Below are positions 1 to 64,000 of a stretch of 64,000 nucleotides of DNA, piece after piece. The notes beneath the pieces were generated by a model. The model worked only from the letters and a program-made list of their open reading frames with translations, had not been told where the DNA came from and searched no databases. The stretch lies in NCBI RefSeq assembly GCF_000955905.1, contig NZ_CP011097.1, positions 248,001 through 312,000 on the forward strand. Direction: 5' to 3'. Both the position numbers and the translations under genes were made by a program. The stretch is from Candidatus Nitrosotenuis cloacae. Lineage in GTDB: Archaea > Thermoproteota > Nitrososphaeria > Nitrososphaerales > Nitrosopumilaceae. The first letter of the stretch is position 1, and every line of letters begins with the position of its first letter.

Positions 1-24
1 TATTGAAATTCTTGTTTTTATGGT

Positions 25-753
25 GTGAAAGTTGATCAGGCAGCGATCATCTGGACTATGGGAATCATGATAGTTGGTGCAGGATTTGCTAGCTTTCCAC
101 CACAAGCAGAACAGTCAAGCGAGGCTCCAAGCACTGGCATATCCAGATCTGGCCAAATGGCACAGCAGGGAATAGCGAAAATCCAGGGAATCAACACATT
201 TGAGAATAATGATTTGGTGAGCAAATCCGTAGACACGTTAACCAATGAGGTCACAATCTCTGCATGGGTAGAGCCAAACTATGGGGATCTATCGGACGAA
301 TACACCATACTGTCCAAGGAAAACTCGTTTATCCTATCAATTAACAATGTCTTACCACCAAAATATGTCGCAAAACTGGCAATATATGATGGAATGAGGT
401 GGACAGAGATTACCAGTACCACATCAATACAAGGACTATCTCACATAGTGGGAGTCATTAATGGAAATATGGTATTGCTGTATGTCAATGGGGCACTAGA
501 GCAGCAAATCCAGATGGAAAACGTCTTTGTCGTGGATTCTGGGAGACTAGACATAAGGGAGGCAGAGCTTTCGCATTCTGAGGCGAATGTGGTGGTTGGC
601 GCATATGTTTCCACGGCGCGTCACTCATCGGGTGATGTTCTAAACAAGTTCAGTGGAATAGTTCATGATGTGAAAATCTATGATGATGAGGCGTTATCTG
701 GCCAGCAAATAGAAGAGCTGTACTGGACCGAGTTTTCTGATATTAGTCAATAG
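25..753 (+). CDS. Exported LamG-like (concanavalin-fold) domain protein
   Basis: A 242-residue protein starting at GTG. Residues 1-24 form one hydrophobic segment preceded by Lys-Val-Asp-Gln, which I read as a signal peptide or membrane anchor. The rest looks like a LamG/jelly-roll domain: an early strand containing VTISAWVEP, a glycine-rich middle, and the typical C-terminal GIVHDVKIYDDEALS stretch before a final helix. Such domains bind sugars or other surface ligands; the ligand here is unknown. The N-terminus (DQAAIIWT) matches the next gene, so the two probably share an export route. A G-x-x-A-Q-Q motif follows the anchor. The GTG lies only 24 bases from the window edge, so promoter signals cannot be judged. 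Confidence 0.75.
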   Translation: MKVDQAAIIWTMGIMIVGAGFASFPPQAEQSSEAPSTGISRSGQMAQQGIAKIQGINTFENNDLVSKSVDTLTNEVTISAWVEPNYGDLSDEYTILSKENSFILSINNVLPPKYVAKLAIYDGMRWTEITSTTSIQGLSHIVGVINGNMVLLYVNGALEQQIQMENVFVVDSGRLDIREAELSHSEANVVVGAYVSTARHSSGDVLNKFSGIVHDVKIYDDEALSGQQIEELYWTEFSDISQ

Positions 754-894
754 ATCAAACGCTTTGCACGTTTGTTGCACTGATTATTGATCTGTGTACT
801 GTGTAAGCATATTTTCAGAGATCATGATAATGGTTAATTCATAAATTCATAAAAAAACCATTATTCTTATAATAAAGAAATTGTACAAAATTTT

Positions 895-3078
895 GTGCGC
901 AAATTTGATCAAGCTGCAATAATTTGGACTATTGCTATAATTGTAGCAGCAATTGGATTTGCGGGATTTAATGGCTCTCAAAATTACACACTAACTGATA
1001 AAACACCGCAAACAAAATCTGATGTACCAATCGAATTAGAATCAGCAGATCAAGAAATCTCTAGAGGTGGCGTTACGCAACAAGCTGCACAAATAGCACA
1101 GAAAGTGCAAAAGATGCAGACTGTAGGCAATCAAGTTATGCTAAAAGGCACATCACAATCAGGATCACCTTCTGCACAAAACTCAGTTGAACTTGCTAGA
1201 TCGCCACAATCTTATACGTATCCGCAAGTACTTAATATTCCAAATCAATATCCTCCTCTTCTTTCCTTTACCCCAAATCCTCAAGACATTTCTTCTGTAA
1301 CAAACACAATTCGTGCACTAAAAAATAATGCCTATGTTCAAACTGTTTTGTATGATAAAAATTCAGCATGTTACGCAATAGCAATTATTCCGACTGATAC
1401 ATTTGATGCTGAAGTAAAATTATACAAATGTGATGGAACATACCTAAAAGACATTGGTTCATTTTCTGGAAGTAGCCTTTCTATGCCCAAATTTTGGGTC
1501 TTTGATACAAATGGCAATTTGTTCTATAGTTATAGATCACAAATCCATAAGCTTGATGTCAACGGCGAATCATCAATATTTGTAAATCGATTTTCCAGAG
1601 GATTAGCAATCGATTCAATGGACAATGTGTATGTTGCTGATAATGGTTACCAAATACACAAATACAATAAAAATGGAAATTTTGTTTCAACACTTGAAAT
1701 TTTTCCAGAAAACAATGTGCCGTATTACGTACAATACTCAGATTCTTTTGATGAAGGTTATGTTGGAGTTAAAGCAAATCACTGGTATGGAATATTGGAT
1801 AGGTTTCCTGGTTATCATAATTCACTAGAATACAAAAGACCTAATGTTGATTGTGATCCAAATGCCTCAATAAAATCAAATGATCGCCCTACTGTTAAAA
1901 CAAGGGGCGACTATGATGTCCTCACCGACGGAGAACTTAATGCAGATCAGCCTACCAATTTCGGCATTGATGGCAACATATTTGGGCCAAATCCATGTGC
2001 AATAGTGATCTTTGTTCATGGTTACAATAACGACCACCATAATGCATTGCAAAAATATGATAATGTTTACGACAAATTATGGAATCTGGGTGAACAGGAT
2101 CTAGCCCGGAATCTGATTGTATATTCATGGGACTCTGATACCGGCATGGCATTTATTTCTGCAAATTATCATATGGCAGAAAAGATTGCAAGATCCAACG
2201 GTCATGCACTAGCAGCATTCATTAATGCATATCATCAAGCTCATCCTACAACAAAGATCTTTTTGATGTCACATTCAATGGGCGCACAGGTTGTATTGTC
2301 TGCATTACAAAAAGGCGCAACTGTTGACAGACTTGACATGTTGGGCCCTGCAGCAGAAACTACTGTATTAGAACCAAGTAACTTTGGCAACTATCTTCTT
2401 GCTAATGTTCGAGGCGGTGTTTATGTTCATATTAATAACTCTGATGATGCGCTAGAACAAGCAAAGAATCTGGAAGTTGTAACTAATCCACTAGGACTTG
2501 AAGGTGCTCCACATACATGCAATCCGGGACATTTTGGAACTGTAAATATTAGTGCTATTGCTATTGATTCCAAAGATCATCTATATGCTTCATCTGCTTT
2601 TGGTGATGGTGGTAGTGTCCTCGAATTGGATGTCAACACTGGCACGATTAAAGAAAACCCACCAATATCGTATACCGGCTGCATGTTGACTGATGGCAAC
2701 TACGTACCTACCAAAAGTATGCTCACCACTAAGGGAGAAACATTGCTTATAGGAAATAGTATTGCACCTCAAATGGGGCTGTATCATGATACCACACCAC
2801 CGGTAATTCCAGAACCGCGTAATTATGAAACTCCCATGCTGAATCCTGAGCAATTCATACCGCCGCAAGCAATTGACTATGATCCAAATATGGTTCCTAT
2901 CTCAATCAAAGAAACTTCATGTAACACAGTTAAACCATCACCATTAACTCGTGCTTGTGAATATACTGATGCAAGTGGAAATAAAGTCAAATACATTTTC
3001 ACTGTTGAAAGAAGTCAACTGAAAGCACAAAAATCTGCTCAAAATAACATAATGGTAAAACCAATTAAAACTCCTTAA
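895..3078 (+). CDS. Exported NHL-type beta-propeller with alpha/beta hydrolase domain
   Basis: A 727-residue protein with a GTG start about 25 bp after a TATA-like TTCTTATAATAAAG. Residues 1-25 form a hydrophobic anchor nearly identical to that of the preceding gene. Residues about 130-300 and 550-640 carry NHL-like propeller strands (for example IDSMDNVYVAD and IDSKDHLYASS). Between them, around residues 365-500, lies an alpha/beta hydrolase resembling the DUF900 family: VIFVHGYNND (oxyanion strand) and the nucleophile elbow SHSMGA. It is probably a cell-surface lipase/esterase-like enzyme; the substrate is unknown. The hydrolase appears inserted within the propeller rather than added at one end. 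Confidence 0.7.
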   Translation: MRKFDQAAIIWTIAIIVAAIGFAGFNGSQNYTLTDKTPQTKSDVPIELESADQEISRGGVTQQAAQIAQKVQKMQTVGNQVMLKGTSQSGSPSAQNSVELARSPQSYTYPQVLNIPNQYPPLLSFTPNPQDISSVTNTIRALKNNAYVQTVLYDKNSACYAIAIIPTDTFDAEVKLYKCDGTYLKDIGSFSGSSLSMPKFWVFDTNGNLFYSYRSQIHKLDVNGESSIFVNRFSRGLAIDSMDNVYVADNGYQIHKYNKNGNFVSTLEIFPENNVPYYVQYSDSFDEGYVGVKANHWYGILDRFPGYHNSLEYKRPNVDCDPNASIKSNDRPTVKTRGDYDVLTDGELNADQPTNFGIDGNIFGPNPCAIVIFVHGYNNDHHNALQKYDNVYDKLWNLGEQDLARNLIVYSWDSDTGMAFISANYHMAEKIARSNGHALAAFINAYHQAHPTTKIFLMSHSMGAQVVLSALQKGATVDRLDMLGPAAETTVLEPSNFGNYLLANVRGGVYVHINNSDDALEQAKNLEVVTNPLGLEGAPHTCNPGHFGTVNISAIAIDSKDHLYASSAFGDGGSVLELDVNTGTIKENPPISYTGCMLTDGNYVPTKSMLTTKGETLLIGNSIAPQMGLYHDTTPPVIPEPRNYETPMLNPEQFIPPQAIDYDPNMVPISIKETSCNTVKPSPLTRACEYTDASGNKVKYIFTVERSQLKAQKSAQNNIMVKPIKTP

Positions 3079-3116
3079 ATCGGTTGAACTGCGTGATTGT
3101 AAACAATTGTCTTCAT

Positions 3117-3953
3117 TTATGATTTACTAGCTAAATTCAACCTCTTTTCATTAAAAAAACTAGATTCCTTCCACAAAAACCCAAAATAATCATTGCACCA
3201 GTCCACAAATTCCGAACTTTTGCTACTCATGCACGATGAGACATCAACTTCGAAATCCTCATCTGGAAACGACAAACACGCCTGTTTTTCATTCATTATC
3301 AGTACAAATTGCACATCAGAATTGATCTTTCTTTCTATTTTACCGGAGTCTAGGGCTTTTTTTAGGGATTTGGAGCCTAGCGCACTCTGCCTCTGATTGG
3401 AAACAATGGCATCTGCAGAAAATATGCTCCTAAATGCTACACCTTTGTTTACCTGAGAAACCACCGTCTTTACTATGTCACTAGAATAGGATACCTCGTA
3501 CAAAACATTACGGACGAATTCTTCTGCTTCCTGGTATATTTTGTTCCATTCTTCCTGGACTCGGACAAATCCATTTACTTCCTTGCAGTCACTTAGCTGG
3601 CCCAGCCTTAGCAGAAACTTTGTTGGCAGGCCTGCAAATCCATGCTTTTTGAAATACTTGGAGTGTTTTTCAAAAAATTCTATCGTGGATATCTGGCTTA
3701 GCATTGCCTCACAAATTGGAGACAAGACGTATTCTTTTTCTGAGTCTTTTTGAATCAATCCGTCTTTGAGGAGTCTTTCCACATTTCGATGAATCTCTGG
3801 TGGTGTGGAATCAAGTGATGCTGCAAGCTTTGTTATTCCAAAATTATTGTTTTTTATTCCAAGCAAGATTCCCCTCCGCTTTTGACTTGCAAGATCAAGC
3901 AGCAGATCAGAAACCCTGTCAGAATCCTCCATGGTATGATATACAATATCCAA
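3117..3953 (-). CDS. Winged-helix regulator, FilR1/DUF1724-like
   Basis: A 278-residue protein whose N-terminal ~90 residues form a winged helix: a SQKRRGILLGI helix, then FGITKLAASLDSTPPEIHRNVERLLKDGLI as helix-turn-helix and wing. Residues 100-265 resemble the FilR1 middle/C-terminal domain of archaeal regulators (YSSDIVKTVVSQVNKGVAFRSIF region). Proteins of this family are transcription regulators in archaea. The ORF begins with TTG; an internal ATG at 3932 (MEDSDRV) is an alternative start. It diverges from the ribbon-helix-helix/cyclase-like operon across a 235-bp spacer that holds a perfect palindrome, so it may control that operon or itself; this is inference. Confidence 0.7.
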   Translation of the reverse strand: MDIVYHTMEDSDRVSDLLLDLASQKRRGILLGIKNNNFGITKLAASLDSTPPEIHRNVERLLKDGLIQKDSEKEYVLSPICEAMLSQISTIEFFEKHSKYFKKHGFAGLPTKFLLRLGQLSDCKEVNGFVRVQEEWNKIYQEAEEFVRNVLYEVSYSSDIVKTVVSQVNKGVAFRSIFSADAIVSNQRQSALGSKSLKKALDSGKIERKINSDVQFVLIMNEKQACLSFPDEDFEVDVSSCMSSKSSEFVDWCNDYFGFLWKESSFFNEKRLNLASKS

Positions 3954-4116
3954 TGAATCTAAAGCTTGCTACAATGCAAAATCTGTCTTGCAGCTTTTGC
4001 ATCTTCCCCTGAATCCACAATATTTTTTCTCAAATTGTATTACCAGCTGTCTTCTACATTCTTGACACTGCAATCTCATGATGTTATCTTTTATACACAT
4101 CATACAGTTCAAGCCA

Positions 4117-4153
4117 TTTTAGCTTGCAAGCTAAAACTTGATTTGCAAGCTAA
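4117..4153. promoter_or_regulatory. Palindromic operator with extra half-site
   Basis: Bases 4117-4136 read TTTTAGCTTGCAAGCTAAAA, a perfect 20-bp palindrome. A second copy of TTGCAAGCTAA follows at 4143-4153, 19 bp downstream of the first copy (4124-4134). A TATA-like TTTTATACA lies just upstream at about 4089-4097, which puts the palindrome at or just after the expected transcription start of the gene at 4189. That is a typical repressor position. Which regulator binds is unknown; the RHH protein encoded next or the divergent winged-helix protein are candidates. Confidence 0.6.
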
Positions 4154-4188
4154 GGACACAATATGATTTTGTGTGATGTAGATATGCC

Positions 4189-4482
4189 ATGCAAATACAA
4201 CCAAAAAAGCAAACATGGAAGCGCCTGACCATCGTAATTGATGAGCAGGTAGAGTCCAAGCTAAGAGAAATCCAGGGACATCTAATATGTAGTGAGAACC
4301 AAAACTATAGCCTCTCAAAGGTGGCAAACATGGTCCTACTTGCAGGCCTAGTGGCAAGCAACAGACTGAGCACATTTGAGTGGAACATGGTAAAATCCGT
4401 TCCAAAGGGCAAAAAACTCCAAATCGACGAGCGAGTTCCGCGCGAATACGCAGCCAACCTCAAGACAATGGAGGTGATCTAA
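4189..4482 (+). CDS. Ribbon-helix-helix-like DNA-binding protein
   Basis: A 97-residue protein. WKRLTIVIDEQVESKLREIQGHLI looks like the beta-strand and first helix of a ribbon-helix-helix fold, and YSLSKVANMVLLAGLVA like the second helix, as in CopG/MetJ-type regulators. The C-terminal ~35 residues are basic and polar. It is the first gene of a likely three-gene unit with a zinc-ribbon protein (2-bp gap) and a cyclase-like protein. Its stop codon is embedded in the strong ribosome-binding site of the next gene. A role as autoregulator acting at the upstream palindrome is plausible but not shown. Confidence 0.6.
   Translation: MQIQPKKQTWKRLTIVIDEQVESKLREIQGHLICSENQNYSLSKVANMVLLAGLVASNRLSTFEWNMVKSVPKGKKLQIDERVPREYAANLKTMEVI
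4470..4480 (+). promoter_or_regulatory. Strong Shine-Dalgarno for the zinc-ribbon gene
   Basis: GGAGGTGATCT at 4470-4480 is an almost full complement of the archaeal 16S 3' end and sits 4 bases before the ATG at 4485. It decides the start of the 55-residue zinc-ribbon protein over the longer in-frame ORF opening at 4380. Confidence 0.7.
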
Positions 4483-4484
4483 AG

Positions 4485-4652
4485 ATGAGCCAGACAATGA
4501 CTCTGGTGCGCGCAGACCTTTGCAGAAAGTGTGGCGGCGAGATGAACATCTCCGAGAAATGCAAGCAGTGTCGCAAGCCAATCACACTTCGTTGCACAGA
4601 ATGTGATCATGCATCAAATGTGCAGTTCCATCCCCTTTGCATTTATGGCTAG
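4485..4652 (+). CDS. Small zinc-ribbon protein
   Basis: A 55-residue protein with three cysteine pairs: CRKCGG, CKQC and CTEC, plus a C-terminal His-Pro-Leu-Cys. This can bind one or two zinc ions. The start is fixed by a strong Shine-Dalgarno (GGAGGTGATC) overlapping the end of the RHH gene. No enzymatic motif is present; it is probably a small nucleic-acid- or protein-binding adaptor. It lies between the RHH protein and the cyclase-like protein, suggesting a shared regulatory role. Confidence 0.65.
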   Translation: MSQTMTLVRADLCRKCGGEMNISEKCKQCRKPITLRCTECDHASNVQFHPLCIYG

Positions 4653-4684
4653 ATTTATCTCAAAGTAAAGATTCTGAACTAGCA

Positions 4685-5881
4685 ATGAATCTTACTTCGG
4701 GCAGCTTGGTTCATGCAAATTTTTTCTTCATAGACATAGTCAGCCTATCTGATCCCAAACTTTCCACAAAATCACAAATAAAAAAAATCGAGGGCCTAAC
4801 ATCATGCCTTTTAGAGTGTAATACATACAAGACAACGCCAAAGGAAAACCTACTTTTGAATACCACTGGGGATGGATTCTGGCTTGGATTCTTGCAAGGC
4901 CCAGAGTTGCCGCTAAGGCTAGCAATAGAGCTGCAAGCAAGGCTTGCAGAATACAACAAGTCTCGGATTCCATCTGAGACAATAAATGTCAGAATTGGTC
5001 TGCACAGTGGAATATCTTATGTGGTAAAAAACATCACGGGGAATCTGGATATCTGGGGGCCTGGAATAATTCTGACGCGCAGGGTAATGGATCTTGGGGA
5101 TGATGGGCATATTTTGCTTAGCCCAAGACTAGCAGAAGATCTCTGCGAATTATCTGATGAATACAAAAAGATCATTCGGCCCATACATGACTATACCATC
5201 AAACATGGCACTACCATGTTGATTTATTCTGCATTTGGGGATGGGTTTGGCAATCCAAAAAGCCCAACCAAGGGAATAGTAGACAAAAGTATGATGGGCA
5301 AAGAGATCCCAAAAATACAAAAATCCACCATATATCCTTCTGCGTCTGTTGAGTTATTGATTCAAAATCATGATACGATGCTTGTGCACCACAAAAGAAC
5401 GTACGAGCTGGAAAATATCTCTGATGAGCCAATCCAGTATGTATTGCATGGAATCGGAACGGACGTAAAAAAAGACTCGATAAATGATCTAAACATCTTG
5501 GTGCGTGATGAGTCTGGGCAGCCAATGAGAATATCTAGCATAACAATGGACAAGCCATATTCCAAAGAGTTTAGCACCGCGTTTAATCGGCCAATACAAA
5601 GACAGGAAAAAAACCGCGGATTTACACTGGAATATGACGTGGAGGAGCCAAACCGGTACTTTGAGAATGCCTTTTTGGTTGATTGCAAAAAATTTGCGCT
5701 ATCACTTGAGCACGACAAAAATGCTCCAATAAAACCTGTACTCTTTGAGCTAAACCAGGAAACGGAGCAAAAAAAGGCCTTGACTACTGTACCACACATC
5801 GCACAGTCTGATAATAAAGTCAGCCTAAGGTGGGAATTTGAAAATCTTACCCGTGGCTATACTCTGCGTTTGGAGTGGTAA
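4685..5881 (+). CDS. Class III nucleotidyl-cyclase-fold protein, substrate residues altered
   Basis: A protein of 398 residues from the ATG at 4685 (an in-frame ATG at 4637 would overlap the previous gene). Residues 10-190 form a class III adenylyl/guanylyl cyclase domain. Both metal-binding aspartates are visible: D17 in FFIDIV and D63 in TTGDGFW, followed by VRIGLHSG and LDIWGPGIILTRRV. Compared with active cyclases, the purine-specifying Lys four residues before the second Asp is Asn59, and the ribose-orienting Asn after DIWG is Ile; the Arg four further is kept. Residues about 210-398 form a beta-rich domain I do not recognise. It may be a sensor, a cyclase of altered specificity, or a non-catalytic nucleotide binder. 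Confidence 0.7.
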   Translation: MNLTSGSLVHANFFFIDIVSLSDPKLSTKSQIKKIEGLTSCLLECNTYKTTPKENLLLNTTGDGFWLGFLQGPELPLRLAIELQARLAEYNKSRIPSETINVRIGLHSGISYVVKNITGNLDIWGPGIILTRRVMDLGDDGHILLSPRLAEDLCELSDEYKKIIRPIHDYTIKHGTTMLIYSAFGDGFGNPKSPTKGIVDKSMMGKEIPKIQKSTIYPSASVELLIQNHDTMLVHHKRTYELENISDEPIQYVLHGIGTDVKKDSINDLNILVRDESGQPMRISSITMDKPYSKEFSTAFNRPIQRQEKNRGFTLEYDVEEPNRYFENAFLVDCKKFALSLEHDKNAPIKPVLFELNQETEQKKALTTVPHIAQSDNKVSLRWEFENLTRGYTLRLEW

Positions 5882-5891
5882 GTCATTTCAT

Positions 5892-5922
5892 AACTTCACA
5901 ATCTCACGATCGTATTTTTATA
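5892..5922 (+). promoter_or_regulatory. Promoter with element shared with the 8720 gene
   Basis: The stretch from AACTTCACAAT through ACGATC to TTTTTATAA matches 8666-8697 upstream of the paralogous Calx-beta gene (AACTTCATAAT, ACGATC, TTTTATAG) at nearly every position. The TATA box is about 28 bp before the TTG start, consistent with a leaderless transcript. Confidence 0.55.
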
Positions 5923-5944
5923 ATCCAAACGGATCTACGACTTG

Positions 5945-8578
5945 TTGCACAAAGTACCACTGGCAATATTTCTCTCATTTATTCTTGTATTTGCTATAGT
6001 TCCAATTTATGATGCGGATGCTGCAAAAAACACAGCCACCAAAACAAAAAAGGCAAAATCATTTGGATCAAACACAAAATCGCTGATTTGCGGAGACAAG
6101 CTTTGCTCCAAAATAAAACAAGACGTAAAGCAAGAAAAGAGCACAAAGCAAATTCCAGGACGGGATGGAAAGGTAGCCCCGCAAAGTAGATTCTCAATTG
6201 GTGGAGTATCACAGCAGTCCGCCCACATGGATTCTGATAGGGACAAGATCCCAGACAACCAAGACAACTGTCCCAATGTAAAGAACAAAAAACAACGAGA
6301 TTGGGACGGAGACGGAATTGGCAACAAGTGCGATGCTGATTTCGCAGATCCTGACAAGGACGGCATTCCAGAAAGCGTAGATAACTGCCCCGCCGTGAAG
6401 AATCGAAATCAAAAAGACAAGGATGGTGATGGAATTGGAAACAAGTGTGATGGCGATGATCCATCAATCACACAAGAAGACTTGGATTCTGATTTAGAAT
6501 CCGATGATGATGCCGATGATGTAGAAGATCAAGATGAAGGCGATGACTCTGGAAGAGATTCTAGAGGTGACACTAGGGAGCATGATGCAAGAGAATCAGG
6601 CAGAGACAACGATAAGGACGACAAAAGAGAATCAGGCAGAGACGACAATAGAAAACATGATGATTCTAGGGATGGATATTCAAACCAACCCGCCACACCA
6701 GCAATCCCAGCCACACCAGCAACCCCAGCCACACCAGCAACCCCAGCCACACCAGCAACCCCAGCAGTACTTCCAATATTGTCAATTTCTGATGTTCCGG
6801 TAGCAGAAGGAACATCATCCAGTCTTACAACTGTGACATTTACTGTTAGCTCAAGTATGGCAGCTCCACCTGGTGGAATAGATTTCAAATGGTCTGCACG
6901 TCCTGGCACTGCAATACCATCGTCTCAATCAAACCAAAATGGCGACTATTCAGCACCATCATCACCAATACCTGGATCAATCCCAGAAGGTCAACTCAGC
7001 AAAACACTAAACGTTCGACTAAATGCCGATTCTACACCGGAACCAAATGAGACATTTACAATAATAATTTCGTCTGTACGTGGAGCAGTCATACTGGATG
7101 GAGAAGCAGCAATCACAATACTTGATGATGATTCTGGAACACAACCCACTCCTCCAACCCAACAACCACCGTCTTCTTCCCCACCCGTACCACAACCTGC
7201 CCCACAACCGACACCACAGCCAATCCCTCAACCCCCAACCACAACTCCACCGTCAACACAAGACATTACAACCAAGACATATTCTGATGGTACCACAATA
7301 ATCACAACTCTAACTACGATCATAGTTACAACCTCATCTGGCACGACGACTTATCCTGCTGGAACCATACTAGCATATGATGAGGCTTCTCACACCCTAA
7401 CCGTACAATACAGAGACGGCACCACGATCATCACATCGCCATCTGGTACAACAGTAATGACTTCTATTGGTACCGCTGTCTTGTATCCTGCCGGCACTAC
7501 CATAACTTACAACATTACGGTCTCCATGTTTACCATAATCAACAAGGATGGCACCACTACAAGCTCATCTGCAGGTTCTTTGGGTGCGCCGAGCACAAAT
7601 CCAGTACCTCAAAATACCCCCCTTCCGCCTCAAAGCGTGCCTAACATCGCAACATCTAGACAAATTAGTGGAGCTACTCTGTCTGTTAGCGACTATACAT
7701 TTGCAGAAGGAACCTCATCTGGAAGCTCCAGTGTCTATGTTACAGTTAGGCTGACAAATGATTCCCCTCAGCGAAGCTCACCTGTAACATTCCAGTACAT
7801 GACCAAAGATCTTACCGCCCAGGGAGACTATGATTATATTCCAGTGCTGGTTCCAACAAACGGCCAGATCGCTCCCGGCCAGGACAGCTTCCACATAGAA
7901 ATCAAAGTTATCCGCGATTCCATATCAGAATCAGATGAAGCATTTTTGGTTTCGCTGTTCAATGCAGAAGGGGCCACAATATCCGATAATGAATCAATAG
8001 TAAAGCTGACCAATGACGATCAGGCTTTCGCACAATCTAGCTCGTCATCTCAGCTGGACTTGGAGGCGCAAAAGCTCGACATGGCAAAGCAGCTGGCAGA
8101 GCTCAGGGCACAGCTTGCACAAATACAAAACACCAAGATAGAGAACACCAAGATAGAAACATCAAAGACAGAAAGAATAACGGAAAAAGAGACCACCATA
8201 ATAAAAGAGGGCTCACCGGTGGTGGCATCTGGGCTCACACCTACCAAATCAAATGTTACATCAAATGGTGTGGATCAGACGCAACCAAAATCCGTAAAAT
8301 CAAAGATTCCAACCTGGGTAAGACAGGCTGCAGGATATTGGGCGCAGGATGTAATATCTGATAAAGAGTTCTCTACTGCAATAGAGTGGCTAATCAAGGA
8401 AGGAATAGTCATGGTAGAGTTCCCAGACAAAATAGACAAGGAGGGCGGCCAAAACACCAAGATCCCAACATGGATTAAGCAAAACGCTGCCTGGTGGTCG
8501 CATGATAGAATACCGGACACTGATTTTGCATCAAACCTGCAGTATCTGATAAAGCAGGGAATAATCAAAGTCAGATAA
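5945..8578 (+). CDS. Secreted TSP3 / Calx-beta / coiled-coil surface protein
   Basis: About 877 residues. The start is TTG at 5945, aligned with the paralogue at 8720 (TTG at 5942 is also possible). Order: signal peptide (about 1-28, ending DADA); two thrombospondin type 3 calcium repeats near residues 95-175 (DSDRDKIPDNQDNCP and DPDKDGIPESVDNCP); an Asp/Arg-rich low-complexity stretch; PATPAT repeats; a Calx-beta domain (about 275-390); a Pro-rich linker; a Thr/Ile/Gly repeat region; a second Calx-beta domain; a coiled coil (about 690-760); and two C-terminal copies of the thaumarchaeal motif IPxWIxxxAxxW...LIKxGI. It is likely a calcium-binding cell-surface or adhesion protein. It is paralogous at its N-terminus to the next gene. 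Confidence 0.8.
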   Translation: MHKVPLAIFLSFILVFAIVPIYDADAAKNTATKTKKAKSFGSNTKSLICGDKLCSKIKQDVKQEKSTKQIPGRDGKVAPQSRFSIGGVSQQSAHMDSDRDKIPDNQDNCPNVKNKKQRDWDGDGIGNKCDADFADPDKDGIPESVDNCPAVKNRNQKDKDGDGIGNKCDGDDPSITQEDLDSDLESDDDADDVEDQDEGDDSGRDSRGDTREHDARESGRDNDKDDKRESGRDDNRKHDDSRDGYSNQPATPAIPATPATPATPATPATPATPAVLPILSISDVPVAEGTSSSLTTVTFTVSSSMAAPPGGIDFKWSARPGTAIPSSQSNQNGDYSAPSSPIPGSIPEGQLSKTLNVRLNADSTPEPNETFTIIISSVRGAVILDGEAAITILDDDSGTQPTPPTQQPPSSSPPVPQPAPQPTPQPIPQPPTTTPPSTQDITTKTYSDGTTIITTLTTIIVTTSSGTTTYPAGTILAYDEASHTLTVQYRDGTTIITSPSGTTVMTSIGTAVLYPAGTTITYNITVSMFTIINKDGTTTSSSAGSLGAPSTNPVPQNTPLPPQSVPNIATSRQISGATLSVSDYTFAEGTSSGSSSVYVTVRLTNDSPQRSSPVTFQYMTKDLTAQGDYDYIPVLVPTNGQIAPGQDSFHIEIKVIRDSISESDEAFLVSLFNAEGATISDNESIVKLTNDDQAFAQSSSSSQLDLEAQKLDMAKQLAELRAQLAQIQNTKIENTKIETSKTERITEKETTIIKEGSPVVASGLTPTKSNVTSNGVDQTQPKSVKSKIPTWVRQAAGYWAQDVISDKEFSTAIEWLIKEGIVMVEFPDKIDKEGGQNTKIPTWIKQNAAWWSHDRIPDTDFASNLQYLIKQGIIKVR

Positions 8579-8626
8579 TTTCTTCGCAGCCTTGGTAAAA
8601 ATTTAGAGTCTTATGTGGCGAATTTA

Positions 8627-8651
8627 ATTACATCATAACTGATGATGTAAT
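8627..8651. repeat. Inverted repeat downstream of the TSP3/Calx-beta gene
   Basis: ATTACATCA at 8627-8635 and TGATGTAAT at 8643-8651 are perfect 9-bp arms with a 7-base loop. It lies 49 bp after one gene and 69 bp before the next start, so it could be an mRNA 3' hairpin or a protein-binding site. Confidence 0.4.
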
Positions 8652-8665
8652 TTGATGGATTTCTT

Positions 8666-8697
8666 AACTTCATAATAATACGATCCTACTTTTATAG
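8666..8697 (+). promoter_or_regulatory. Promoter of the repeat-rich Calx-beta gene
   Basis: AACTTCATAAT, ACGATC and TTTTATAG here mirror the promoter at 5892-5922. The TATA lies about 28 bp before the TTG at 8720, supporting that start and a leaderless mRNA. The shared upstream block suggests joint control of the two surface proteins. Confidence 0.55.
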
Positions 8698-8719
8698 CAG
8701 AAATTATTCTATAATTCTG

Positions 8720-11700
8720 TTGCAAAAATTACCCCTGGCAATATTTTTGTCATTTATCTTGTTGTTTTCCGTAGTGCCGATTTCAGATGTTGATGCAAAA
8801 AAATCATCTGGCACACCGCTAAAAAAGACATCACAAAACTCTATATCAAAAATCGTTTGCGGTGACAAGCTTTGCTCTGAGATAAAACGGGATGGAAAAA
8901 GCGATCAACAAAGCAGGTTTTCTATTGGTGGTGTGGCTCAACAAGGTGTCTCTAGAGGTGGCGTGACACAGCAGGAATCTTTACTACAAGATGTTAATAC
9001 CGTGACAAATGGGACAACAACCGAGTCTGCACCAACAACCGAGTCTGCACCAACAACCGAGTCTGCACCAACAACCGAGTCTGCACCAACAACCGAGTCT
9101 GCACCAACAACCGAGTCTGCACCAACAACCGAGTCTGCACTCCCAACACTATCTATAGAAGACAAAACAGTAACCGAGGGAACTGGAACAAATCCTGGTC
9201 TCAGCCTCACAATAACTTCATCTGCTCCTGCACCTTCAGGCGGAATACGTGTTTCATTTACAACAAGCGATGGTACAGCAATAGCTGGTACACCAACACG
9301 TGATGCTACTGGTAAGCTATCTGGGTACACAGGAGATTATGCCACTATTCCTTCAGGAGCATCTATAGTAATTCCAGAAGGCCAAACTAGTATCATAATT
9401 AGACCGACAGTATTTCCAGATTCTATATCAGAATCAACCGAGACCTTCACAATAACAATATCCAACCCAACAGGTGCCACCATATCTGACGGTACCGCAA
9501 CAGTAACCATAACAGACGATGACGCATCCGGAACCACAGGAACTGGAACTACCGGCACATCTGGCTCTGCACTCCCAACACTATCTATAGAAGACAAAAC
9601 AGTAACCGAGGGAACTGGAACAAATCCTGGTCTCAGCCTCACAATAACTTCATCTGCTCCTGCACCTTCAGGCGGAATACGTGTTTCATTTACAACAAGC
9701 GATGGTACAGCAATAGCTGGTACACCAACACGTGATGCTACTGGTAAGCTATCTGGGTACACAGGAGATTATGCCACTATTCCTTCAGGAGCATCTATAG
9801 TAATTCCAGAAGGCCAAACTAGTATCATAATTAGACCGACAGTATTTCCAGATTCTATATCAGAATCAACCGAGACCTTCACAATAACAATATCCAACCC
9901 AACAGGTGCCACCATATCTGACGGTACCGCAACAGTAACCATAACAGACGATGACGCATCCGGAACCACAGGAACTGGAACTACCGGCACATCTGGCTCT
10001 GCACTCCCAACACTATCTATAGAAGACAAAACAGTAACCGAGGGAACTGGAACAAATCCTGGTCTCAGCCTCACAATAACTTCATCTGCTCCTGCACCTT
10101 CAGGCGGAATACGTGTTTCATTTACAACAAGCGATGGTACAGCAATAGCTGGTACACCAACACGTGATGCTACTGGTAAGCTATCTGGGTACACAGGAGA
10201 TTATGCCACTATTCCTTCAGGAGCATCTATAGTAATTCCAGAAGGCCAAACTAGTATCATAATTAGACCGACAGTATTTCCAGATTCTATATCAGAATCA
10301 ACCGAGACCTTCACAATAACAATATCCAACCCAACAGGTGCCACCATATCTGACGGTACCGCAACAGTAACCATAACAGACGATGACGCATCCGGAACCA
10401 CAGGAACTGGAACTACCGGCACATCTGGCTCTGCACTCCCAACACTATCTATAGAAGACAAAACAGTAACCGAGGGAACTGGAACAAATCCTGGTCTCAG
10501 CCTCACAATAACTTCATCTGCTCCTGCACCTTCAGGCGGAATACGTGTTTCATTTACAACAAGCGATGGTACAGCAATAGCTGGTACACCAACACGTGAT
10601 GCTACTGGTAAGCTATCTGGGTACACAGGAGATTATGCCACTATTCCTTCAGGAGCATCTATAGTAATTCCAGAAGGCCAAACTAGTATCATAATTAGAC
10701 CGACAGTATTTCCAGATTCTATATCAGAATCAACCGAGACCTTCACAATAACAATATCCAACCCAACAGGTGCCACCATATCTGACGGTACCGCAACAGT
10801 AACCATAACAGACGATGACGCATCCGGAACCACAGGAACTGGAACTACCGGCACATCTGGCTCTGCACTCCCAACACTATCTATAGAAGACAAAACAGTA
10901 ACCGAGGGAACTGGAACAAATCCTGGTCTCAGCCTCACAATAACTTCATCTGCTCCTGCACCTTCAGGCGGAATACGTGTTTCATTTACAACAAGCGATG
11001 GTACAGCAATAGCTGGTACACCAACACGTGATGCTACTGGTAAGCTATCTGGGTACACAGGAGATTATGCCACTATTCCTTCAGGAGCATCTATAGTAAT
11101 TCCAGAAGGCCAAACTAGTATCATAATTAGACCGACAGTATTTCCAGATTCTATATCAGAATCAACCGAGACCTTCACAATAACAATATCCAACCCAACA
11201 GGTGCCACCATATCTGACGGTACCGCAACAGTAACCATAACAGACGATGACGCATCCGGAACCACAGGAACTGGAACTACCGGCACATCTGGCTCTGCAC
11301 TCCCAACACTATCAATTAATTCCCCCTATCCAAAAAATGAAGGAACATCAACATCATCTTCCACTAATCCTTATACCGACTTTACGACTAACGTGTATCT
11401 AAGCTCATCATCTTCAACTCCAGTCTCATTTGACCGTCTTATACTTCCAATCACAACATCCGCTGATGATGTGAGCAGCTACCAAGCAATGACTCGACCT
11501 ACTATTGCACCAGGACAAACACAGCTTGGAATACCTCTCTACGTCAAAGCTGATTCGTTATCTGAGTCAAACGAGGGGATTGTTGTGATTATAAATAAAC
11601 CGGAAGGAGCCACGATTGAAAACAACATTGCTTTGGTAGAAATAAAAAACGATGATGGCACTACACAACCATCAAGATCGATATCCCTTCATCCTCAAGT

Positions 11701-12469
11701 ATCTATTCTAGAGGGAACAGATTCTAGCTCTAAACCTAGTCCGTCTGGCATAACTGTATCACTAAGCTCCCCATCTACATCGCCTGTCACATTTAGGATT
11801 TATGCACTGCCGAATACTGCTACTATGTCTCTTGGCACTACTCCAAATGCAAATACTGATGATTTTACAATCTCTACTAGCACTACAGTGACAATTCCAG
11901 CTGGCCAAACATTTGTCAATATACCGATGATGATTTATCCTGATTCTAGACCAGAATCAAACGAAACATTCACACTAGTACTCTATGGTATAACCGGTGC
12001 CGGAATTGGAGGACAAATAGTTTCAACTGTAACGATAATAGATGATGATTCCAGTTCTCCGCCAACTCTGAACCAAAACTTGCCTAAATTGGGAACTTGG
12101 GGCGCGGCTATTAAAGAGGGGACGACAAACGTTAATCCTACACCTACACAGGAAATGGTTATCTTCCTTGATACTCCTCCGCAAACACCTGTAAAGTTCA
12201 AGATTACAGATACTCCTGGCACTGCCACAAGGGGTACTGGTACTACCGATGCAAATGGTGATTATGTTTCATTTCCTGCCGACATGGTGTTTACCATACC
12301 TGCTGGCGTGACACAATATTCTCAACCAGTACCACCGATCATTAGGGATTCTGTATCAGAATCAAACGAAAACTTCCGAATCACACTCACCGATCCAATA
12401 GGTGCTACCCTAAGCACCGCATCGGAGGGTGGTAGTTATGCAACAATATCCATCACAAACGATGACTAA
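8720..12469 (+). CDS. Giant secreted Calx-beta repeat protein
   Basis: A 1249-residue protein with a TTG start after a TATA box. It has a signal peptide (about 1-26, ending DVDA), a C-G-D-K-L-C segment shared with the preceding paralogue, two G-x-V-x-Q-Q motifs, seven TTESA[PL] repeats, then eight Calx-beta-like domains. The first five domains (144 residues each) appear identical; the last three are diverged. Each domain shows the xGT...GDY...IPEGQ...SESxExFxIxIxxPxGA...IxDDD pattern of calcium-binding Calx-beta domains. It is likely a fibrous surface or adhesion protein. The identical repeats point to recent expansion, and the copy number may differ between strains or be mis-assembled. Confidence 0.8.
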   Translation: MQKLPLAIFLSFILLFSVVPISDVDAKKSSGTPLKKTSQNSISKIVCGDKLCSEIKRDGKSDQQSRFSIGGVAQQGVSRGGVTQQESLLQDVNTVTNGTTTESAPTTESAPTTESAPTTESAPTTESAPTTESAPTTESALPTLSIEDKTVTEGTGTNPGLSLTITSSAPAPSGGIRVSFTTSDGTAIAGTPTRDATGKLSGYTGDYATIPSGASIVIPEGQTSIIIRPTVFPDSISESTETFTITISNPTGATISDGTATVTITDDDASGTTGTGTTGTSGSALPTLSIEDKTVTEGTGTNPGLSLTITSSAPAPSGGIRVSFTTSDGTAIAGTPTRDATGKLSGYTGDYATIPSGASIVIPEGQTSIIIRPTVFPDSISESTETFTITISNPTGATISDGTATVTITDDDASGTTGTGTTGTSGSALPTLSIEDKTVTEGTGTNPGLSLTITSSAPAPSGGIRVSFTTSDGTAIAGTPTRDATGKLSGYTGDYATIPSGASIVIPEGQTSIIIRPTVFPDSISESTETFTITISNPTGATISDGTATVTITDDDASGTTGTGTTGTSGSALPTLSIEDKTVTEGTGTNPGLSLTITSSAPAPSGGIRVSFTTSDGTAIAGTPTRDATGKLSGYTGDYATIPSGASIVIPEGQTSIIIRPTVFPDSISESTETFTITISNPTGATISDGTATVTITDDDASGTTGTGTTGTSGSALPTLSIEDKTVTEGTGTNPGLSLTITSSAPAPSGGIRVSFTTSDGTAIAGTPTRDATGKLSGYTGDYATIPSGASIVIPEGQTSIIIRPTVFPDSISESTETFTITISNPTGATISDGTATVTITDDDASGTTGTGTTGTSGSALPTLSINSPYPKNEGTSTSSSTNPYTDFTTNVYLSSSSSTPVSFDRLILPITTSADDVSSYQAMTRPTIAPGQTQLGIPLYVKADSLSESNEGIVVIINKPEGATIENNIALVEIKNDDGTTQPSRSISLHPQVSILEGTDSSSKPSPSGITVSLSSPSTSPVTFRIYALPNTATMSLGTTPNANTDDFTISTSTTVTIPAGQTFVNIPMMIYPDSRPESNETFTLVLYGITGAGIGGQIVSTVTIIDDDSSSPPTLNQNLPKLGTWGAAIKEGTTNVNPTPTQEMVIFLDTPPQTPVKFKITDTPGTATRGTGTTDANGDYVSFPADMVFTIPAGVTQYSQPVPPIIRDSVSESNENFRITLTDPIGATLSTASEGGSYATISITNDD
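9017..9142 (+). repeat. Short coding repeat, 7 x 18 bp (TTESAP)
   Basis: Seven consecutive 18-bp units encode TTESAP six times and TTESAL once. They form a Thr/Ser/Pro linker between the N-terminal segment and the first Calx-beta domain. Confidence 0.85.
9134..11293 (+). repeat. Tandem array, 5 x 432 bp coding repeat
   Basis: Five units of 432 bp (9134-9565, 9566-9997, 9998-10429, 10430-10861, 10862-11293), identical as far as I can read, each encoding one Calx-beta domain plus a TTGTGTTGTSGSA linker. A 20-bp partial copy (to 11313) leads into the diverged domains. Lack of synonymous differences implies very recent duplication or ongoing gene conversion. Confidence 0.9.
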
Positions 12470-12533
12470 CGAAAAATCACATCTGGATCCTTATGATATG
12501 ATTTTTTATAATGCAAAACTCCAAAATTAATTG

Positions 12534-13427
12534 ATGAAATTTCTAATCTTACTTGTCTTTGTAATGTTGCCAATCTCTTTGGCATATGCACAAGAATCAC
12601 AGGAATATCAAATTGGAATCTCTCTGGTCAACATTGGCGAGATTGACAAAAAAATAGGCACATACGAGATGGACTTTTGGTATTCAATTTCATCAGATGC
12701 AGATCTTATCGCAAACCCACCACCACAAGTTGATTTCATAAATGGCAGAATTCTAGAGACAAGGTCTGAGTTTGCCAACCCACAAATCATAGAAAAGAGA
12801 ATGCTAGGCAAGTTCTCATCCGAGATGGATTTTAGTGATTTCCCATTTGAAAAGATCCCATTACAAATCAAAATAGAACCACTACCACAATGGCCCACAC
12901 AAAAGGCAACATTCACAGTACATGAGGCATCCGGAATAGACCAGTCCGCTACCGTACCTGGATGGAAAATTATAGACTCTAATTTCCAAGTGCTGGAAAG
13001 CAAGTACGGCCAAAATACCTACTCGCAGTTTGTAGCAGAATATACAATCCAGCGAGACATATTGGGTTCCTTTCTCAAAACCATCTTTCCAATTCTGATA
13101 ATTCTTGGCATATCGTTTGTTGCGTATATTATTCCAAAAAACTATGGAATTGTTGCTGATCTGTCGGTATTACCTCTATTGGCATTGATATTTTTCCATA
13201 TCAGTGTCTTGGATCAGCTCCCGCCATTAGGATACATGACAATCTTTGATAAGCTCATGATAATTGCATATGTGCTAATCCTGAATAATGTGATTGCCGT
13301 GGGCAGACAGGCACGCGCCGACGAGTTCTCAGGCAAAGACCGCGCTTGGCATCTGAATAATTTTCACCTAAAGATAACCCCGATAATAATTGCCGCGCTG
13401 AGCGTGATTCTGTTTTTTGCATTGTAG
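12534..13427 (+). CDS. Putative pentameric ligand-gated ion channel (Cys-loop-like)
   Basis: About 297 residues. The ATG at 12534 follows a TATA (TTTTTTATAATG, about 28 bp upstream); a TTG lies one codon earlier. A signal peptide ends near AYAQES. Residues about 25-170 form a beta-rich extracellular domain with the family's loop signature GKFSSEMDFSDFPFEKIPL. Four membrane helices follow: TM1 from LGSFLKTIF, TM2 from ADLSVLPLLALIFFH, TM3 from YMTIFDKLMIIAYVLI and a C-terminal TM4. LPPLGYMTIFD matches the M2-M3 loop of prokaryotic channels such as GLIC. Ligand and ion are unknown. It follows the surface-protein genes but has its own promoter. Confidence 0.7.
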   Translation: MKFLILLVFVMLPISLAYAQESQEYQIGISLVNIGEIDKKIGTYEMDFWYSISSDADLIANPPPQVDFINGRILETRSEFANPQIIEKRMLGKFSSEMDFSDFPFEKIPLQIKIEPLPQWPTQKATFTVHEASGIDQSATVPGWKIIDSNFQVLESKYGQNTYSQFVAEYTIQRDILGSFLKTIFPILIILGISFVAYIIPKNYGIVADLSVLPLLALIFFHISVLDQLPPLGYMTIFDKLMIIAYVLILNNVIAVGRQARADEFSGKDRAWHLNNFHLKITPIIIAALSVILFFAL

Positions 13428-13490
13428 TAACAAGAGCAGTTATGAACTTTATACTCAACTTTTTATAGAAATCACACGTAATGCGTAGAG

Positions 13491-13805
13491 TTGAAAAACT
13501 CTATAACATATGCGGCATTCGGCGTGGCAATGCTCTCAATATCTCTTGCAATATTTTTAATCTCATCAAGCTACCAAGAAAGCTCAAAGATCGCATCCTT
13601 ACAACAAGAACTGGATGCACTAAAAGCCCAGCTAGCCACACCAAATGGCAGGGGAACAGTAGCACAGCAAAGCATCTCAAAGATGACAAATCTTGGCTCT
13701 ATGGATAATGAAAATTCTGATAATACTGACACAAACACAAGACTGGAAAACGTAGAAAAGCAGGTTAGTCAGCTAAAATCCCAAATAGAAAATCTCAAGC
13801 CTTAG
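13491..13805 (+). CDS. Membrane-anchored small coiled-coil protein
   Basis: A 104-residue protein with a TTG start. Residues 5-26 form one membrane helix or signal anchor. They are followed by a heptad-rich LQQELDALKAQL, an RGTVAQQS motif resembling that in four nearby exported proteins, a polar linker, and a second coiled coil (LENVEKQVSQLKSQIENL). TTTTTATAG upstream fits a TATA box. The alternative ATG ORF at 13481 is in another frame and has no protein-like features. It overlaps the convergent thioesterase gene by 11 bp. Function unknown. Confidence 0.6.
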   Translation: MKNSITYAAFGVAMLSISLAIFLISSSYQESSKIASLQQELDALKAQLATPNGRGTVAQQSISKMTNLGSMDNENSDNTDTNTRLENVEKQVSQLKSQIENLKP

Positions 13806-14277
13806 CCTTGTTGCGTTTTTTCTCTTTGATTCTTTGATTCATGCGTTTGATTCCTTGGGCAAATCTTTGCTTTTCCTCTTTGGTCTTTAGCGCAAGCTTG
13901 GGTACATGCGTCGGCCTGCCATTCTCATCCAGTGCTACTGATGTTACTAGTGCTGTTCCAGTCAGCGTTTTGGTACCTTTGATTAGGTCTTCTGCTTCCA
14001 CCCGGACCTCTATTTCCATTGACGAGTTTTTGACTGCATTTAGTCTGGCATTTAGGATCAAAGCATTTCCCACATAGACTGGTTTGAGAAAGTCTACTCG
14101 GTCAATGCTTGCGGTGACTGCGTTTTTTCTGGAATGCCTGTGGGCAACAATTCCTGCTACTACATCTATCTGTTTTAGGATCTCGCCACCAAAGACATTT
14201 CCAGCAGGATTTGCATCATGCGGAAACATTCTTGCAATTACCTCTACTTTGGATTCGTTTGCGCTTTTTGCACTCAA
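13795..14277 (-). CDS. Acyl-CoA thioesterase, hotdog fold
   Basis: A 160-residue single-hotdog protein with the acyl-CoA thioesterase signature NPAGNVFGGEILKQIDVVAGIVA, where the Asp is the usual catalytic residue, and the following VTASIDRVDFLKPVYVG. Enzymes of this YciA/Acot type hydrolyse acyl-CoA to free acid and CoA in the cytoplasm. The C-terminus is very basic (KEKKRNKAK). Substrate length cannot be read from sequence. It converges on the coiled-coil gene. Confidence 0.8.
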   Translation of the reverse strand: MSAKSANESKVEVIARMFPHDANPAGNVFGGEILKQIDVVAGIVAHRHSRKNAVTASIDRVDFLKPVYVGNALILNARLNAVKNSSMEIEVRVEAEDLIKGTKTLTGTALVTSVALDENGRPTHVPKLALKTKEEKQRFAQGIKRMNQRIKEKKRNKAKA

Positions 14278-14359
14278 GGATTTCAGTTATGGTGCAAGAG
14301 AGGTATTTCTTGCTTTTGTCGTCTCAATGCTTTTAAAGTAATTTTTCCAGTATCTATCG

Positions 14360-14650
14360 TTGATATCTGACTCACAGGAAAATATCCGCAAGGCACTGAT
14401 TAGTTTTGTAGTTGAGCGTGTACTGCTGGATGTTGGCAAGCTTGCTCTGGATGATGTCGGCGATAGGTTATACAAAAAATACCGATGCTATTTTTCTGAT
14501 TGCTACGAGCACCCGGAATATCTTCGAGAGATACTCTATGAAATATTTGGTGATGGATACAATTCCATAACTGCAAAAATACAAAAAAGACTGGCAGACT
14601 TGCAAGAAGAAAAACCAATTGCCGGATTTCTCAAAGTGTTGTGCAGCTAG
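14360..14650 (+). CDS. Small thaumarchaeal output-domain-like protein
   Basis: A 96-residue protein with a TTG start. The middle, YRCYFSDCYEHPEYLREILYEIFGDGY, is the pattern of a small helical domain widespread in ammonia-oxidising archaea, which I associate tentatively with the Nitrosopumilus output domain group. These occur alone or fused to signalling proteins. Its stop codon is immediately followed by the TTG of the next gene, a seven-helix membrane protein, so the two are probably co-translated and may form a sensor-output pair. No catalytic motif is visible. Confidence 0.6.
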   Translation: MISDSQENIRKALISFVVERVLLDVGKLALDDVGDRLYKKYRCYFSDCYEHPEYLREILYEIFGDGYNSITAKIQKRLADLQEEKPIAGFLKVLCS

Positions 14651-15445
14651 TTGCAAGCCATAAAATCCTCAAATTGGTATCTGATACTATGTCTTGGTGT
14701 GATCTCAGTTGTGATAACTGGATTGCAGTATGATCAGTACAACCTAATGGTTGCAACCGATATGATGAATGCAATTACCGTTGTACCGTTTGCCGCACTC
14801 GCCGTAGCTTTGGCAATAAAAAACCGCAATATTGGAAGCCTCGGCAAGGCCTGGGTCTTTTTTGCAGTATTTGCCGTATCTTGGTCGGTAGGTGAGATAA
14901 TTTGGGCACTCGATGAACTGGTATACAAAAATGCTCCATTTCCATCGTCTGCTGACTTTTTCTGGATGATTGGATTTCCAGCTTACTTTCTTTTTGCTAT
15001 AATGTATCTTGGACCATTTCGGGATTCAATATCAAAGAAAACCATTCTGATATCGGCATCTGTCTGTGCACCGCTCATGGGATTCTTGGTTTATTATGCA
15101 ATCACAAAATCCACATTTCCATTATTTAAGACCATATTGCTCGCGGCATATCCAATAGGTGATGTGTTGTGTCTTGCGCCCACCATTATAGGACTGGTAC
15201 TGTTCTTTAGAGGACAAGTAAGCTTTACGTGGCTGTTGTTGTTGGTTGGAATGCTTTGTTTTGTTGTGGCAGACTCTGGCTATCAGATACTATCACAAAG
15301 CAACCAATACTATACTGGGCATCCAGTAGATATTGCGTATTTATGGGCGTATGTCTTTTTTGTCTTTGGAGCATATCACCACGCCAAAATATTCAAAGGC
15401 CGAAACCAAGAGAATCGATTCAACAGCCAAGAAAGCATGCGCTGA
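14651..15445 (+). CDS. Polytopic membrane sensor-like protein
   Basis: A 264-residue protein with a TTG start directly abutting the previous stop. I count seven or eight hydrophobic segments. GEIIWALDELVYKNAPFPSSADFFWMIGFPAYFLF resembles the MASE-like membrane sensing regions that precede histidine kinases or cyclases in other microbes. Here the region stands alone, ending in a short polar tail (KIFKGRNQENRFN). It is probably a membrane sensor acting through a partner; the preceding small protein is the obvious candidate. The ligand is unknown. Confidence 0.6.
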   Translation: MQAIKSSNWYLILCLGVISVVITGLQYDQYNLMVATDMMNAITVVPFAALAVALAIKNRNIGSLGKAWVFFAVFAVSWSVGEIIWALDELVYKNAPFPSSADFFWMIGFPAYFLFAIMYLGPFRDSISKKTILISASVCAPLMGFLVYYAITKSTFPLFKTILLAAYPIGDVLCLAPTIIGLVLFFRGQVSFTWLLLLVGMLCFVVADSGYQILSQSNQYYTGHPVDIAYLWAYVFFVFGAYHHAKIFKGRNQENRFNSQESMR

Positions 15446-15488
15446 TTGCACTAAAGATTTTTTATCACTAGACAGAATGATCTGTTAG

Positions 15489-15740
15489 TTGAGCGAACTA
15501 TCATCCACTGACAAGCTGACTATAGTCCAATATGCCATAGAAAAATACGAAAACGAGGCCATATTACTTGAGAAGCTTAAGACCATACTTTCAGAAAAAG
15601 ACGCACAAAGAAGCATTGACACCTTGATTGGCACGCAACGGGTGAGAAGAATTGGGCCTGAAATCATACAAAACAACACATCCCACACAGAACTGCCTGA
15701 GCTGCCAGAAAACCTAAGGCCGATAGTTGACAGTCTGTAA
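15489..15740 (+). CDS. Conserved-looking hypothetical protein
   Basis: An 83-residue, mostly helical, charged protein with a TTG start. It contains two amphipathic helices (KLTIVQYAIEKYENEAILLEKLKTIL and KDAQRSIDTLIGT) followed by a Pro/Glu-rich tail. No family is recognised; the arrangement could be a small wHTH-like or dimerisation module. It ends 7 bp before the convergent radical SAM gene. Confidence 0.45.
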   Translation: MSELSSTDKLTIVQYAIEKYENEAILLEKLKTILSEKDAQRSIDTLIGTQRVRRIGPEIIQNNTSHTELPELPENLRPIVDSL

Positions 15741-15747
15741 ATTTCTA

Positions 15748-16629
15748 TTAAAAACCGCGAAGGCCTACGGGTCTGACCACTTCTGGGTGCTGCCTCATCC
15801 ATGATATTTTGTCCAACATCATCTGCTTGTCTTGTGGAAACGTCCCCTTGATGGTGTATGCATTAGAGCCGTGGTTTGCGCGAAATATCACCTCGTCTTT
15901 GACATTTATTTGCGATACCAAGTCTTCCAGTTCTTCTCTTGCCTCCGAATCCGATACTGGTATGAACGGCTCGCCAAATTTATTTAGAAATTCGTCCTTG
16001 ATGCCATTTTCTAGGTATAGTGTCAGAGCTCCAACATAATGAGGGGTAGATGCATTGATTACTTGGGCAGTGCCTTTGATGTGCTCTTTGGAATGGGTCT
16101 TGCCACCAAGGCCCAAAATTATCATACAGGACAGGATATAGCCAGCATCCTTTGCCTTTTTGCAGGCCCGAATTATTGTAGTGGATGTAGCACCCTTGGT
16201 TACTTTTTTTAGTATAAGATCAGAGCCGCTCTCTATTCCAAGATAAAACATGTCCAGGCCTGATTCCCGTAATAGTTTTAGCTCCTCTGGGGTTTTCTTG
16301 AGAACATTCATTGGCATTGCATAGCATGCAATTCTCTCCAAGTTTTGGAATTTCTCTTTTAGATATTTTACAATCTTTTGCATGTATTCTACTGAGAGAT
16401 TAAGCGCATCGCCATCCGCCAGAAATATTCTTCTGGTGTCCGGCAGTGCCTTTGCCATGAGATCAATTTCCGCCTTTACCTCATCCCATGGTCGCTCTGA
16501 GTATTGCTTTGAGCGGTACATGTCGCAAAAAGAGCACTCATTAAATGAGCATCCAAGAGTGACTTGAAAAATAAGCGAGTCTGCCTCGGATGGCGGCCTA
16601 TACAGAGGATAATCATAGTTTAGCATCAT
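15748..16629 (-). CDS. Radical SAM protein (CX4CX2C cluster)
   Basis: A 293-residue radical SAM enzyme. The cluster-binding motif is GCSFNECSFCDMY with C27, C32 and C35, a CX4CX2C spacing instead of the common CX3CX2C. Downstream are the usual strands: RIFLADGDALN, YLGIESGSD (SAM-binding) and SCMIILGLGGKTHS. It resembles COG1032-like proteins found across archaea and deltaproteobacteria, whose reactions are mostly unknown. No B12 or SPASM domain is seen. Start: the ATG at 16629, with a second ATG one codon later. Confidence 0.75.
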   Translation of the reverse strand: MMLNYDYPLYRPPSEADSLIFQVTLGCSFNECSFCDMYRSKQYSERPWDEVKAEIDLMAKALPDTRRIFLADGDALNLSVEYMQKIVKYLKEKFQNLERIACYAMPMNVLKKTPEELKLLRESGLDMFYLGIESGSDLILKKVTKGATSTTIIRACKKAKDAGYILSCMIILGLGGKTHSKEHIKGTAQVINASTPHYVGALTLYLENGIKDEFLNKFGEPFIPVSDSEAREELEDLVSQINVKDEVIFRANHGSNAYTIKGTFPQDKQMMLDKISWMRQHPEVVRPVGLRGF

Positions 16630-16712
16630 GGTCTGATATCATGTATGATTGGTAATATTATTTTGCATATGCACAAATACATTTTTCTAGTTTCTGCCAG
16701 GCCTATTTCTCA

Positions 16713-17015
16713 ATGGCAAACGATCCTTACGCAAAGCGCCTGCTTTGGTTTGTGTTTGCCGGCTCAAGAGGCGGTATGAACAGGCTCAGACTAATTCAGG
16801 CAATTCAAAAGACACCACTAAATGCAAACCAGCTCGCAAAGGAGCTTGGCATAGACTATAAGGCAATCATTCATCATGTGATGGTCTTGGAAAAAAACAA
16901 CCTCATTACAAGAATTGGGGAAAAATACAATGTCACGTTTTTCATTTCAGCATTTTTGGAGGCAAACTTGGACTCGTTTTTGGAAATCGTCCAAAAACTG
17001 GAAAAAAGTAAATAA
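16713..17015 (+). CDS. Winged-helix regulator, ArsR-like
   Basis: A 100-residue protein with an N-terminal winged helix: GGMNRLRLIQAIQKTPLNANQLAKELGIDYKAIIHHVMVLEKNNLI, the helix-turn-helix and wing. No metal-binding cysteines are present. The small membrane protein starting 25 bp downstream is probably its partner; wHTH/three-helix membrane protein pairs also occur in haloarchaea. Target genes are unknown. Confidence 0.7.
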   Translation: MANDPYAKRLLWFVFAGSRGGMNRLRLIQAIQKTPLNANQLAKELGIDYKAIIHHVMVLEKNNLITRIGEKYNVTFFISAFLEANLDSFLEIVQKLEKSK

Positions 17016-17040
17016 GCCTAGGGGCGGTGGTTTTTTCTAC

Positions 17041-17325
17041 ATGGAGCAAACATCAGCGATTCTATCCGGAGTATCTATTGCAAACATGATAGTACTGAGT
17101 GTTTTGATGTTTGTCTTTGGAAGGATGTATGTTCGAACTCGGGCGCAACTACCACTTGGTATGATAGTGTTTTCCGTGATGCTGTTTTTGCACAATACCA
17201 TTGGTGCATATGCATACTTTTCAATGTCGCAGCTGTTCTCGCATGAGATATTTCCATATTTGCTTGGCGTGCACATTGCCGAGCTTGCAGGGGTACTGAT
17301 ATTTCTTAAAATCACGATGGACTAG
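17041..17325 (+). CDS. Small three-helix membrane protein
   Basis: 94 residues from the ATG at 17041. The longer ORF opening at 16915 overlaps the previous gene and is unlikely. Three hydrophobic helices are visible (SIANMIVLSVLMFVFG, LGMIVFSVMLFLHNTIGAY and LLGVHIAELAGVLIFL) separated by short loops; MYVRTRAQLP sits in the first cytoplasmic loop. The layout resembles the small membrane proteins paired with wHTH regulators in haloarchaea. Probably a membrane sensor or effector for that regulator. Confidence 0.6.
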   Translation: MEQTSAILSGVSIANMIVLSVLMFVFGRMYVRTRAQLPLGMIVFSVMLFLHNTIGAYAYFSMSQLFSHEIFPYLLGVHIAELAGVLIFLKITMD

Positions 17326-17372
17326 ATTGCAGTGTTTGCTCTTTCAAATAATGCAAACTAATTTTCAATTGA

Positions 17373-18815
17373 TCAGATCTTTAACATGACATCTATCATT
17401 AAAACAATACTTCCTGCTGCGACAGTTATTATCATGAATGGAAATCCAACTTTGAAGAACTGATTAAAGGTAATTCTATAGCCATATTTTTCTGCCAAGC
17501 CGATTGCAATTATTCCGGCACTGGATCCAATGAGTGTGCCATTTCCGCCCAAACCAACTCCCAAAGCCAGTGCCCACCATAATGGGCTAATCGCATAATT
17601 GAATTCTGCTGCAATTGTGGGATTTTGGTTTAGCACATCAATTAGTGGTATCATGGTTGCTGCAAATGGGATGTTGTCTACAAACGCACTTGCAATGGCA
17701 GACAACCACGTTATCATGAAAAAGTTTGCCCATGGGTCTCCTTCAGTAATGCCTAGCGCAACCTTTGCCAGCGCATCGATCATTCCAGATTCTCTTCCCA
17801 CACTTATGGTGATAAAAAGACAGGCAAAGAATATGAGGGTGCTCCAATCGACTTCGTGGAATATTTTTTCAGGTTTTATTCTTGATATGAGGAGTAAAAC
17901 ACCGGCACCACCAAGAGCAATGATTGATGGTTCTACGTGCAAAATTCCATGAATGACAAAAAGCGCTATGGTGCCAAACAGCACCAACAGTGATTTTACC
18001 AAAAGTGATTTGTCCTTGATGAAAGATTTTTCATCCTGACTCATTATCTCTTCAAGGTTTTGAGGTGATGCCCTGAGATCTTTTCTAAAGAACACTTTGA
18101 ACAGGATTAATGATACTATTAGCGAAACGCCAATTGTTGGCCCCATGTGAATCAAAAACGTGTTAAAGTCAATGCCGGCAGCTGAGCCTATCATTATGTT
18201 TGGGGGATCTCCAATTAGTGTGGCAGTTCCGCCTATGTTTGATGCAAGCACCTGTGCAAGTATGAATGGAATCGGCGACATGCGAAAAGTCTTGAATATA
18301 GAAATGGTGACTGGGATCATAAGCAGAACCGTTGTAACATTATCTATGAACATGGACGTCACTGCAGTAAAGACACTCATCATGACTAGCAGCTTCCACA
18401 TGTTTCCCTTGGATGCCTTGCTCATCTTGATTCCAATGTACTGGAAGATGCCTGTCTCAGCTAGAATGGTCACAATGACCATCATTCCAAGCAAAAGACC
18501 TATCGTGTTAAAATCAATGGAATGAATAGCAAACTCGAAGCTTTTCTCGGCCTCAAAAAGATCAGTGGTGATGCCAATTATGATTGCAATGGTGGCAGCT
18601 ACTAGCACAATTACGGTTCTATGAACGATCTCAAACGCAAGTACGATGTATATGGAAAGCAGAACTATTGCCAAAAGGCGCAAGGAAATGCCTGCATCAA
18701 ATCCAATTGCGCCTGGAACGAGCCAAATCAAAACGGAAAGAATACCTAGCAGCACAAACCCAGTGATTGTTTTTTTGCTCACGGATCGTCTGTGATCGGA
18801 AAGCGCACTCATCAC
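17373..18815 (-). CDS. NhaD/ArsB-type ion permease (IT superfamily)
   Basis: A 480-residue protein with about 11-12 membrane helices. Typical repeats of the ion-transporter superfamily are seen: FIDNVTTVLLMIPVTI in the first half and FVDNIPFAATMIPLI in the second, plus NIGGTATLIGDPPN and GLGGNGTLIGSSAG, the paired hairpin motifs. NhaD Na+/H+ antiporters, ArsB arsenite pumps and the P permeases share these. The substrate is not decidable; it is far from the ars operon at 34 kb, so Na+/H+ exchange is as likely as arsenite export. Confidence 0.75.
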   Translation of the reverse strand: MMSALSDHRRSVSKKTITGFVLLGILSVLIWLVPGAIGFDAGISLRLLAIVLLSIYIVLAFEIVHRTVIVLVAATIAIIIGITTDLFEAEKSFEFAIHSIDFNTIGLLLGMMVIVTILAETGIFQYIGIKMSKASKGNMWKLLVMMSVFTAVTSMFIDNVTTVLLMIPVTISIFKTFRMSPIPFILAQVLASNIGGTATLIGDPPNIMIGSAAGIDFNTFLIHMGPTIGVSLIVSLILFKVFFRKDLRASPQNLEEIMSQDEKSFIKDKSLLVKSLLVLFGTIALFVIHGILHVEPSIIALGGAGVLLLISRIKPEKIFHEVDWSTLIFFACLFITISVGRESGMIDALAKVALGITEGDPWANFFMITWLSAIASAFVDNIPFAATMIPLIDVLNQNPTIAAEFNYAISPLWWALALGVGLGGNGTLIGSSAGIIAIGLAEKYGYRITFNQFFKVGFPFMIITVAAGSIVLMIDVMLKI

Positions 18816-18926
18816 CTACACTGTATGTGGCCTTTGAAAAATCTTTTGTAGTCTCTTATTCTAGATTAATCTGCTCTTTGTAATGACAAAATAAGATTTT
18901 TGTATGGCTGCAAGGACTCGAGCAGT

Positions 18927-19049
18927 ATGGTTAAACTAAGTGAGCTGAGGGCCTGCAAGCAATGCCACATGGTATACTTTAAGACTTCATCAGAAAGGTG
19001 TGCACACTGTAGTGCATCAGCACATCAAGAAGAAGTCAAATTTGATTAG
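18927..19049 (+). CDS. 40-residue zinc-ribbon protein (Spt4-like N-terminus)
   Basis: ATG at 18927 to TAG at 19049 gives 40 residues: a CKQCH knuckle and a CAHCS knuckle 12 residues later, with a short acidic end. The first part resembles the zinc ribbon of archaeal Spt4/RpoE2 but lacks the rest of that fold. It could be the thaumarchaeal short form of Spt4, which would bind Spt5 and RNA polymerase, or another small zinc-binding protein. The four ordered cysteines in a compact reading frame support it being real. Confidence 0.6.
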   Translation: MVKLSELRACKQCHMVYFKTSSERCAHCSASAHQEEVKFD

Positions 19050-19166
19050 AATCTTTACCTAATCATTTGACGGACTCGTTTGAGATCTTATACGTAATAT
19101 ACGAAATTTTGTCTGATTCTGAAATGTTTGGAAATTAAATTAGAAATGTAATCAGAGCAGAAATTG

Positions 19167-19192
19167 ATTTTTTGCAAATAATTTTTTTTGCA
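19167..19192. promoter_or_regulatory. A/T-rich element TTTTTTGCAAATAAT, copy 1
   Basis: TTTTTTGCAAATAATTTTTT followed by TTGCA lies about 95 bp before the deoxyhypusine synthase paralogue. Nearly the same string recurs at 27878-27901 before the ureohydrolase operon, and a shorter form at 23861-23879 before the Na+/solute symporter. It could be a regulator or architectural-protein site. Confidence 0.4.
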
Positions 19193-19236
19193 ATTATTTC
19201 CAAATGCATGATTTTTTGTTTAAGAATTTTTTTGGC

Positions 19237-19269
19237 AAACTAGATAACATTAGATATATTATCTAGTTT
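19237..19269. promoter_or_regulatory. 11-bp inverted repeat over the TATA box
   Basis: AAACTAGATAA (19237-19247) and TTATCTAGTTT (19259-19269) are perfect arms around an 11-base spacer containing TTAGATATA. The TATA-like spacer is about 28-35 bp before the ATG at 19287, so a protein bound here would block transcription of the first deoxyhypusine synthase paralogue. Confidence 0.55.
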
Positions 19270-19286
19270 AATCTTGATCATCAAAT

Positions 19287-20354
19287 ATGGATTATCATAA
19301 TTTTCATGGAAAAAACATTCCTCACATAGAAGTAAATCCAGACATGAAAATTGATGATCTAGTGGAGATCTATGCAAGCTCCGGCTACAATGCAAGACAG
19401 CTTGGAGAAGCCGCAAAACTGTTCCGCAAGATGATTGAAGATGATGCGACAATCTGTCTCACCATTGCGGGTGCCATGACACCTGTTGGCTTTGGAGGCC
19501 TATTCAAGGCACTTATCGAAAAGGGATTTGTTGACTGGATAATCTCTACTGGCTCTAATCTGTATCATGAGGATCATTTTGCGTGGAATTTGCCTGTAAA
19601 ACAAGGGCATTTTGAGGTTGATGATATGATCCTATATCAAAAAGACATTGTCAGAATAAGAGACGTCTACATCAAAGGCGAGGAAACTCTGAAAAAACAA
19701 GATACAATCGTGCAGAAAATGTTTGAGAATAACTTGTTTGAAAAACCATTCACTACTGCAGAATTTGCAAACTGGATGGGCAAATACTCAAAAGAACACT
19801 CGACTCACCCAGAGCGCAGTTTTGTAGTGTCTGCATATGATTACGATGTTCCGCTTTACATTTCAACCCTAAAGGACTCGTCACTTGCGCTTGATCTGGC
19901 ACCGCTCAGACTTGCCAACAAACCGTTCTCTGTTGACTTTGTTAGAGAAATAATAGAGCAGGCTGCAATTCTGTATAATTCAAAAAAGGCAGGAATTGTG
20001 GAAATTGGCGGCGGTGTTCCAAAAAACACTGCACAGCAAACTGGTCCATTGTTGGACCAAATTTTGGGCCTAGGCCACGGCGGACAAAATTATATCATCC
20101 AAATAACTGATGCCAGGCCAGATACCGGAGGCCTCTCTGGCGCAACACTGCAAGAAGGCAAGAGCTGGGGCAAAGTAAAAGACTCTCATGAAGATGTGAT
20201 AGTAGTTTATGCAGATGCAACAATTGCGTTTCCGGTTTTGTGTCTGTATGCACTTAGCATGGAAGGCCCAAGAAAGCCAAAACGACTATACAAAAAGCTG
20301 GACCAATACTACCAAAACCTGTCTGAGACTTATTTTAGCAAAGCAAAAAAGTAA
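19287..20354 (+). CDS. Deoxyhypusine synthase-like protein, divergent active site
   Basis: A 355-residue member of the deoxyhypusine synthase family. The NAD-fold pieces (TICLTIAGAMTPVGFGG; DWIISTGSNLYHED) and the catalytic lysine region GKSWGKVK (K296) are present. However, the GGGVxKHH active-site motif is GGGVPKNT, so the general-base His is absent, and the EFDGSxSGA loop is PDTGGLSGA. It therefore probably does not make deoxyhypusine; transfer of aminobutyl to another polyamine is possible. The authentic paralogue follows 112 bp downstream. Confidence 0.75.
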   Translation: MDYHNFHGKNIPHIEVNPDMKIDDLVEIYASSGYNARQLGEAAKLFRKMIEDDATICLTIAGAMTPVGFGGLFKALIEKGFVDWIISTGSNLYHEDHFAWNLPVKQGHFEVDDMILYQKDIVRIRDVYIKGEETLKKQDTIVQKMFENNLFEKPFTTAEFANWMGKYSKEHSTHPERSFVVSAYDYDVPLYISTLKDSSLALDLAPLRLANKPFSVDFVREIIEQAAILYNSKKAGIVEIGGGVPKNTAQQTGPLLDQILGLGHGGQNYIIQITDARPDTGGLSGATLQEGKSWGKVKDSHEDVIVVYADATIAFPVLCLYALSMEGPRKPKRLYKKLDQYYQNLSETYFSKAKK

Positions 20355-20466
20355 ATTTTTCCCAAGCTTACCAAATCTTTAGGCGCAAGTACAACGACAA
20401 GCTATTTGATAACCATACGACCATAAAATTTCAAGAAATTTATACTACATTCCAAACTACAATAGG

Positions 20467-21402
20467 ATGGAAGGCAATCGAGCAGTAAAAGACATTTCAA
20501 TAAAAGACGGAGATGACATTCAGAGTATCTTTAATCAAATGGCTCTGTCTGGCGGCTTTGAATCAAGAAACCTTGCCGACGGCCTTGAAATTCTATCAAC
20601 AATGATTAATGACAAGGAATGCGTCAAGTTCCTCTCATTTGTTGCAGCAATCACGTCCACCGGATTGCGTGGAATAATTTCCGATATGCTCAAGAAAAAA
20701 ATGTTTGATGTTGTAATTACCACATGTGGGGCACTGGACCACGACATTGCTAGATATTTCTCAAATTATCTGGAAGGCTCATTTACCTTAGACGATGCAG
20801 CATTATTGGAAAAAAATATCCATAGACTAGGCAATGTGCTTGTACCAATGGACAGCTATGGCCCAATAATTGAGGAAAAGATGCAGGCATTCTTGGAGGC
20901 GGCCTACAAGTCAGGTAAAAGGGAAATGTCCACTGCAGACATTACCAAAATGATAGGCGAAAATCTGGGTGAGGGCTCTTTTCTGTATTGGGCGGCCAAG
21001 AACAACATTCCAGTAGTGGTGCCGGGAATAGTGGATGGCGCAGTAGGCAGCCAGATCTGGATGTTTGCCCAAAAGCATAATGATTTCAAACTTAATGTGG
21101 TAGCAGACAGCGAGCTTCTCTCATCGATTGTCTTCAAGGCAAAAAAGTCCGGCGCATTCATGATGGGTGGTGGAATATCAAAGCATCATACCCTTTGGTG
21201 GAACCAATACCGAGACGGCCTTGATTATGCTGTCTACGTCACCACTGCACAAGAATTTGATGGAAGCCTTAGTGGCGCACTTGTCAGAGAGGCAATCTCA
21301 TGGGGCAAGGTAACACAGAATGCAAAACAAACCACAATTCATGCAGAAATAACTACAATCTTGCCGTTTCTTTATTCTGCACTTTTATCCAAAATAAAAT
21401 AA
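20467..21402 (+). CDS. dys: Deoxyhypusine synthase
   Basis: A 311-residue protein with the canonical motifs: GGGISKHH (general-base His), TAQEFDGSLSGA and EAISWGKV with catalytic K281. The enzyme transfers an aminobutyl group from spermidine (or, in some archaea, agmatine) to a lysine of aIF5A, an essential translation factor. It has its own TATA (AAATTTATAC, about 27 bp before the ATG). A divergent paralogue lies directly upstream and a ureohydrolase of the agmatinase family 7 kb downstream. Confidence 0.85.
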   Translation: MEGNRAVKDISIKDGDDIQSIFNQMALSGGFESRNLADGLEILSTMINDKECVKFLSFVAAITSTGLRGIISDMLKKKMFDVVITTCGALDHDIARYFSNYLEGSFTLDDAALLEKNIHRLGNVLVPMDSYGPIIEEKMQAFLEAAYKSGKREMSTADITKMIGENLGEGSFLYWAAKNNIPVVVPGIVDGAVGSQIWMFAQKHNDFKLNVVADSELLSSIVFKAKKSGAFMMGGGISKHHTLWWNQYRDGLDYAVYVTTAQEFDGSLSGALVREAISWGKVTQNAKQTTIHAEITTILPFLYSALLSKIK

Positions 21403-21439
21403 ATAATTTTTGTGCAATAAATTTAGATCTAGCGTAAAG

Positions 21440-21850
21440 TTACGCTACAAGCAGAATGTCTTTTTTTGAGTTGGACACAACACCATTTGAGACGCTGCCC
21501 AGTAACTTGGATCCCCAGTCTGCTCTGCCAATCACAATAAGATCAAATTCTTTTTCATGTTCTAGCAATACTTCTCTTGGCTGACCCTTTGAGATTATCT
21601 GATCAAACTTTATTCCTTTTTGCTCGCACTTTTCCTTGGCAATGTCCAAATATTTCTGAGCATTTTCTTTTTCATTTTTTCTCCATTTTTGCTCTAAAGC
21701 AACATAAAAGTTTCTTGGAAGTGGAGCAAGAACGTAAATGCCAGTAATTGATGCATCAAGGCCTTTGGCAATTGGTATTGCAACATTCAAACATCTGTTT
21801 AAGCTGGACTCGTTTCCAATTGCAACAAGAATTTTCTTTACTGCTTTCAT
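21440..21850 (-). CDS. Universal stress protein (UspA family)
   Basis: 136 residues from the ATG at 21850 (MKAVKKILVAIG). The 36-residue upstream extension of the ORF reads through A/T-rich promoter DNA and is not protein-like. The fold pieces are the first strand KILVAIGNESS, a central ITGIYVLAP, and the nucleotide loop LIVIGRADWGSKLLGSVSNGVV with the Gly-x-x-x-x-Gly-Ser ATP-binding pattern. These cytoplasmic proteins bind ATP and respond to stress. Oriented against the deoxyhypusine synthase genes. Confidence 0.8.
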   Translation of the reverse strand: MKAVKKILVAIGNESSLNRCLNVAIPIAKGLDASITGIYVLAPLPRNFYVALEQKWRKNEKENAQKYLDIAKEKCEQKGIKFDQIISKGQPREVLLEHEKEFDLIVIGRADWGSKLLGSVSNGVVSNSKKDILLVA

Positions 21851-22019
21851 GCTACAAGGAAACTTTCTTTTATGTAAAAATGTTGCTTTTCTTGAAAATG
21901 AATTTTGCATTTTACAATTAATCGTACTATACGAATTATGTTCACAAAAATCCCACATTATACAATTTTCATGAACAAAACACTAAACGTATTATACCAA
22001 CGAATTTTTTGCAATATTT

Positions 22020-23708
22020 TTAGTAATAATGATGCATCTGTCTTTGTTCTAGACCTTCTTGTTCAAAGTGATTGTGTGCCGTTCCGCCATCGTGGTGTGC
22101 ATGAACAGTTCCATCAATATGGCAATGTGTATTGTCAATTTCATCTCTCATGAATATGTCATTTACATTTAGTATCATGTTGGTTACCTCTATTCCTGTT
22201 TTGATGACCTGTTCTTTTACAACCACGGGCTCAATTATTTGATCTGGTGATATTTCTGAGACCTTTCTTTTCTCAGAGTCAATGCCGTACCATTTTAGGA
22301 CATTTTTTGGAGAGTTTGCGTACTTGGATCTCAGCTGGGTTAGCGTATCTAGTGGGTCCATGCCTACGTTTTTTGCCAAAGTTATGGGGATCTCCTCTAC
22401 TGCGTCTGCAAACTTTTCGATCACTATTTGCTCGCGTCCCTCAACTGTAGTGCTTTGCTTTCTTATTCTATTTGCAATGATTGCCTCAGTAGAGCCTGCG
22501 CCACGAACAACAAATGGATTCTCAATAAAGTTTCTCAGAACATAAACTGCGTTTAGGACGTCTCTGTGAAACTCATCCAAATAACGCTTGGAGTTGCATC
22601 TCAACAAAATAGTAATGGACTTGGCATTGCGACATTCTTCCACAAACAACATTTTATCGCCACCAATATTTTTTTCATATACTTTTTTTGCAGATCCTAA
22701 CTCTTCCTCTGAGATATCATCTAGGCTCTTGCATATTTTTGCACCCGTAGATTTTTCCAGCCACAAAAGATCATTCATCTTTGCTCTTCGTATTGATATG
22801 ATTCCTGCCTTTGCTAAATATTCCCGGGCAATATCGTTGATTCCTTTTCTGGATATTACCACATTAGCTCCAGAGTTGATGATTTTTTTTATTTTTGCAC
22901 GTATGTCAAATTTTTCCTGATCCAAAAAAAGTGCCATCTGCTCAGGCAAATTAATCTGGATTTGCTCGTCTGTCTTGGTTCGCATCATCTCCAGAGGCTC
23001 GTTTAGTAACAGAATCCTGGCGTTTTCTATGCTTCTTGGCATGGCGGAACTATCAATGGTTTTGTCAATTACGGTTCCACTTATCAGCTGAATACCATTT
23101 GCATTTCCAGCCTTTTCTTCAACCTTTATGTCATCTACGTCTATTTCCTTTTTCTGGAAATTAGTAATACTACACACCGCATCCACAATTATACTTGCAA
23201 TGTCGATCTCCTCAGGCACCAAACTTGTGATTGCTTTACCGGCAAGACATGAAGTGGCTAGTCTGTGCATGATTTCCTTGTTTGTAATGTCTTCTTTTCT
23301 CTTAATTTCATCAAGTATATCAAGTGCAAACTCCAAAGACTTTTCATAGCCTCTGATGATTGTTGGAGGAGTTATTCCAATTTTCATTAGTTCTTCTGAT
23401 TTTTTTAGCAACATTCCAATCAAGATTGCAGCAGAGATAGTTCCATCACCTACATGAGTATCTACTGCATTGACTCCTTCTATGATGGCTTTTGCAGCTG
23501 GAAGCTTTAGATCGACTTTTCTTAAGAATGCGCCACCGTGTTTTGTGCAGGTATCATCCCCTAGAACATCAATGTAGATTTTGTCCATGCCTCGTGGCCC
23601 AAGACATGTTCTGATTACATCTAAAACAATTCCGCCTACAACCAAATTTAATTTTCTGGACTCTTCGACTCGTGCTACATCATGTTCGAGCAGTCCAGGA
23701 TACTTCAT
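22020..23708 (-). CDS. Divergent thermosome (group II chaperonin) subunit with His-rich tail
   Basis: A 562-residue chaperonin subunit. The ATP-site motifs LGPRGMDK and VGDGTISAA (D88) are kept. The motif normally read TNDGATI, whose Asp is catalytic in relatives (GroEL Asp52), is TKHGGAF here, with His57. The second catalytic Asp region (HRDVLNAVYVLR) appears intact. The last ~36 residues carry nine histidines (HCHIDG, VHAHHDGG, AHNH, MHHYY), unlike the GGM-rich tails of normal thermosomes. It probably forms ring complexes or co-assembles with standard subunits; slow or no ATP hydrolysis and metal binding are inferences. Confidence 0.8.
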   Translation of the reverse strand: MKYPGLLEHDVARVEESRKLNLVVGGIVLDVIRTCLGPRGMDKIYIDVLGDDTCTKHGGAFLRKVDLKLPAAKAIIEGVNAVDTHVGDGTISAAILIGMLLKKSEELMKIGITPPTIIRGYEKSLEFALDILDEIKRKEDITNKEIMHRLATSCLAGKAITSLVPEEIDIASIIVDAVCSITNFQKKEIDVDDIKVEEKAGNANGIQLISGTVIDKTIDSSAMPRSIENARILLLNEPLEMMRTKTDEQIQINLPEQMALFLDQEKFDIRAKIKKIINSGANVVISRKGINDIAREYLAKAGIISIRRAKMNDLLWLEKSTGAKICKSLDDISEEELGSAKKVYEKNIGGDKMLFVEECRNAKSITILLRCNSKRYLDEFHRDVLNAVYVLRNFIENPFVVRGAGSTEAIIANRIRKQSTTVEGREQIVIEKFADAVEEIPITLAKNVGMDPLDTLTQLRSKYANSPKNVLKWYGIDSEKRKVSEISPDQIIEPVVVKEQVIKTGIEVTNMILNVNDIFMRDEIDNTHCHIDGTVHAHHDGGTAHNHFEQEGLEQRQMHHYY

Positions 23709-23860
23709 CCTCAGCAGATATTTCTAAAATTATTAAATCTTATCTGAGAAAAATTTTATTTTGTTAAAAATTTGAATTTGTGTGAGATCAATTTTCTTTG
23801 ATCGTTATTTTTGATCTCAATAAGTTTGGCTAGTTTTGTTTGTGGAACGTATACTACGTA

Positions 23861-23879
23861 ATTTTTTGCAAATTATTGC
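23861..23879. promoter_or_regulatory. A/T-rich element, copy 2
   Basis: ATTTTTTGCAAATTATTGC resembles the elements at 19167 and 27878 and sits about 105 bp before the Na+/solute symporter start, a distance similar to the other two copies. Confidence 0.3.
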
Positions 23880-23983
23880 TTTTTTTGCTTCTAAAAACAC
23901 ATTTTTTCTATTCTTTTTTAATTCTAAAACGTATAATACTTGATTTTTATAATATTTATATAATTTTTAGTTATTCGTGTTCT

Positions 23984-25525
23984 GTGGTCGAGGTAAATGG
24001 TTATGGCATTGCAGTAGTTGCTTTTCTTGCCGTCTCACTAATTGTCGGAAGCCTGACGTACAAGCTAGTACAAAAAAGCGGTAGAAGACTAATCGTTGCA
24101 GGAAAAAGTCTGCCACTTGCCATGGTTGGAACAATGCTTGTGGCGCAAGCAGTCGATGGTAACTCGACTCTTGGTGCTATTGCACTCATCTATCAATTTG
24201 GTTTCTGGGCAGGTGTCGTCATACCGATCGGACTGGGAATATGTCTGTTAATGACTGGTGTATTTTATGGAAAAAAGATCAACAAAATGTCCATGTTCAC
24301 CTTGCCTGATTACTATTTCAGAAGATACGGAAATGCCGCGGAAGGAATGTCTGGCATTTTAATGATAATTAGTTTTACCATACTAGTCGCTGGAAATTTT
24401 GCTGCAAGCGGCTTCATCTTGGAGACCGCACTGGGAATACCGTTCCTGTGGGGAATTATTATTGCTGCACTCGTTGTCTTGACATATACAATTGCGGGAG
24501 GATTGTTTGCTTCCGCATATACCGATATTTTCCAAATTTATCTTGCAATTGGTGCATTTTGGGCAGCATTCATCTTCTTTGCAGGAGGATTCTCTGGAGT
24601 TGCATTTGATACAATTCTGGCAAGTGCACCGCCTGCGTATCTTGATCTGTCTGGACTCTTTGATGTAGCCAATGGTGCTTTGATCAACTGGGCCGGAATA
24701 TTGGCATTGGGATTGGGAGATATCGTTGCGCTAGACTTTATGGAAAGAGTGTTTGCTGCAAGAGACCCCAAGACTGCTCGTAGAGGATCATTTATGGCAG
24801 CAGGACTTACGTTCTTTACTGTATTGCCAGTTGGCATGCTGGGAATTGTGGCATTTCACTTTTTGCCGGGACTGGAGGATCCATTCCATGCGTTACCAGA
24901 CCTTGCTATGAATCACATGCCGTTTGCAATTGGCGCGGCAATTCTTATGGGCGTTCTTGGAGCTTCTATGTCTACTGCAAATGGTGGGTTGCTTGCTGTA
25001 TCTAGTGTTATTTCAAGGAACCTGCTTCAAAGAATTATCCGAAAACGTTGGCTAGGCAAAGAATCTTGGAACGACTCCAAGCTGTTGTGGATTACTAGAT
25101 TAGCTGTCATACCTGTAATGTTATCTGCACTTACACTTGGCTATCTTATGCCTCAGCCTGGAGTATATCTGATTCTTGCATTTGATCTTGTATTTGCAGG
25201 TGCACTTGCTCCTCTGACATTGGGATTGTTCTGGAAAAAATCAAACATGCCAGCAGCCATAGTATCACTAATTGTTGGATCCGCAATACGACTATTGATG
25301 TTCTTTGTCATCCCAGTAGAGTGGGCAGGCCTGGACACCATGATACCGCCAATGATCTCATTCCCGCTCTTTATCATAGTGGCCCTTGCTACTCAGAAAA
25401 AGTGGCCTGGCAAAGAAAGACACGATGTCAACGAGTATGTTCCACCAGAGGAAGACGTGATAATGGGTGAGGACCTCAAGCACTTCCAGTCTGCGGCAGC
25501 TGGTGGCAAGAGCTCAGCAATTTAG
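23984..25525 (+). CDS. Sodium:solute symporter (SSS family)
   Basis: 513 residues from the GTG at 23984. This start sits about 25 bp after a TATA (TTTATATAA near 23955); the 48 codons upstream in the ORF are A/T-rich and not protein-like. About 13 membrane helices. Family features include GRRLIVAGKSLPLAMVGTML, FTLPDYYFRRYG and TYTIAGGLFASAYTDIFQ, the conserved core of SSS transporters (LeuT fold, Na+-driven). SSS carriers in ammonia oxidisers can import urea, but nothing here fixes the substrate; polyamines or organic acids are equally possible. Confidence 0.8.
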   Translation: MVEVNGYGIAVVAFLAVSLIVGSLTYKLVQKSGRRLIVAGKSLPLAMVGTMLVAQAVDGNSTLGAIALIYQFGFWAGVVIPIGLGICLLMTGVFYGKKINKMSMFTLPDYYFRRYGNAAEGMSGILMIISFTILVAGNFAASGFILETALGIPFLWGIIIAALVVLTYTIAGGLFASAYTDIFQIYLAIGAFWAAFIFFAGGFSGVAFDTILASAPPAYLDLSGLFDVANGALINWAGILALGLGDIVALDFMERVFAARDPKTARRGSFMAAGLTFFTVLPVGMLGIVAFHFLPGLEDPFHALPDLAMNHMPFAIGAAILMGVLGASMSTANGGLLAVSSVISRNLLQRIIRKRWLGKESWNDSKLLWITRLAVIPVMLSALTLGYLMPQPGVYLILAFDLVFAGALAPLTLGLFWKKSNMPAAIVSLIVGSAIRLLMFFVIPVEWAGLDTMIPPMISFPLFIIVALATQKKWPGKERHDVNEYVPPEEDVIMGEDLKHFQSAAAGGKSSAI

Positions 25526-25529
25526 CTAG

Positions 25530-26561
25530 TTATCTTGCAAAGAAATTCTGTTTTTTCTTTTTTTTGATCTTACCTAGTATCTTGTTTTTGTAATGCATGG
25601 CCCTCATGTTGCTTGGATCGATTTCCAGCACCAGATCATAGTATTTTAGGGCCTCATCTAGGTTACCGCACTCTAAAAGCAAATAACCCTTGTAGCTTAG
25701 TGCGTACCCATATCCCGGTTCAACCTCGAGTGCTTTGTCGCAATAAATCAGTGCGGCCTCGTACTTTTCTTGGTGCGCTAAAACCCAAACCATCGTACAC
25801 AATGCATTGACGTGTCTTGGGTCTGCCTCGAGGGCTTTGTTGCAATATGTGATTGATTCCTCTGGCTTTTTTGTATGATGTAAAGCAACACCCATACTGT
25901 ATAGGGCGCGAACATTCTTGGGCTCTATTTCCAGTGCCTTACCAAGGTATGCTATTGCGTCCTCGTATTTTCTTATTCTATTATGCAAGATACCTTTGTG
26001 AAGATAAGCGTCCACATTTGTTGGATCAATTTCCAAGGCTTTGTCAAAAAAAGACGTAACGCCTTTTGGTGGTACGCCAAGCAAGTCCAGCACATAGCCC
26101 TTTGCGATTAGGGCACGAACATTTTTTGGATTATTATCCAAGGCCTTGGTGTAAAATGATAGTGCCTCCTCATATTTGCCACGCTTTTTTAGCTCCTCCC
26201 CATCATAGTATAGGCTCACCGAATTATCTCGCTGCATCTCTATGGCTCTGTTAATGAGAGTTATCGCCTCTTCATTTTTCTCAAGCTTGCCCAGTATCAA
26301 CCCTTTATTGTATAGTGCATCGGAATTGTTTGGATCAATTTCCAGTGCTTTATCAAAACATGTCAGTGAATCTTCATATTTTCCCATCTCTCTTAGAGCT
26401 AGTCCCTTGCGAAACCATGCGGCACCGTTTTTTGCATCTGCATCTATGATCTTATCAAAATATGCTATTGCTTCTTTGAAATTGTTTTTTTTAGAAAGAG
26501 AAATTCCTTTACGGATAAGATCATCTGGAGTCTTTGTAGCTCGAAAAAACATGGAAATCAT
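25530..26561 (-). CDS. Tetratricopeptide repeat (TPR) protein
   Basis: A 343-residue protein made of about nine consecutive 34-residue TPRs with the consensus A...G..L...GKYEEAL..YDKALEIDP, plus a short basic C-terminus. TPR solenoids are protein-protein interaction scaffolds; no catalytic domain or signal peptide is present, so it is probably cytoplasmic. An alternative start is the ATG at 26552 (MFFRATK). It ends 4 bp from the convergent symporter gene. Confidence 0.85.
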   Translation of the reverse strand: MISMFFRATKTPDDLIRKGISLSKKNNFKEAIAYFDKIIDADAKNGAAWFRKGLALREMGKYEDSLTCFDKALEIDPNNSDALYNKGLILGKLEKNEEAITLINRAIEMQRDNSVSLYYDGEELKKRGKYEEALSFYTKALDNNPKNVRALIAKGYVLDLLGVPPKGVTSFFDKALEIDPTNVDAYLHKGILHNRIRKYEDAIAYLGKALEIEPKNVRALYSMGVALHHTKKPEESITYCNKALEADPRHVNALCTMVWVLAHQEKYEAALIYCDKALEVEPGYGYALSYKGYLLLECGNLDEALKYYDLVLEIDPSNMRAMHYKNKILGKIKKKKKQNFFAR

Positions 26562-26689
26562 TTATGTTTAGTTGTGTTAATGATTTATCCTTTAGCTATC
26601 ATCCAAAAATCATCATATCTGTGAGATTTTCAACTTGTTATGATATTGTATTGTAAGTTTTATTAGCTTGGCGCCACTTTTGATTTTCA

Positions 26690-26857
26690 ATGGTAAGCAA
26701 GCAAAACCTAGTTGCAATTGTGCTGATTTTGTTGGGCGTCGGCCTCACTCAATTCAAGCCTGGCGATTCGTTTACCGTAGGATTAGGCGTGGGAACCGTA
26801 GCAATTGCCTCACTTTGGATAGTTTTTCTCATAATTCGAGACCTCAAAAAGAAATAA
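26690..26857 (+). CDS. 55-residue two-helix membrane protein
   Basis: ATG at 26690 to TAA at 26857. It contains two hydrophobic segments (QNLVAIVLILLGVGL and VGLGVGTVAIASLWIVFLIIR) joined by a short turn, ending in a basic tail (DLKKK). Clean hairpin topology with a positive C-terminus supports a real small membrane protein. No family recognised. Confidence 0.55.
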   Translation: MVSKQNLVAIVLILLGVGLTQFKPGDSFTVGLGVGTVAIASLWIVFLIIRDLKKK

Positions 26858-26983
26858 CTCATCTTAGCTTTGAGCATTATCTTTTTCCAAAATTAGTAAT
26901 GAGCTAAATCTTTAGAACAAGAATTTTTTTGATTTCACAATTCTATATGAAAATTAATATAAACTTCGACTCCATATTGCCGT

Positions 26984-27544
26984 ATGCCAGGCAAAGGATA
27001 TTCAACAATTGGACTAAAGCCTGATCTTTTGACAAGATTGCACAACATCACAGATACGTATTATCCGGGAATGTTTCTTCCAAGCACTCTGATAATCATG
27101 ATGAATGAAGTCAAGCGCGGATACTATACCGTAAACCTGCATAACATTAGATTGGATCTGTCGGGACGCTACAATTCCATTACTATTCGATTGGATGTGG
27201 ATGAGTGGCTCAAGGAAAACTACAAAGAACTAAAGGAAAAATACGAACAAAAATACCACGTTAGGTGCTTTAGCCGGTTTACCAGTTATTTTCTGGCAAA
27301 TCTTTTTGAATCAAAGCTTGATGCGCAGAATCATGTAATTCGACTAAAAGAGTCTAATTTTGAGTGGCTCCAAGAAGAATATTCCAAGTTCAAATCAAAC
27401 AGCAAGCCTGAATCAGTGCCTACATTTGCAAAGTTTGCTGACATTTATCTCAACGAACTATCTGATAAGATCAAAGTAGCAAAAGAGGTTCTAACTATGC
27501 CGAATTTTTCCAGCCTGGCTTCACAAAGTATTGAAAAAAATTAA
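26984..27544 (+). CDS. Hypothetical protein with three RHH-like segments
   Basis: A 186-residue protein that seems built from three related units of about 50-60 residues: STIGLKPDLLTRLHNI...FLPSTLIIMMNEV, SITIRLDVDEWLKENYKEL...CFSRFTSYFLANLF, and HVIRLKESNFEWLQEEYSKF...TFAKFADIYLNEL. Each has a short strand, a helix starting near a conserved Trp or Leu, and a second helix, the pattern of ribbon-helix-helix DNA binders. A covalently linked multi-RHH DNA-binding protein is a reasonable guess. The stop overlaps the convergent gene by 4 bp. Confidence 0.5.
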   Translation: MPGKGYSTIGLKPDLLTRLHNITDTYYPGMFLPSTLIIMMNEVKRGYYTVNLHNIRLDLSGRYNSITIRLDVDEWLKENYKELKEKYEQKYHVRCFSRFTSYFLANLFESKLDAQNHVIRLKESNFEWLQEEYSKFKSNSKPESVPTFAKFADIYLNELSDKIKVAKEVLTMPNFSSLASQSIEKN

Positions 27545-27792
27545 AGTGGAGTCATTGTATCTAGCAGTCTTGCATTTGTGACTTGGCCGTCTTTTTCCTG
27601 TATTTCAAGATCTACTGTATATTTTAGACCGTTTAGCATGAATCTGACTTGAACATCCCATGCTTGCCTTGGTCCCTTTTCAGGAATCTGGAATGTTTCG
27701 TTGACCTTAAAATCAGTCACGTTTCCATAAAGTGCGCCAATTACTCTTTTTGACTCTCTCTCAATATCTTCTTTTGAGCTGACACTGGCCAT
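27541..27792 (-). CDS. Small hypothetical alpha/beta protein
   Basis: An 83-residue protein. An N-terminal helix (KEDIERESKRVIGALYG) is followed by four strands (VTDFKVNETFQIP, AWDVQVRFML, LKYTVDLEIQEKDG, VTNARLLDTM), a cystatin/PepSY-like order. No catalytic or export motif. Function unknown; it converges with the RHH-like gene. Confidence 0.55.
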   Translation of the reverse strand: MASVSSKEDIERESKRVIGALYGNVTDFKVNETFQIPEKGPRQAWDVQVRFMLNGLKYTVDLEIQEKDGQVTNARLLDTMTPL

Positions 27793-27877
27793 GTGATATA
27801 GTACCCTATCAAGTATAAAAATTTTGTAAAATTATTTCCGAAATGGAGCTGATTTTATTTTTTGTAATTCTTACAAT

Positions 27878-27901
27878 ATTTTTTGCAAATAATTTTTTGC
27901 A
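27878..27901. promoter_or_regulatory. A/T-rich element TTTTTTGCAAATAAT, copy 3
   Basis: TTTTTTGCAAATAATTTTTT followed by GCA, nearly identical to 19167-19192. It lies about 135 bp before the ureohydrolase start, in a 241-bp A/T-rich spacer (27793-28033) that otherwise holds a TATA (CTCTATATG, about 27954) and the palindrome at 27965. Confidence 0.4.
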
Positions 27902-27964
27902 TCAAAAAAATGTAATCAAGAAAAAGTAAATTACACATACTTGATTGTTGTTTCTCTATATGTT

Positions 27965-27981
27965 TTTGTCAAGTTGACAAA
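27965..27981. promoter_or_regulatory. 17-bp palindrome before the ureohydrolase operon
   Basis: TTTGTCAAGTTGACAAA is a perfect palindrome around a central G. It lies 4-20 bp after the likely TATA and about 53 bp before the ATG, overlapping the expected transcription start: a repressor-type operator position. Confidence 0.55.
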
Positions 27982-28033
27982 TAAAATACGTAGTTTACTT
28001 GGAATGTTTAATTATTTGCGTGCGATGATATAG

Positions 28034-29164
28034 ATGATAAAAATGGGAATGGAATTTTATGGTGAGGACTACAATGGTGCCGATGTTGCACCATTTGTTG
28101 GCATCAACACATTCCTACATCTGCCCTGGATCAGGACCCACAAGGAACTAGTCCAGGTAAAGCCAGATGTTGCAATTATTGGTGAGCCATTTGATTTTGG
28201 AACTACTATTCGTCCTGGAGCGCGTTATGGCCCGCGAGCAATTCGTGCGGCATCTACCATTCCGTCTCCACCATATGAGCGATTTAACATAGAAACAGGA
28301 GCGGATCCATTTGGAACCTTCAAAACAGTAGATTATGGAGACGTCCAAGTCTCACCAGGTGATGTAATTGAATCTCACAAAAGAATGACTCAAAAAGTCA
28401 AAGAGGTTCTCGATGAGGAAGGAATTCCCGTAATGTTGGGCGGGGATCACTCTATAACATTTGCAAACGTTCGCGCCTTTGCTAAAAAATACAAAAACAT
28501 TGGCATGATTCATTTTGATACTCACGCAGATTGTGCACCTCAAGGACTAACCGGCTACAAGTACGACCATGGAGCACACATCAGACGAATCATGGAGATG
28601 GGCTGCCTCAAAGGAAAGAACTACACACTGGTTGGTCCGCGTGGATACTGGCCGGGACGTGACTTGTACAAGTGGATGTCGGATCAGGACTTCCAGTGGT
28701 TTACCATGCTTGATGTTGAAGAATTGGGAATTGACATGATTGCAAAAGAAATCGCCGACAGGGCAAACGATGGCACTGATGCAGTTTACCTTAGCTGGGA
28801 CATTGACTCTTTTGATCCATCTTATGCACCAGGAACTGGTGAGCCGGAACCAAACGGCCTTACCTCAAGGGAGGGAATGAGAATGGTCAGATTACTATCC
28901 AAATCGTTTGATCCAGACAGGTTTGCAATGGACCTGGTGGAAGTAGCTCCAGCATATGATGTGAGTGATAGCAGCTCCTACAACGGTGGTATCACATCTG
29001 GACTAGGACAACGACTGATCATAGAACTCTTGGCTGGACTATCACTAACAAAGAGAGGCTTGGAAAATGGTGACCCTGTACGACCGCACGAATATCGTGG
29101 AACCGGAAACACATATCACTTTAATAAGGATATTCCGCGTCCAAAAATACCAAAGCGAGATTGA
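28034..29164 (+). CDS. Ureohydrolase (agmatinase/guanidinase-like arginase family)
   Basis: A 376-residue arginase-family enzyme. The binuclear-metal ligands are all visible: H139 in GGDHS, D162/H164/D166 in FDTHADC, and D256/D258 in SWDIDSFDP. Such enzymes hydrolyse a guanidino group to urea plus an amine (agmatinase) or ammonia (guanidinase). It is longer than many agmatinases (about 300-320). Start: ATG at 28034, with another ATG five codons later. It heads a tight operon with a urease-gamma-like protein (4-bp overlap) and a nickel/cobalt-type permease, which hints that the metal is nickel rather than manganese. The urea product could feed the urease at 38-43 kb. Confidence 0.85.
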   Translation: MIKMGMEFYGEDYNGADVAPFVGINTFLHLPWIRTHKELVQVKPDVAIIGEPFDFGTTIRPGARYGPRAIRAASTIPSPPYERFNIETGADPFGTFKTVDYGDVQVSPGDVIESHKRMTQKVKEVLDEEGIPVMLGGDHSITFANVRAFAKKYKNIGMIHFDTHADCAPQGLTGYKYDHGAHIRRIMEMGCLKGKNYTLVGPRGYWPGRDLYKWMSDQDFQWFTMLDVEELGIDMIAKEIADRANDGTDAVYLSWDIDSFDPSYAPGTGEPEPNGLTSREGMRMVRLLSKSFDPDRFAMDLVEVAPAYDVSDSSSYNGGITSGLGQRLIIELLAGLSLTKRGLENGDPVRPHEYRGTGNTYHFNKDIPRPKIPKRD

Positions 29165-29550
29165 CTCTCATCAAGATAACCGTAAAGGGGGAACCAGATG
29201 TTTCTCCTTTTACAAGAACTTTTCAGTATTCCAGCAAAGCAGACGAGCAGATCTTTACCAATCTCATAAGTATGGTAAAGGACAAGCTGGACCGAAATCT
29301 TCGAATAAACATCAACGAAGCCATTACCGTATTTTCCGCACTAGTTGTTTCTGAGCTTAAGGGGGGCAAATCAATTGAGCAAATCCAAAAAAACGCATCC
29401 ATTCTACTAAACCCAGAACAAGTAATGATAGGAGTTCCAGAGACCTTGCAACAAATGTCATTTGAGATAACACTGGATGATAATACCAAAAGACTGATTG
29501 TACTGAATACTCCAATTAAAATCTCGGACTATATCCTAAAGCCTGCTTGA
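29161..29550 (+). CDS. Urease gamma-subunit-like protein (stand-alone)
   Basis: A 129-residue protein with a TTG start overlapping the ureohydrolase stop. From residue 25 it follows the urease gamma (UreA) pattern: RNLRININEAI matches [11 protein letters not shown] of the true UreA in this window, KGGKSIEQIQ matches [40 protein letters not shown] matches [30 protein letters not shown]. It carries about 25 extra N-terminal residues. No beta or alpha urease gene is adjacent and the real ureA lies at 39929. It is probably a partner of the ureohydrolase. I know of no described function for this arrangement. Confidence 0.7.
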   Translation: MTLIKITVKGEPDVSPFTRTFQYSSKADEQIFTNLISMVKDKLDRNLRININEAITVFSALVVSELKGGKSIEQIQKNASILLNPEQVMIGVPETLQQMSFEITLDDNTKRLIVLNTPIKISDYILKPA

Positions 29551-29560
29551 GGAAATAATC

Positions 29561-30319
29561 ATGATAGAAGAACTAATCAAAGAACTGCCAACAGCAACAC
29601 CCTTTTTCGTGCTGGTATCTGGGTTTTTGATAGGACTCTCACACGCCTTTGAGCCTGATCATGTTGTTGCAGTGGCAACACAAAACTCGAAACTAGCACA
29701 AAAAAGCTCACTTAGGCGTTTTCGACAAATCAGCTCGGGTGCTCTGAGAAGCTCGATTCTTGGTGCACTGTGGGGGGCAGGACACACCTCTAGCCTGGTC
29801 TTGGTGAGTTTGCTGATCTTTGTGTTTTCGATGAGTATTCCTGATACGATGTTTGGTAACTTTGAGTTTGGAGTGGGCATGATGCTTGTGACCCTTGGAT
29901 TCTTTACATATCTTAAACGGGGCCTAAAACAAAAACACATCCACACTCACACTCATGACGATCTAGTCCACACACATCCCCATACTCATGATAAAGAGCA
30001 CACTCACGGACACCGATCATATCTTATCGGGTGTGTACATGGATTAGCCGGAAGTGGAAGCCTTGTTGTTTTGGCGCTCTCGACTCTACATAATTTGGAA
30101 ACCATTCTATCATTCATTCTGGTCTTTGGGGTTGGCTCGATAATCGGAATGATGCTGGTAAGCAGCGCAATAGGACTGCCGTTTTCATTTACGGTTTATT
30201 CCGATCGAATCAACAAAATCCTGCGCTATTCGGTTGGCTCACTGAGTATCATAATTGGCATTGACATCATGTACAATATCATAAGCACTGGAAGTTTTTT
30301 TGGACTGAGCATTAACTAG
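29561..30319 (+). CDS. Nickel/cobalt-type permease (NicO/UreH-like) with His-rich loop
   Basis: A 252-residue membrane protein with six or so helices. HAFEPDHVVAVAT in helix 1 corresponds to the metal-binding H-x-x-x-D-H motif of Ni/Co transporters, and WGAGHTSSL to the second conserved His. The loop at residues 126-151 holds eleven histidines (HIHTHTHDD, HTHPHTHDKEHTHGH), a probable metal-gathering segment. The ATG follows the previous stop by 10 bases and a GAGGA ribosome-binding site. The operon context suggests supply of nickel to the ureohydrolase and possibly urease; export for detoxification cannot be excluded. Confidence 0.75.
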   Translation: MIEELIKELPTATPFFVLVSGFLIGLSHAFEPDHVVAVATQNSKLAQKSSLRRFRQISSGALRSSILGALWGAGHTSSLVLVSLLIFVFSMSIPDTMFGNFEFGVGMMLVTLGFFTYLKRGLKQKHIHTHTHDDLVHTHPHTHDKEHTHGHRSYLIGCVHGLAGSGSLVVLALSTLHNLETILSFILVFGVGSIIGMMLVSSAIGLPFSFTVYSDRINKILRYSVGSLSIIIGIDIMYNIISTGSFFGLSIN

Positions 30320-30392
30320 ACTGATTTGTGGCTTTCGTGATCGCCTGATTCTGGCAGACTAGATTTATCTGTGATGTTTTCCAAAATCTCTT

Positions 30393-30845
30393 ATGCAAAA
30401 AAGATATGTGGAATATCTCAAGCTAAACAAAAACCTGTTCTTGTCTATTATAGTAGCCGTGATCTTTTCTGCGGTGACTGCTCAGCTTTTGGCGGAGCAA
30501 GAAGACTATCTGAACAGCAGCTATACTTTACTGGTGGATCTTGTTGTGTTTTATTCCACGTTTGGAACCTTATTCTATGTAGATAACAGAAAGAAATACC
30601 TCACCGAGTCTGGCAAAATTGATTCGCCCAGGCTCAGAAAGGATCTATTAAAAATAATTACATCGGTTGGCTCAGGCGAAATAGTATACATTGCCATAAG
30701 GTGGTATTTGCAGTATTATCTCCTCACCATTAATTATGAACCATATGCAGCTTCAATGATTACGCATCTGATAGCTGCAGTAGTTTACGTATCTATTGTT
30801 AATTTAGGGGTTAATCTTACGAGGCTATACAAGGATGGAACTTAG
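30393..30845 (+). CDS. Four-helix membrane protein, unknown
   Basis: A 150-residue protein with four hydrophobic segments: LFLSIIVAVIFSAVTAQL, LLVDLVVFYSTFGTLFYV, a weaker segment around IVYIAIRWYLQYYLLT, and ASMITHLIAAVVYVSIVNLG. Basic residues flank them. No family recognised. It overlaps the RNase HI-like gene by 11 bp, so the two are probably co-translated. Confidence 0.6.
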   Translation: MQKRYVEYLKLNKNLFLSIIVAVIFSAVTAQLLAEQEDYLNSSYTLLVDLVVFYSTFGTLFYVDNRKKYLTESGKIDSPRLRKDLLKIITSVGSGEIVYIAIRWYLQYYLLTINYEPYAASMITHLIAAVVYVSIVNLGVNLTRLYKDGT

Positions 30846-31191
30846 CGCATACGTTGACGGCTCTGGAGGCGACAATGCGGGATATGGTTATTTCATAAAG
30901 GAAACAGGTGAGTCTTTCTATGAGAAAAAGCCGGGAATAACAAACAACCAGGCAGAATACTTGGGAATAATCTCGGTTCTGGAAAAGTTTGCCCAATCAA
31001 ATGATGTTATCACAATATACTCTGATTCAAAAAACACTGTATCGCAACTAAACCACGAGTTTGCAATCAACTCCGAACCATTGCGCGAGCTCGCAAGAAA
31101 GGCCTGGTCGCTAATGGGCAAGATTCCAAATCTGAAGATAGTGTGGATCCCGCGAGCTCAGAACTTGGCCGGCAAGATGCTTGGCAGCTAG
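30835..31191 (+). CDS. RNase HI-like protein, last acidic residue missing
   Basis: A 118-residue RNase H-fold protein. D8 (AYVDGSGG), E41 (NNQAEYLGI) and D64 (IYSDSKNTV) correspond to the catalytic Asp-Glu-Asp that cuts RNA in RNA-DNA hybrids. The C-terminal helix, normally R..N..AD.L, reads RAQNLAGKMLG, so the fourth acidic residue is replaced. Activity may be reduced, or a neighbouring residue may substitute. Short archaeal RNase HI proteins of this size are common. The overlap with a membrane protein gene is unexplained. Confidence 0.75.
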   Translation: MELSAYVDGSGGDNAGYGYFIKETGESFYEKKPGITNNQAEYLGIISVLEKFAQSNDVITIYSDSKNTVSQLNHEFAINSEPLRELARKAWSLMGKIPNLKIVWIPRAQNLAGKMLGS

Positions 31192-31244
31192 AGATCTAGA
31201 TTTTGCAAGAATAACTTTATTTACGAAACAGCGGAGCCAAGAAC

Positions 31245-33338
31245 ATGACTTCTCTTTTAGAACCAAAATCTATTGCAATCATTGGCGCATCTGACAAGGA
31301 GGGAAGTGTCGGCCGTACCATTACATCAAATATCATGAAAGGATACAAGGGCAAAATTTTTCCAATTTCTCCAACCCGAGACAAGGTCTTTGATATGGCA
31401 GCATACAAGACAGTGCTTGATGTCAAAGAACCAATTGATCTGGCAGTCGTGGTGACAAAAAACGACATCGTGCCAGCAGTACTAGAAGAGTGCGGCAAGA
31501 AAAAGATCAAAGGCGTCATCGTCATAACAGCGGGATTCAAGGAAGTAAATGAAGAAGGCAAAAAGCTAGAAGAGCAGCTAAAGACAATTGTAAAAAAATA
31601 CGGCATTCGCATGATTGGCCCAAACTGCCTTGGGGTGATGAATCTGGACCCAAAGACAATGATGAATTCCACTTTTCTCAAAGTTACACCAAAGTCAGGA
31701 CAAATCGCACTAGTCTCACAAAGTGGTGCCATCTGCGCTGCTTTGGTTGAGGACGCAAGCGCACAAGGAATTGGATTCTCAGCTGTTGTGAGTGTGGGCA
31801 ACAAGGCAGATCTTAATGAAATTGATCTGCTCAAGATGCTTGCAGAACACGACCAGACCAAGGTAATTGTCATGTATCTGGAAGACATGGGAGACGGCCA
31901 GGAATTTCTCAGAGTATGCAAGCAAATAACTAAAAAATACCGCAAGCCGGTAATCATTCTAAAATCAGGCCGAAGCCCAGAGGGCGCAAAGGCAGCAATG
32001 TCTCATACTGGCGCGTTGATGGGATCAGACGAAATCTATGATGCTGTTCTGAACCAGTCCGGCGCCATCCGAGTTGATACCATGGAGGAATTATTTGATT
32101 ATGCAGTAGCATTCTCAAAACAGCCACTACCACTAAAGGGTGACTTGGTTATAGTATCAAACGCAGGAGGCCCTGCAATCATTTCAACTGATGCCTGCTC
32201 TAAATACGGAATCAAGATGGCATCAATTGAGGACATACGCCCAAAGATCAACGCAGTGATTCCACCATGGGGCAGCTCGCGAAACCCAGTAGATATTGTA
32301 GGCGATGCTGACTATAATCGATTCAGCGGTGTCTTGGATAATGTGCTTGGGCACAAAAATGTCGGATCCGTAATTGCCATGTGCACGCCATCTGCGACCC
32401 TAAACTATGATGAATTAGCCAAGGTTATCGTATCAATGTCTAAAAAATACAAAAAAACAATGCTTGCCTCTCTAATGGGATTAGATGAGGGCATTACAAA
32501 CAGGCAGATTCTAGCTGATGGCGGCGTTCCATACTATACCTATGCGGAAGGGGCAATTCGTGCATTACGAGCAATGCTTCGATTCAGCAAGTGGCTAAAC
32601 ACATCCGAAGGAACAATCACAAAATTCCCTGCCAAAAAGGCAGCCGCAAAAAAAGTCTTTGACTCTGTTAGAAAGCAAAAGCGCACAAACCTACTAGAAG
32701 AGGAAGGCCAAGAGGTACTCCGTGCATATGGATTCCCGTTGCCTCAAAGCATTTTGGCAAAGACTGCCGCAGACGCAGTAAAATCCGCTAAAAAAATAGG
32801 ATTCCCAGTTGTAATGAAGATTGCTTCACCACAAATAATTCACAAATCCGATGCTGGTGGAGTAAAAGTAGGTCTTGCAAACGAGCAGGCAGTAAGAGAT
32901 GCATTTGATGTTATCATAAAGAACGCAAAAAAATACAACAAAAACGCGCAGATCAAAGGGGTGTTGATCCAAGAAATGGTCAAGGGCGGAAAGGAGCTGA
33001 TCATTGGCTCAAAGCAAGAGCCTGGATTTGGCCAAGTGATTATGCTTGGCATGGGCGGAATTTACGTCGAGGTCCTAAAGGATGTCACATTCAGACTGGC
33101 ACCAGTCACTAACAAAGAAGCCGACGACATGATTGATTCAATCAAAACAAAAAAATTGCTAGAAGGAGTTCGCGGAGAAAAGCCGGCAGACAAGAAGAAA
33201 CTATCGGAACTGGTACAACGACTCTCAGCATTATTGACGGACTTTCCAGAAATCAAAGAGCTTGACATGAATCCTGTTCTTGTAATGGAACAAGGAAATG
33301 GCTGCAAGGTCTTGGATGTTCGAATCGGATTATCCTGA
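31245..33338 (+). CDS. ADP-forming acyl-CoA ligase (4-hydroxybutyrate/3-hydroxypropionate-CoA ligase type)
   Basis: A 697-residue fusion of the two halves of ADP-forming acyl-CoA synthetase. It has an N-terminal CoA-binding Rossmann domain (SIAIIGASDKEGSVG), a ligase-CoA domain with QSGAICAAL and the phospho-His region SHTGALMGSDEI, and a C-terminal ATP-grasp domain (from about 470; FPVVMKIASPQIIHKSDAGGVKVGL). In ammonia-oxidising archaea such enzymes activate 4-hydroxybutyrate or 3-hydroxypropionate in carbon fixation at low energy cost. 4-Hydroxybutyryl-CoA dehydratase lies 3 kb downstream, favouring 4-hydroxybutyrate. Confidence 0.8.
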   Translation: MTSLLEPKSIAIIGASDKEGSVGRTITSNIMKGYKGKIFPISPTRDKVFDMAAYKTVLDVKEPIDLAVVVTKNDIVPAVLEECGKKKIKGVIVITAGFKEVNEEGKKLEEQLKTIVKKYGIRMIGPNCLGVMNLDPKTMMNSTFLKVTPKSGQIALVSQSGAICAALVEDASAQGIGFSAVVSVGNKADLNEIDLLKMLAEHDQTKVIVMYLEDMGDGQEFLRVCKQITKKYRKPVIILKSGRSPEGAKAAMSHTGALMGSDEIYDAVLNQSGAIRVDTMEELFDYAVAFSKQPLPLKGDLVIVSNAGGPAIISTDACSKYGIKMASIEDIRPKINAVIPPWGSSRNPVDIVGDADYNRFSGVLDNVLGHKNVGSVIAMCTPSATLNYDELAKVIVSMSKKYKKTMLASLMGLDEGITNRQILADGGVPYYTYAEGAIRALRAMLRFSKWLNTSEGTITKFPAKKAAAKKVFDSVRKQKRTNLLEEEGQEVLRAYGFPLPQSILAKTAADAVKSAKKIGFPVVMKIASPQIIHKSDAGGVKVGLANEQAVRDAFDVIIKNAKKYNKNAQIKGVLIQEMVKGGKELIIGSKQEPGFGQVIMLGMGGIYVEVLKDVTFRLAPVTNKEADDMIDSIKTKKLLEGVRGEKPADKKKLSELVQRLSALLTDFPEIKELDMNPVLVMEQGNGCKVLDVRIGLS

Positions 33339-33425
33339 GACTAGAGTCAAAACAATTACTGCGGCAACCAATACACCAACAAACGAATAAAATCCTAGCC
33401 TGTGTCTCGGAAGACCTTTCATCAT
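33330..33425 (-). CDS. 31-residue membrane peptide (possible)
   Basis: ATG at 33425 overlaps the stop of the zinc-ribbon gene (ATGA). The product, MMKGLPRHRLGFYSFVG then a hydrophobic VLVAAVIVLTLV, would be a single-helix peptide with a basic N-terminus. Its 3' end overlaps the convergent ligase gene by 9 bp. Translational coupling and clean topology support it, but size makes it uncertain. Confidence 0.45.
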   Translation of the reverse strand: MMKGLPRHRLGFYSFVGVLVAAVIVLTLVSG

Positions 33426-33616
33426 ACCACTATTTTTAGTGCATTTTCCAGTGATACAACATTTCTGTGAATGTGGTATTGTGGTTCGGTTACAGTCTGG
33501 CATTTTACGCACACGAACTGGGTGAACTCTTTTCCGCAAGCATTGCATCTTTCTGAATTGTCATACTCGCGCAACTCTACTCCGCACTTTTTGCATGAAT
33601 CTATTCGCATATTCAT
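33422..33616 (-). CDS. Small zinc-ribbon protein
   Basis: About 64 residues from the ATG at 33616 (MNMRIDSCKKC). Three knuckles, CKKCG, CNACG and CVKCQ, could bind one or two zinc ions; the C-terminal part is a His-containing segment and a short helix. The ORF upstream of this ATG reads through spacer DNA. Likely an adaptor or RNA/DNA-binding protein. It is followed by an overlapping membrane peptide. Confidence 0.6.
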   Translation of the reverse strand: MNMRIDSCKKCGVELREYDNSERCNACGKEFTQFVCVKCQTVTEPQYHIHRNVVSLENALKIVV

Positions 33617-33659
33617 TGTTGTTATACATGCGATATTAGGTGGGCTCAACAACTTAGCT

Positions 33660-33823
33660 GATTTCTAATCAAACCAGCTTAGAATCCCCTATGAGTTTGG
33701 GTGTGATATCCATACCAGCACATGATTTTTTAGCCAACCAAAATGTGCCATGTGTGCTCAAGCGTGCTCGGACAATCCCCTATTCAGGTCTGAGCACTGC
33801 CTGAGACGCATACAAAAATAGAA
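33660..33823. ncRNA. Possible structured RNA or regulatory spacer
   Basis: This spacer is richer in G+C than others in the window and has no good ORF. It holds two exact 10-base repeats, AATCCCCTAT at 33683-33692 and 33774-33783. A 10-bp hairpin, GTGCTCGGAC (33764-33773) against GTCTGAGCAC (33788-33797), has one G-U pair and a 14-base loop containing the second repeat. Strand and class are unknown. Confidence 0.25.
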
Positions 33824-33847
33824 ATGATTTGCTTATCAATCAGAATC

Positions 33848-34252
33848 ATGGCCGAAAAGGGACTAGTCGCAAAATCACTTGACTTTATACTGCTAATAAT
33901 GGCAGCCGTGTATTTTGTTGGATTTGTGTCGTTCCATCCAGAATCACTTCTACTAAAGGAGGCTCCATATCATATTCCACACGAATATGAAATTCACTTT
34001 GAGATATTGCTTTGGGTTTTCTTTGGGTTGTTGGTATTGGATTTGTATCTAAAATACAAAAAACTAAACAACTGGAGATTATTCATGCGAAAACACTGGC
34101 ATGAAGTAGTAATGATTGCATTAATTCCGTTTTTGAGCTTTTTTAAAATTGCCAAGATCTCAGTCAAGCTTGTCAAGACACTAAAGGCATCAAAGAGTGG
34201 CTTTAAGATATTCTATAAAGCAAAAAAGGCCTCAAAGCATCTAAAAGAATAG
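33848..34252 (+). CDS. Voltage-sensor-like membrane protein without a pore
   Basis: 134 residues from the ATG at 33848. Three hydrophobic segments are seen: KSLDFILLIMAAVYFVGFVSF, FEILLWVFFGLLVLDLYLKY and HEVVMIALIPFLSFF. They are followed by a Lys-rich amphipathic helix (KIAKISVKLVKTLKASKSGFKIFYKAKKASK) with basic residues about every third position. This order resembles S1-S4 of voltage-gated K+ channels, but no pore (TxGYG) follows. It could be a solitary voltage-sensor domain or an unrelated membrane protein. Confidence 0.5.
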   Translation: MAEKGLVAKSLDFILLIMAAVYFVGFVSFHPESLLLKEAPYHIPHEYEIHFEILLWVFFGLLVLDLYLKYKKLNNWRLFMRKHWHEVVMIALIPFLSFFKIAKISVKLVKTLKASKSGFKIFYKAKKASKHLKE

Positions 34253-34552
34253 CTAACAACAATTTGGCATATCGCAACATGATGCCATTTTTTGCGAGGT
34301 CTTGATGATATCAGAAATTAGTCTTGATACGTCTTTGCTTGCAATGCTGTACATTGTCATCTTTCCGCTGTCTCTTGTTTTTAGCAAGTTACACTCTTTT
34401 AGTGCGCGAAGGTGGTGTGACACTAGCGGCTGGTCTTTTTTTAGCTTGTTCACCAGATCATTCACTGACATTTCGCTGTTTTTTTGCAGCAGCTCTAGGA
34501 TACTAAAGCGTGTGTCTTCACAAATGCATTTGAGAAGTAATATCGAGTTCAT
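34253..34552 (-). CDS. arsR: ArsR-type metalloregulator
   Basis: A 99-residue winged-helix repressor: FSILELLQKNSEMSVNDLVNKLKKDQPLVSHHLRALKECNLL is the ArsR helix-turn-helix and the rest its dimer helices. The C-terminal ASCCDMPNCC offers five thiols for As(III)/Sb(III) or a soft metal, unlike classic ArsR with its sensor cysteines in the DNA-binding helix. It diverges from arsC and the aquaporin gene, and its start codon touches the palindromic operator, suggesting autorepression relieved by arsenic. Confidence 0.8.
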   Translation of the reverse strand: MNSILLLKCICEDTRFSILELLQKNSEMSVNDLVNKLKKDQPLVSHHLRALKECNLLKTRDSGKMTMYSIASKDVSRLISDIIKTSQKMASCCDMPNCC

Positions 34553-34586
34553 ATAAATCAGAATTTATATAAATTAGGATTTATAT
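34551..34586. promoter_or_regulatory. Double palindromic ars operator/promoter
   Basis: Two overlapping palindromes with the same arms occur: ATATAAATCAGAATTTATAT (34551-34570) and ATATAAATTAGGATTTATAT (34567-34586), period 16 bp. They fill the whole 44-bp gap between arsR and arsC and include the TATA sequences of both directions, so one repressor could shut both genes. Confidence 0.7.
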
Positions 34587-34596
34587 CAAGTTTTTG

Positions 34597-34992
34597 ATGT
34601 CAAAAAAGATTCTTTTTGTGTGCGTTGAGAATGCCGGACGAAGCCAGATGGCAGAGGGATTTTTCAGAAAATATGCACCCACAGGCTATGAACCATACAG
34701 CGCGGGAACCAAGCCAACTGGTGCAATAAACCCACTTGCCATACAGGCAATGAAGGAATCTGGCATTGATATCACCATACAAACCCCAAAGACAATCACT
34801 GATTCCATGATAAGGGAAGCATCAAAGGTAATCAACATGGGCTGTATGGATAGAGAATCGTGCCCAGCATTGTTTGTAAAAAATGTGTTTGATTGGGCAA
34901 TTGAGGACCCAAAGGGAAAGCCGCTTGAAGATGTGCGCAAGATCCGCGATACCATAGAAAAAAGAGTTCAGGAGCTATGCAAAACACTCTGA
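34597..34992 (+). CDS. arsC: Arsenate reductase, thioredoxin-coupled LMW-phosphatase type
   Basis: 131 residues from the ATG at 34597 (a TTG lies one codon earlier). The P-loop CVENAGRS (C9, R15) and the resolving cysteines in MGCMDRESCP (C83, C89) match the Staphylococcus pI258-type ArsC, which reduces arsenate to arsenite using a C-C-C relay and thioredoxin. Thioredoxins are encoded at 44.6 and 60.6 kb. It overlaps the aquaporin gene by 16 bp. Confidence 0.85.
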   Translation: MSKKILFVCVENAGRSQMAEGFFRKYAPTGYEPYSAGTKPTGAINPLAIQAMKESGIDITIQTPKTITDSMIREASKVINMGCMDRESCPALFVKNVFDWAIEDPKGKPLEDVRKIRDTIEKRVQELCKTL

Positions 34993-35654
34993 ACCTAACT
35001 AAAAGTCAAAAGATCTTTGTTGCCGAGCTGGTGGGGACATTCGGCTTGCTTGTCAGCGCAACCGGCTCTATCGTATATGATGGAAGCTTGGGTGGAGTTT
35101 TGGGAATTAGTTTTATTTCTGCAATGCATTTCATTGGTATTTTCTTGGTGATAATTCTGTTTGGGAAATATTCCATGGCACACTTTAATCCTGCAGTAAC
35201 AATTGGATTTTTTATTGCAAAATACATTACCGCAAAACAAATCATTCTGTATGTTTCTGCCCAAGCAATAGGTGCATTTTTGGGCACTCTATTTGTAAAA
35301 TACGTCTTTGGAGATTATGCCAGACTAGGACTGAACTCTCCAAACTATACCTATCCAGTAGGATTTTTCTTTGGAATTGAGATCATTGCCACTATATTTC
35401 TAATGGGGGCCATATTTCTTGCAACCAACATAAAGAAACTATCACCGGCATTTGTTAGCGCAATTATTGCCGGAACCGTTTCTTTGGATGTTTTTTTCCT
35501 CGGTTCAATCTCGGGAGCATCAATGAATCCAATTCGATCGCTGACTCCTGCAGTTTTTACTGGGGTTTTAAACGACCTGTGGATTTACTGGAGCGCTCCG
35601 TTCATCGGTGCTTCCATAGTTGGCATAATATACAAAAAGAGATTTGCAAAATAA
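34977..35654 (+). CDS. Aquaporin/glycerol-channel family protein, probable arsenite channel
   Basis: A 225-residue MIP-family protein with six helices. The first pore motif is HFNPAVTIG; the second is SMNPIRSLTPA, so the third residue of NPA is Ile. Placed right after arsC and under the ArsR operator, it probably lets arsenite leave the cell down its gradient, as AqpS does in some bacteria that lack ArsB. Water or small-solute transport is the alternative. It ends directly at the start of the Tag gene. Confidence 0.8.
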   Translation: MQNTLNLTKSQKIFVAELVGTFGLLVSATGSIVYDGSLGGVLGISFISAMHFIGIFLVIILFGKYSMAHFNPAVTIGFFIAKYITAKQIILYVSAQAIGAFLGTLFVKYVFGDYARLGLNSPNYTYPVGFFFGIEIIATIFLMGAIFLATNIKKLSPAFVSAIIAGTVSLDVFFLGSISGASMNPIRSLTPAVFTGVLNDLWIYWSAPFIGASIVGIIYKKRFAK

Positions 35655-36212
35655 ATGGTAAAACCCCAAAATCGTTGTACTTGGGCGCAAGGCCCAGAGA
35701 TGATCAAATACCATGATTCCGAATGGGGCATTCCAGTACATAATGACAAAAAACTCTTTGAGATGCTGATTTTGGAGGGTGCTCAGGCAGGCCTATCATG
35801 GTCTACAATACTAAAGCGAAGAAAAACGTACAGAGCAGCATTTGATAATTTTGATCCCAAAAAAATCTCAAAGTACACGCAAAAAGACATTGCCAGACTC
35901 TTATCAGATGAGGGAATCATACGAAACCGACTCAAAATAAAATCCACAGTAAACAATGCAAAACAATTCCTGCTAATTCAGCAAGAGTTTGATAGCTTTG
36001 ATAGGTACATTTGGGATTTTGTGCAAGATATGCCAATTAAGAATAATTTCAAGGATATGTCTGATGTTCCACCATCTACTATTCTATCTGACATGATAAG
36101 CAAGGACCTCAAAAAAAGAGGCTTTAGCTTTGTTGGAACAACAATCGTCTATGCGTTCATGCAAGCAGTAGGGATGACAAACGATCACATCAAAAACTGT
36201 TTCAAACACTGA
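35655..36212 (+). CDS. tag: DNA-3-methyladenine glycosylase I
   Basis: A 185-residue member of the Tag family. The N-terminal RCTWAQ, YHDSEWGIPVHND, LILEGAQAGLSWSTIL and KFRK-like YRAAFDNFDP segments match the family, with the conserved Glu, Trp and Tyr that hold 3-methyladenine. The enzyme removes 3-methyladenine from DNA in base-excision repair. The ATG directly follows the aquaporin stop, so it is probably co-transcribed with the ars genes. The zinc-binding cysteines and histidines at both ends (C8; final CFKH) are partly present. Confidence 0.85.
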   Translation: MVKPQNRCTWAQGPEMIKYHDSEWGIPVHNDKKLFEMLILEGAQAGLSWSTILKRRKTYRAAFDNFDPKKISKYTQKDIARLLSDEGIIRNRLKIKSTVNNAKQFLLIQQEFDSFDRYIWDFVQDMPIKNNFKDMSDVPPSTILSDMISKDLKKRGFSFVGTTIVYAFMQAVGMTNDHIKNCFKH

Positions 36213-36263
36213 ATTTTCGTTTTTAAACTAGTGCCAATGCTGCAATCGTTCGATCGCTAGTCA

Positions 36264-36293
36264 ATATTTATACCAGTTCGATGTGATATTCAC
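36264..36293 (+). promoter_or_regulatory. Promoter of 4-hydroxybutyryl-CoA dehydratase
   Basis: AATATTTATACC at 36264-36275 is a clear TATA box about 25 bp before the ATG at 36294, fitting a leaderless mRNA. The string GTTCGAT occurs on both sides of it (about 36248 and 36277), a possible regulator half-site pair. Confidence 0.5.
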
Positions 36294-37796
36294 ATGGCAA
36301 TTAAGACTGGCCAAGATTACATCCAAAGTCTTAAGGGAAGAAAACTCACTGTCTATCTTTTTGGGGAGCAAGTACAAGATCCAGTAGAGCACCCAATGAT
36401 TCGGCCATCAATTAACGCGGTTGCCGAAACATATGATCTGGCAGCACGCGAAGAAGACTTGGCATCCCCAATGTCCAAAATATCCGGAAAACGAGTAAAC
36501 CGATTCTTGCACATTGCGGAATCTGCAAATGATCTGGTATTGCAAAACAAAATGCAAAGAAAGCTTGGTCAGCTTACCGGAACGTGCTTTCAGCGATGCG
36601 TAGGAATGGATGCGCTAAATTCGCTGCATTCCACAACATTTGAAATTGATGAAAAACATCACACCAATTATCACAAAAGATTACTAGCTTTTATCAAAAA
36701 GATGCAAGAAGAGAACTTTGTAATCGGTGGCGCAATGACTGATGTCAAAGGAGACAGAAGCAAGGCACCATCTGAGCAAGCAGACCCAGATCTGTTCGTC
36801 CATATCACAAAAAGAACAGCCGACGGCGTATACGTTACTGGCGCAAAGGCTCACCAAACAGGTGTAATCAATTCACACTGGATGATAATAATGCCAACCA
36901 TACGACTGTTAGAAAAAGACAAGGACTGGGGAATTGTAGGTGCAATTCCAGTAGATGCTCCTGGAATTACGTACATCTACGGACGTCAATCATGTGATAC
37001 CAGAAGTATGGAGGAGGGAGACATTGATGCAGGTAACTCACAGTTTGCAGGCCAAGAGGCAATGGTCATACTGGACAATGTGTTCATTCCAAATGATCTC
37101 ATATTCATGAATGGTGAGGTAGAGTTTGCAGCAATGCTAGTTGAGCGATTCACATGCTATCACAGAAGAAGCTATGTCTGCAAGACAGGCCTTGGCGATG
37201 TACTAATTGGCGCAGCAGCTGCCATTTCTGACTATAATGGAATTCCAGACGTGTCTCACATTCGCGACAAGCTAGTAGAGATGACGCATCTAAACGAGTC
37301 CATCTTTGCTGCAGGCATTTCATCATCATACCAAGCACAAGAAATGAAGTCAGGCGTGTGGCTAAATGACGACATGCTGGCAAATGTCTGCAAGCACAAT
37401 GTTACTCGATTCCCATATGAAATCTCAAGGCTAGCGCAGGATATCGCAGGCGGCCTTGTTGTAACATTACCGTCTGAGCAAGACTTTAGAAATACGACAA
37501 CCGGACCACTCCTCAAAAAATACTTGGCTGGAAGGAAGGGAACAGATGTCGAAAACAGAATGAGAATTCTAAGATTAATCGAGAACATGACACTTGGCAG
37601 AAACGCAGTTGGCTATCTGACTGAATCCATGCACGGCGCAGGCTCACCACAGGCACAGAGAATCCAAATTGCAAGACAAATGCAGCTTGGCTACAAGAAA
37701 AACCTGGCAAAGAATCTGGCAAACGTAAAAGAGGATGCAGAAGAGAGCAAAGAAAACTCGGACTATTTCAAGCGGGTCTTTAAAATCCCAAAATAG
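36294..37796 (+). CDS. abfD: 4-Hydroxybutyryl-CoA dehydratase
   Basis: A 500-residue flavin/[4Fe-4S] enzyme that turns 4-hydroxybutyryl-CoA into crotonyl-CoA, a key step of archaeal hydroxypropionate/hydroxybutyrate CO2 fixation. The cluster ligands are visible: C98 and C102 in TGTCFQRCVG, then the His and Cys in CYHRRSYVCKTG; spacing matches the Clostridium enzyme (C99, C103, H292, C299). The C-terminus carries charged tail residues. It is transcribed alone from a strong TATA promoter, as expected for a highly expressed enzyme. The likely 4-hydroxybutyrate-CoA ligase is 3 kb upstream. Confidence 0.92.
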   Translation: MAIKTGQDYIQSLKGRKLTVYLFGEQVQDPVEHPMIRPSINAVAETYDLAAREEDLASPMSKISGKRVNRFLHIAESANDLVLQNKMQRKLGQLTGTCFQRCVGMDALNSLHSTTFEIDEKHHTNYHKRLLAFIKKMQEENFVIGGAMTDVKGDRSKAPSEQADPDLFVHITKRTADGVYVTGAKAHQTGVINSHWMIIMPTIRLLEKDKDWGIVGAIPVDAPGITYIYGRQSCDTRSMEEGDIDAGNSQFAGQEAMVILDNVFIPNDLIFMNGEVEFAAMLVERFTCYHRRSYVCKTGLGDVLIGAAAAISDYNGIPDVSHIRDKLVEMTHLNESIFAAGISSSYQAQEMKSGVWLNDDMLANVCKHNVTRFPYEISRLAQDIAGGLVVTLPSEQDFRNTTTGPLLKKYLAGRKGTDVENRMRILRLIENMTLGRNAVGYLTESMHGAGSPQAQRIQIARQMQLGYKKNLAKNLANVKEDAEESKENSDYFKRVFKIPK

Positions 37797-37851
37797 ATCC
37801 TAAGATATATTTTCAAAGTCAAAACATTTCGCTAAATATTACGCGGATGAT

Positions 37852-39564
37852 TCAGAACAAGTTGTATAGTCTTGCAAGTGGCACACTAGTGGCTGGCTTT
37901 GTTGTAGCTATTTTGCTGTCAATTTTTACCTGATACGTCTCTGGATCGATTTCTATTTTTGGCGTGGTGTCATTGAGAACCATGTCTTTTTTGCCAATGT
38001 TTCTACAATTCCTTACTGCAAGGAATTTCTTTGAGACACCAAGCTTGTCCTCAAGGCCGTTTTCTAGTGCAAGTTTTGATGTGAATACAAAGGAGATCGC
38101 TTGCTTTGCTTTTCCCAATGCTCCAAACATCGGCCTGTAATAGACTGGCTCTGTGGTGGGAATTGATGCATTTGGGTCACCCATCAAGGAATATGCAATC
38201 ATTCCACCCTTGATTATCATTTTTGGCTTTGCGCCAAAAAATTGCGGAGACCAGACTATGATATCTGCTATTTTGCCTGGCTCCAAGGATCCGACATATT
38301 CAGATATTCCATGAGTTATTGCGGGATTGATTGTTATTTTTGCCAAGTAACGCTTTACTCTGAAATTGTCATTGTCACCTGTTTCATTTTGGTGCCTCCC
38401 TGAGATCTTTTTCATCTTGTCTGCGCTCTGCCAGTTCCTAGTTGTTACCTCGCCAATTCTGCCCATTGCTTGACTATCCGATGACATCATGCTTAGTGCG
38501 CCAATGTCATGAAGTATGTCCTCTGCAGCTATTGTCTCTGCGCGGATTCTTGATTCGGCAAATGAGACGTCTTCTGGAACGGAAGAATTGAGGTGATGAC
38601 AGACCATCATCATGTCAAGATGCTCATCAAGTGTGTTTACCGTAAATGGTCTGGTGGGGTTTGTAGATGATGGCAAGATGTTTGCCTCACTCGCTATTTT
38701 CATAATGTCTGGGGCATGGCCTCCGCCTGCGCCCTCTGTGTGGTATGTGTGAATTGCCCTTCCGGCAATTGCAGCTATGGTATCATCAACATAGCCACAC
38801 TCGTTTAGTGTGTCCGTGTGTATGGCAACCTGGGTATCTGTCTTGTCGGCAACTCGTAGTGCCGCATCTATTGTTGCTGGCGTGGTACCCCAGTCCTCGT
38901 GCAGCTTGAGCCCACACGCACCCTCCCGTATCTGATCAATCAGTGATGCTTCTTCGGAGTCATTGCCCTTTCCCAAAAATCCAAAATTCATGGGAAATTC
39001 TTCTGTAGCCTCTATCATTTTGTGTATGTACCATTTTCCTGGAGTGCATGTTGTTGCATTGGTCCCATCTGCCGGACCCGTTCCGCCACCGATCATGGTG
39101 GTAGTACCGCCACAAATTGCGTCGATTGTCTGCTGTGGAGAAATAAAATGAATGTGCGTATCCACCGCACCGGGGGTGCAAATCAAATGTTCGCCAGAAA
39201 TCACCTCGGTGTTTGATGATATTATAATGTCAACTCCGTCCATGATGTTTGGATTGCCAGCCTTTCCAATACCTGCAATCTTTCCATCCTTGACTCCAAT
39301 GTCTGCCTTGATTATTCCAAGGATCGGATCAAGCACAATTGCGTTTGTAATTACCAGATCCACTGAATCATTGCGGCTAGTGCCACTTGCCTGTGCCATT
39401 CCATCACGTATGCTCTTTCCCCCACCAAAGACTGCCTCATCTCCATACCTGAGCAAGTCCTTTTCAATTTCTATGATTAGGTCCGTGTCTCCTAGCCTTA
39501 CCTTATCTCCAATGGTGGGGCCAAAAAGATCCACATACTTTTTTCTTGGAATCTCTAGTGTCAT
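37852..39564 (-). CDS. ureC: Urease alpha subunit
   Basis: A 570-residue catalytic subunit, full length. The di-nickel ligands are present: H137/H139 (DTHIHF), carbamylated K220 ([10 protein letters not shown]), H249 (AIHTDT), H275 ([11 protein letters not shown]) and D363 (SSDSQAMGR). The flap Cys322-His323 (VCHHL) is also kept. It hydrolyses urea to ammonia and carbamate in the cytoplasm, feeding ammonia oxidation. Last gene of ureABC; its start overlaps the ureB stop by 4 bp. Confidence 0.96.
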
Positions 39565-39932
39565 GCGCCCCGAAATCCTCCCTTTTTGGCCTTCTCTAGT
39601 GCATCTGATTTCTTTTCAGACAATGGTCCATTAACCAGTCCACTAAATCCAAAAACGATTCTTTTTCCACCGTATTCTGTTAGCTCGACGCTTTTTGTCT
39701 CGCCCGGCTCAAATCGAATAGATGTGCCTGATGCGATATTGAGATGAAATCCATATGCCTGCTCACGCACAAACTCAAGGGCCTTGTTTGACTCAAAAAA
39801 GTGTGTATGAGAGCCAACCTGAATCGGCCTATCGCCGGTGTTTTTGACTGATATTGTGATTGTTTTTTTTCCCTGGTTTGCAATTATTGGTTTCTCAGAG
39901 ATGAAATATTCGCCAGGTATCATATGCATCAC
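39561..39932 (-). CDS. ureB: Urease beta subunit
   Basis: A 123-residue structural subunit with the typical [44 protein letters not shown] start and [12 protein letters not shown] core. The C-terminal ~20 residues are Lys-rich, as usual. It overlaps ureA and ureC by 4 bp each (ATGA), so the three are translationally coupled in equal amounts. Confidence 0.95.
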
Positions 39933-40231
39933 ACAATTGGATCATGGACTGTGACCAGCTTTGTTCCGTCATCAAAAGTAGCTTCGACTTGTATGGTGTG
40001 GATTATTTCCGGCACTCCTGGCAGGACATCATTCTTTGTTAGAACTCTTCTGCCGGAGCTCATCAAGTCTGCAACGGACTTGCCGTCCCTTGCCCCTTCT
40101 AGTATATGATCAGTTATAATGGCAACTGCCTCTGGATGATTAAGCTTGAGGCCTCTTGTTTTTCTCTTGCGTGCAAGCTCTGCTGCCAAAAAAATATGTA
40201 ATTTATCTATCTCCCTTGGAGTCAAAAACAT
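39929..40231 (-). CDS. ureA: Urease gamma subunit
   Basis: A 100-residue subunit with the classic [35 protein letters not shown] opening and [26 protein letters not shown] end. First gene of the minus-strand ureABC unit; its promoter region is shared with ureEFGD. A second, unlinked gamma-like protein is encoded at 29161. Confidence 0.95.
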
Positions 40232-40309
40232 GCTTTGTTTTGATGGATCTTGTATTTAATAATTCTAAGAGAGAAAAAGTATAACTTTACAAAATTCTAT
40301 TATTGATCA
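40232..40309. promoter_or_regulatory. Divergent urease promoter region
   Basis: This 78-bp spacer separates ureA and ureE. AGTATAAC at 40278-40285 lies about 28 bp before the TTG of ureE. On the other strand TTATTAAATAC at about 40254-40264 lies about 28 bp before the ureA ATG. Both transcripts would be leaderless. I see no clear palindrome. Confidence 0.5.
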
Positions 40310-40807
40310 TTGCTTAAGGTTGAAAAAATTATAGGAAATGTTTTTGAGAATCCTGAGCTTGCAAAAGAATTCGAGTCTAATTCATACAATGAAAACTACA
40401 AGACAGTAAGCATTTCACGCTATGATCTTGAAAAAACAAGACTAAAGCAAAAAGCATCTGATGGCACACAAATCGGGATTAATCTTGATGGTGGCAAAAA
40501 AATGGCGCACGGAGACGTGTTTTATGGTGATGATGTAAAAGTCCTAATACAACAAATCCCAGAGCAAACAATCTTGGTAAGGTTTGCAGGCCTTGAGCCA
40601 AAACTTCTCGTCCTAATTGGGCACATCATAGGCAATCTGCACAGGCCTGTCTCTTTGGAGGCTGATTCTATCTCATTTCCTATTCATGATAAAGGGGAAA
40701 TTGATCTGTTTAGGACGCTATTTCGGGACTATGTGGATAAAATCGAGCTAATTATAGAGGAGAAAATTTTTCAGCCTCACAAATCAATGAATGTCCATGA
40801 GCACTGA
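40310..40807 (+). CDS. ureE: Urease accessory protein (nickel metallochaperone)
   Basis: A 165-residue UreE-like protein. The N-terminal domain (residues about 1-80) is followed by the metal-binding domain with PEQTILVRFAGLEPKLLVLIGHIIGNLHRPVSLEADSISFPI, where the His of GHIIGNLH matches the nickel-binding region. The C-terminus has only three histidines (FQPHKSMNVHEH), not a long His tail. TTG start 28 bp after a TATA. It overlaps ureF by 17 bp. Confidence 0.88.
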   Translation: MLKVEKIIGNVFENPELAKEFESNSYNENYKTVSISRYDLEKTRLKQKASDGTQIGINLDGGKKMAHGDVFYGDDVKVLIQQIPEQTILVRFAGLEPKLLVLIGHIIGNLHRPVSLEADSISFPIHDKGEIDLFRTLFRDYVDKIELIIEEKIFQPHKSMNVHEH

Positions 40808-41489
40808 CTTTTCCAGCCTCAGTATGATGCAGCTATCTGACTCTTTCTTCCCAGCTGGGCTCTATACAATGTCAAATGGGCTTGAAACCCTATACCACCA
40901 AAAGATGGTAATCAATGCAGATGGCGTAAAAGAGCTGATTCAAACGTATTATCTGCAGCAAGTGGGGCCTGCCGACTGTGTAGCGCTTGCAAATGCATAT
41001 GATTTTGCAATTCATGGGGATCTTGGTGGTGTCATGTTGGTTGATGATATTATTTGCAAAATCAAACTGGTAAAGGAGCAGCGAGAGGCATCGATGCGAT
41101 CCGGAAGACAGCTCATCAAGTGTGTCTTAGCACTTGGGAATAACCCGCTCATCACACAATATCACAATGAAATCATAAAATCTCACACCCCTGGGACATA
41201 TCCAGTATCTTTTTCCGTTGCCGCACAAGCATTTGGCATATCAAAACAAAATGCTTGTCTGATGTTGTTTTATGGATTTGGAGTGAGTATAGTCGGAGCT
41301 GCACTGCGCCTTGGAATAATACAGCACATTGAAAGCCAGCAAATACTAGACTCACTCAAGCCAATAATCAGTGAACAAGTAAACAAGTACATCTCAAAAC
41401 CATATGATCAAATTTGGCAGTTCTCGCCACAAGCGGACATTTTTCAGATGCACCATGAAAAAATGGAAGCAAAAATGTTCATAACATAA
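40791..41489 (+). CDS. ureF: Urease accessory protein UreF
   Basis: A 232-residue, all-helical protein with the family start LSMMQLSDSFFPAGLYTMSNGLET and a middle region around HTPGTYPVSFSVAAQAFGISKQNACLMLFYGF. UreF joins UreD and UreG on apo-urease and gates nickel insertion. It overlaps ureE and precedes ureG by 11 bp with an AGGAG-like ribosome-binding site. Confidence 0.9.
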   Translation: MSMSTDFSSLSMMQLSDSFFPAGLYTMSNGLETLYHQKMVINADGVKELIQTYYLQQVGPADCVALANAYDFAIHGDLGGVMLVDDIICKIKLVKEQREASMRSGRQLIKCVLALGNNPLITQYHNEIIKSHTPGTYPVSFSVAAQAFGISKQNACLMLFYGFGVSIVGAALRLGIIQHIESQQILDSLKPIISEQVNKYISKPYDQIWQFSPQADIFQMHHEKMEAKMFIT

Positions 41490-41500
41490 GGAGAAAGACA

Positions 41501-42151
41501 ATGCCAAAAAGAATCCCAAGAATTGGAATCGGCGGCCCAGTTGGCTCTGGAAAAAGCATGCTGATTGAAAAAATAGTTCCAGTGCTTGCAAAGCGTGGCT
41601 ATAGAATCTGTGTCATATCAAATGATGTCATCTCAAAAGAAGATGCAAACAGAATCAGAAAAAACCTGGCAACAGAGCAGGGATTGCTGCCTGAAAACAT
41701 GGTAATTGGAATTGCCACCGGCGGATGCCCACACACTGCAATACGTGAAGACCCCTCCATGAATTTGGCACTAATTGAGGAAATCGAGCAAGAGCATACT
41801 GAGCTTGACTTGATAATTCTTGAAAGCGGCGGTGATAATGTAATGACCACATTCAGTCCGGCTCTGGCGGATTATTTTATTTACATAGTTGATGTCTCAG
41901 GCGGAGACAAGTATCCAAGAAAGGGAGGACTCGGAATAGAATCATGTGATCTGCTGGTGATTAACAAAATTGATCTTGCTGGACTGATCAATGCCGACCT
42001 TTCAGTCATGGACAGGGATGCAAAAACACTCCGCAAAGGAAAACCGCACGTGTTTGTAAATTGCAAGAATGACACCGGCATAGAACAAGTAGTCAGTCAC
42101 ATTGTAGAGGATCTGCTTTTTGAGGAATTGCCAAAGGCGCATTACACATGA
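41501..42151 (+). CDS. ureG: Urease accessory GTPase UreG
   Basis: A 216-residue SIMIBI-class GTPase. P-loop GGPVGSGKSML, the metal-binding ATGGCPHTA (Cys-Pro-His), ESGGDN and the G-specificity NKID are all in place. GTP hydrolysis by UreG drives nickel delivery to urease. Being near a ureohydrolase with a urease-gamma-like partner, it might also serve that enzyme (inference). It overlaps ureD by 4 bp. Confidence 0.95.
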   Translation: MPKRIPRIGIGGPVGSGKSMLIEKIVPVLAKRGYRICVISNDVISKEDANRIRKNLATEQGLLPENMVIGIATGGCPHTAIREDPSMNLALIEEIEQEHTELDLIILESGGDNVMTTFSPALADYFIYIVDVSGGDKYPRKGGLGIESCDLLVINKIDLAGLINADLSVMDRDAKTLRKGKPHVFVNCKNDTGIEQVVSHIVEDLLFEELPKAHYT

Positions 42152-43056
42152 TTCCACTAGGAAAGCTGGAAAAAATACCGGCAGAGTTTGAGCAATACCT
42201 ACAAGATGATTCCAATATTGTTGAAAAAACAGGCATTCTGAAAATCTCACTAGAGATGGACCAAACAAAAAACAAGACCATAGTGATACATCAATATTCC
42301 AAGGCCCCACTCCTTACGCAAAAAGCGCTACATTACGATGTCGCAAATCCATCAATGGCTTATCTGTTTTTGATGTCATCCTCAGGAGGAATTCTCCAAG
42401 GTGATAGATATCACATCGAAATATCGGTAAAAAACAAAGGAATTGCAAACATCACCACACAGGGCGCTACACGAATCTACAAAATGGATTCCAACTACGC
42501 AACCCAGTTTGTGGACATTGATGTGGATGATAATTCCTATCTTGAATTTCTACCAGATCAAATCATTCCGTACAAAAAATCCAGATATTTCCAGCAAGTG
42601 CAAATAACTACAGGATTCGACTCTACATTGGTATATTCAGAGGTGATAACTCCTGGGCGTGTTGCCATGGGGGAATTGTTTGATTATGATCTATGTTATC
42701 TCAGGTTGACTGCAAAAAACAAAGGCGGCAAAATTCTATTCATGGATTCTGCCCGACTTGATCCAAAAGAGCAGCAATTTAGCCAAATTGGAGTTTTAGG
42801 AACCAAGTCTGTTTTTGGAATCCTTTACATCATAACAAAAAAGGAACAACTAGAACAAATCTCAACTGATATAGACGTAATCTTGGATAATGTTGAGACA
42901 ATTGGTGGCTACTCATTTCTACCAGAAGACTCTGGGTTGGTTGTACGACTGATTGGGAATTCCTCTGAAGACATCAAAGCCGTCATACATGACTGTGTGA
43001 GGGTTGTAAGAAAGTACATCCTGAATTCTACATTTGATCAAATTCGGAAAACCTAG
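42148..43056 (+). CDS. ureD: Urease accessory protein UreD/UreH
   Basis: A 302-residue, beta-rich protein with the family hallmarks SSSGGILQGDRYHIEISVK, TTQGATRIYKM and YLEFLPDQIIPYKKSRYFQQ. UreD forms the scaffold and nickel tunnel on apo-urease with UreF and UreG. It ends the ureEFGD unit. The 114-bp gap after it (43057-43170) contains no gene I can support. Confidence 0.9.
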   Translation: MIPLGKLEKIPAEFEQYLQDDSNIVEKTGILKISLEMDQTKNKTIVIHQYSKAPLLTQKALHYDVANPSMAYLFLMSSSGGILQGDRYHIEISVKNKGIANITTQGATRIYKMDSNYATQFVDIDVDDNSYLEFLPDQIIPYKKSRYFQQVQITTGFDSTLVYSEVITPGRVAMGELFDYDLCYLRLTAKNKGGKILFMDSARLDPKEQQFSQIGVLGTKSVFGILYIITKKEQLEQISTDIDVILDNVETIGGYSFLPEDSGLVVRLIGNSSEDIKAVIHDCVRVVRKYILNSTFDQIRKT

Positions 43057-43170
43057 TCTTTAGGATCATAAAATAAATTGCAAAAATCATGAGCATCATT
43101 AATTATTCATCATGCAATAATGTGATAATGACAAGACCCTTGTATTTTTGGACTCAAAGAATCCTGAATT

Positions 43171-43824
43171 TTATTTTGTATCTTTTTCCGGTTCATCCTT
43201 TAGGGTGAGATCTGGATCCTTTGGAGCAACATCAGAATAGGTGTTGTCATCTGTCTTTGCAAATTCTTCAGTTGTGGCTTGGCTCTCCTTCGGCATCTCA
43301 GTCTCTATCTTTGACTCTTTTTTCTCCTTTGATTTGCCGGAATACTGTTTTACTACCATTATACCAATGATGACTGCAATTATGATGTAGTTGATTGGTG
43401 GGGCCAAAATTCTTGTGACATAGCCAATTTGCGGTACCACATAAAAGACCTCACCAATGTATTCCTCTTCAGTAATTGGATAGTCAGTTCCTGGAATTGA
43501 AATTGGGTTTGCATCACCCTTTGTGCGTATTGTTTTTGATTCCTGCCGATCATCTAGTATTGCCTCGACTCGGTGCACAATTACTCTATCATGTCCGTTT
43601 GGCCTGTTAAACACAATGATATCACCAATCTGTATGTTCTCAAATGGCTCGTTTCCATTTACCACCAAAACATCATACACTTGTAAAACAGGAATCATGC
43701 TTCCACTAGACACGACATAAAACGGGTTTTGGGTCCCAAAGACTACCTGCAGTCCAATCCAAATTGCGGCAACACCTACTGCGACAATAATTACGTCCTT
43801 TATGATGCTCTTTGTTTTTGTCAT
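43171..43824 (-). CDS. Signal peptidase I (archaeal S26B type)
   Basis: 217 residues from the ATG at 43824 (the upstream ORF extension overlaps the neighbour). N-terminal membrane helix at about 8-27; catalytic S42 in SSGSMIP; H84 in VIVHRVEAI, replacing the bacterial Lys; D104 in KGDANP. A second helix near the end (INYIIIAVIIGIMVV) is followed by a long acidic/Lys tail (KEKKESKIE...). It removes signal peptides at the membrane, for example those of the many exported proteins at 0-14 kb. It starts 1 bp after the stop of the gene behind it, so they form an operon. Confidence 0.88.
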   Translation of the reverse strand: MTKTKSIIKDVIIVAVGVAAIWIGLQVVFGTQNPFYVVSSGSMIPVLQVYDVLVVNGNEPFENIQIGDIIVFNRPNGHDRVIVHRVEAILDDRQESKTIRTKGDANPISIPGTDYPITEEEYIGEVFYVVPQIGYVTRILAPPINYIIIAVIIGIMVVKQYSGKSKEKKESKIETEMPKESQATTEEFAKTDDNTYSDVAPKDPDLTLKDEPEKDTK

Positions 43825-43825
43825 G

Positions 43826-44548
43826 CTATAGCTTGTTTCCGCAGCTTTCACAGAATTTAGAGCCGGCCTTGTTCTCAAAGCCGCACTTGCATGTCAGTCC
43901 ACTTGACTCTGATCCGTCACCTAATAGAATGATCTCGCCGATTTTTTTGATCTTTGCCCACTCTATTGTTTGATCGGATCCGTCATTTTTGGTAACTATT
44001 AGGACAACTTGGTGCGATGAATTAATTCCGACCTGCTTTGCAACTCCGACCTTTTTTGCATTAGTATCATACACTGACATGCCGGTAATTGAGCTAAATG
44101 TAGAATTCGCTGACTGTGATATTTGAGGTGATGATGGTTCCGCGGTAACTGATGGTGCTGACTGCTCAAATGAAATGGTTGGGACCTTTGGTTGTTCTGG
44201 TGCAATTGGTTTTGCAAGGCCAACTTCTCCCTCTTTTTGGAATTCCCTGTATTCGGCAATGGTGGAGCCACATGTGGTGCAGATGTACTGTCCACGCTCT
44301 TTTAGGATTAGATTCTGGGCTACCTCCTCATTTGGATTTTCAAACTCTATTTTTGGGCCGCCCTCATAGTCTTTCTCACAAGTATTACAGAAATATTTTG
44401 AAATTAGTTGAACATCAAGCCTTCCAATTGGTGCTAAGAACAGGTCAGGCCCTCCAAGATTTCCCTTTCTTTGCTGATCGTCTGTTACTTGAGCCATTAC
44501 AAATCCGCCTGATCCCCGTAGTTTTTTTAGGCGAAGCTCAGCGCTCAT
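43826..44548 (-). CDS. Zinc-ribbon / PRC-barrel-like protein
   Basis: About 240 residues from MSAELRLKKL at 44548. Order: N-terminal segment with a zinc knuckle pair (YFCNTCEKDYEGG; YICTTCGSTI), a Pro/Ser-rich linker, a PRC-barrel-like domain (MSVYDTNAKKVGVAKQVGI...VVLIVTKNDG...IKKIGEIILL), and a C-terminal double zinc ribbon (CKCGFENKAGSKFCESCG). It looks like an RNA/protein-binding adaptor. It is co-transcribed with the signal peptidase gene. Confidence 0.7.
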   Translation of the reverse strand: MSAELRLKKLRGSGGFVMAQVTDDQQRKGNLGGPDLFLAPIGRLDVQLISKYFCNTCEKDYEGGPKIEFENPNEEVAQNLILKERGQYICTTCGSTIAEYREFQKEGEVGLAKPIAPEQPKVPTISFEQSAPSVTAEPSSPQISQSANSTFSSITGMSVYDTNAKKVGVAKQVGINSSHQVVLIVTKNDGSDQTIEWAKIKKIGEIILLGDGSESSGLTCKCGFENKAGSKFCESCGNKL

Positions 44549-44649
44549 ATTCTGCAATCGAGGCCAGATCCAATTAAAGTATATGTTGTTTGATCCAAAT
44601 TCGACCTGAAGATATTTAGGGCTGATTAGATGAAGCATTTTTGATTAAA

Positions 44650-44982
44650 ATGGCACTAGGTCACATTTCAAACGCAAAAGACTGGCAGACCAAGGTAGTT
44701 GACTCTGCCAAACCTGTCTTTGTAGACTTTTGGGCCGAGTGGTGTGGACCATGCAGAATGGTAGGACCAGTCGTAGAAGAGCTAGCAAAAGACTATGATG
44801 GCAAGGTAGAGTTTGTCAAGGTAAACGTCGATGAGGCAAACGAGCTGGCAGCAAAATACAACATCTTTTCAATTCCGACACTAATGTTGCTAAACAAAGG
44901 CCAAGTCGTAGCGCAACAAGTAGGCGCCGCATCAAAGGAATCATACAAAAACATGATCGAGCGCGCACTTGCAAACGCCTAA
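44650..44982 (+). CDS. trxA: Thioredoxin
   Basis: 110 residues from the ATG at 44650, with the active site WAEWCGPCRM (C32, C35) and the cis-Pro loop FSIPTLM. It reduces disulfides in the cytoplasm and could serve the thioredoxin-dependent ArsC at 34.6 kb. It diverges from the PRC-barrel/signal peptidase operon. A second thioredoxin with an added N-terminal helix is encoded at 60615. Confidence 0.92.
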   Translation: MALGHISNAKDWQTKVVDSAKPVFVDFWAEWCGPCRMVGPVVEELAKDYDGKVEFVKVNVDEANELAAKYNIFSIPTLMLLNKGQVVAQQVGAASKESYKNMIERALANA

Positions 44983-45034
44983 ACTTTTCTTTTTCGATCC
45001 CAAATAATTAATATCCGTTGAATGGATTTTTGAC

Positions 45035-45562
45035 ATGTCACTAGGCGAAGTAGATACACTCAATCTTTTAGCAGAAAAATTAGACAATCTGTTCAAGGAT
45101 TCTCAAGGATATTACGAGTCATTCTTGGATGCAAACAATCTCTTCAAGCAAGGAAAGATGACTGAAAAAGAGTTTTTTGAAAAACTTGGTGACTATACCG
45201 TCGCATATTCAGCATTAGAGTTTTTGGCAGTCAAGGTAATCTTTGAGCTCAAAAAAGCACTGGATAGAGCTGGCGCTGGCGGCATGGGTGGAACACAATC
45301 GCCTGGACTGATGCCGGGAATGGGCTCGCCTGGCATGGGAATGCCTGGAATGGGACGAGTACCAGTGATGCCTGCACAAACACCTGGCAGGCCGCCATCT
45401 GTAGTATCTGCACAGCAAGGATTCTCATCTCCTGGAACACTGCCATCACCTGATCCATCATTGATGCCAAAATCATCTGTATCGTCTGGCGGATGCAGAT
45501 CATGCGGAGCTGATTTGCGAGCTGGTGCTAAATTCTGCACAAAGTGCGGAACTAAAACATAA
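45035..45562 (+). CDS. Helical protein with PGM-rich linker and zinc-ribbon tail
   Basis: A 175-residue protein. Residues 1-80 are helical (TLNLLAEKLDNLFKDSQGYYESFLDANNLF). Residues 85-145 are low-complexity Gly/Met/Pro (PGMGSPGMGMPGMGRVP). The end is a double zinc ribbon, CRSCGADLRAGAKFCTKCG. The tail is very close to those of the proteins encoded at 43826 and 45976. No enzyme motif; probably a scaffold or adaptor. Confidence 0.6.
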   Translation: MSLGEVDTLNLLAEKLDNLFKDSQGYYESFLDANNLFKQGKMTEKEFFEKLGDYTVAYSALEFLAVKVIFELKKALDRAGAGGMGGTQSPGLMPGMGSPGMGMPGMGRVPVMPAQTPGRPPSVVSAQQGFSSPGTLPSPDPSLMPKSSVSSGGCRSCGADLRAGAKFCTKCGTKT

Positions 45563-45574
45563 AAAATAAAAAAG

Positions 45575-45940
45575 TTATTTTTGCCACATTTTTTGCCAGG
45601 TCTTTGCAAAGCTGTTCATTAATTCGCCATATGCCTTTAGCTGGTCCATTCCTGCTTGGTTTGTGACATTTTCCCAGTTTCTATCAAACTGTTTGAATGC
45701 TTCTAGTGCTGCATTGTTCATTGCCTTTTGCCAGTTTTCATGAAACTCTTTGATGGTCTTCTCGCTGGACTCACTTGCTGCCTTGAGCATTACCTCATTG
45801 TACTTTGATTGAATCTCACCGCTTGTCTTTTTGAGTGTCTCAAAGTTCTGTGCCCATTTTTTTAGCAGATTCGAGTATTCTGCCCACAAAGAATCCCAAT
45901 TCTTTGATTTTGTAGTCTTGGCCGCCTTTTTCTTTGCCAT
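45575..45940 (-). CDS. Helical, phasin-like protein
   Basis: 121 residues from the ATG at 45940 (MAKKKAAKTTKSK). A Lys-rich start is followed by long amphipathic helices rich in Trp (ENWQKAMNNAALEAFKQFDRNWENV; AYGELMNSFAKTWQKMW). The pattern is reminiscent of phasins or PhaE-type proteins that coat polyhydroxyalkanoate granules, but the match is only structural in character. It is downstream of a zinc-ribbon gene on the same strand (35-bp gap). Confidence 0.5.
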   Translation of the reverse strand: MAKKKAAKTTKSKNWDSLWAEYSNLLKKWAQNFETLKKTSGEIQSKYNEVMLKAASESSEKTIKEFHENWQKAMNNAALEAFKQFDRNWENVTNQAGMDQLKAYGELMNSFAKTWQKMWQK

Positions 45941-45975
45941 GGTGATATAGTATAGTGATTTGAGATAAAGATTCT

Positions 45976-46338
45976 CTAATCCTGGGTTGCGCCGCATTCG
46001 GTGCAAAACTTGGCAGAAGCCGAAATCTTGGAGCCACATTCTGAGCAAAACTTGACATCAGAACCAGTCACCTTGTTGACATTCCCATAAGTACCTGTGA
46101 TTCTTACTGCTCCTGTTGGCTCATAGTGTTCATCGTCTATGATCTCAACTGGTGCAAAGTCTTTTTCCTCAATGTATGCCAGAATTCGTGGTATGGTGTT
46201 GTCCTTGTCCTTTGGGTCCGGGATAATATCACCTAGCCAGAACGCATAGCGCATCAGCGTAAGCTCTGGTGTTGAAAACGCCAAAGTATGTGCAGACATG
46301 TAATCCTGAGCTGATTGTTTTCCGTTAAAGACCTTCAT
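45976..46338 (-). CDS. Hypothetical protein with C-terminal zinc ribbon
   Basis: A 120-residue protein. The first 85 residues are an alpha/beta region of unknown fold (AYIEEKDFAPVEIIDDEHYEPTGAVRITGTYG). The end is a double zinc ribbon, CSECGSKISASAKFCTECG. It precedes the phasin-like gene and diverges from the copper ATPase. Confidence 0.55.
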   Translation of the reverse strand: MKVFNGKQSAQDYMSAHTLAFSTPELTLMRYAFWLGDIIPDPKDKDNTIPRILAYIEEKDFAPVEIIDDEHYEPTGAVRITGTYGNVNKVTGSDVKFCSECGSKISASAKFCTECGATQD

Positions 46339-46406
46339 GGAGTGAATTTGATTTGTAGACCTATAATGTTTACTGGGAATATTTTACGAATTTTAGGCAT
46401 CGCCTA

Positions 46407-46420
46407 TTTACAATTGTAAA
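46407..46420. promoter_or_regulatory. 14-bp palindrome before copA
   Basis: TTTACAATTGTAAA is a perfect palindrome 38 bp before the copper ATPase ATG, in a 119-bp spacer shared with the divergent zinc-ribbon gene. It is a candidate copper-responsive operator. Confidence 0.5.
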
Positions 46421-46457
46421 GTATTCTGTTTAACTATGGTTTTCCAGTAGGGATATC

Positions 46458-48881
46458 ATGGCAGAGCAAAAACAGCTGAGGCGAACCGCACTAAAAATAG
46501 GTGGAATGCACTGTGCTGGATGTGTAAACTCAATTCAATACTTTGTATCAAAGCTGGACGGTGTCCAAAAATGTGAGGTGAACTTGGCCACACAAAAGGC
46601 ATCAGTCGAATTTGATCCAAATATTGTAGGGTTATCCAAAATAGAAAGCGCAGTAAATGATGCGGGATATTCTGTTGTGTATGAGCGACTGACACTAAAG
46701 GTTTCAGGAATTACAGATTCATCTGATGCGCAAAACTTGGAAAAAAAGCTAAAGACAACTGAAGGAGTACATGATGTATCGGTAAACTATGGAAACAGTC
46801 AGGTTGTAATGCAGTATAATTCTGCTCTGATATCGCTATCTGATATTCGAAGCGTGATTGCCAAGTCTGGCTATGCCATAATGTCTGAAGACCTCTCCGA
46901 GTCTGCAGAAGAGCTGGAGGCAAAAAAGCTCAAAAAACTCCTAGGAATTGGGGTCTTTCTTACAATACCTGTGATGATCTTTGGCTATCCAGAGTTTTTG
47001 TCGTTTGTTCCTTTTGCTGGTAGTGATTATTCGGCATATGCCGTGTTTGTGTGTGCAAGTATTGTCCAGTTTGTTTCAGGAAGCAGGTTTTATTCCGGTG
47101 CATTCAGGATTGCCAAGCTAAAATCCGCAAACATGGATACGCTGGTTGTTCTTGGAACTAGTGCGGCATACCTATTTTCTGCATACAATACGTTTCCCAC
47201 ACCGCAATGGCACAACCTGTACTATGATGCAGCATCGCTAGTGATCACGTTTGTAGTTCTTGGAAAATATCTGGAGAACAAGACCAAGGGCAAGACCTCG
47301 TCTGTGATAAAAAAAATGCTCGAGCTGCAGCCAAAAACTGCACGAATCATCCAAGATGGGGCCGAGCTGGAAATTCCAATAGAGCAGATCCGACTGGGGG
47401 ACATCATAATTGTGAGGCCCGGCGAGAGAATCCCAGTCGATGGGATTGTAATGTCTGGCCATTCAGCCGTGGATGAATCCGCAATAACTGGAGAATCAAT
47501 ACCCACTGAAAAAAAACAGGGTGATTCTGTGATTGGTGGAACAATAGCCCAGGAAGGTATGTTGCAGGTTAGGGCGGAAAAAATAGGATCTGATACTATG
47601 CTCTCGCAGATTGTCCGACTAGTTGAGGATGCGATGGGAAAGAAACCACCAATGCAGAAGATGGTGGATAGGATATCTGGCTATTTTGCATTTTTTGTAA
47701 TTGCATCTGCTGTTGTGACATTTCTTGGATGGTATTTTTTTACCATTCATGGCGAGCATCATCTGGCAGCATCATTGATTCCAGCAGTCGCAATACTGGT
47801 AGTTGCATGCCCATGCGCACTAGGCTTGGCTACGCCTACTGCAGTAATGGTCGGAATGGGCAAGGGTGCAAGTCATGGTGTCTTATTCAAGAGCGGTGAG
47901 GCGCTAGAGTCTTTGGGAAAAATCAACACAGTGGTGTTTGACAAGACAGGTACTCTGACTGAAGGTAAGCCACAGATAACTGATATTGTTTCTGCTGATT
48001 CATCATACACTGAAGAGAGAATCTTGGAGATTGCATCAATTGCGGAAAAAAACTCTGAACACCCACTTGCAAAAGCAGTTTTGAGAAAAGCTCAAGAGAA
48101 AAACATTTCCGTAATTTCACCTGATGATTTCTCTGTCATTTCTGGCAAGGGTGCAAAGGCATTACGTGGAGATTCCGTAATTTTGGTCGGTAGTCCGGGG
48201 TTTTTGCAGGAATCAGGAATTGCAATAGATGCAATACTGGAAATAATCACAAAACTACAGGAGCAGGGAAAAACTGCAATCCTGGTTTCAATTGACTCCA
48301 AGCTAGTTGGTGTGATTGGAATACTGGATACGCCAAGAAAAGAGGCCGTATTTGTGGTAGACCAGCTACAAAAAAGAGGAATGAATATTGTGATGCTTAC
48401 TGGAGATAATCAAAAAACAGCAGACACCATAGCATCGCAGATAGGAATTGACAAGACCATTGCAAATATTCTGCCGTCTGAGAAGGCAGACGTGGTAAAA
48501 AAACTCCAGCAAGGAGGATCAAAGGTAGCAATGATAGGTGATGGGATTAATGATGCTGCCGCACTTGCAGTGGCAGACATTGGAATTGCAATCGGCTCTG
48601 GCACGGATATTGCAATAGAGGCAGGCAAAATAGTTCTGGTGCGAAACGATCTTGGGGGATTGCTTGCCGCATTTGATATTGGCAAAAAGACAATATCGAA
48701 AATAAAGCAGAATCTTGCCTATGCCTTTTTGTACAATATTTTGCTGATTCCAGTTGCTGGGCTTGGGTTGCTGTATCCTGCAATAGCTGGTCTTGCCATG
48801 GCTGCAAGCTCGGTTTCTGTTACCGGTAGCTCACTTATGCTGAAGAGATGGAATCCAAAAAATAATTTGTATTTAGATTGA
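46458..48881 (+). CDS. copA: Copper-translocating P1B-type ATPase
   Basis: An 807-residue protein. The first heavy-metal-associated domain has GGMHCAGC; the second (residues about 75-140) keeps the fold but has lost its Cys pair. Eight membrane helices follow, with the CPC motif in [12 protein letters not shown] (Cu+ selective), phosphorylation site [11 protein letters not shown], the SEHPLAKA nucleotide-site HP, and [10 protein letters not shown]. It exports Cu+, important in ammonia oxidisers that rely on copper enzymes. Confidence 0.93.
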
Positions 48882-48909
48882 GAAAATGGCATAGTTTGGC
48901 ATAAAATAG

Positions 48910-48981
48910 TGGACTGGGAGGGAATTGAACTCTCGACTTCTGCATTGCGAATGCAGCGCTATACCACTAAGCCACCAGCCC
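48910..48981 (-). tRNA. tRNA-Ala (anticodon CGC)
   Basis: Reading the minus strand, the acceptor GGGCTGG pairs with CCAGTCC and includes G3-U70, the identity pair of tRNA-Ala. The anticodon stem CTGCA/TGCAG encloses the loop TTCGCAA, giving CGC. The T-arm has GTTCAATTC. The discriminator is A; CCA is not encoded; no intron is seen. Confidence 0.93.
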
Positions 48982-49059
48982 TCACATACCAAAAAACCTA
49001 GTTCTATTTCTAGTCTTTAGCAAATCATTAATCATACACTAAACCCAATCTTACCGTAA

Positions 49060-50280
49060 TTGAGCAAAATCAAAGACCATACTCTGGCAGAAAAAGGCAA
49101 GGCCCAATACATGTGGGCTCGTACTCATATGCAAATTCTAACCCATACCGTATCAAGACTAAAAAAATCAAGACCGCTAAAAGGAGCAACGCTTGGAGTT
49201 TGCCTGCAAATCACAAAAGAGACATCCGTTTTGTTGGTGGGCCTACAAGAGCTTGGGGCCAAAGTGGTGTGCTGTGCAGGAAATCCACTTACAACCCAAG
49301 ATGACATTGCAGCTTTTCTAGATTCTCAAGGAATCCAAGTCTTTGCATGGTCAAACCAATCAAAATCCGAATATGACTGGTGCCAGAACATGGTACTGCA
49401 ACACAAACCAGACATCATAACAGATGATGGCGGGGATCTCACCATCAAGGCCCACAAGACAAAGCTCAAAATCCTTGGCGCAACAGAAGAGACCACAACT
49501 GGCATAACAAGATATCAGTCTTTGGCAAAACAAGGCAAGCTGTATCATCCAATCATTGCAGTAAACAATGCAAGAACAAAGATGCTATTTGACAACCAGT
49601 ATGGTACAGGCCAGTCCACAATTGATGGCTTCCTGCAGGCAATGAATCTGCTTTTTACATCAAAAAAAATAGTAGTTGCCGGCTATGGCTGGCTTGGAAA
49701 GGGTGTGGCAAAAAAATGCCAAGGAATGGGTGCAAAATGCATCATAACCGAAGTAGATCCAATCAAGGCACTAGAGGCCCACATGGACGGCTTTGTTGTA
49801 ATGCAAATGAGCAAGGCAGTAAAGATAGGTGATGTATTCATCACATGCACTGGAATGCGAGATATCATAACAAAGCAGCACCTCCTATCAATGAAGAATG
49901 GTGCAGTGGTGGGAAACGTCGGCCACTTTGATGTGGAGATTGACGCAAAATTCCTTTTATCACAAAAAGTACGACAGGTCAGGCCAAACCTTGATGAGTG
50001 TGTTTTACCAAACCACAAAAAAATCTATTTGGTCAGCAAAGGACGCGTGGCAAACTTGATTGCATCAGAGGGACATCCACCGGAAATCATGGCACTGTCG
50101 TTCTCAAACCAGCTATATTCAATACTGTACATTCTGAAAAACCACAAAAAAATGAAAAACCAAGTTTATCCGGTCCCACAAGAAATTGACGAGCAAATAG
50201 CACTTGATGCATTACATTCAATGGATGTAAGACTGGACAAGCTCACTCAAAAACAGATCACATATCACACCAGTTGGTAG
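49060..50280 (+). CDS. ahcY: S-adenosylhomocysteine hydrolase
   Basis: A 406-residue, NAD-dependent enzyme splitting S-adenosylhomocysteine into adenosine and homocysteine in the methyl cycle. Visible motifs: catalytic DDGGDLT, EETTTGITR, the Lys/Asp pair in NNARTKMLFDNQYGTGQS, and the NAD loop GYGWLGKG, ending with the archaeal-type YHTSW rather than bacterial KPDHYRY. The start is TTG. Followed by a dihydroorotase-type gene after 41 bp. Confidence 0.92.
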   Translation: MSKIKDHTLAEKGKAQYMWARTHMQILTHTVSRLKKSRPLKGATLGVCLQITKETSVLLVGLQELGAKVVCCAGNPLTTQDDIAAFLDSQGIQVFAWSNQSKSEYDWCQNMVLQHKPDIITDDGGDLTIKAHKTKLKILGATEETTTGITRYQSLAKQGKLYHPIIAVNNARTKMLFDNQYGTGQSTIDGFLQAMNLLFTSKKIVVAGYGWLGKGVAKKCQGMGAKCIITEVDPIKALEAHMDGFVVMQMSKAVKIGDVFITCTGMRDIITKQHLLSMKNGAVVGNVGHFDVEIDAKFLLSQKVRQVRPNLDECVLPNHKKIYLVSKGRVANLIASEGHPPEIMALSFSNQLYSILYILKNHKKMKNQVYPVPQEIDEQIALDALHSMDVRLDKLTQKQITYHTSW

Positions 50281-50321
50281 AGATCAAAGAATAATAGCCA
50301 GAGTTTTTCCAATTAGTATAG

Positions 50322-51707
50322 TTGACCGTAGATTGTGTAATTGTTGATGCAAAATCAATCACTCTCAAAGGAATGGTTGAGCGAAATCTGGTAATTGATG
50401 ACGGAAAGATAATTGATTTTACTACCGATGTCCCATCATGTGATAAAAAAATCAATGCAGGAGGACTGGTCGCAATTCCGGGTATCATAGACACACACGT
50501 CCACTATGGGGTTTATTCCCCAATAGGTGAGGCAGCAAGAACAGAATCAAAGGCAGCGGCACTGGGCGGTGTCACAACAATGATGCGAATGCTAAGGCTT
50601 GGCAGGCCATATCACACACATCTGCAGGACCAGCTGAATGCATCAAAAAAATCCCACTATGTCGACTATACAATACATGCAACAATTTTTGATGAAAAGC
50701 AGGCAGGCGATATGAAATACTGCACAGAGCATGGAATTACATCGTTTAAAATCTACATGAATCTTGGAGGCGAGGTCGGTCACGTCTACATGGACATGGA
50801 CCCAGGCTCACCAAACCTCTTTGAGAGTACAGTCCAGCTTGAAACCAGCACAATACGATCGGTCTGCAAAAATGCGGCAAGCCTTGGCTGCCCTGTTTTG
50901 GTTCATGCGGAAGACTATGAAATGTGCGGATGCGGAATCAAAAAAGCAAAGCAGGACAAAAAGGACGGTCTTGCAGCATGGTCGCAAAGCAGGCCGCCGG
51001 ACTCTGAGGCAAAAAGCATCAAAAAAGTTTGTGAAATTGCACGAGAGTTTGGCACAACCATGTATTTTGTGCACATTGGATCTGCCGTAGCACTGGATAC
51101 AATATCTCAGGAGAAAAAAAAGGGAACAAAAATTTTTGTAGAGACATGCCCGCATTACCTGACACTGTCATATGAAAAGCAAAACGGATATCTTGCAAAG
51201 GTAATGCCGCCAATCAGAACCCACTCTGACAATGAAAAGATCTGGTCCGCAATGATCAGCGGTGACATTGATACCATAGGGACGGATCATGTGGCAAATC
51301 GACTCAAGCTCAAAGTCGGACAAGATGTCTGGTCTTCTCTTGCAGGCTTTCCAGGAATTGGAACATCTCTGCCAATATTACTATCCGAGGGTGTAAACAA
51401 AAACAAGATCAATTTGCAACAGCTTGCACATCTGTCCAGTGGAAATGCCGCAAAGATCTTTGGCCTGTCTGGCAAGGGCTCACTCCAAAAGGGATTTGAT
51501 GCAGATATCACACTAGTTGATCTGAAAAAAGAGCATACCGTAAGCTCCGAGTTCTTTGGATCGTTTTCGGACTATTTGGTGTATGAGGGATGGAATCTAA
51601 AGGGCTGGCCAATAACAACAATGGTCAGGGGCAAGCTAGTGACTGAGAACATGCAAGTTGTTGGAAAACTAGGTCATGGGCAGATGGTTCAGCGAAACCT
51701 ATCTTAG
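50322..51707 (+). CDS. Dihydroorotase-type cyclic amidohydrolase
   Basis: A 461-residue protein with a TTG start. Amidohydrolase features: GIIDTHVHYG (metal His pair), carboxylated Lys in SFKIYMNLG, VHAEDYE, FVHIGSA and TIGTDHVANR (metal Asp). The length and layout fit dihydroorotase, which closes the pyrimidine ring, but allantoinases and hydantoinases share it. It overlaps the convergent rpiA by 9 bp. Confidence 0.8.
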   Translation: MTVDCVIVDAKSITLKGMVERNLVIDDGKIIDFTTDVPSCDKKINAGGLVAIPGIIDTHVHYGVYSPIGEAARTESKAAALGGVTTMMRMLRLGRPYHTHLQDQLNASKKSHYVDYTIHATIFDEKQAGDMKYCTEHGITSFKIYMNLGGEVGHVYMDMDPGSPNLFESTVQLETSTIRSVCKNAASLGCPVLVHAEDYEMCGCGIKKAKQDKKDGLAAWSQSRPPDSEAKSIKKVCEIAREFGTTMYFVHIGSAVALDTISQEKKKGTKIFVETCPHYLTLSYEKQNGYLAKVMPPIRTHSDNEKIWSAMISGDIDTIGTDHVANRLKLKVGQDVWSSLAGFPGIGTSLPILLSEGVNKNKINLQQLAHLSSGNAAKIFGLSGKGSLQKGFDADITLVDLKKEHTVSSEFFGSFSDYLVYEGWNLKGWPITTMVRGKLVTENMQVVGKLGHGQMVQRNLS

Positions 51708-52376
51708 AATCTCAAACTTGCCGTTTTCTTTTGCCTTGTAGATTATGTCTGCTTTTCGCGTAAATATTCCAGCCTCAACTACGCCTGAAATCTGCTTTAT
51801 CCTGCCGGAAAGCAATTTTGGTGACCTTATTGTGCCAAAATCACAATCATAAATGATGTTGCCGTTTTCAGTAATGAACGGATAGCCACGCTCTATTGTG
51901 CGAATCTGCGGCTTGCCGCCAAGTTTTTGAAGGAATTTTCTGACCGTGTTTCTTGCAAATGGGTGAACCTCGACTGGTACGGTGCGATTGAAATATTTTA
52001 CAAATTTTGACTCGTCTGCCATTATCACGACTTTTTCTGCAGATGATATCAGAATGTTTTCTCGCAGTAGGGCACCACCTCCGCCCTTGATCAGGTTTTT
52101 TTGTGAGTCTATCTGATCCGCTCCATCAAACACGACATTGATCTTTTCTATCTGGTCCGCACTAATCAAGCGGATTCCGGCCTGCTCTGCAACCAACTTT
52201 ATCTGCAACGATGTCGGTACTGCATGGATGTTTAGCTTTTTCTTTTTGATCTGGACTCCAAGCTCTTTTACAAATGCAGTTGCCGCCCGGCCGCTACCAA
52301 GGCCCAAAACAGAATTGTTTTTTACAAATTTTAGTGCGTCCTTGGATAATGCCTCAATGGCATCATCAAATGACAA
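51699..52376 (-). CDS. rpiA: Ribose-5-phosphate isomerase A
   Basis: A 225-residue protein with the family motifs LGLGSGRAATAFV, VFDGADQID, KGGGGALLREN and VIMADESKFV. It interconverts ribose 5-phosphate and ribulose 5-phosphate. The ATG directly follows the stop of the coiled-coil gene; with L37e and Lsm upstream it belongs to one minus-strand operon. Confidence 0.92.
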   Translation of the reverse strand: MSFDDAIEALSKDALKFVKNNSVLGLGSGRAATAFVKELGVQIKKKKLNIHAVPTSLQIKLVAEQAGIRLISADQIEKINVVFDGADQIDSQKNLIKGGGGALLRENILISSAEKVVIMADESKFVKYFNRTVPVEVHPFARNTVRKFLQKLGGKPQIRTIERGYPFITENGNIIYDCDFGTIRSPKLLSGRIKQISGVVEAGIFTRKADIIYKAKENGKFEILR

Positions 52377-53333
52377 TTACTCTACCTCGGCCTGCTCTAA
52401 TTTTGATAGTGTCTTCATTATTTCGCGTTTAATGGAATCAAGGTCATCCTCATCGTCTTCAACCTCTTCTGGTTCTGGGATGTTCATCTTTGGCTTTTTC
52501 TTTTCCTGCTCTGATTGTTTGAATTCTAGTTTTGGCGGCTCATCCTTTATTTTTTGTTCAATGTTGATTGGCTCACTCAAAAATGGCTTTGCTACCTGGG
52601 GCTGAATTGTTTCTGCAACTTGTTGTATGATTTCTTGTCTTGCCTCAATTACTGGCGATATGATTTCAGCCTGGGTTTGAATCTGGATTTCCGGCGTATC
52701 CACTGCTGACTCTATTCTTGTCTCAAATTCTACTGGCGGTATTGGAGCATCTGGGATCTCAGTTAGTGTTGCAAGCTCTATTCTTTTTCCTGGCTTTGCA
52801 AATGATTTGATTAGTTCCTCGATGTTTTGTGTAGTTACAATTTCAGGTTTTTGTTGTACTATGATGGGCTTTTCCACTTTGGCCTCGATTTTTTCCTCTT
52901 TCTTTGTTTCTGGTTTTTCTAATTGGACGGTTTGGACTATCTGAATCTTTGATGAAATGTCTGCCAGTCTTTTATCCAGCGCAGATAGTTTTTGGTCCAT
53001 CAGGCTCATCAGGCCATCGCCCAGTGGGCCAAGGTCTGGATATTTTGATGCCTGTTCTAGTTTTTCTATTTTAGCCAGTATGATACCAAGCTGGTACTGG
53101 TATTTTGATAATAGTTTGTCAACTTGGACCTTGGTGAGTGTAGTCGGCTCGCCGTATAATCGTGAAATGGTTTTTTGTAAAATCTCTTTTTCTATTCGTA
53201 ATGAGTCAATTTGTGCTCTAATGTGAGAGTTGGCGCCAATCAAAGGCATCTTGTTTTTGCCTTTTGGAAATTTGTTAATTGTCGCCGCAGTTGCAGCCCC
53301 GGCCAAAGAACTAATGACTAGAGCTAGTTCCAT
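52377..53333 (-). CDS. Coiled-coil protein with N-terminal hydrophobic segment
   Basis: A 318-residue protein. Residues 1-20 are hydrophobic and small-residue rich (LALVISSLAGAATAATI), a possible membrane anchor. Two coiled coils follow (IDSLRIEKEILQKTISRLYG; LGIILAKIEKLEQ...LSALDKRLADISSKI), then a long Glu/Pro/Gln-rich disordered half ending in KREIMKTLSKLEQAEVE. No known family. It lies exactly between L37e and rpiA with no spacer on either side. Confidence 0.6.
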   Translation of the reverse strand: MELALVISSLAGAATAATINKFPKGKNKMPLIGANSHIRAQIDSLRIEKEILQKTISRLYGEPTTLTKVQVDKLLSKYQYQLGIILAKIEKLEQASKYPDLGPLGDGLMSLMDQKLSALDKRLADISSKIQIVQTVQLEKPETKKEEKIEAKVEKPIIVQQKPEIVTTQNIEELIKSFAKPGKRIELATLTEIPDAPIPPVEFETRIESAVDTPEIQIQTQAEIISPVIEARQEIIQQVAETIQPQVAKPFLSEPINIEQKIKDEPPKLEFKQSEQEKKKPKMNIPEPEEVEDDEDDLDSIKREIMKTLSKLEQAEVE

Positions 53334-53501
53334 TTAGGCGTACCATTTAATCCAAGAATATTTTCGAATTCTTGCATCTGGGAAGCCACAGCTTGAACAT
53401 CTGTGATGTCTCTTGTGATACGAGTTATTTCCACATCTTCTGCATCTAATGTGAGGCTTTTTTCTTGTAAAAAGCCCCATTGATGGAGTTCCACGAGTCA
53501 T
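53334..53501 (-). CDS. rpl37e: Ribosomal protein L37e
   Basis: ATG at 53501 to TAA at 53334 encodes 55 residues with the unmistakable L37e signature: [20 protein letters not shown], the zinc site CxxC (RCRRCG; RCSSCG) and ending [12 protein letters not shown]. It follows the Lsm gene by 14 bp with a GGTG ribosome-binding site; the lsm-rpl37e pair is conserved in archaea. Confidence 0.95.
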
Positions 53502-53515
53502 AAATCAGACACCAC

Positions 53516-53746
53516 TTATGCTGGTGGGGGAGATATCATTACTACGTTATCTCCACGCACAACTATGGTTCCTATGCTTTTTGTCTCGCCCTCAGCTGGG
53601 ATTTCCTCTGAGCTGTCGAGTAGCAGATTCATGTGCTGATCAAAACCTCTGAGGTTACCTCGGATGGTTTTGCCGCCTTTGAGCTTGATTAGAACTACCT
53701 TGTCGATGCTTTCGTCCAATACTTTTACTGCCATGTCAACTGACAT
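53516..53746 (-). CDS. lsm: Sm-like archaeal protein (Lsm/SmAP)
   Basis: A 76-residue Sm-fold protein with Sm1 ([28 protein letters not shown]) and Sm2 ([13 protein letters not shown]) motifs. It forms heptameric rings that bind U-rich RNA. Heads the unit with L37e, the coiled-coil protein and rpiA. Confidence 0.95.
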
Positions 53747-53816
53747 TTAATTCACTTATTGGATCCCCTATGCTGTTAATATATTAAAGTTTCAGTAGTG
53801 AACAATAGAGTCTTAG

Positions 53817-54518
53817 TCAGTGCATCAACTTTGACACTGTTTTGGAGAGATTTTGCGTAATTTCGGAAAAAATTTCTTGTCCGTCTTTTTTTGTCGCCTT
53901 TGTGGGGTCTCCCCAGATTCCGTTTTTCGTTGCCTTGATGAACTGCTTTGATGCTAATCTTGAGACATGTTGTTTTTGTAATGTGGTCATGTCTTGAGTG
54001 GTGAGCCCCTTTTTGGCAAGTCTCATCTTTACTTGTTTTGTTAATGCCAGCATGAGTGATGTCTCAACAAATCCTGCATGATCAAATTCCCTGTCCATGA
54101 ATCTCCAATAAGAAAACACAAACACCTTTGTCTTTTCATGTGTGATTTTGGCAACTTTGCTGACAAGTGATTTGAGCGCATTCTGGTTTCCATGATGGCC
54201 ATTCAGTATGATGATTCTGTTTATGCTGTTTTGTCCCAAGGAAACGCAAAGGTCGACCAAATAGTTCTGCAAGGTCTTGTCTTTGATGCTCAGATTGAAA
54301 AATGGGGCATGCTCAAATGATACTCCGTACTGTATGGTGGGAAACAATAGCAGGCCGCATCTTTTGGCAACGTGCCTTGCTACCTCGGTTACTATGTCGG
54401 AATCCGTAGATATTGGCAAGTGAGCGCCGTGCTGCTCAAGTGAGCCTATCGGTATGATTGCTGATTTTGACTTTGTTTTGCGAATAATGGGATCAGTCAG
54501 GCTGCGAATCTCTGTCAT
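53817..54518 (-). CDS. Creatininase-family amidohydrolase (ArfB-like)
   Basis: 233 residues from the ATG at 54518, which overlaps the purU stop (ATGA). Metal motifs: SLEQHGAHLPISTDSDI and NGHHGN, plus a later Glu (FVETS). In archaea, members such as ArfB hydrolyse the formamide of the pyrimidine intermediate in riboflavin/F420 synthesis. That role fits an organism using F420 but is not proven by the sequence. Coupled to a formyl-tetrahydrofolate deformylase, another formyl-removing enzyme. Confidence 0.75.
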   Translation of the reverse strand: MTEIRSLTDPIIRKTKSKSAIIPIGSLEQHGAHLPISTDSDIVTEVARHVAKRCGLLLFPTIQYGVSFEHAPFFNLSIKDKTLQNYLVDLCVSLGQNSINRIIILNGHHGNQNALKSLVSKVAKITHEKTKVFVFSYWRFMDREFDHAGFVETSLMLALTKQVKMRLAKKGLTTQDMTTLQKQHVSRLASKQFIKATKNGIWGDPTKATKKDGQEIFSEITQNLSKTVSKLMH

Positions 54519-55351
54519 TTTGTGTAGACTTTTCTCCAAGAGACTTCCAGTTTTCCCTCAAGGTGCATCTTGACTGCCTTTAGCAATGTCTGCGCCTCTA
54601 GTTCTTGGCCTTTTTCTTTTATGGTCTCCAGTGTATCTGCAGAATCAACTTTGAACGAGTCCTGAAATATTATCGGTCCCTGATCTAACTCTTCTGTGAC
54701 ATAGTGAGCAGTCACACCAACTATCTTTGTTCCTCGCTCAAATGCTTGTGCATATGCAAACGCTCCGGGAAATGCAGGAAGCAGAGATGGATGTATGTTG
54801 ATTATTCGATGTGGATAACGCCAAACAAAGTTTGGAGTCATTATCCTCATGTATCTTGCTAATACCACCAAATCAATGTCGTATTTTCGTGAAACCTCAA
54901 TTAGGTGGTCTTCTGCTTTTTGCTGCTCTTTTTCATCCACTAGGACAAATGGAATTCCTGCCTTTTTTGCATATGATTCCAATGTTTTCTCGGTTCCAAC
55001 AATAATGCTGATCTTACCCTTTAGCTGGCTTTTTGCAGCTAACAGTGCCTCAAGGCAGTGTGGTTCCTTGGTGACAAAGACTGCAATGTTTTTGTCCGAG
55101 TTTATTTCATGATATACGCTTACTTCCATTGCAAGCTGCTTTCCCAAGTCTTGTAGTTCACGGTCGAATTTTTTTACATCAAATTCACGAGAAAACGATG
55201 CCTCAAGGTGCATCCCAAATAATCCTTTGATGACGTTTTGGTTTACCTTCTCAATGTTGCCTTGTTTTTGGAAAATCAAATTTGTAAATGACGCAACCAC
55301 ACCCTCGCGGTCCTTGCCCACAACTGTAATCCCTATTCGGATCTTTTTCAT
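54515..55351 (-). CDS. purU: Formyltetrahydrofolate deformylase
   Basis: A 278-residue protein. An ACT domain occupies residues 1-85 (IRIGITVVGKDREGVVASFTNLIF). The formyltransferase-fold catalytic domain follows, with VVLARYMRIMTP, the Asn-His motif IINIHPSLLPAFPG and the Asp in VTEELDQGPI. It releases formate from 10-formyl-THF. A homologous hydrolase fold could also act as a glycinamide formyltransferase, but the ACT domain favours PurU. Confidence 0.88.
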   Translation of the reverse strand: MKKIRIGITVVGKDREGVVASFTNLIFQKQGNIEKVNQNVIKGLFGMHLEASFSREFDVKKFDRELQDLGKQLAMEVSVYHEINSDKNIAVFVTKEPHCLEALLAAKSQLKGKISIIVGTEKTLESYAKKAGIPFVLVDEKEQQKAEDHLIEVSRKYDIDLVVLARYMRIMTPNFVWRYPHRIINIHPSLLPAFPGAFAYAQAFERGTKIVGVTAHYVTEELDQGPIIFQDSFKVDSADTLETIKEKGQELEAQTLLKAVKMHLEGKLEVSWRKVYTK

Positions 55352-55411
55352 GGAGTTGTGTTACAATTTCACTTTATTAACTTAGGTCTGGTTTAGTATG
55401 ATTCAGAATGG

Positions 55412-55496
55412 TGCGGGAGGTGGGATTTGAACCCACGAACCCCTAAGAGATAAGGGCCTAAACCTTACGCCGTTGACCAGGCTTGGCGACCCCCGC
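55412..55496 (-). tRNA. tRNA-Leu (anticodon UAG)
   Basis: On the minus strand, acceptor GCGGGGG pairs with CTCCCGC (one G-U) and the discriminator is A. The anticodon stem TAAGG/CCTTA encloses TTTAGGC, giving TAG. A long variable arm (about 14 bases) marks a class II tRNA. CCA is not encoded. 85 nt. Confidence 0.93.
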
Positions 55497-55567
55497 ATCA
55501 ATGCTCAAATTCTACACAAACTTATTGCTTACCATTTTGGCTAGCCGCCAAGACCTCTTCCTAAAAA

Positions 55568-56191
55568 TTGAGGGAACAAAAACCAAAAAACAGATTGAAT
55601 CTGCCCAAATTCGTTCTAGCTGCCAGTGGACTGTATGCCGGACTTGCCACTGCTTTTTCTATGATTGGATTGTTGCCGATCGCTGGCAATCTTTTACCAA
55701 CGCCGTATCTGATAGGTAATCCACTTGAGGTAAGTGGGATCTCTGTTGAGCATGTGGTAGGTCATATCGTATTTGGCATGATAGCTGGCATCGTAACACT
55801 TAGTGTCAGATATTTGATTATTGCAGGTTTGTTTCCAATTGCACTTGATGCAGATCATCTAATCCAGTTCTTGAATTTGGAGGCAATCCCTAGGATGGGG
55901 CACTCGTTTGTTTATGCAGTAATCTCAGTTCCAATAATGATGTATGTTTTAGGAAAAAGGGATTACCGGCTTGGAGCAATATCGCTTGCATCTGTATTAA
56001 CACATGTCTCGTTTGATGTACTTCTATCAGACAAAATCGGCAGCTCATTTCCCATCCTAATACCGTTTTCAGGTCAAACAGTTACTCTGATTGGATACGA
56101 TTGGATTCTATTCCTAGCCGCAGCCGCGATAATTATTGGAATTGGTACTTTTATTGCAAAAAAACCCTATTCCAACAAAGCACAAATCTAA
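55568..56191 (+). CDS. Membrane-bound metal-dependent hydrolase-like protein (YdjM/DUF457 type)
   Basis: A 207-residue protein with a TTG start (a second TTG lies 11 codons later). Five or six membrane helices; conserved polar sites EHVVGHIVFG, DADHLIQF, GHSFVYA and LTHVSFDVL give His/Asp residues that could bind a metal, as in the YdjM/LexA-regulated membrane hydrolases. Catalysis is unproven. Followed after 19 bp by the sugar phosphomutase. Confidence 0.65.
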   Translation: MREQKPKNRLNLPKFVLAASGLYAGLATAFSMIGLLPIAGNLLPTPYLIGNPLEVSGISVEHVVGHIVFGMIAGIVTLSVRYLIIAGLFPIALDADHLIQFLNLEAIPRMGHSFVYAVISVPIMMYVLGKRDYRLGAISLASVLTHVSFDVLLSDKIGSSFPILIPFSGQTVTLIGYDWILFLAAAAIIIGIGTFIAKKPYSNKAQI

Positions 56192-56210
56192 CCCTACAAA
56201 ACCAGAATCA

Positions 56211-57557
56211 ATGGGCAAGCTTTTTGGAACAAACGGAGTCCGTGGCGTCTTTGGCAAAGACTTTACCTTGCAGTTTGTCCATGATCTGACGCTTTCACTT
56301 GCTGCTTATTTCAAGAAAGGTCCGATTCTTGTAGGATATGACGGTCGTGATTCCAGCCCAATACTTGCCAAGGTAATATGCTCTACCCTGAATTATTCTG
56401 GACTTGATTGCAATCTTGGTGGTCTTGTGCCGACGCCTGCACTGGAATATGCTACAAAAAAGCTTGGCTATTCAGGCGGAATAATGATTACTGCATCTCA
56501 CAACCCACCACAATACAACGGAATCAAACCCGTGGCAAGTGATGGAGTCGAGATCTCACGAGAAGACGAGACAAAAATTGAGCAGATCTACTTTGAGAAA
56601 AAATGGCCCAAATTCAAAAAAATTGGCAAAACAGGAACAGAATCAAGAGTAATTTCGACATACATTAATGGAATAAAGTCGCAAGTAAACCACAAAAAAA
56701 TAAGATCAAAAAAACTTACAGTTGTGCTAGATTTGGGAAATGGAGCACAGGCAGCAGCTGCACCAAACCTGTGCAAAACCCTTGGATGCAGAACATTTCT
56801 GATTAATGAAAAAATTGACGGTCAGTTTTCAGGACGGGGATCAGAGCCAACACCACAAAACCTGCAAAAACTATCCAAAACAGTTCTAAAAACAAAGGCA
56901 GCACTTGGCATTGCATTTGATGGTGATGGTGATCGCAGCATATTTTGTGACAACCAAGGAAAAATCCTAACGGGTGACAAGTCCGCATTATTGTTGGCAA
57001 ATCACATTCTAAACAAACATCCAAAATCCAAAGTAGTGACCTGCCTTAATTCAAGCTCGGCCATTGAAGAACTAGCGGCAAAAACAAAATCCAAAGTAAT
57101 TCGCACAAAGGTCGGAAGCGTAGAAGTATCGAGAAAAATGGTGCCTCAAAAAGCATTGATCGGATTTGAGGAAAATGGCGGATTCATGTATGGCAAGCAC
57201 AACCAAGTTCGCGATGGTGCAATGACACTTGCATTGGCACTGGATCTTTTGGCAGGCTCTGGTAAATCCATGACGGATGAAATCACTTCCATACCAAAAT
57301 CATACACTACAAAGGACAAGATTTCTTGCACAAAAGAGCAAGCAACAAAAATCATCAATGCACTCAAAAAGGAACACAAAAACTATGACACAACCGATGG
57401 CATCAAGATGATCTTTGATGATAAGAATTGGGTAATGATTAGGCCAAGTGGGACCGAGCCGATTGCTCGAATCTATGCAGAGGCCGACTCGCAACAAAGA
57501 CTGGAGCAGACAATGTCAAAATATATCAAAAAAATCAAGTCCATGCTTGTCAGCTGA
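56211..57557 (+). CDS. glmM: Phosphoglucosamine/phosphomannomutase
   Basis: 448 residues from the ATG at 56211 (MGKLFGTNGVRG); the upstream in-frame extension overlaps the previous gene. Active-site serine loop TASHNPP (S96), metal loop DGDGDR, sugar loop GFEENGGFMYG and phosphate loop RPSGTEP are all present. It interconverts hexosamine or hexose 6- and 1-phosphates for sugar-nucleotide and glycan synthesis. Substrate preference (glucosamine or mannose) cannot be told. Confidence 0.88.
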   Translation: MGKLFGTNGVRGVFGKDFTLQFVHDLTLSLAAYFKKGPILVGYDGRDSSPILAKVICSTLNYSGLDCNLGGLVPTPALEYATKKLGYSGGIMITASHNPPQYNGIKPVASDGVEISREDETKIEQIYFEKKWPKFKKIGKTGTESRVISTYINGIKSQVNHKKIRSKKLTVVLDLGNGAQAAAAPNLCKTLGCRTFLINEKIDGQFSGRGSEPTPQNLQKLSKTVLKTKAALGIAFDGDGDRSIFCDNQGKILTGDKSALLLANHILNKHPKSKVVTCLNSSSAIEELAAKTKSKVIRTKVGSVEVSRKMVPQKALIGFEENGGFMYGKHNQVRDGAMTLALALDLLAGSGKSMTDEITSIPKSYTTKDKISCTKEQATKIINALKKEHKNYDTTDGIKMIFDDKNWVMIRPSGTEPIARIYAEADSQQRLEQTMSKYIKKIKSMLVS

Positions 57558-57593
57558 TAACACTAATAAGGCGATTCCAAACGACTGAAGGAA

Positions 57594-57620
57594 TGGAGAT
57601 GATCCCTACGGGTGATTTAA
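57594..57620 (+). promoter_or_regulatory. Candidate kink-turn in the L7Ae mRNA leader
   Basis: TGATCCCTACGGGTGA at 57600-57615 can fold with CCC/GGG as the short stem. G57601-A57615 and A57602-G57614 can form tandem sheared pairs and T57603-T57613 a U-U pair, the core of a box C/D-type kink-turn; GAT before it would be the 3-base bulge. The GGGTGAT part is also the ribosome-binding site of the L7Ae gene. L7Ae binds kink-turns and is known to repress its own mRNA in some archaea. Confidence 0.45.
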
Positions 57621-57998
57621 TTGGGTAAAGCTTACTATGTAAAATTCGAGACACCAGCTGATCTTGTAAATCCAATTCTGGAAGCAGTCAGAGTTGCATC
57701 AAGCAGCGGCAAAGTCAGAAAAGGCACCAATGAGGCAACCAAAGCCATTGAGCGCGGAATAAGCAAACTCATAGTTATTGCAGAAGATGTAGAGCCACCA
57801 GAGGTGGTAGCACATCTTCCAATTATCTGTGAAGAGCAAAACGCCGCATATGCATTTGTCCCATCAAAGCAAGAGCTTGGAAAAGCACTAGGCATTGACG
57901 TGACTTCTGCAGCAGCTGCAATCTTGGATGCTGGCGACGCAAACCACATTGTCGAAGAAGTAGTAGCTTCAATTAAGAAACTTAAAGGTGGCAATTAG
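57621..57998 (+). CDS. rpl7ae: Ribosomal protein L7Ae
   Basis: A 125-residue protein with the RNA-binding core [39 protein letters not shown] and GKALG. It binds kink-turns in 23S rRNA, box C/D and H/ACA guide RNAs and RNase P. The start is TTG with a GGTGAT ribosome-binding site. Its last base overlaps the GTG start of S28e; it opens the operon L7Ae-S28e-L24e-NDK-IF2, conserved in archaea. Confidence 0.95.
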
Positions 57999-58213
57999 TG
58001 AGCACTCCCCAAACTGACGAAGTAGTGCCAGCCGAAGTAATACAACTGGTTGGCAAGACCGGCATTGCGGGAGAGATCACTCAAGTGCGCGTTAAGGTTC
58101 TTGGAGGCAGAGACAAGGGTCGCATCTTGACAAGAAATGTCAAGGGCTCCGTTAGAATGTCTGATACTTTGATGCTCCGAGAGACAGAACGCGAGGCCAA
58201 AAAAATTAGGTGA
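57998..58213 (+). CDS. rps28e: Ribosomal protein S28e
   Basis: A 71-residue, GTG-started protein with the S28e signature [21 protein letters not shown] and the C-terminal [14 protein letters not shown]. It sits in the small subunit near the mRNA exit. Its stop region (AGGTGATT) contains the ribosome-binding site for L24e. Confidence 0.95.
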
Positions 58214-58217
58214 TTAA

Positions 58218-58418
58218 ATGAGTCTAATCGTTAAACCATGCAGTTTTTGTGACAGACCAGTAGCAAAGGGCTCTGGTACCATGCTTGTCAAAAATGACGG
58301 CACAGTACTGTGGTTTTGCTCACCAAAATGCAAAAAGAACATGTTGGTACTGAAGCGAGACCCAAGAACTCTAAAGTGGACCAAGAAATACCAAAAGGGC
58401 GGAATTATCAAGAAATAA
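58218..58418 (+). CDS. rpl24e: Ribosomal protein L24e
   Basis: A 66-residue zinc protein: CSFCDRPVAKGSGTM and FCSPKCKKN supply the four cysteines, followed by the basic RDPRTLKWTKKY. Part of the large subunit, at the interface. Confidence 0.95.
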   Translation: MSLIVKPCSFCDRPVAKGSGTMLVKNDGTVLWFCSPKCKKNMLVLKRDPRTLKWTKKYQKGGIIKK

Positions 58419-58431
58419 TTTCTGAAACAAA

Positions 58432-58833
58432 TTGAGCGAACAAACATTATTCATAGTAAAACCAGATGCAGTAGCTAGAAAACTAGTGGGACAGATCATT
58501 GCAAGATTTGAGACAAAAGGATTCAAGATTCTAAAGCTCAAAATGTTCACATTTTCAAAAACACAAGCGCAGGAATTCTATGCAGTGCACAATACAAAAC
58601 CATTCTTTGGCGAGCTGGTCGATTTTATCACATCCGGTCCAGTTGTAGTGGCAGTAATAGAAGGAAACAATGCAGTTGCAACTACTAGAATCTTGGTTGG
58701 CGCCACCAAATCATACGAGGCAGCACCAGGCTCAATTCGAGGTGACTTTGGCCTTGGAATCTCTGATAATATCATTCACGCATCTGACTCTAAAGAAAAT
58801 TTTGAAAAGGAAGCAAAGGTAGTGTTCGAGTGA
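58432..58833 (+). CDS. ndk: Nucleoside diphosphate kinase
   Basis: A 133-residue protein, TTG start. TLFIVKPDAVARKLVG and the active-site IIHASDSKENFEKE with the phosphorylated His are clear, along with the G..PG..R motif (AAPGSIRGDFG). It balances NTP pools with ATP. Confidence 0.95.
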   Translation: MSEQTLFIVKPDAVARKLVGQIIARFETKGFKILKLKMFTFSKTQAQEFYAVHNTKPFFGELVDFITSGPVVVAVIEGNNAVATTRILVGATKSYEAAPGSIRGDFGLGISDNIIHASDSKENFEKEAKVVFE

Positions 58834-58839
58834 GCAGCG

Positions 58840-60624
58840 TTGCGAATTCGACAGCCAATTGTGGCCGTTTTGGGCCATGTAGATTCTGGTAAGACATCAC
58901 TATTAGATAAAATCCGAGGAACGGGTGTTCAAGGAAGAGAGGCAGGAGGAATCACACAACACATTGGAGCAAGTTTTCTGCCAACTGATACCATCAAAAA
59001 GATGTGCGGACAATTATACACACAACTAACAAAGACAGAGCACGAAGTTCCTGGGCTTTTGGTAATTGACACACCAGGCCACGAGGTCTTTACAAATCTT
59101 CGAACCCGTGGAGGATCGGCTGCAGACATTGCCATACTGGTAGTTGATACGAATAGGGGATTTCAGCCGCAAACAAACGAGTCTCTAAAAATCTTACAGG
59201 CAAGAAAGGTTCCATTTGTTGTAGCATTAAACAAAGTTGATATGATATCTGGCTGGAAACCAGCAGACACACCATACGTTTCACTGGCAATAAAAAAACA
59301 GGACCAGTTCATCCAGACAATGCTTGATGAGCAGCTCTACAATGTTGTTGGAACTTTATCCATTCTTGGATTTCAGTCCGAGGCATTCTATCGAGTAAAG
59401 GATTTTGGAAAGGAAGTATCAATTGTTCCAGTCAGTGCAAGGACTGGTGTTGGCATACCAGAACTGCTAACGGTACTAGTTGGCCTGACACAACAGTACA
59501 TGCAAAAAAGACTGGAACAAGAAGAAAAGCAGAGTCGGGGAATCATACTAGAAGTAAACGATGAGGTTGGACTTGGCACCACTGCAAACATGATCCTAAT
59601 TGATGGTGTGATCAAAAAAGGCGACTCGGTAGTAGTGGCAAAGCGTGATTCCGTAATTGTGACAAAGCCAAAGGCGCTACTCTTACCAAAACCATTAGAT
59701 GAGATGCGGGATCCTCGAGACAAATTCAAGCCAGTAGACCAAGTAGAGGCAGCCGCTGGAATCAAGATTGCATCACCTGATCTGGAAGGAGTCTTGCCTG
59801 GCAGTACACTGTATGTCACAAGTGACGAGTCCAAAATAGAGGAATTCAAAAAAATAATTGAGTCTGAGATGAAATCGGTCTTTGTAAACACCGAAACAAA
59901 CGGTGTCATACTAAAATGCGATACAATTGGCTCACTTGAGGCACTAACCGAGATGCTCAGGCGCCAGCAGGTTCCAGTCGCAAAGGCCGACATTGGCCAT
60001 GTAAACCGACGTGATGTAATGGAGGCAAAGGCCATAAAGGAAAACGACAGGCACCTCGGCGTTATTTTGGCATTTAATGTAAAGACACTGCCAGACGCAC
60101 AAGAAGAGGCAGAAAACAGCCACATCAAAGTATTCAACGATCAGGTGATCTACAGTCTGATTGACACCTACACTTTATGGGTAGATGAGGACACTGCAAA
60201 TGAGGACAATGCGGTATTTGCAGAGCTTACTCCAATCTGTAAATTCACGTTCCTCAAAGGCTACATTTTCAGAAACAGCAATCCCGCAGTGTTTGGCATA
60301 CGTGTAGATGTCGGCAAGGTAAGGCAAAAAATCAACATCATGAATGCTGATGGCAAAAAAATTGGCAAGGTTCACCAGCTACAAGATGGCAAAAAATCAA
60401 TCGATGTTGCAACACAGGGCCAAGAAGTCGCATGTTCCATCCAAGATGCAACAATCGGCCGCCAAATCGCAGAAGAAGATGTATTTTATTCGATGTTAAA
60501 TTCACGTGAGGCAAAAATAATCCTGGAAAAATACCTGCACAAGCTGAGCCCTGAGCAGCAAACAACATTTAATGAAATTGTTGCAATACAGAGAAAAAAA
60601 GACGCATCCTACGGCTACGTCTGA
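58840..60624 (+). CDS. infB: Translation initiation factor aIF2B-type IF2/aIF5B
   Basis: A 594-residue translational GTPase, TTG start. G1 GHVDSGKTSLL, switch GITQHIGA, G3 DTPGHEVF, G4 NKVDM are all present, then the IF2/eIF5B domains II-IV with the C-terminal helical tail. It lacks the long bacterial N-terminal extension, as in archaea. It promotes subunit joining. Overlaps the convergent thioredoxin-like gene by 10 bp. Confidence 0.95.
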   Translation: MRIRQPIVAVLGHVDSGKTSLLDKIRGTGVQGREAGGITQHIGASFLPTDTIKKMCGQLYTQLTKTEHEVPGLLVIDTPGHEVFTNLRTRGGSAADIAILVVDTNRGFQPQTNESLKILQARKVPFVVALNKVDMISGWKPADTPYVSLAIKKQDQFIQTMLDEQLYNVVGTLSILGFQSEAFYRVKDFGKEVSIVPVSARTGVGIPELLTVLVGLTQQYMQKRLEQEEKQSRGIILEVNDEVGLGTTANMILIDGVIKKGDSVVVAKRDSVIVTKPKALLLPKPLDEMRDPRDKFKPVDQVEAAAGIKIASPDLEGVLPGSTLYVTSDESKIEEFKKIIESEMKSVFVNTETNGVILKCDTIGSLEALTEMLRRQQVPVAKADIGHVNRRDVMEAKAIKENDRHLGVILAFNVKTLPDAQEEAENSHIKVFNDQVIYSLIDTYTLWVDEDTANEDNAVFAELTPICKFTFLKGYIFRNSNPAVFGIRVDVGKVRQKINIMNADGKKIGKVHQLQDGKKSIDVATQGQEVACSIQDATIGRQIAEEDVFYSMLNSREAKIILEKYLHKLSPEQQTTFNEIVAIQRKKDASYGYV

Positions 60625-61016
60625 TACTTTTTTGCAACCATGTGGATTCCTGGCTCGCCTACTGCGCCCATCATTCGCTCTACTTGCTTTCCGTCCTTGA
60701 ACATTATAAAAGTCGGAATTGCCTGAACACCAAACTTCATGGAAATGTCTTGATTCTGATCAACATTTACCCGGGCAAACTTGATGTGGCGATATTTTTT
60801 TGCCATTCTATCAAATATTGGATGCATCATTTTACATGGTCCGCACCATTCTGCCCAAAAATCAACTAGGACCAATCCCTGCGATGTCACACCATCAAAG
60901 TTAGCAGAATTGAGATCCAGTACCTGAACCTGGCTTTGTGCAATAGATTCTTGTTGCCGCTGGAGCATTTCTGCAAGTTTTTTTTGCTTTATTTTTTCCA
61001 GCTCAGGATCTTCCAT
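60615..61016 (-). CDS. Thioredoxin with PDCD5-like N-terminal helix
   Basis: A 133-residue protein. The thioredoxin domain (about residues 30-133) has WAEWCGPCKMM (C58, C61) and the cis-Pro QAIPTFI. It is preceded by EDPELEKIKQKKLAEMLQRQQ, a charged helix strongly reminiscent of the N-terminus of archaeal PDCD5/TFAR19 DNA-binding proteins. This helix could target the reductase to a partner. Ends against infB. Confidence 0.82.
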   Translation of the reverse strand: MEDPELEKIKQKKLAEMLQRQQESIAQSQVQVLDLNSANFDGVTSQGLVLVDFWAEWCGPCKMMHPIFDRMAKKYRHIKFARVNVDQNQDISMKFGVQAIPTFIMFKDGKQVERMMGAVGEPGIHMVAKKYQT

Positions 61017-61047
61017 AGAATGTAATCTTTGCTTGAAATATTAATTT

Positions 61048-61503
61048 CTAGAGGTCTAGCAGGTATTTCATGTAGATAGTATCGCCCTGTTTTACTTCCA
61101 TCTCATGAAATGTTGGCGCCTTTATCTCTACTTTGAAGTGGTGTTTTTTGATGTCTATTTGCTCACCCCAAAACCTTGCTAAAATTTTGTATTCTGCATT
61201 TTTCTCTATATTTACGGTGATTCTTTTTGCTGCAAACCCATCAGTTATGGTAAGTATGATCAGTTCTTCAAGCCAGTTGTACAACAAATAACTGAGATCC
61301 TTGCCGGATACTTCGAGTGTTTTTTCCTCTTTTTCCTCTATGGTATTGACATCCAAAATTGTCTCTATTACCGATTTTGCTGCAATGACAAACGCTTCTT
61401 CCAAGTTTGGTGCAGTCACTTCAAAAATTGCATCTGTTGCATGCTCTAGACTCTTGTAGCTCAACTGGTACAAGTTGAATTTTCTATTATTAATAGATGA
61501 CAA
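61048..61503 (-). CDS. Archease (RNA ligase cofactor)
   Basis: A 151-residue archease. SLEHATDAIFEVTAPNLEEAFVIAA is the N-terminal signature with its metal Asp, then DLSYLLYNWLEELIIL, and the C-terminal KVEIKAPTFHEMEV...YLLDL. Archease activates the tRNA ligase RtcB and helps tRNA splicing. It diverges from hisS. Confidence 0.85.
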   Translation of the reverse strand: MSSINNRKFNLYQLSYKSLEHATDAIFEVTAPNLEEAFVIAAKSVIETILDVNTIEEKEEKTLEVSGKDLSYLLYNWLEELIILTITDGFAAKRITVNIEKNAEYKILARFWGEQIDIKKHHFKVEIKAPTFHEMEVKQGDTIYMKYLLDL

Positions 61504-61552
61504 AATGATTCAGAGCAACATCTAAATCTATTAACACGAAAGTTTTTCCAAG

Positions 61553-62824
61553 TTGAATCTGCCAAGGGGAATGAAGGATTTTGAATCAGCCGAGCAGTCA
61601 AAAATTGAATTTGTAAGACAAAAATTTCTTGAAACCTCAAAATCATTTGGCTTTCATTTTATGTCCCCATCTCCACTAGAGATGGTATCGGTAATTGAGG
61701 CAAAGAGCGGACCTGCAATACGCGATGAGATCTATTTTTTCAAAGACAAAGGAGACAGAGAAATAGCACTGCGTTTTGATTTCACTGTCGGCCTGACTAG
61801 ATTTGTAGTTGAGCAAAAATCACTAAAAATGCCTGCAAAGATTTCTGCATTTGGTGGTGTGTGGAGGTATGATGAGCCACAAAAGGGACGATACCGATAC
61901 TTTCACCAATGGGACTTGGAAGTATATGGCAAGCCAAGCCTTGAATCCGATGCAGAAATAATTGAATTCACATCAAAGTTTTTCTCAAAACTAAATTTGC
62001 AAAACATAACAATTGATATCTCACATAGAAAGCTAGTCGAGGCTGTTGTAGAAAAGATCTTTGAATCCACAGATCCTAAAACAATTGGAGATATTTTCCG
62101 TGCAATTGATAAAATCCAGAAAAAGAAAAAAGACGAGATCATATCAGAATACACACAAAAAGGATACGCAAAAGAAAAACTGGAACAAATTCTTGAATTC
62201 TCCAAAGTAAAAGGCTCACCTGAGAGCGTAGAATCTACCTTTGATGTATCCAAAATTGCTGCGTGGACTGAGCTAAAAGAACTGTTTGTGTCTCTGAAAA
62301 ACCGCGGTGTGACAAACATTCGAATCAATTTTGGTATTGTTCGCGGACTGGATTATTACTCGGGAGTTGTTTTTGAGGCATTTGATACCTCATCCGAAGT
62401 GGGTGCACTGGTGGGTGGCGGTAGGTATGATAGCCTACCAAAGGCGTTTGGACGAGATGACATTGGAGCAACCGGCGTTGCGGGCGGCGTTGAGCGAATT
62501 ATTCTATCATTAGAAGCCCAAGGACTCCAAACCACACAAACAACAAATCAAATCTCTGTTTTGTTTGTAAATGACGAAATGGCAAAACCTGCAATGAGTA
62601 TAGCATCCAAGCTTCGAGACCAAGGATTGGAAATTGAAATCGATCTTGTTGGAAGGTCATTTAAAAAACAAATGGAAAATGCATCCAATTCCAAATTTGC
62701 AATCATCATAGCCCCAAAGGAGTTTTCAGCAGGCCAAGTAATCATAAAAAACATGTCTGATGGCAAAGAAGCCACCTCACAAATAGAATCACTGCTTTCT
62801 AATCCGAAATCATTTATTCAGTAA
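61553..62824 (+). CDS. hisS: Histidyl-tRNA synthetase
   Basis: A 423-residue class II synthetase, TTG start. Motif 2 FGGVWRYDEPQKGRYRYFHQWDLE, the His-specific FGIVRGLDYYSGVVFEAF and motif 3 GVAGGVERIILSL are present, with a C-terminal anticodon domain. It charges tRNA-His. Overlaps the convergent aIF6 gene by 11 bp. Confidence 0.95.
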   Translation: MNLPRGMKDFESAEQSKIEFVRQKFLETSKSFGFHFMSPSPLEMVSVIEAKSGPAIRDEIYFFKDKGDREIALRFDFTVGLTRFVVEQKSLKMPAKISAFGGVWRYDEPQKGRYRYFHQWDLEVYGKPSLESDAEIIEFTSKFFSKLNLQNITIDISHRKLVEAVVEKIFESTDPKTIGDIFRAIDKIQKKKKDEIISEYTQKGYAKEKLEQILEFSKVKGSPESVESTFDVSKIAAWTELKELFVSLKNRGVTNIRINFGIVRGLDYYSGVVFEAFDTSSEVGALVGGGRYDSLPKAFGRDDIGATGVAGGVERIILSLEAQGLQTTQTTNQISVLFVNDEMAKPAMSIASKLRDQGLEIEIDLVGRSFKKQMENASNSKFAIIIAPKEFSAGQVIIKNMSDGKEATSQIESLLSNPKSFIQ

Positions 62825-63479
62825 ATGCACGTGTGAGCATCATTATTTCAGGACCGTTTGTTAGATGTCCTACAACTACTGCCTTGTTGTTTGCCAAAAT
62901 GCCAGATGCAATGTATGGGATTCCACCGTTTATGGTTGCAGGCTCTAGCTTTACTTTTAGGACATCAGAAATTGATTTGATGTCTTCCTCGTCTGTTTCC
63001 GGATGGATTATTCCGCCAATATTATTTGCGCAAACCATCACTCCTGCTTGGTGATATCCAGCAATTTTTTTCTGGATTGCCTCAACTCCAAGCGTGTCCT
63101 CTATTGTTTTTACCATCTCGGCTGGAATTTTTGGAGATACAATTGCACCTTTGTCATTTGCAGCAATTAGATTTCCTAGTGCATTGTGTTTTGTATCTAG
63201 AACTGCAACATTTAGCTTGGTTGATTTTTTCATAAAGTCTATTTCCCACTGCGAGCACAGGCTGGGCAGCAATATCCCAGTATTGTTCATGACCATCATT
63301 ATGCCAATAACACGTGTACTTGCAACCGATGTATACAGATGTTGTACCTTGAGGTATTCAGCTAACGTATCTGCCTTTGTGTCTGCAAATCCATTTGGCA
63401 AAAAAAGAAAATTATCATTTACCTTGCTGTAAATGCCGATGTTTGGGCTCCTATACACATCATATTTGTAAATATCCAA
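62814..63479 (-). CDS. eif6: Translation initiation factor aIF6
   Basis: A 221-residue protein of five repeated alpha/beta units (pentein fold): SPNIGIYSKVND, NTGILLPSLCS, NDKGAIVSPKIP, NNIGGIIHPETDEED, NNKAVVVGHLTNGPE. It binds the 50S subunit and prevents premature joining of subunits. Confidence 0.95.
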   Translation of the reverse strand: MDIYKYDVYRSPNIGIYSKVNDNFLFLPNGFADTKADTLAEYLKVQHLYTSVASTRVIGIMMVMNNTGILLPSLCSQWEIDFMKKSTKLNVAVLDTKHNALGNLIAANDKGAIVSPKIPAEMVKTIEDTLGVEAIQKKIAGYHQAGVMVCANNIGGIIHPETDEEDIKSISDVLKVKLEPATINGGIPYIASGILANNKAVVVGHLTNGPEIMMLTRAFTE

Positions 63480-63625
63480 CTATCAATTTTGTAATCAAAA
63501 AGATATGAACGTAAAGGTGCGATCACACCGTAAACAGTGTTATAATTTTACAGATCCCGCAAATTCATAATTTAGTTTCCACTAATTTTGTTTAGATTTA
63601 AATAACATTCCGTCAGACCAGTCGT

Positions 63626-64000
63626 ATGCCAATAGATGAGCATTTCCCACAAGGACTAAAACCAATTGGAAAAATTCTCCACAGTGACGGTGAGCACTAT
63701 CACTTCATGTGGGGTCCGGGTAGAAGCGATGCTGAATGTTTCAGTGATGAAGCAGTAATCTCAGCATATGCAGCTCGCGGTGAAACACAAGTTCCATTGG
63801 GAGTTAGTGGTACAATGGTCGCAGTCGACTGGGATTCTTGTGTAGCAGATGGCGCATGCATTGAAGCTTGCCCAGTACAAGTTTTCCAGTGGTACAGAAC
63901 TGAGATGGATATTCCAGCAAAAGATGTTGTTGGAAAGACATTTGCAGGTACTGGATCTTCAGAAAAAGAACACCGCTTGGACAAAACCGACAAGGCAGAT
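63626..64000 (+). CDS. Zinc-type/dicluster ferredoxin, cut by window end
   Basis: The 125 codons available start at ATG 63626 and stay open to the end of the window. [19 protein letters not shown] is an N-terminal extension with histidines, as in archaeal zinc-containing ferredoxins. [25 protein letters not shown] carries the first cluster motif (CxxxxxCxxxCP pattern). The second cluster motif must lie beyond the edge. An electron carrier for reductive steps of carbon fixation is likely. Confidence 0.85.

Follow-up and report, generated by a model that had tools for sequence, protein, structure and literature searches.

What does a gene of urease-gamma descent do directly behind a gene for an arginase-family enzyme, next to a nickel-type permease gene and a few kilobases from a complete urease cluster? 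The question is raised by a window (here the whole stretch of DNA analysed, 64,000 nucleotides) of Candidatus Nitrosotenuis cloacae, whose genome is a single contig of 1.62 Mb and whose order is that of the ammonia-oxidizing archaea (AOA). Named close relatives include Nitrosarchaeum, Nitrosotenuis, Nitrosopumilus, Cenarchaeum, Nitrosotalea, Nitrososphaera and Nitrosocosmicus. The genes that pose the question are the following.

28034–29164, plus strand: ureohydrolase of the arginase family, 376 amino acids (PF00491, 276 bits against a cut-off of 22)
29161–29550, plus strand: gamma2, a divergent urease-gamma paralogue (PF00547, 47.7 bits against a cut-off of 23.9)
29561–30319, plus strand: NicO/HupE-like nickel-type permease (PF03824, 28.4 bits against a cut-off of 27.7, a marginal match)
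37852–43056, both strands: complete urease cluster, ureC-ureB-ureA on the minus and ureE-ureF-ureG-ureD on the plus strand, 7.5 kb downstream of the operon and the presumed consumer of released urea

Coordinates and Pfam matches confirm that the first three genes, all on the same strand, form one operon with a 4-bp overlap (TTGA; gamma2 starts with TTG) between ureohydrolase and gamma2, and a 10-bp gap between gamma2 and the permease gene, as an earlier note on this DNA had described. The true start of the ureohydrolase is likely to be the ATG at 28043, because its orthologues begin with MGMEFYG. The enzyme belongs to the arginase family by its profile match and by all six metal ligands (H139, D162, H164, D166, D256 and D258, from alignment to 9FEK); the ligands, which the earlier note had called intact, are invariant columns in the clade alignment. 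Cys167, beside the ligand Asp166, is likewise invariant in the clade.

Gamma2 falls short of the UreA equivalog cut-offs (43 against 82.3, and 52 against 123), and no ureB or ureC adjoins it within the window. Its AlphaFold (AF2) model (pLDDT 91) finds urease gamma as the best PDB match (4fur, E 4e-7), and predicts that the UreA fold is kept, with an added N-terminal beta-hairpin. The UreA signature (LTPRE..DKL, RGLKLN, EGARDG and QVEATF.DG) is largely lost, and little of the UreA conservation remains beyond N..E, a GVPE loop and PI. In a tree with many unresolved inner forks, gamma2 and UreA occupy opposite sides of one branch (support 100/98), and the copy nearest to UreA is that of genome G038. 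Judged from these comparisons, gamma2 is an ancient duplicate of UreA. Mean pairwise identity is 0.85 for the ureohydrolase, 0.72 for UreA and 0.38 for gamma2. Because UreE, UreF and UreD also evolve fast (27–49% identity in distant pairs), gamma2 behaves more like a maturation protein than a urease subunit; and a tight, fixed interface is not suggested, since an enzyme conserved at 85% faces a partner conserved at 38%.

The ureohydrolase was found in 92 of 400 AOA genomes, covering 25 genera in three families. All 92 have a urease-gamma-family gene, and the ureohydrolase occurs in none of the 235 genomes that have no such gene, counts that do not represent independent events because the genomes are related. 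A second urease-gamma-family match is restricted to ureohydrolase genomes. Among 61 relatives, an orthologue of the ureohydrolase, with an identity of at least 76%, and a divergent gamma occur in exactly the same 12 genomes, all of which have a true urease, and nine further urease-positive genomes have neither the ureohydrolase nor gamma2. Flanks were taken from 93 loci; of the 88 that could be scored, 82 have gamma2 directly behind the ureohydrolase, and the two genes overlap by 4 bp in 48 of 81 pairs and by 1 bp in 14. This gene order, conserved in three archaeal families, is not due to chance. The earlier note had proposed gamma2 as a partner of the ureohydrolase and had asked whether all three genes travel together across the AOA. 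It turns out that the two form an evolutionarily linked pair, and that the permease is no obligate part of the system: a NicO gene follows gamma2 in 35 of the 82 loci and is absent from the other 47. The pair looks specific to the AOA, because position 270, which is Glu in the AOA enzyme, is Thr in every relative from outside the order for which the motif was read (identity of these relatives at most 41%), and because none of seven flanks of these relatives contains a gamma-like open reading frame (ORF).

Gamma2 is absent from six loci with an intact ureohydrolase (genomes G231, G325, G273, G174, G142 and G134), so it is not universally required. Three of the six keep a NicO frame directly downstream of the ureohydrolase, and transposase-like reading frames lie directly behind the enzyme gene in G142 (locus L147). 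The ureohydrolase of G038 (L056, 8021–9337) has a C-terminal, His-rich tail in which 12 of 67 residues are His. Such a tail was considered as a stand-in for a missing gamma2 and rejected, since none of the six loci has one. In G038 the ureohydrolase, gamma2, NicO, ureA, ureB and ureC genes, and then the accessory genes (EFGD), run along one strand.

By Pfam, 13 of the 92 ureohydrolase genomes show only the divergent gamma. Among those checked, the fragmented assemblies G154, G227, G228, G326, G232, G284 and G362 contain ureC or urease accessory genes; G202, G169, G186, G234, G247 and G339 appear urease-negative. Genus g60, without UreA or UreC by Pfam, was a candidate for gamma2 in a urease-negative lineage; it was rejected on reading the contigs of three of its genomes, all of which contain urease accessory genes and two of which have a ureC truncated at a contig end. 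No urease-negative AOA with the pair is thus established, the apparent cases that could be checked being contig breaks. With a reservation for the six apparently urease-negative genomes, the rule is that gamma2 implies the ureohydrolase, and the ureohydrolase implies urease. It is therefore very plausible, as the earlier note had supposed, that the ureohydrolase releases urea for the nearby urease, because the pair is linked and the enzyme always shares its genome with a urease-gamma-family gene.

The conserved neighbourhood is larger than the three genes, and a symporter and a shared operator-like site belong to it. The features upstream of the operon are listed below.

23996–25525, plus strand: sodium:solute symporter (PF00474; the ORF is listed from 23840, and a start near 23996 is inferred)
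25530–26561, minus strand: TPR protein, a conserved neighbour of the ureohydrolase
26984–27544, plus strand: candidate regulator with beta-alpha-alpha repeats (tandem ribbon-helix-helix-like; AF2 pLDDT 79.5)
27541–27792, minus strand: small conserved protein of 83 amino acids, adjoining the ureohydrolase in Nitrosopumilaceae-type loci
27988–28000, plus strand: palindromic operator-like site ACGTAGTTTACTT (ACGTA-N3-TACGT with one mismatch), upstream of the ureohydrolase
23847–23859, plus strand: perfect copy ACGTATACTACGT of the operator, upstream of the symporter, and the sole perfect copy in the genome
23929–23941, plus strand: second copy upstream of the symporter
19092–19104, plus strand: weak copy, upstream of a homospermidine/deoxyhypusine-synthase-like gene (19287–20354)

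Among the 61 relatives, the symporter is present in 10 of the 12 that have the ureohydrolase and in only one of the other 49, and it lies within 7 kb of the ureohydrolase in 46 of 49 well-covered loci. Of the nine genomes with urease but no ureohydrolase, just one encodes the symporter, so its substrate belongs with the ureohydrolase and not with urease. Its best PDB matches are high-affinity choline transporters, a likeness that would suit a cationic substrate.

The operator-like site of the ureohydrolase lies just upstream of a TATA-like TTTAATTATT (28007–28016). With at most one mismatch, the site occurs upstream of the ureohydrolase in 53 of 83 cases (64%) and upstream of the symporter in 28 of 66 (42%), compared with 3% for random stretches and 0% for urease genes. 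The window contains four sites against 0.26 expected, a number reached in none of 100 shuffles, and the whole genome contains 13. The nine outside the module all lie inside ORFs; all four intergenic copies are in the module, two at the symporter, one at the ureohydrolase and one at the homospermidine-synthase-like gene. The last gene was rejected as a module member, because its operator is not conserved in relatives. The earlier note had pointed to an upstream palindrome, TTTGTCAAGTTGACAAA. This 17-nt palindrome does exist (at about 27965–27981), and it was rejected as a regulatory site because its exact copy occurs only in one relative, the 99%-identical L061, a diverged, similar palindrome being found in one other; the conserved element is the palindrome at 27988–28000. 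Of 49 well-covered loci, 42 have the protein encoded at 26984–27544 close to the module, and no solved structure in the PDB matches it significantly (best E 0.06). Beta-alpha-alpha repeats are typical of ribbon-helix-helix (RHH) regulators, and to go by its model this protein is probably the regulator that reads the shared operator.

From these results we propose the following explanation. The sodium symporter would import a guanidino compound that is probably cationic, its hydrolysis by the ureohydrolase would yield urea and an amine, and urease would convert the urea to ammonia; the symporter gene and the ureohydrolase operon would stand under one operator, to which the RHH-like protein encoded nearby would probably bind. 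Gamma2, a duplicate of UreA, would now be an accessory protein of the ureohydrolase, serving in maturation or docking, and no longer a urease subunit. Most likely it would give the ureohydrolase access to the nickel machinery of urease (UreE/F/G/D, the only one of its kind found in the genome), which would then load the enzyme, and NicO would raise the nickel supply where it is present. The explanation is built on the linkage, the co-occurrence, the shared operator-like site, the fold and descent of gamma2 from UreA, its signature loss and fast evolution, and the absence of HypA; the substrate class, the metal, the physical interaction, the nickel transfer and the regulator are what we infer. 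We consider an import-and-cleave module that feeds urease likely, and an action of gamma2 on the ureohydrolase seems fairly probable. The whole explanation, with catabolic module, accessory gamma2 and nickel loading together, we hold to be somewhat short of an even chance.

As to the nickel itself, no HypA match over the cut-off was found among 16 genomes, and the one strong match of the UreG/HypB kind in the genome of this window is UreG itself. Together with the fast evolution of gamma2, these results favour a docking role during nickel loading over any other single mechanism for it, and on urease the gamma domain flanks the site at which UreD docks (PMC10121161). A nickel link is indirectly supported by the 35 loci with NicO, by the His-rich tail in G038 and by the parallel with HupE-type permeases in published operons of nickel ureohydrolases. 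The permease has a His-rich loop (HIHTHTH...HTHPHTH), passes the family threshold marginally, and is a putative Ni2+ carrier. Against the nickel reading, the metal ligands of the ureohydrolase are the same as in manganese enzymes, and urease could be the only enzyme that the NicO gene serves. That gamma2 is an adaptor for nickel loading of the ureohydrolase is thus offered as a tentative idea, and we regard as rather doubtful the fuller picture of a nickel ureohydrolase loaded by UreDEFG through a repurposed urease gamma, in which one metal-insertion system would serve two unrelated enzymes and allow the use of guanidino compounds.

The same facts can be read without nickel. Gamma2 might belong to a manganese ureohydrolase as a stable, non-catalytic subunit, or regulate it allosterically, NicO supplying urease only. 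The translational coupling of the two genes and the patchiness of NicO fit such a subunit, and known heteromeric ureohydrolases require a second subunit (PMC11399263); however, a subunit with a mean identity of 38% beside an enzyme with 85% does not, nor does the His-rich tail of the G038 enzyme, and we consider this reading unlikely. Less probable still is that gamma2 is a scaffold through which the ureohydrolase docks to urease, with direct transfer of urea between the two enzymes. The descent from UreA, the restriction of the pair to genomes with a urease-gamma-family gene and the run of the G038 genes together with ureABC would agree with a scaffold, but the UreA signature is largely lost in gamma2, the operator is not common to urease genes, and six urease-positive lineages have lost gamma2 while keeping the ureohydrolase.

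Our preferred reading, cleavage of an imported guanidino compound, also has to be set against more familiar ureohydrolases. The best PDB sequence match is the guanidinobutyrase GbuA of Pseudomonas aeruginosa (3NIO, 179.7 bits), which has Thr at the position of Glu270, and in a profile comparison guanidinobutyrase (193.6 bits, the best match) and the guanidinase GdmH (191.8 bits) score nearly equally. The enzyme might therefore be an unrecognized guanidinase, AOA growing on guanidine: alignment to the Nitrospira guanidinase shows T58, H179 and E303 at matching positions, and comammox guanidinases are likewise without linked nickel chaperones. However, of the two GdmH residues Thr97 and Trp305 (Synechocystis numbering) only the Thr (T58) is present; the specificity Trp, at a position held by Thr in arginase, is replaced by Glu270, which is invariant across the AOA clade. 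At the Rfam gathering threshold, 23000–43500 contains no match to a guanidine riboswitch, an element that is common though not universal upstream of GdmH. In a published screen, genes for guanidine degradation were not found in AOA (PMC11410670), and we judge a guanidinase improbable. The acidic Glu270 weakly points to a cationic substrate, and the proposed guanidino compound is a guess from this residue and from the symporter's likeness to choline transporters. Least probable of all is an ordinary agmatinase operon of polyamine synthesis with gamma2 as a functionless relic, in spite of the name SpeB/agmatinase in the literature and of the homospermidine-synthase-like gene with its weak operator copy 8 kb upstream, because the enzyme fails the agmatinase cut-offs (TIGR01230, 161 against 174.3; NF002564, 209 against 302) while a second arginase-family gene of the same genome (G000:C1:815292) passes TIGR01230 (213 against 174), because its occurrence is patchy and bound to that of urease, which is not the pattern of a housekeeping enzyme, and because the gamma2 frame is open and its order kept in three families. 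The enzyme labelled SpeB/agmatinase in AOA is thus probably not the agmatinase.

Compared with known systems, the nearest published parallel is that of the metformin and dimethylguanidine hydrolases (MefH/DmgH), whose operons comprise ureohydrolase genes, hypA, hypB and a HupE permease gene (PMC11399263). There, as here, a ureohydrolase gene adjoins a HupE/NicO-type nickel permease gene and an operon-encoded partner; the partner there is a second ureohydrolase-fold subunit, accompanied by HypA/HypB, whereas here it has a urease-gamma fold and there is no HypA. A ureohydrolase with an operon-encoded partner is thus a known type, and it is the partner that is unusual here. GdmH (Synechocystis Sll1077, 7ESR/7OI1; Nitrospira inopinata, 9FEK) shares the arginase fold, the six ligands and the active-site Thr and Glu, and in the comammox nitrifier it also feeds urea to urease; in contrast, it has Trp305/313 in place of Glu270, and the present locus has neither riboswitch nor HypA but a urease-gamma paralogue. 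Gamma2 itself resembles UreA in fold and descent and differs from it in the lost signature, the extra hairpin, the low mean identity and its place behind a ureohydrolase without ureB or ureC. In NS-delta soil AOA, a symporter (SSS) clustered with SpeB was interpreted as a urea transporter with an agmatinase (PMC11131427, 2024). This is probably the same locus, a symporter beside an enzyme annotated as agmatinase, and the passage on it in that paper mentions no gamma2, permease or operator. The earlier note's description of the system as previously undescribed hence applies to gamma2, a urease-gamma paralogue linked to a ureohydrolase having no mention in the open-licence papers searched, and not to the symporter–SpeB neighbourhood.

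The AOA are among the most abundant nitrifiers. Those that carry urease often also carry this co-regulated-looking set of an importer, a ureohydrolase and a fast-evolving urease-gamma copy. Besides ammonia, the only substrates listed as proven for ammonia oxidizers are urea and cyanate, plus guanidine in comammox (PMC11410670). A conserved importer and a urea-releasing enzyme tied to urease would add a further organic nitrogen source for AOA, and those with the module probably feed on a guanidine-type nitrogen compound. The urease-subunit copy most likely helps to fit the ureohydrolase with its metal; if it does so by delivering nickel, one metal-insertion system would have been extended to a second enzyme.

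Several minor observations were made. The ureohydrolase of G122 is split by an in-frame stop (L129, 7331–8479), and single stops within the aligned stretch of the enzyme occur also in G296, G359 and G302. The 83-amino-acid protein (27541–27792, minus strand) has no Pfam match over the cut-off and lies behind ureC in many loci (for example, L120, L122 and L126); it is possibly a further urease-related gene. At 39120–39408, on the plus strand, a match to the Rfam 5' ureB sRNA (RF02514, 68 bits) runs antisense to the ureC coding sequence, and is probably mere homology of urease coding sequence. Two adjacent genes of the deoxyhypusine-synthase family fill 19287–21402, matching a homospermidine biosynthesis protein (473 against 450) and a deoxyhypusine synthase. 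Finally, a large secreted-type ORF (8720–12469) contains several near-identical tandem units of 432 bp, Calx-beta-like by eye, and is adjoined by a related ORF at 5942–8578.

Follow-up and report, generated by a model that had tools for sequence, protein, structure and literature searches.

The window, a stretch of 64,000 nucleotides from Candidatus Nitrosotenuis cloacae, contains a set of three genes in which a ureohydrolase (UH), a paralogue of urease gamma (here called UreA-like) and a NicO-type nickel/cobalt transporter follow each other on the same strand, see Table 1. UreA-like starts with TTG, a start codon that is backed by orthologues aligned across it, and it overlaps the TGA of UH by 4 nt, with a gap of 10 nt to NicO. 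An SSS-family transporter gene lies upstream of UH, and the urease genes ureCBA and ureEFGD are found further downstream. The window also contains a tandem pair of divergent deoxyhypusine synthase genes, which recurs near UH in several relatives, and a short, possibly truncated, RNase HI-like ORF.

Table 1. Features of the window, followed by the haloarchaeal plasmid orthologues of UH, whose positions are those of the loci named.
Feature	Position	Strand	Evidence
Deoxyhypusine synthase genes, tandem, divergent	19287-20354 and 20467-21402		both PF01916
SSS-family transporter	23840-25525	+	PF00474, 103 bits
UH, arginase/agmatinase superfamily, GTG-E-PEP subfamily, 376 aa	28034-29164	+	PF00491, E 4e-82
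UreA-like protein (urease-gamma paralogue), 129 aa	29161-29550	+	PF00547, 47.7 bits; dN/dS 0.18-0.47; single clade 99/98
NicO-type nickel/cobalt transporter, His-rich loop	29561-30319	+	PF03824, 28.4 bits, cut-off 27.7
RNase HI-like ORF, 118 aa	30835-31191		60 bits, cut-off 140
ureC	37852-39564	-	PF00449/PF01979; TIGR01792, 931.6 bits
ureB	39561-39932	-	PF00699
ureA, true urease gamma	39929-40231	-	PF00547, 157 bits; NCBIfam equivalog cut-off passed
ureE, ureF, ureG, ureD	40310-43056	+	TIGR00101, 239 bits; PF02814, PF01730, PF01774
UH orthologue, L128	11992-13098		
UH orthologue, L129	11989-13101		
UH orthologue, L130	11989-13101		

The sole Pfam match of UreA-like is Urease_gamma (PF00547, E 2.1e-12, against a cut-off of 23.9 bits), and it aligns residues 32-119 of the protein to positions 13-99 of the profile. 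Solved urease gamma chains match with an E of 8e-10, and BLASTP aligns UreA-like to the genome's own true UreA with 28% identity over 82 residues (E 5e-13). Given these three kinds of match, the resemblance to urease gamma is far beyond chance. An earlier note, made from the sequence alone, had proposed a urease gamma paralogue beside a genuine ureA, and the profile search confirms both genes. They are the only two PF00547 loci in the genome, which is a single contig of 1.62 Mb. Its gene neighbourhoods and closest relatives (Nitrosarchaeum, Nitrosopumilaceae) mark the source as an ammonia oxidiser. However, while the true UreA passes the NCBIfam urease-gamma cut-off, UreA-like falls below every equivalog cut-off for this subunit (52.3 against 123 bits and 43.1 against 82.3 bits).

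UreA-like has diverged strongly from its relative. Only 5 of 28 UreA-invariant columns, derived from a set of UreA sequences that includes a few duplicates, are retained in at least 70% of the UreA-like proteins; the 23 that are lost include H96, Q81 and F86. In addition, most of the first 30 or so residues form an N-terminal extension without a counterpart in UreA. The N-x-x-E, G-V and P-I positions are shared with urease gamma (PF00547, TIGR00193). Among the UreA blocks quoted in the earlier note, N-x-x-[EQ] of the first block and G-V-[PA]-[ED] are indeed conserved in the orthologous family, but GGKS and DDxTK occur only in close relatives and are not signatures of the family. No His or Cys is conserved in the aligned UreA-like family, and the copy in the window contains neither residue. 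Because of this, we rejected UreA-like as a nickel binder itself; a role as nickel or metal carrier seems unlikely, and a docking role would fit better. A Pfam search detects no DNA-binding or membrane domain in it.

The UreA-like proteins form a single group against all UreA, with support of 99/98 from 133 columns and with long branches. In six pairs the dN/dS of UreA-like is 0.18-0.47; for pairs of this kind, NicO gives 0.03-0.13 and UH 0.006-0.03. The frames are open in nearly all loci, and the gene is retained across the families of ammonia-oxidising archaea (AOA). The dN/dS values and the few columns kept thus describe UreA-like as a genuine protein that changes quickly but under constraint, and no longer under the constraints of urease. 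The copy nearest to UreA in the tree comes from genome G062 and is intermediate, with 42% identity to UreA. There, the UH, UreA-like and NicO set adjoins a urease operon with its own ureA, in the order UH, UreA-like, NicO, ureA, ureB, ureC, ureE, ureF, ureG. This order looks like the trace of a ureA duplication inside the urease operon. In a Paracoccus plasmid, it is ureA itself that is followed by hupE.

UH passes PF00491 with 276 bits. Together with the metal-binding motifs GGDH (residues 136-139), DTHAD (162-166) and SWDIDSFDP (254-262), which correspond to the GGDH, DxHxD and SxDxDxxDP motifs, this places it in the arginase/ureohydrolase superfamily. It is annotated as agmatinase, and it scores under all NCBIfam cut-offs for agmatinase, arginase and formimidoylglutamase (HutG); for the agmatinase (SpeB) models the scores are 161 against 174.3 bits and 209.3 against 302 bits. 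The nearest solved chains are guanidinobutyrase 3nio and the guanidinases 7esr and 9fek. In N. inopinata, T105, H222, W313 and E344 have been proposed as residues for guanidine catalysis (PMC11410670). UH has T58, H179 and E303 at these positions, but the Trp is replaced by Glu270, and every orthologue compared, from AOA and from haloarchaea, has Glu here. Guanidine was for this reason not accepted as the assigned substrate, and we regard UH as a putative ureohydrolase of a guanidino compound. The genome holds two further arginase-family genes. In published surveys, most AOA have two to three speB copies (PMC10753782) and no guanidine-degradation genes were found in AOA (PMC11410670). The SSS transporter, whose gene is present near UH in 20 of 20 larger AOA regions compared, may import the substrate of UH, or else urea.

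The distribution of UreA-like follows that of UH. In a survey of 101 relatives, it was found only in genomes with UH and in none without it, and every non-urease PF00547 gene adjoins UH. Of 400 genomes drawn from across the class, all species representatives and many in draft form, 85 contain UH. The DNA downstream of UH was read in 60 genomes with a total of 61 loci, and at 55 of these loci UreA-like follows immediately, in most with an overlap of 1-4 nt. Thus, the coupling to a different enzyme proposed in the earlier note holds, but the description as stand-alone does not, as the protein is an operon partner of UH with a 4-nt overlap. The same note found no beta or alpha partner nearby. This is correct for the adjoining genes, which are UH and NicO and not ureB or ureC as for urease gamma, but the window does contain a complete urease cluster at a distance of 8-13 kb. 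NicO comes third in roughly half of the AOA loci, and one family (f8) has many loci in which UreA-like is not accompanied by it. UreA-like keeps its place next to UH even in clusters that have no NicO, so its tie is to UH and not to NicO.

Six AOA loci are exceptions. In G050, G170 and G289, UreA-like is absent and UH runs straight into NicO, while G226, G231 and G274, all from one Nitrososphaeraceae-like genus (g29), have neither UreA-like nor NicO at the locus. No UreA-like is found elsewhere in these six genomes, only the true UreA. In the loci without UreA-like, the dN/dS of UH is 0-0.06. The C-terminal tail that UH has only in AOA (RPxxYRGxGxTYxF...PKRD) is also kept in all six exceptions, so this tail is not supported as a docking site for UreA-like. 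In G201 (L107), the gene downstream of UH is partly masked by a run of N, but both ends are readable and it is counted as present. In the draft of G200 (L094), the UH frame is split into two ORFs, and UreA-like and NicO are open. Outside the AOA, UreA-like was found neither in a scan of close-relative genomes nor in a plasmid collection, and a search of open-licence papers found none on a urease gamma in AOA that is solitary or a paralogue. Haloarchaeal orthologues of UH, annotated 'agmatinase family protein' (e.g. on Haloarcula marismortui pNG700), share 49-51% identity and the GTGEPEP motif with it. An annotated SSS transporter is nearby in two of them and urease adjoins in Natronorubrum; however, they have no UreA-like, no adjoining NicO and no AOA-type C-terminal tail.

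Most ureohydrolases use Mn. We infer nickel in UH from the neighbouring NicO, a His-rich tail in G062, the existence of Ni-dependent ureohydrolase relatives (PMC11399263) and the co-occurrence with urease. The C-terminal tail of the G062 UH (L056 / L081) reads HIHSHKHGHHAHNH; it does not occur in the other AOA orthologues read, and its composition suggests that this protein may handle nickel directly. UreC is present in 76 of the 85 UH genomes against 64 of the 315 others (Fisher p 2e-32, shared ancestry ignored). The nine UH genomes without UreC are all fragmented drafts, and UreG is found in five of them. Moreover, UH is often located within 20 kb of urease. The metformin hydrolase is loaded by HypA/HypB, and chaperone loading has been reported for GdmH (PMC11399263). 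Loading of this type is probably unavailable to UH, because a search for HypA gave no match above the cut-off in any of 60 UH genomes. The urease nickel-insertion machinery (ureE, ureF, ureG and ureD) is instead a candidate nickel source.

The urease-gamma fold thus appears to have been re-used with a different, probably nickel-dependent, hydrolase, since a second gamma homologue is uncoupled from beta and alpha and tied to another enzyme. That this homologue, which has a single origin and is under purifying selection, acts as a partner of UH in some form is probable. We suggest, tentatively, that it is a dedicated non-catalytic partner that aids the assembly or nickel loading of UH, and that it is an AOA duplicate of ureA; this is the best explanation we have. 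In this scenario (i) ureA was duplicated and UreA-like arose once in AOA, (ii) UreA-like would bind UH and aid its assembly and its receipt of nickel, which NicO next door could supply, (iii) the most plausible route would be a docking face, similar to that of urease gamma, offered to UreD-UreF-UreG, and (iv) the active UH would hydrolyse a guanidino compound to give urea, which the nearby urease would convert to ammonia for nitrification. The UreD/F/G link is suggested by the urease activation complex, in which UreD docks on alpha, flanked by beta and gamma (PMC10121161), so that gamma sits beside UreD. It is weakened by the loss of most UreA-invariant residues; with 23 of the 28 columns gone, there is no obvious UreD-binding face that UreA could have passed on. 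We consider a route specifically through UreDFG to be doubtful.

Alternatively, UreA-like could remain attached to the UH hexamer as a permanent subunit, with a structural role in its stability or a regulatory one in setting its activity. Overlapping genes in a fixed order are typical of co-translated subunits, the loss of most UreA-invariant residues is expected with a new partner, and heteromeric relatives are known, as in the metformin hydrolase where the partner is the inactive MefH-beta (PMC11399263). However, UH without UreA-like is equally constrained in haloarchaea and in two or more distinct groups of AOA, and UreA-like changes at a rate far above that of UH. Such a difference is odd for a tight interface with a frozen protein, and it counts, like the loci without UreA-like, against the proposed helper as well. 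Six AOA loci and the haloarchaeal orthologues have UH and no UreA-like, so at least in these lineages UreA-like is unlikely to be an obligate subunit. As UH persists with a frozen sequence in lineages that lost UreA-like, and as the haloarchaeal orthologues at the three loci examined are without it, we favour a helper, although a role in assembly or metal loading is itself held with some reserve, and we rate the permanent subunit as somewhat unlikely.

Fast divergence and dispensability, as well as the proximity of NicO in about half of the loci, would also fit a small operon protein with a UH-related role outside the complex, for instance in regulation or as a transporter partner, that makes no contact with UH. 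This is improbable, as UreA-like accompanies UH in many Nitrososphaeraceae loci with no adjoining NicO, is never found without UH among the 101 genomes and contains no DNA-binding or membrane domain. It is even harder to see UreA-like as a replacement of gamma on the urease alpha/beta subunits, where it could tether UH for urea channelling or form a hybrid urease. The gamma homology and the near-constant presence of UH in urease genomes, often close to urease, agree with such a bridge or decoy, but the lost invariant positions (H96, Q81 and F86 among them), the new N-terminal extension and the retention of true UreA in the genomes checked speak against it. Finally, chance similarity is rejected by the PF00547 score, and a decaying, functionless duplicate, as might be suspected from the six losses and the fast divergence, is hardly credible in view of the selection test in six pairs and of frames that are kept open across AOA families.

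The proposed loading partner can be compared with known systems. In the Synechocystis GdmH operon, an arginase-family enzyme is likewise found with accessory genes, whose products deliver Ni, and UH shares with GdmH the Thr58, His179 and Glu303 positions proposed for guanidine catalysis. However, the accessory protein in AOA is a urease-gamma paralogue and not a HypA/HypB-type chaperone, and the guanidinase Trp is Glu270 in UH. The metformin/dimethylguanidine hydrolase operon, hypA-hypB-mefH alpha-mefH beta-hupE, also combines a ureohydrolase, small partner gene(s) and a nickel transporter, but its beta subunit is itself an inactive ureohydrolase, and HypA/HypB load the enzyme (PMC11399263), while the AOA have a urease-gamma-like partner and no HypA. 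In comammox Nitrospira, a ureohydrolase also feeds urease and nitrification; this guanidinase has the guanidinase residues, no urease-gamma partner has been reported for it and no nickel-loading protein was found (PMC11410670).

For ureohydrolases that obtain nickel without HypA/HypB, the urease-gamma paralogue is a testable loading candidate, conserved beside UH in genomes that have the urease machinery and no HypA. It also offers a clear example of a structural subunit that has found a new use away from its original enzyme. The broader idea, that a duplicated urease subunit became an adaptor through which the urease nickel machinery serves an unrelated arginase-fold di-metal hydrolase, and with it two consecutive enzymes of a pathway, is speculative and, taken as a whole, unlikely. 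The genes point to an unrecognised organic-nitrogen route in AOA, consisting of the SSS transporter, UH (SpeB in the literature) and urease. If the proposal is true, one metal-loading machine would feed two enzymes of a new pathway from guanidino compounds to ammonia in AOA.
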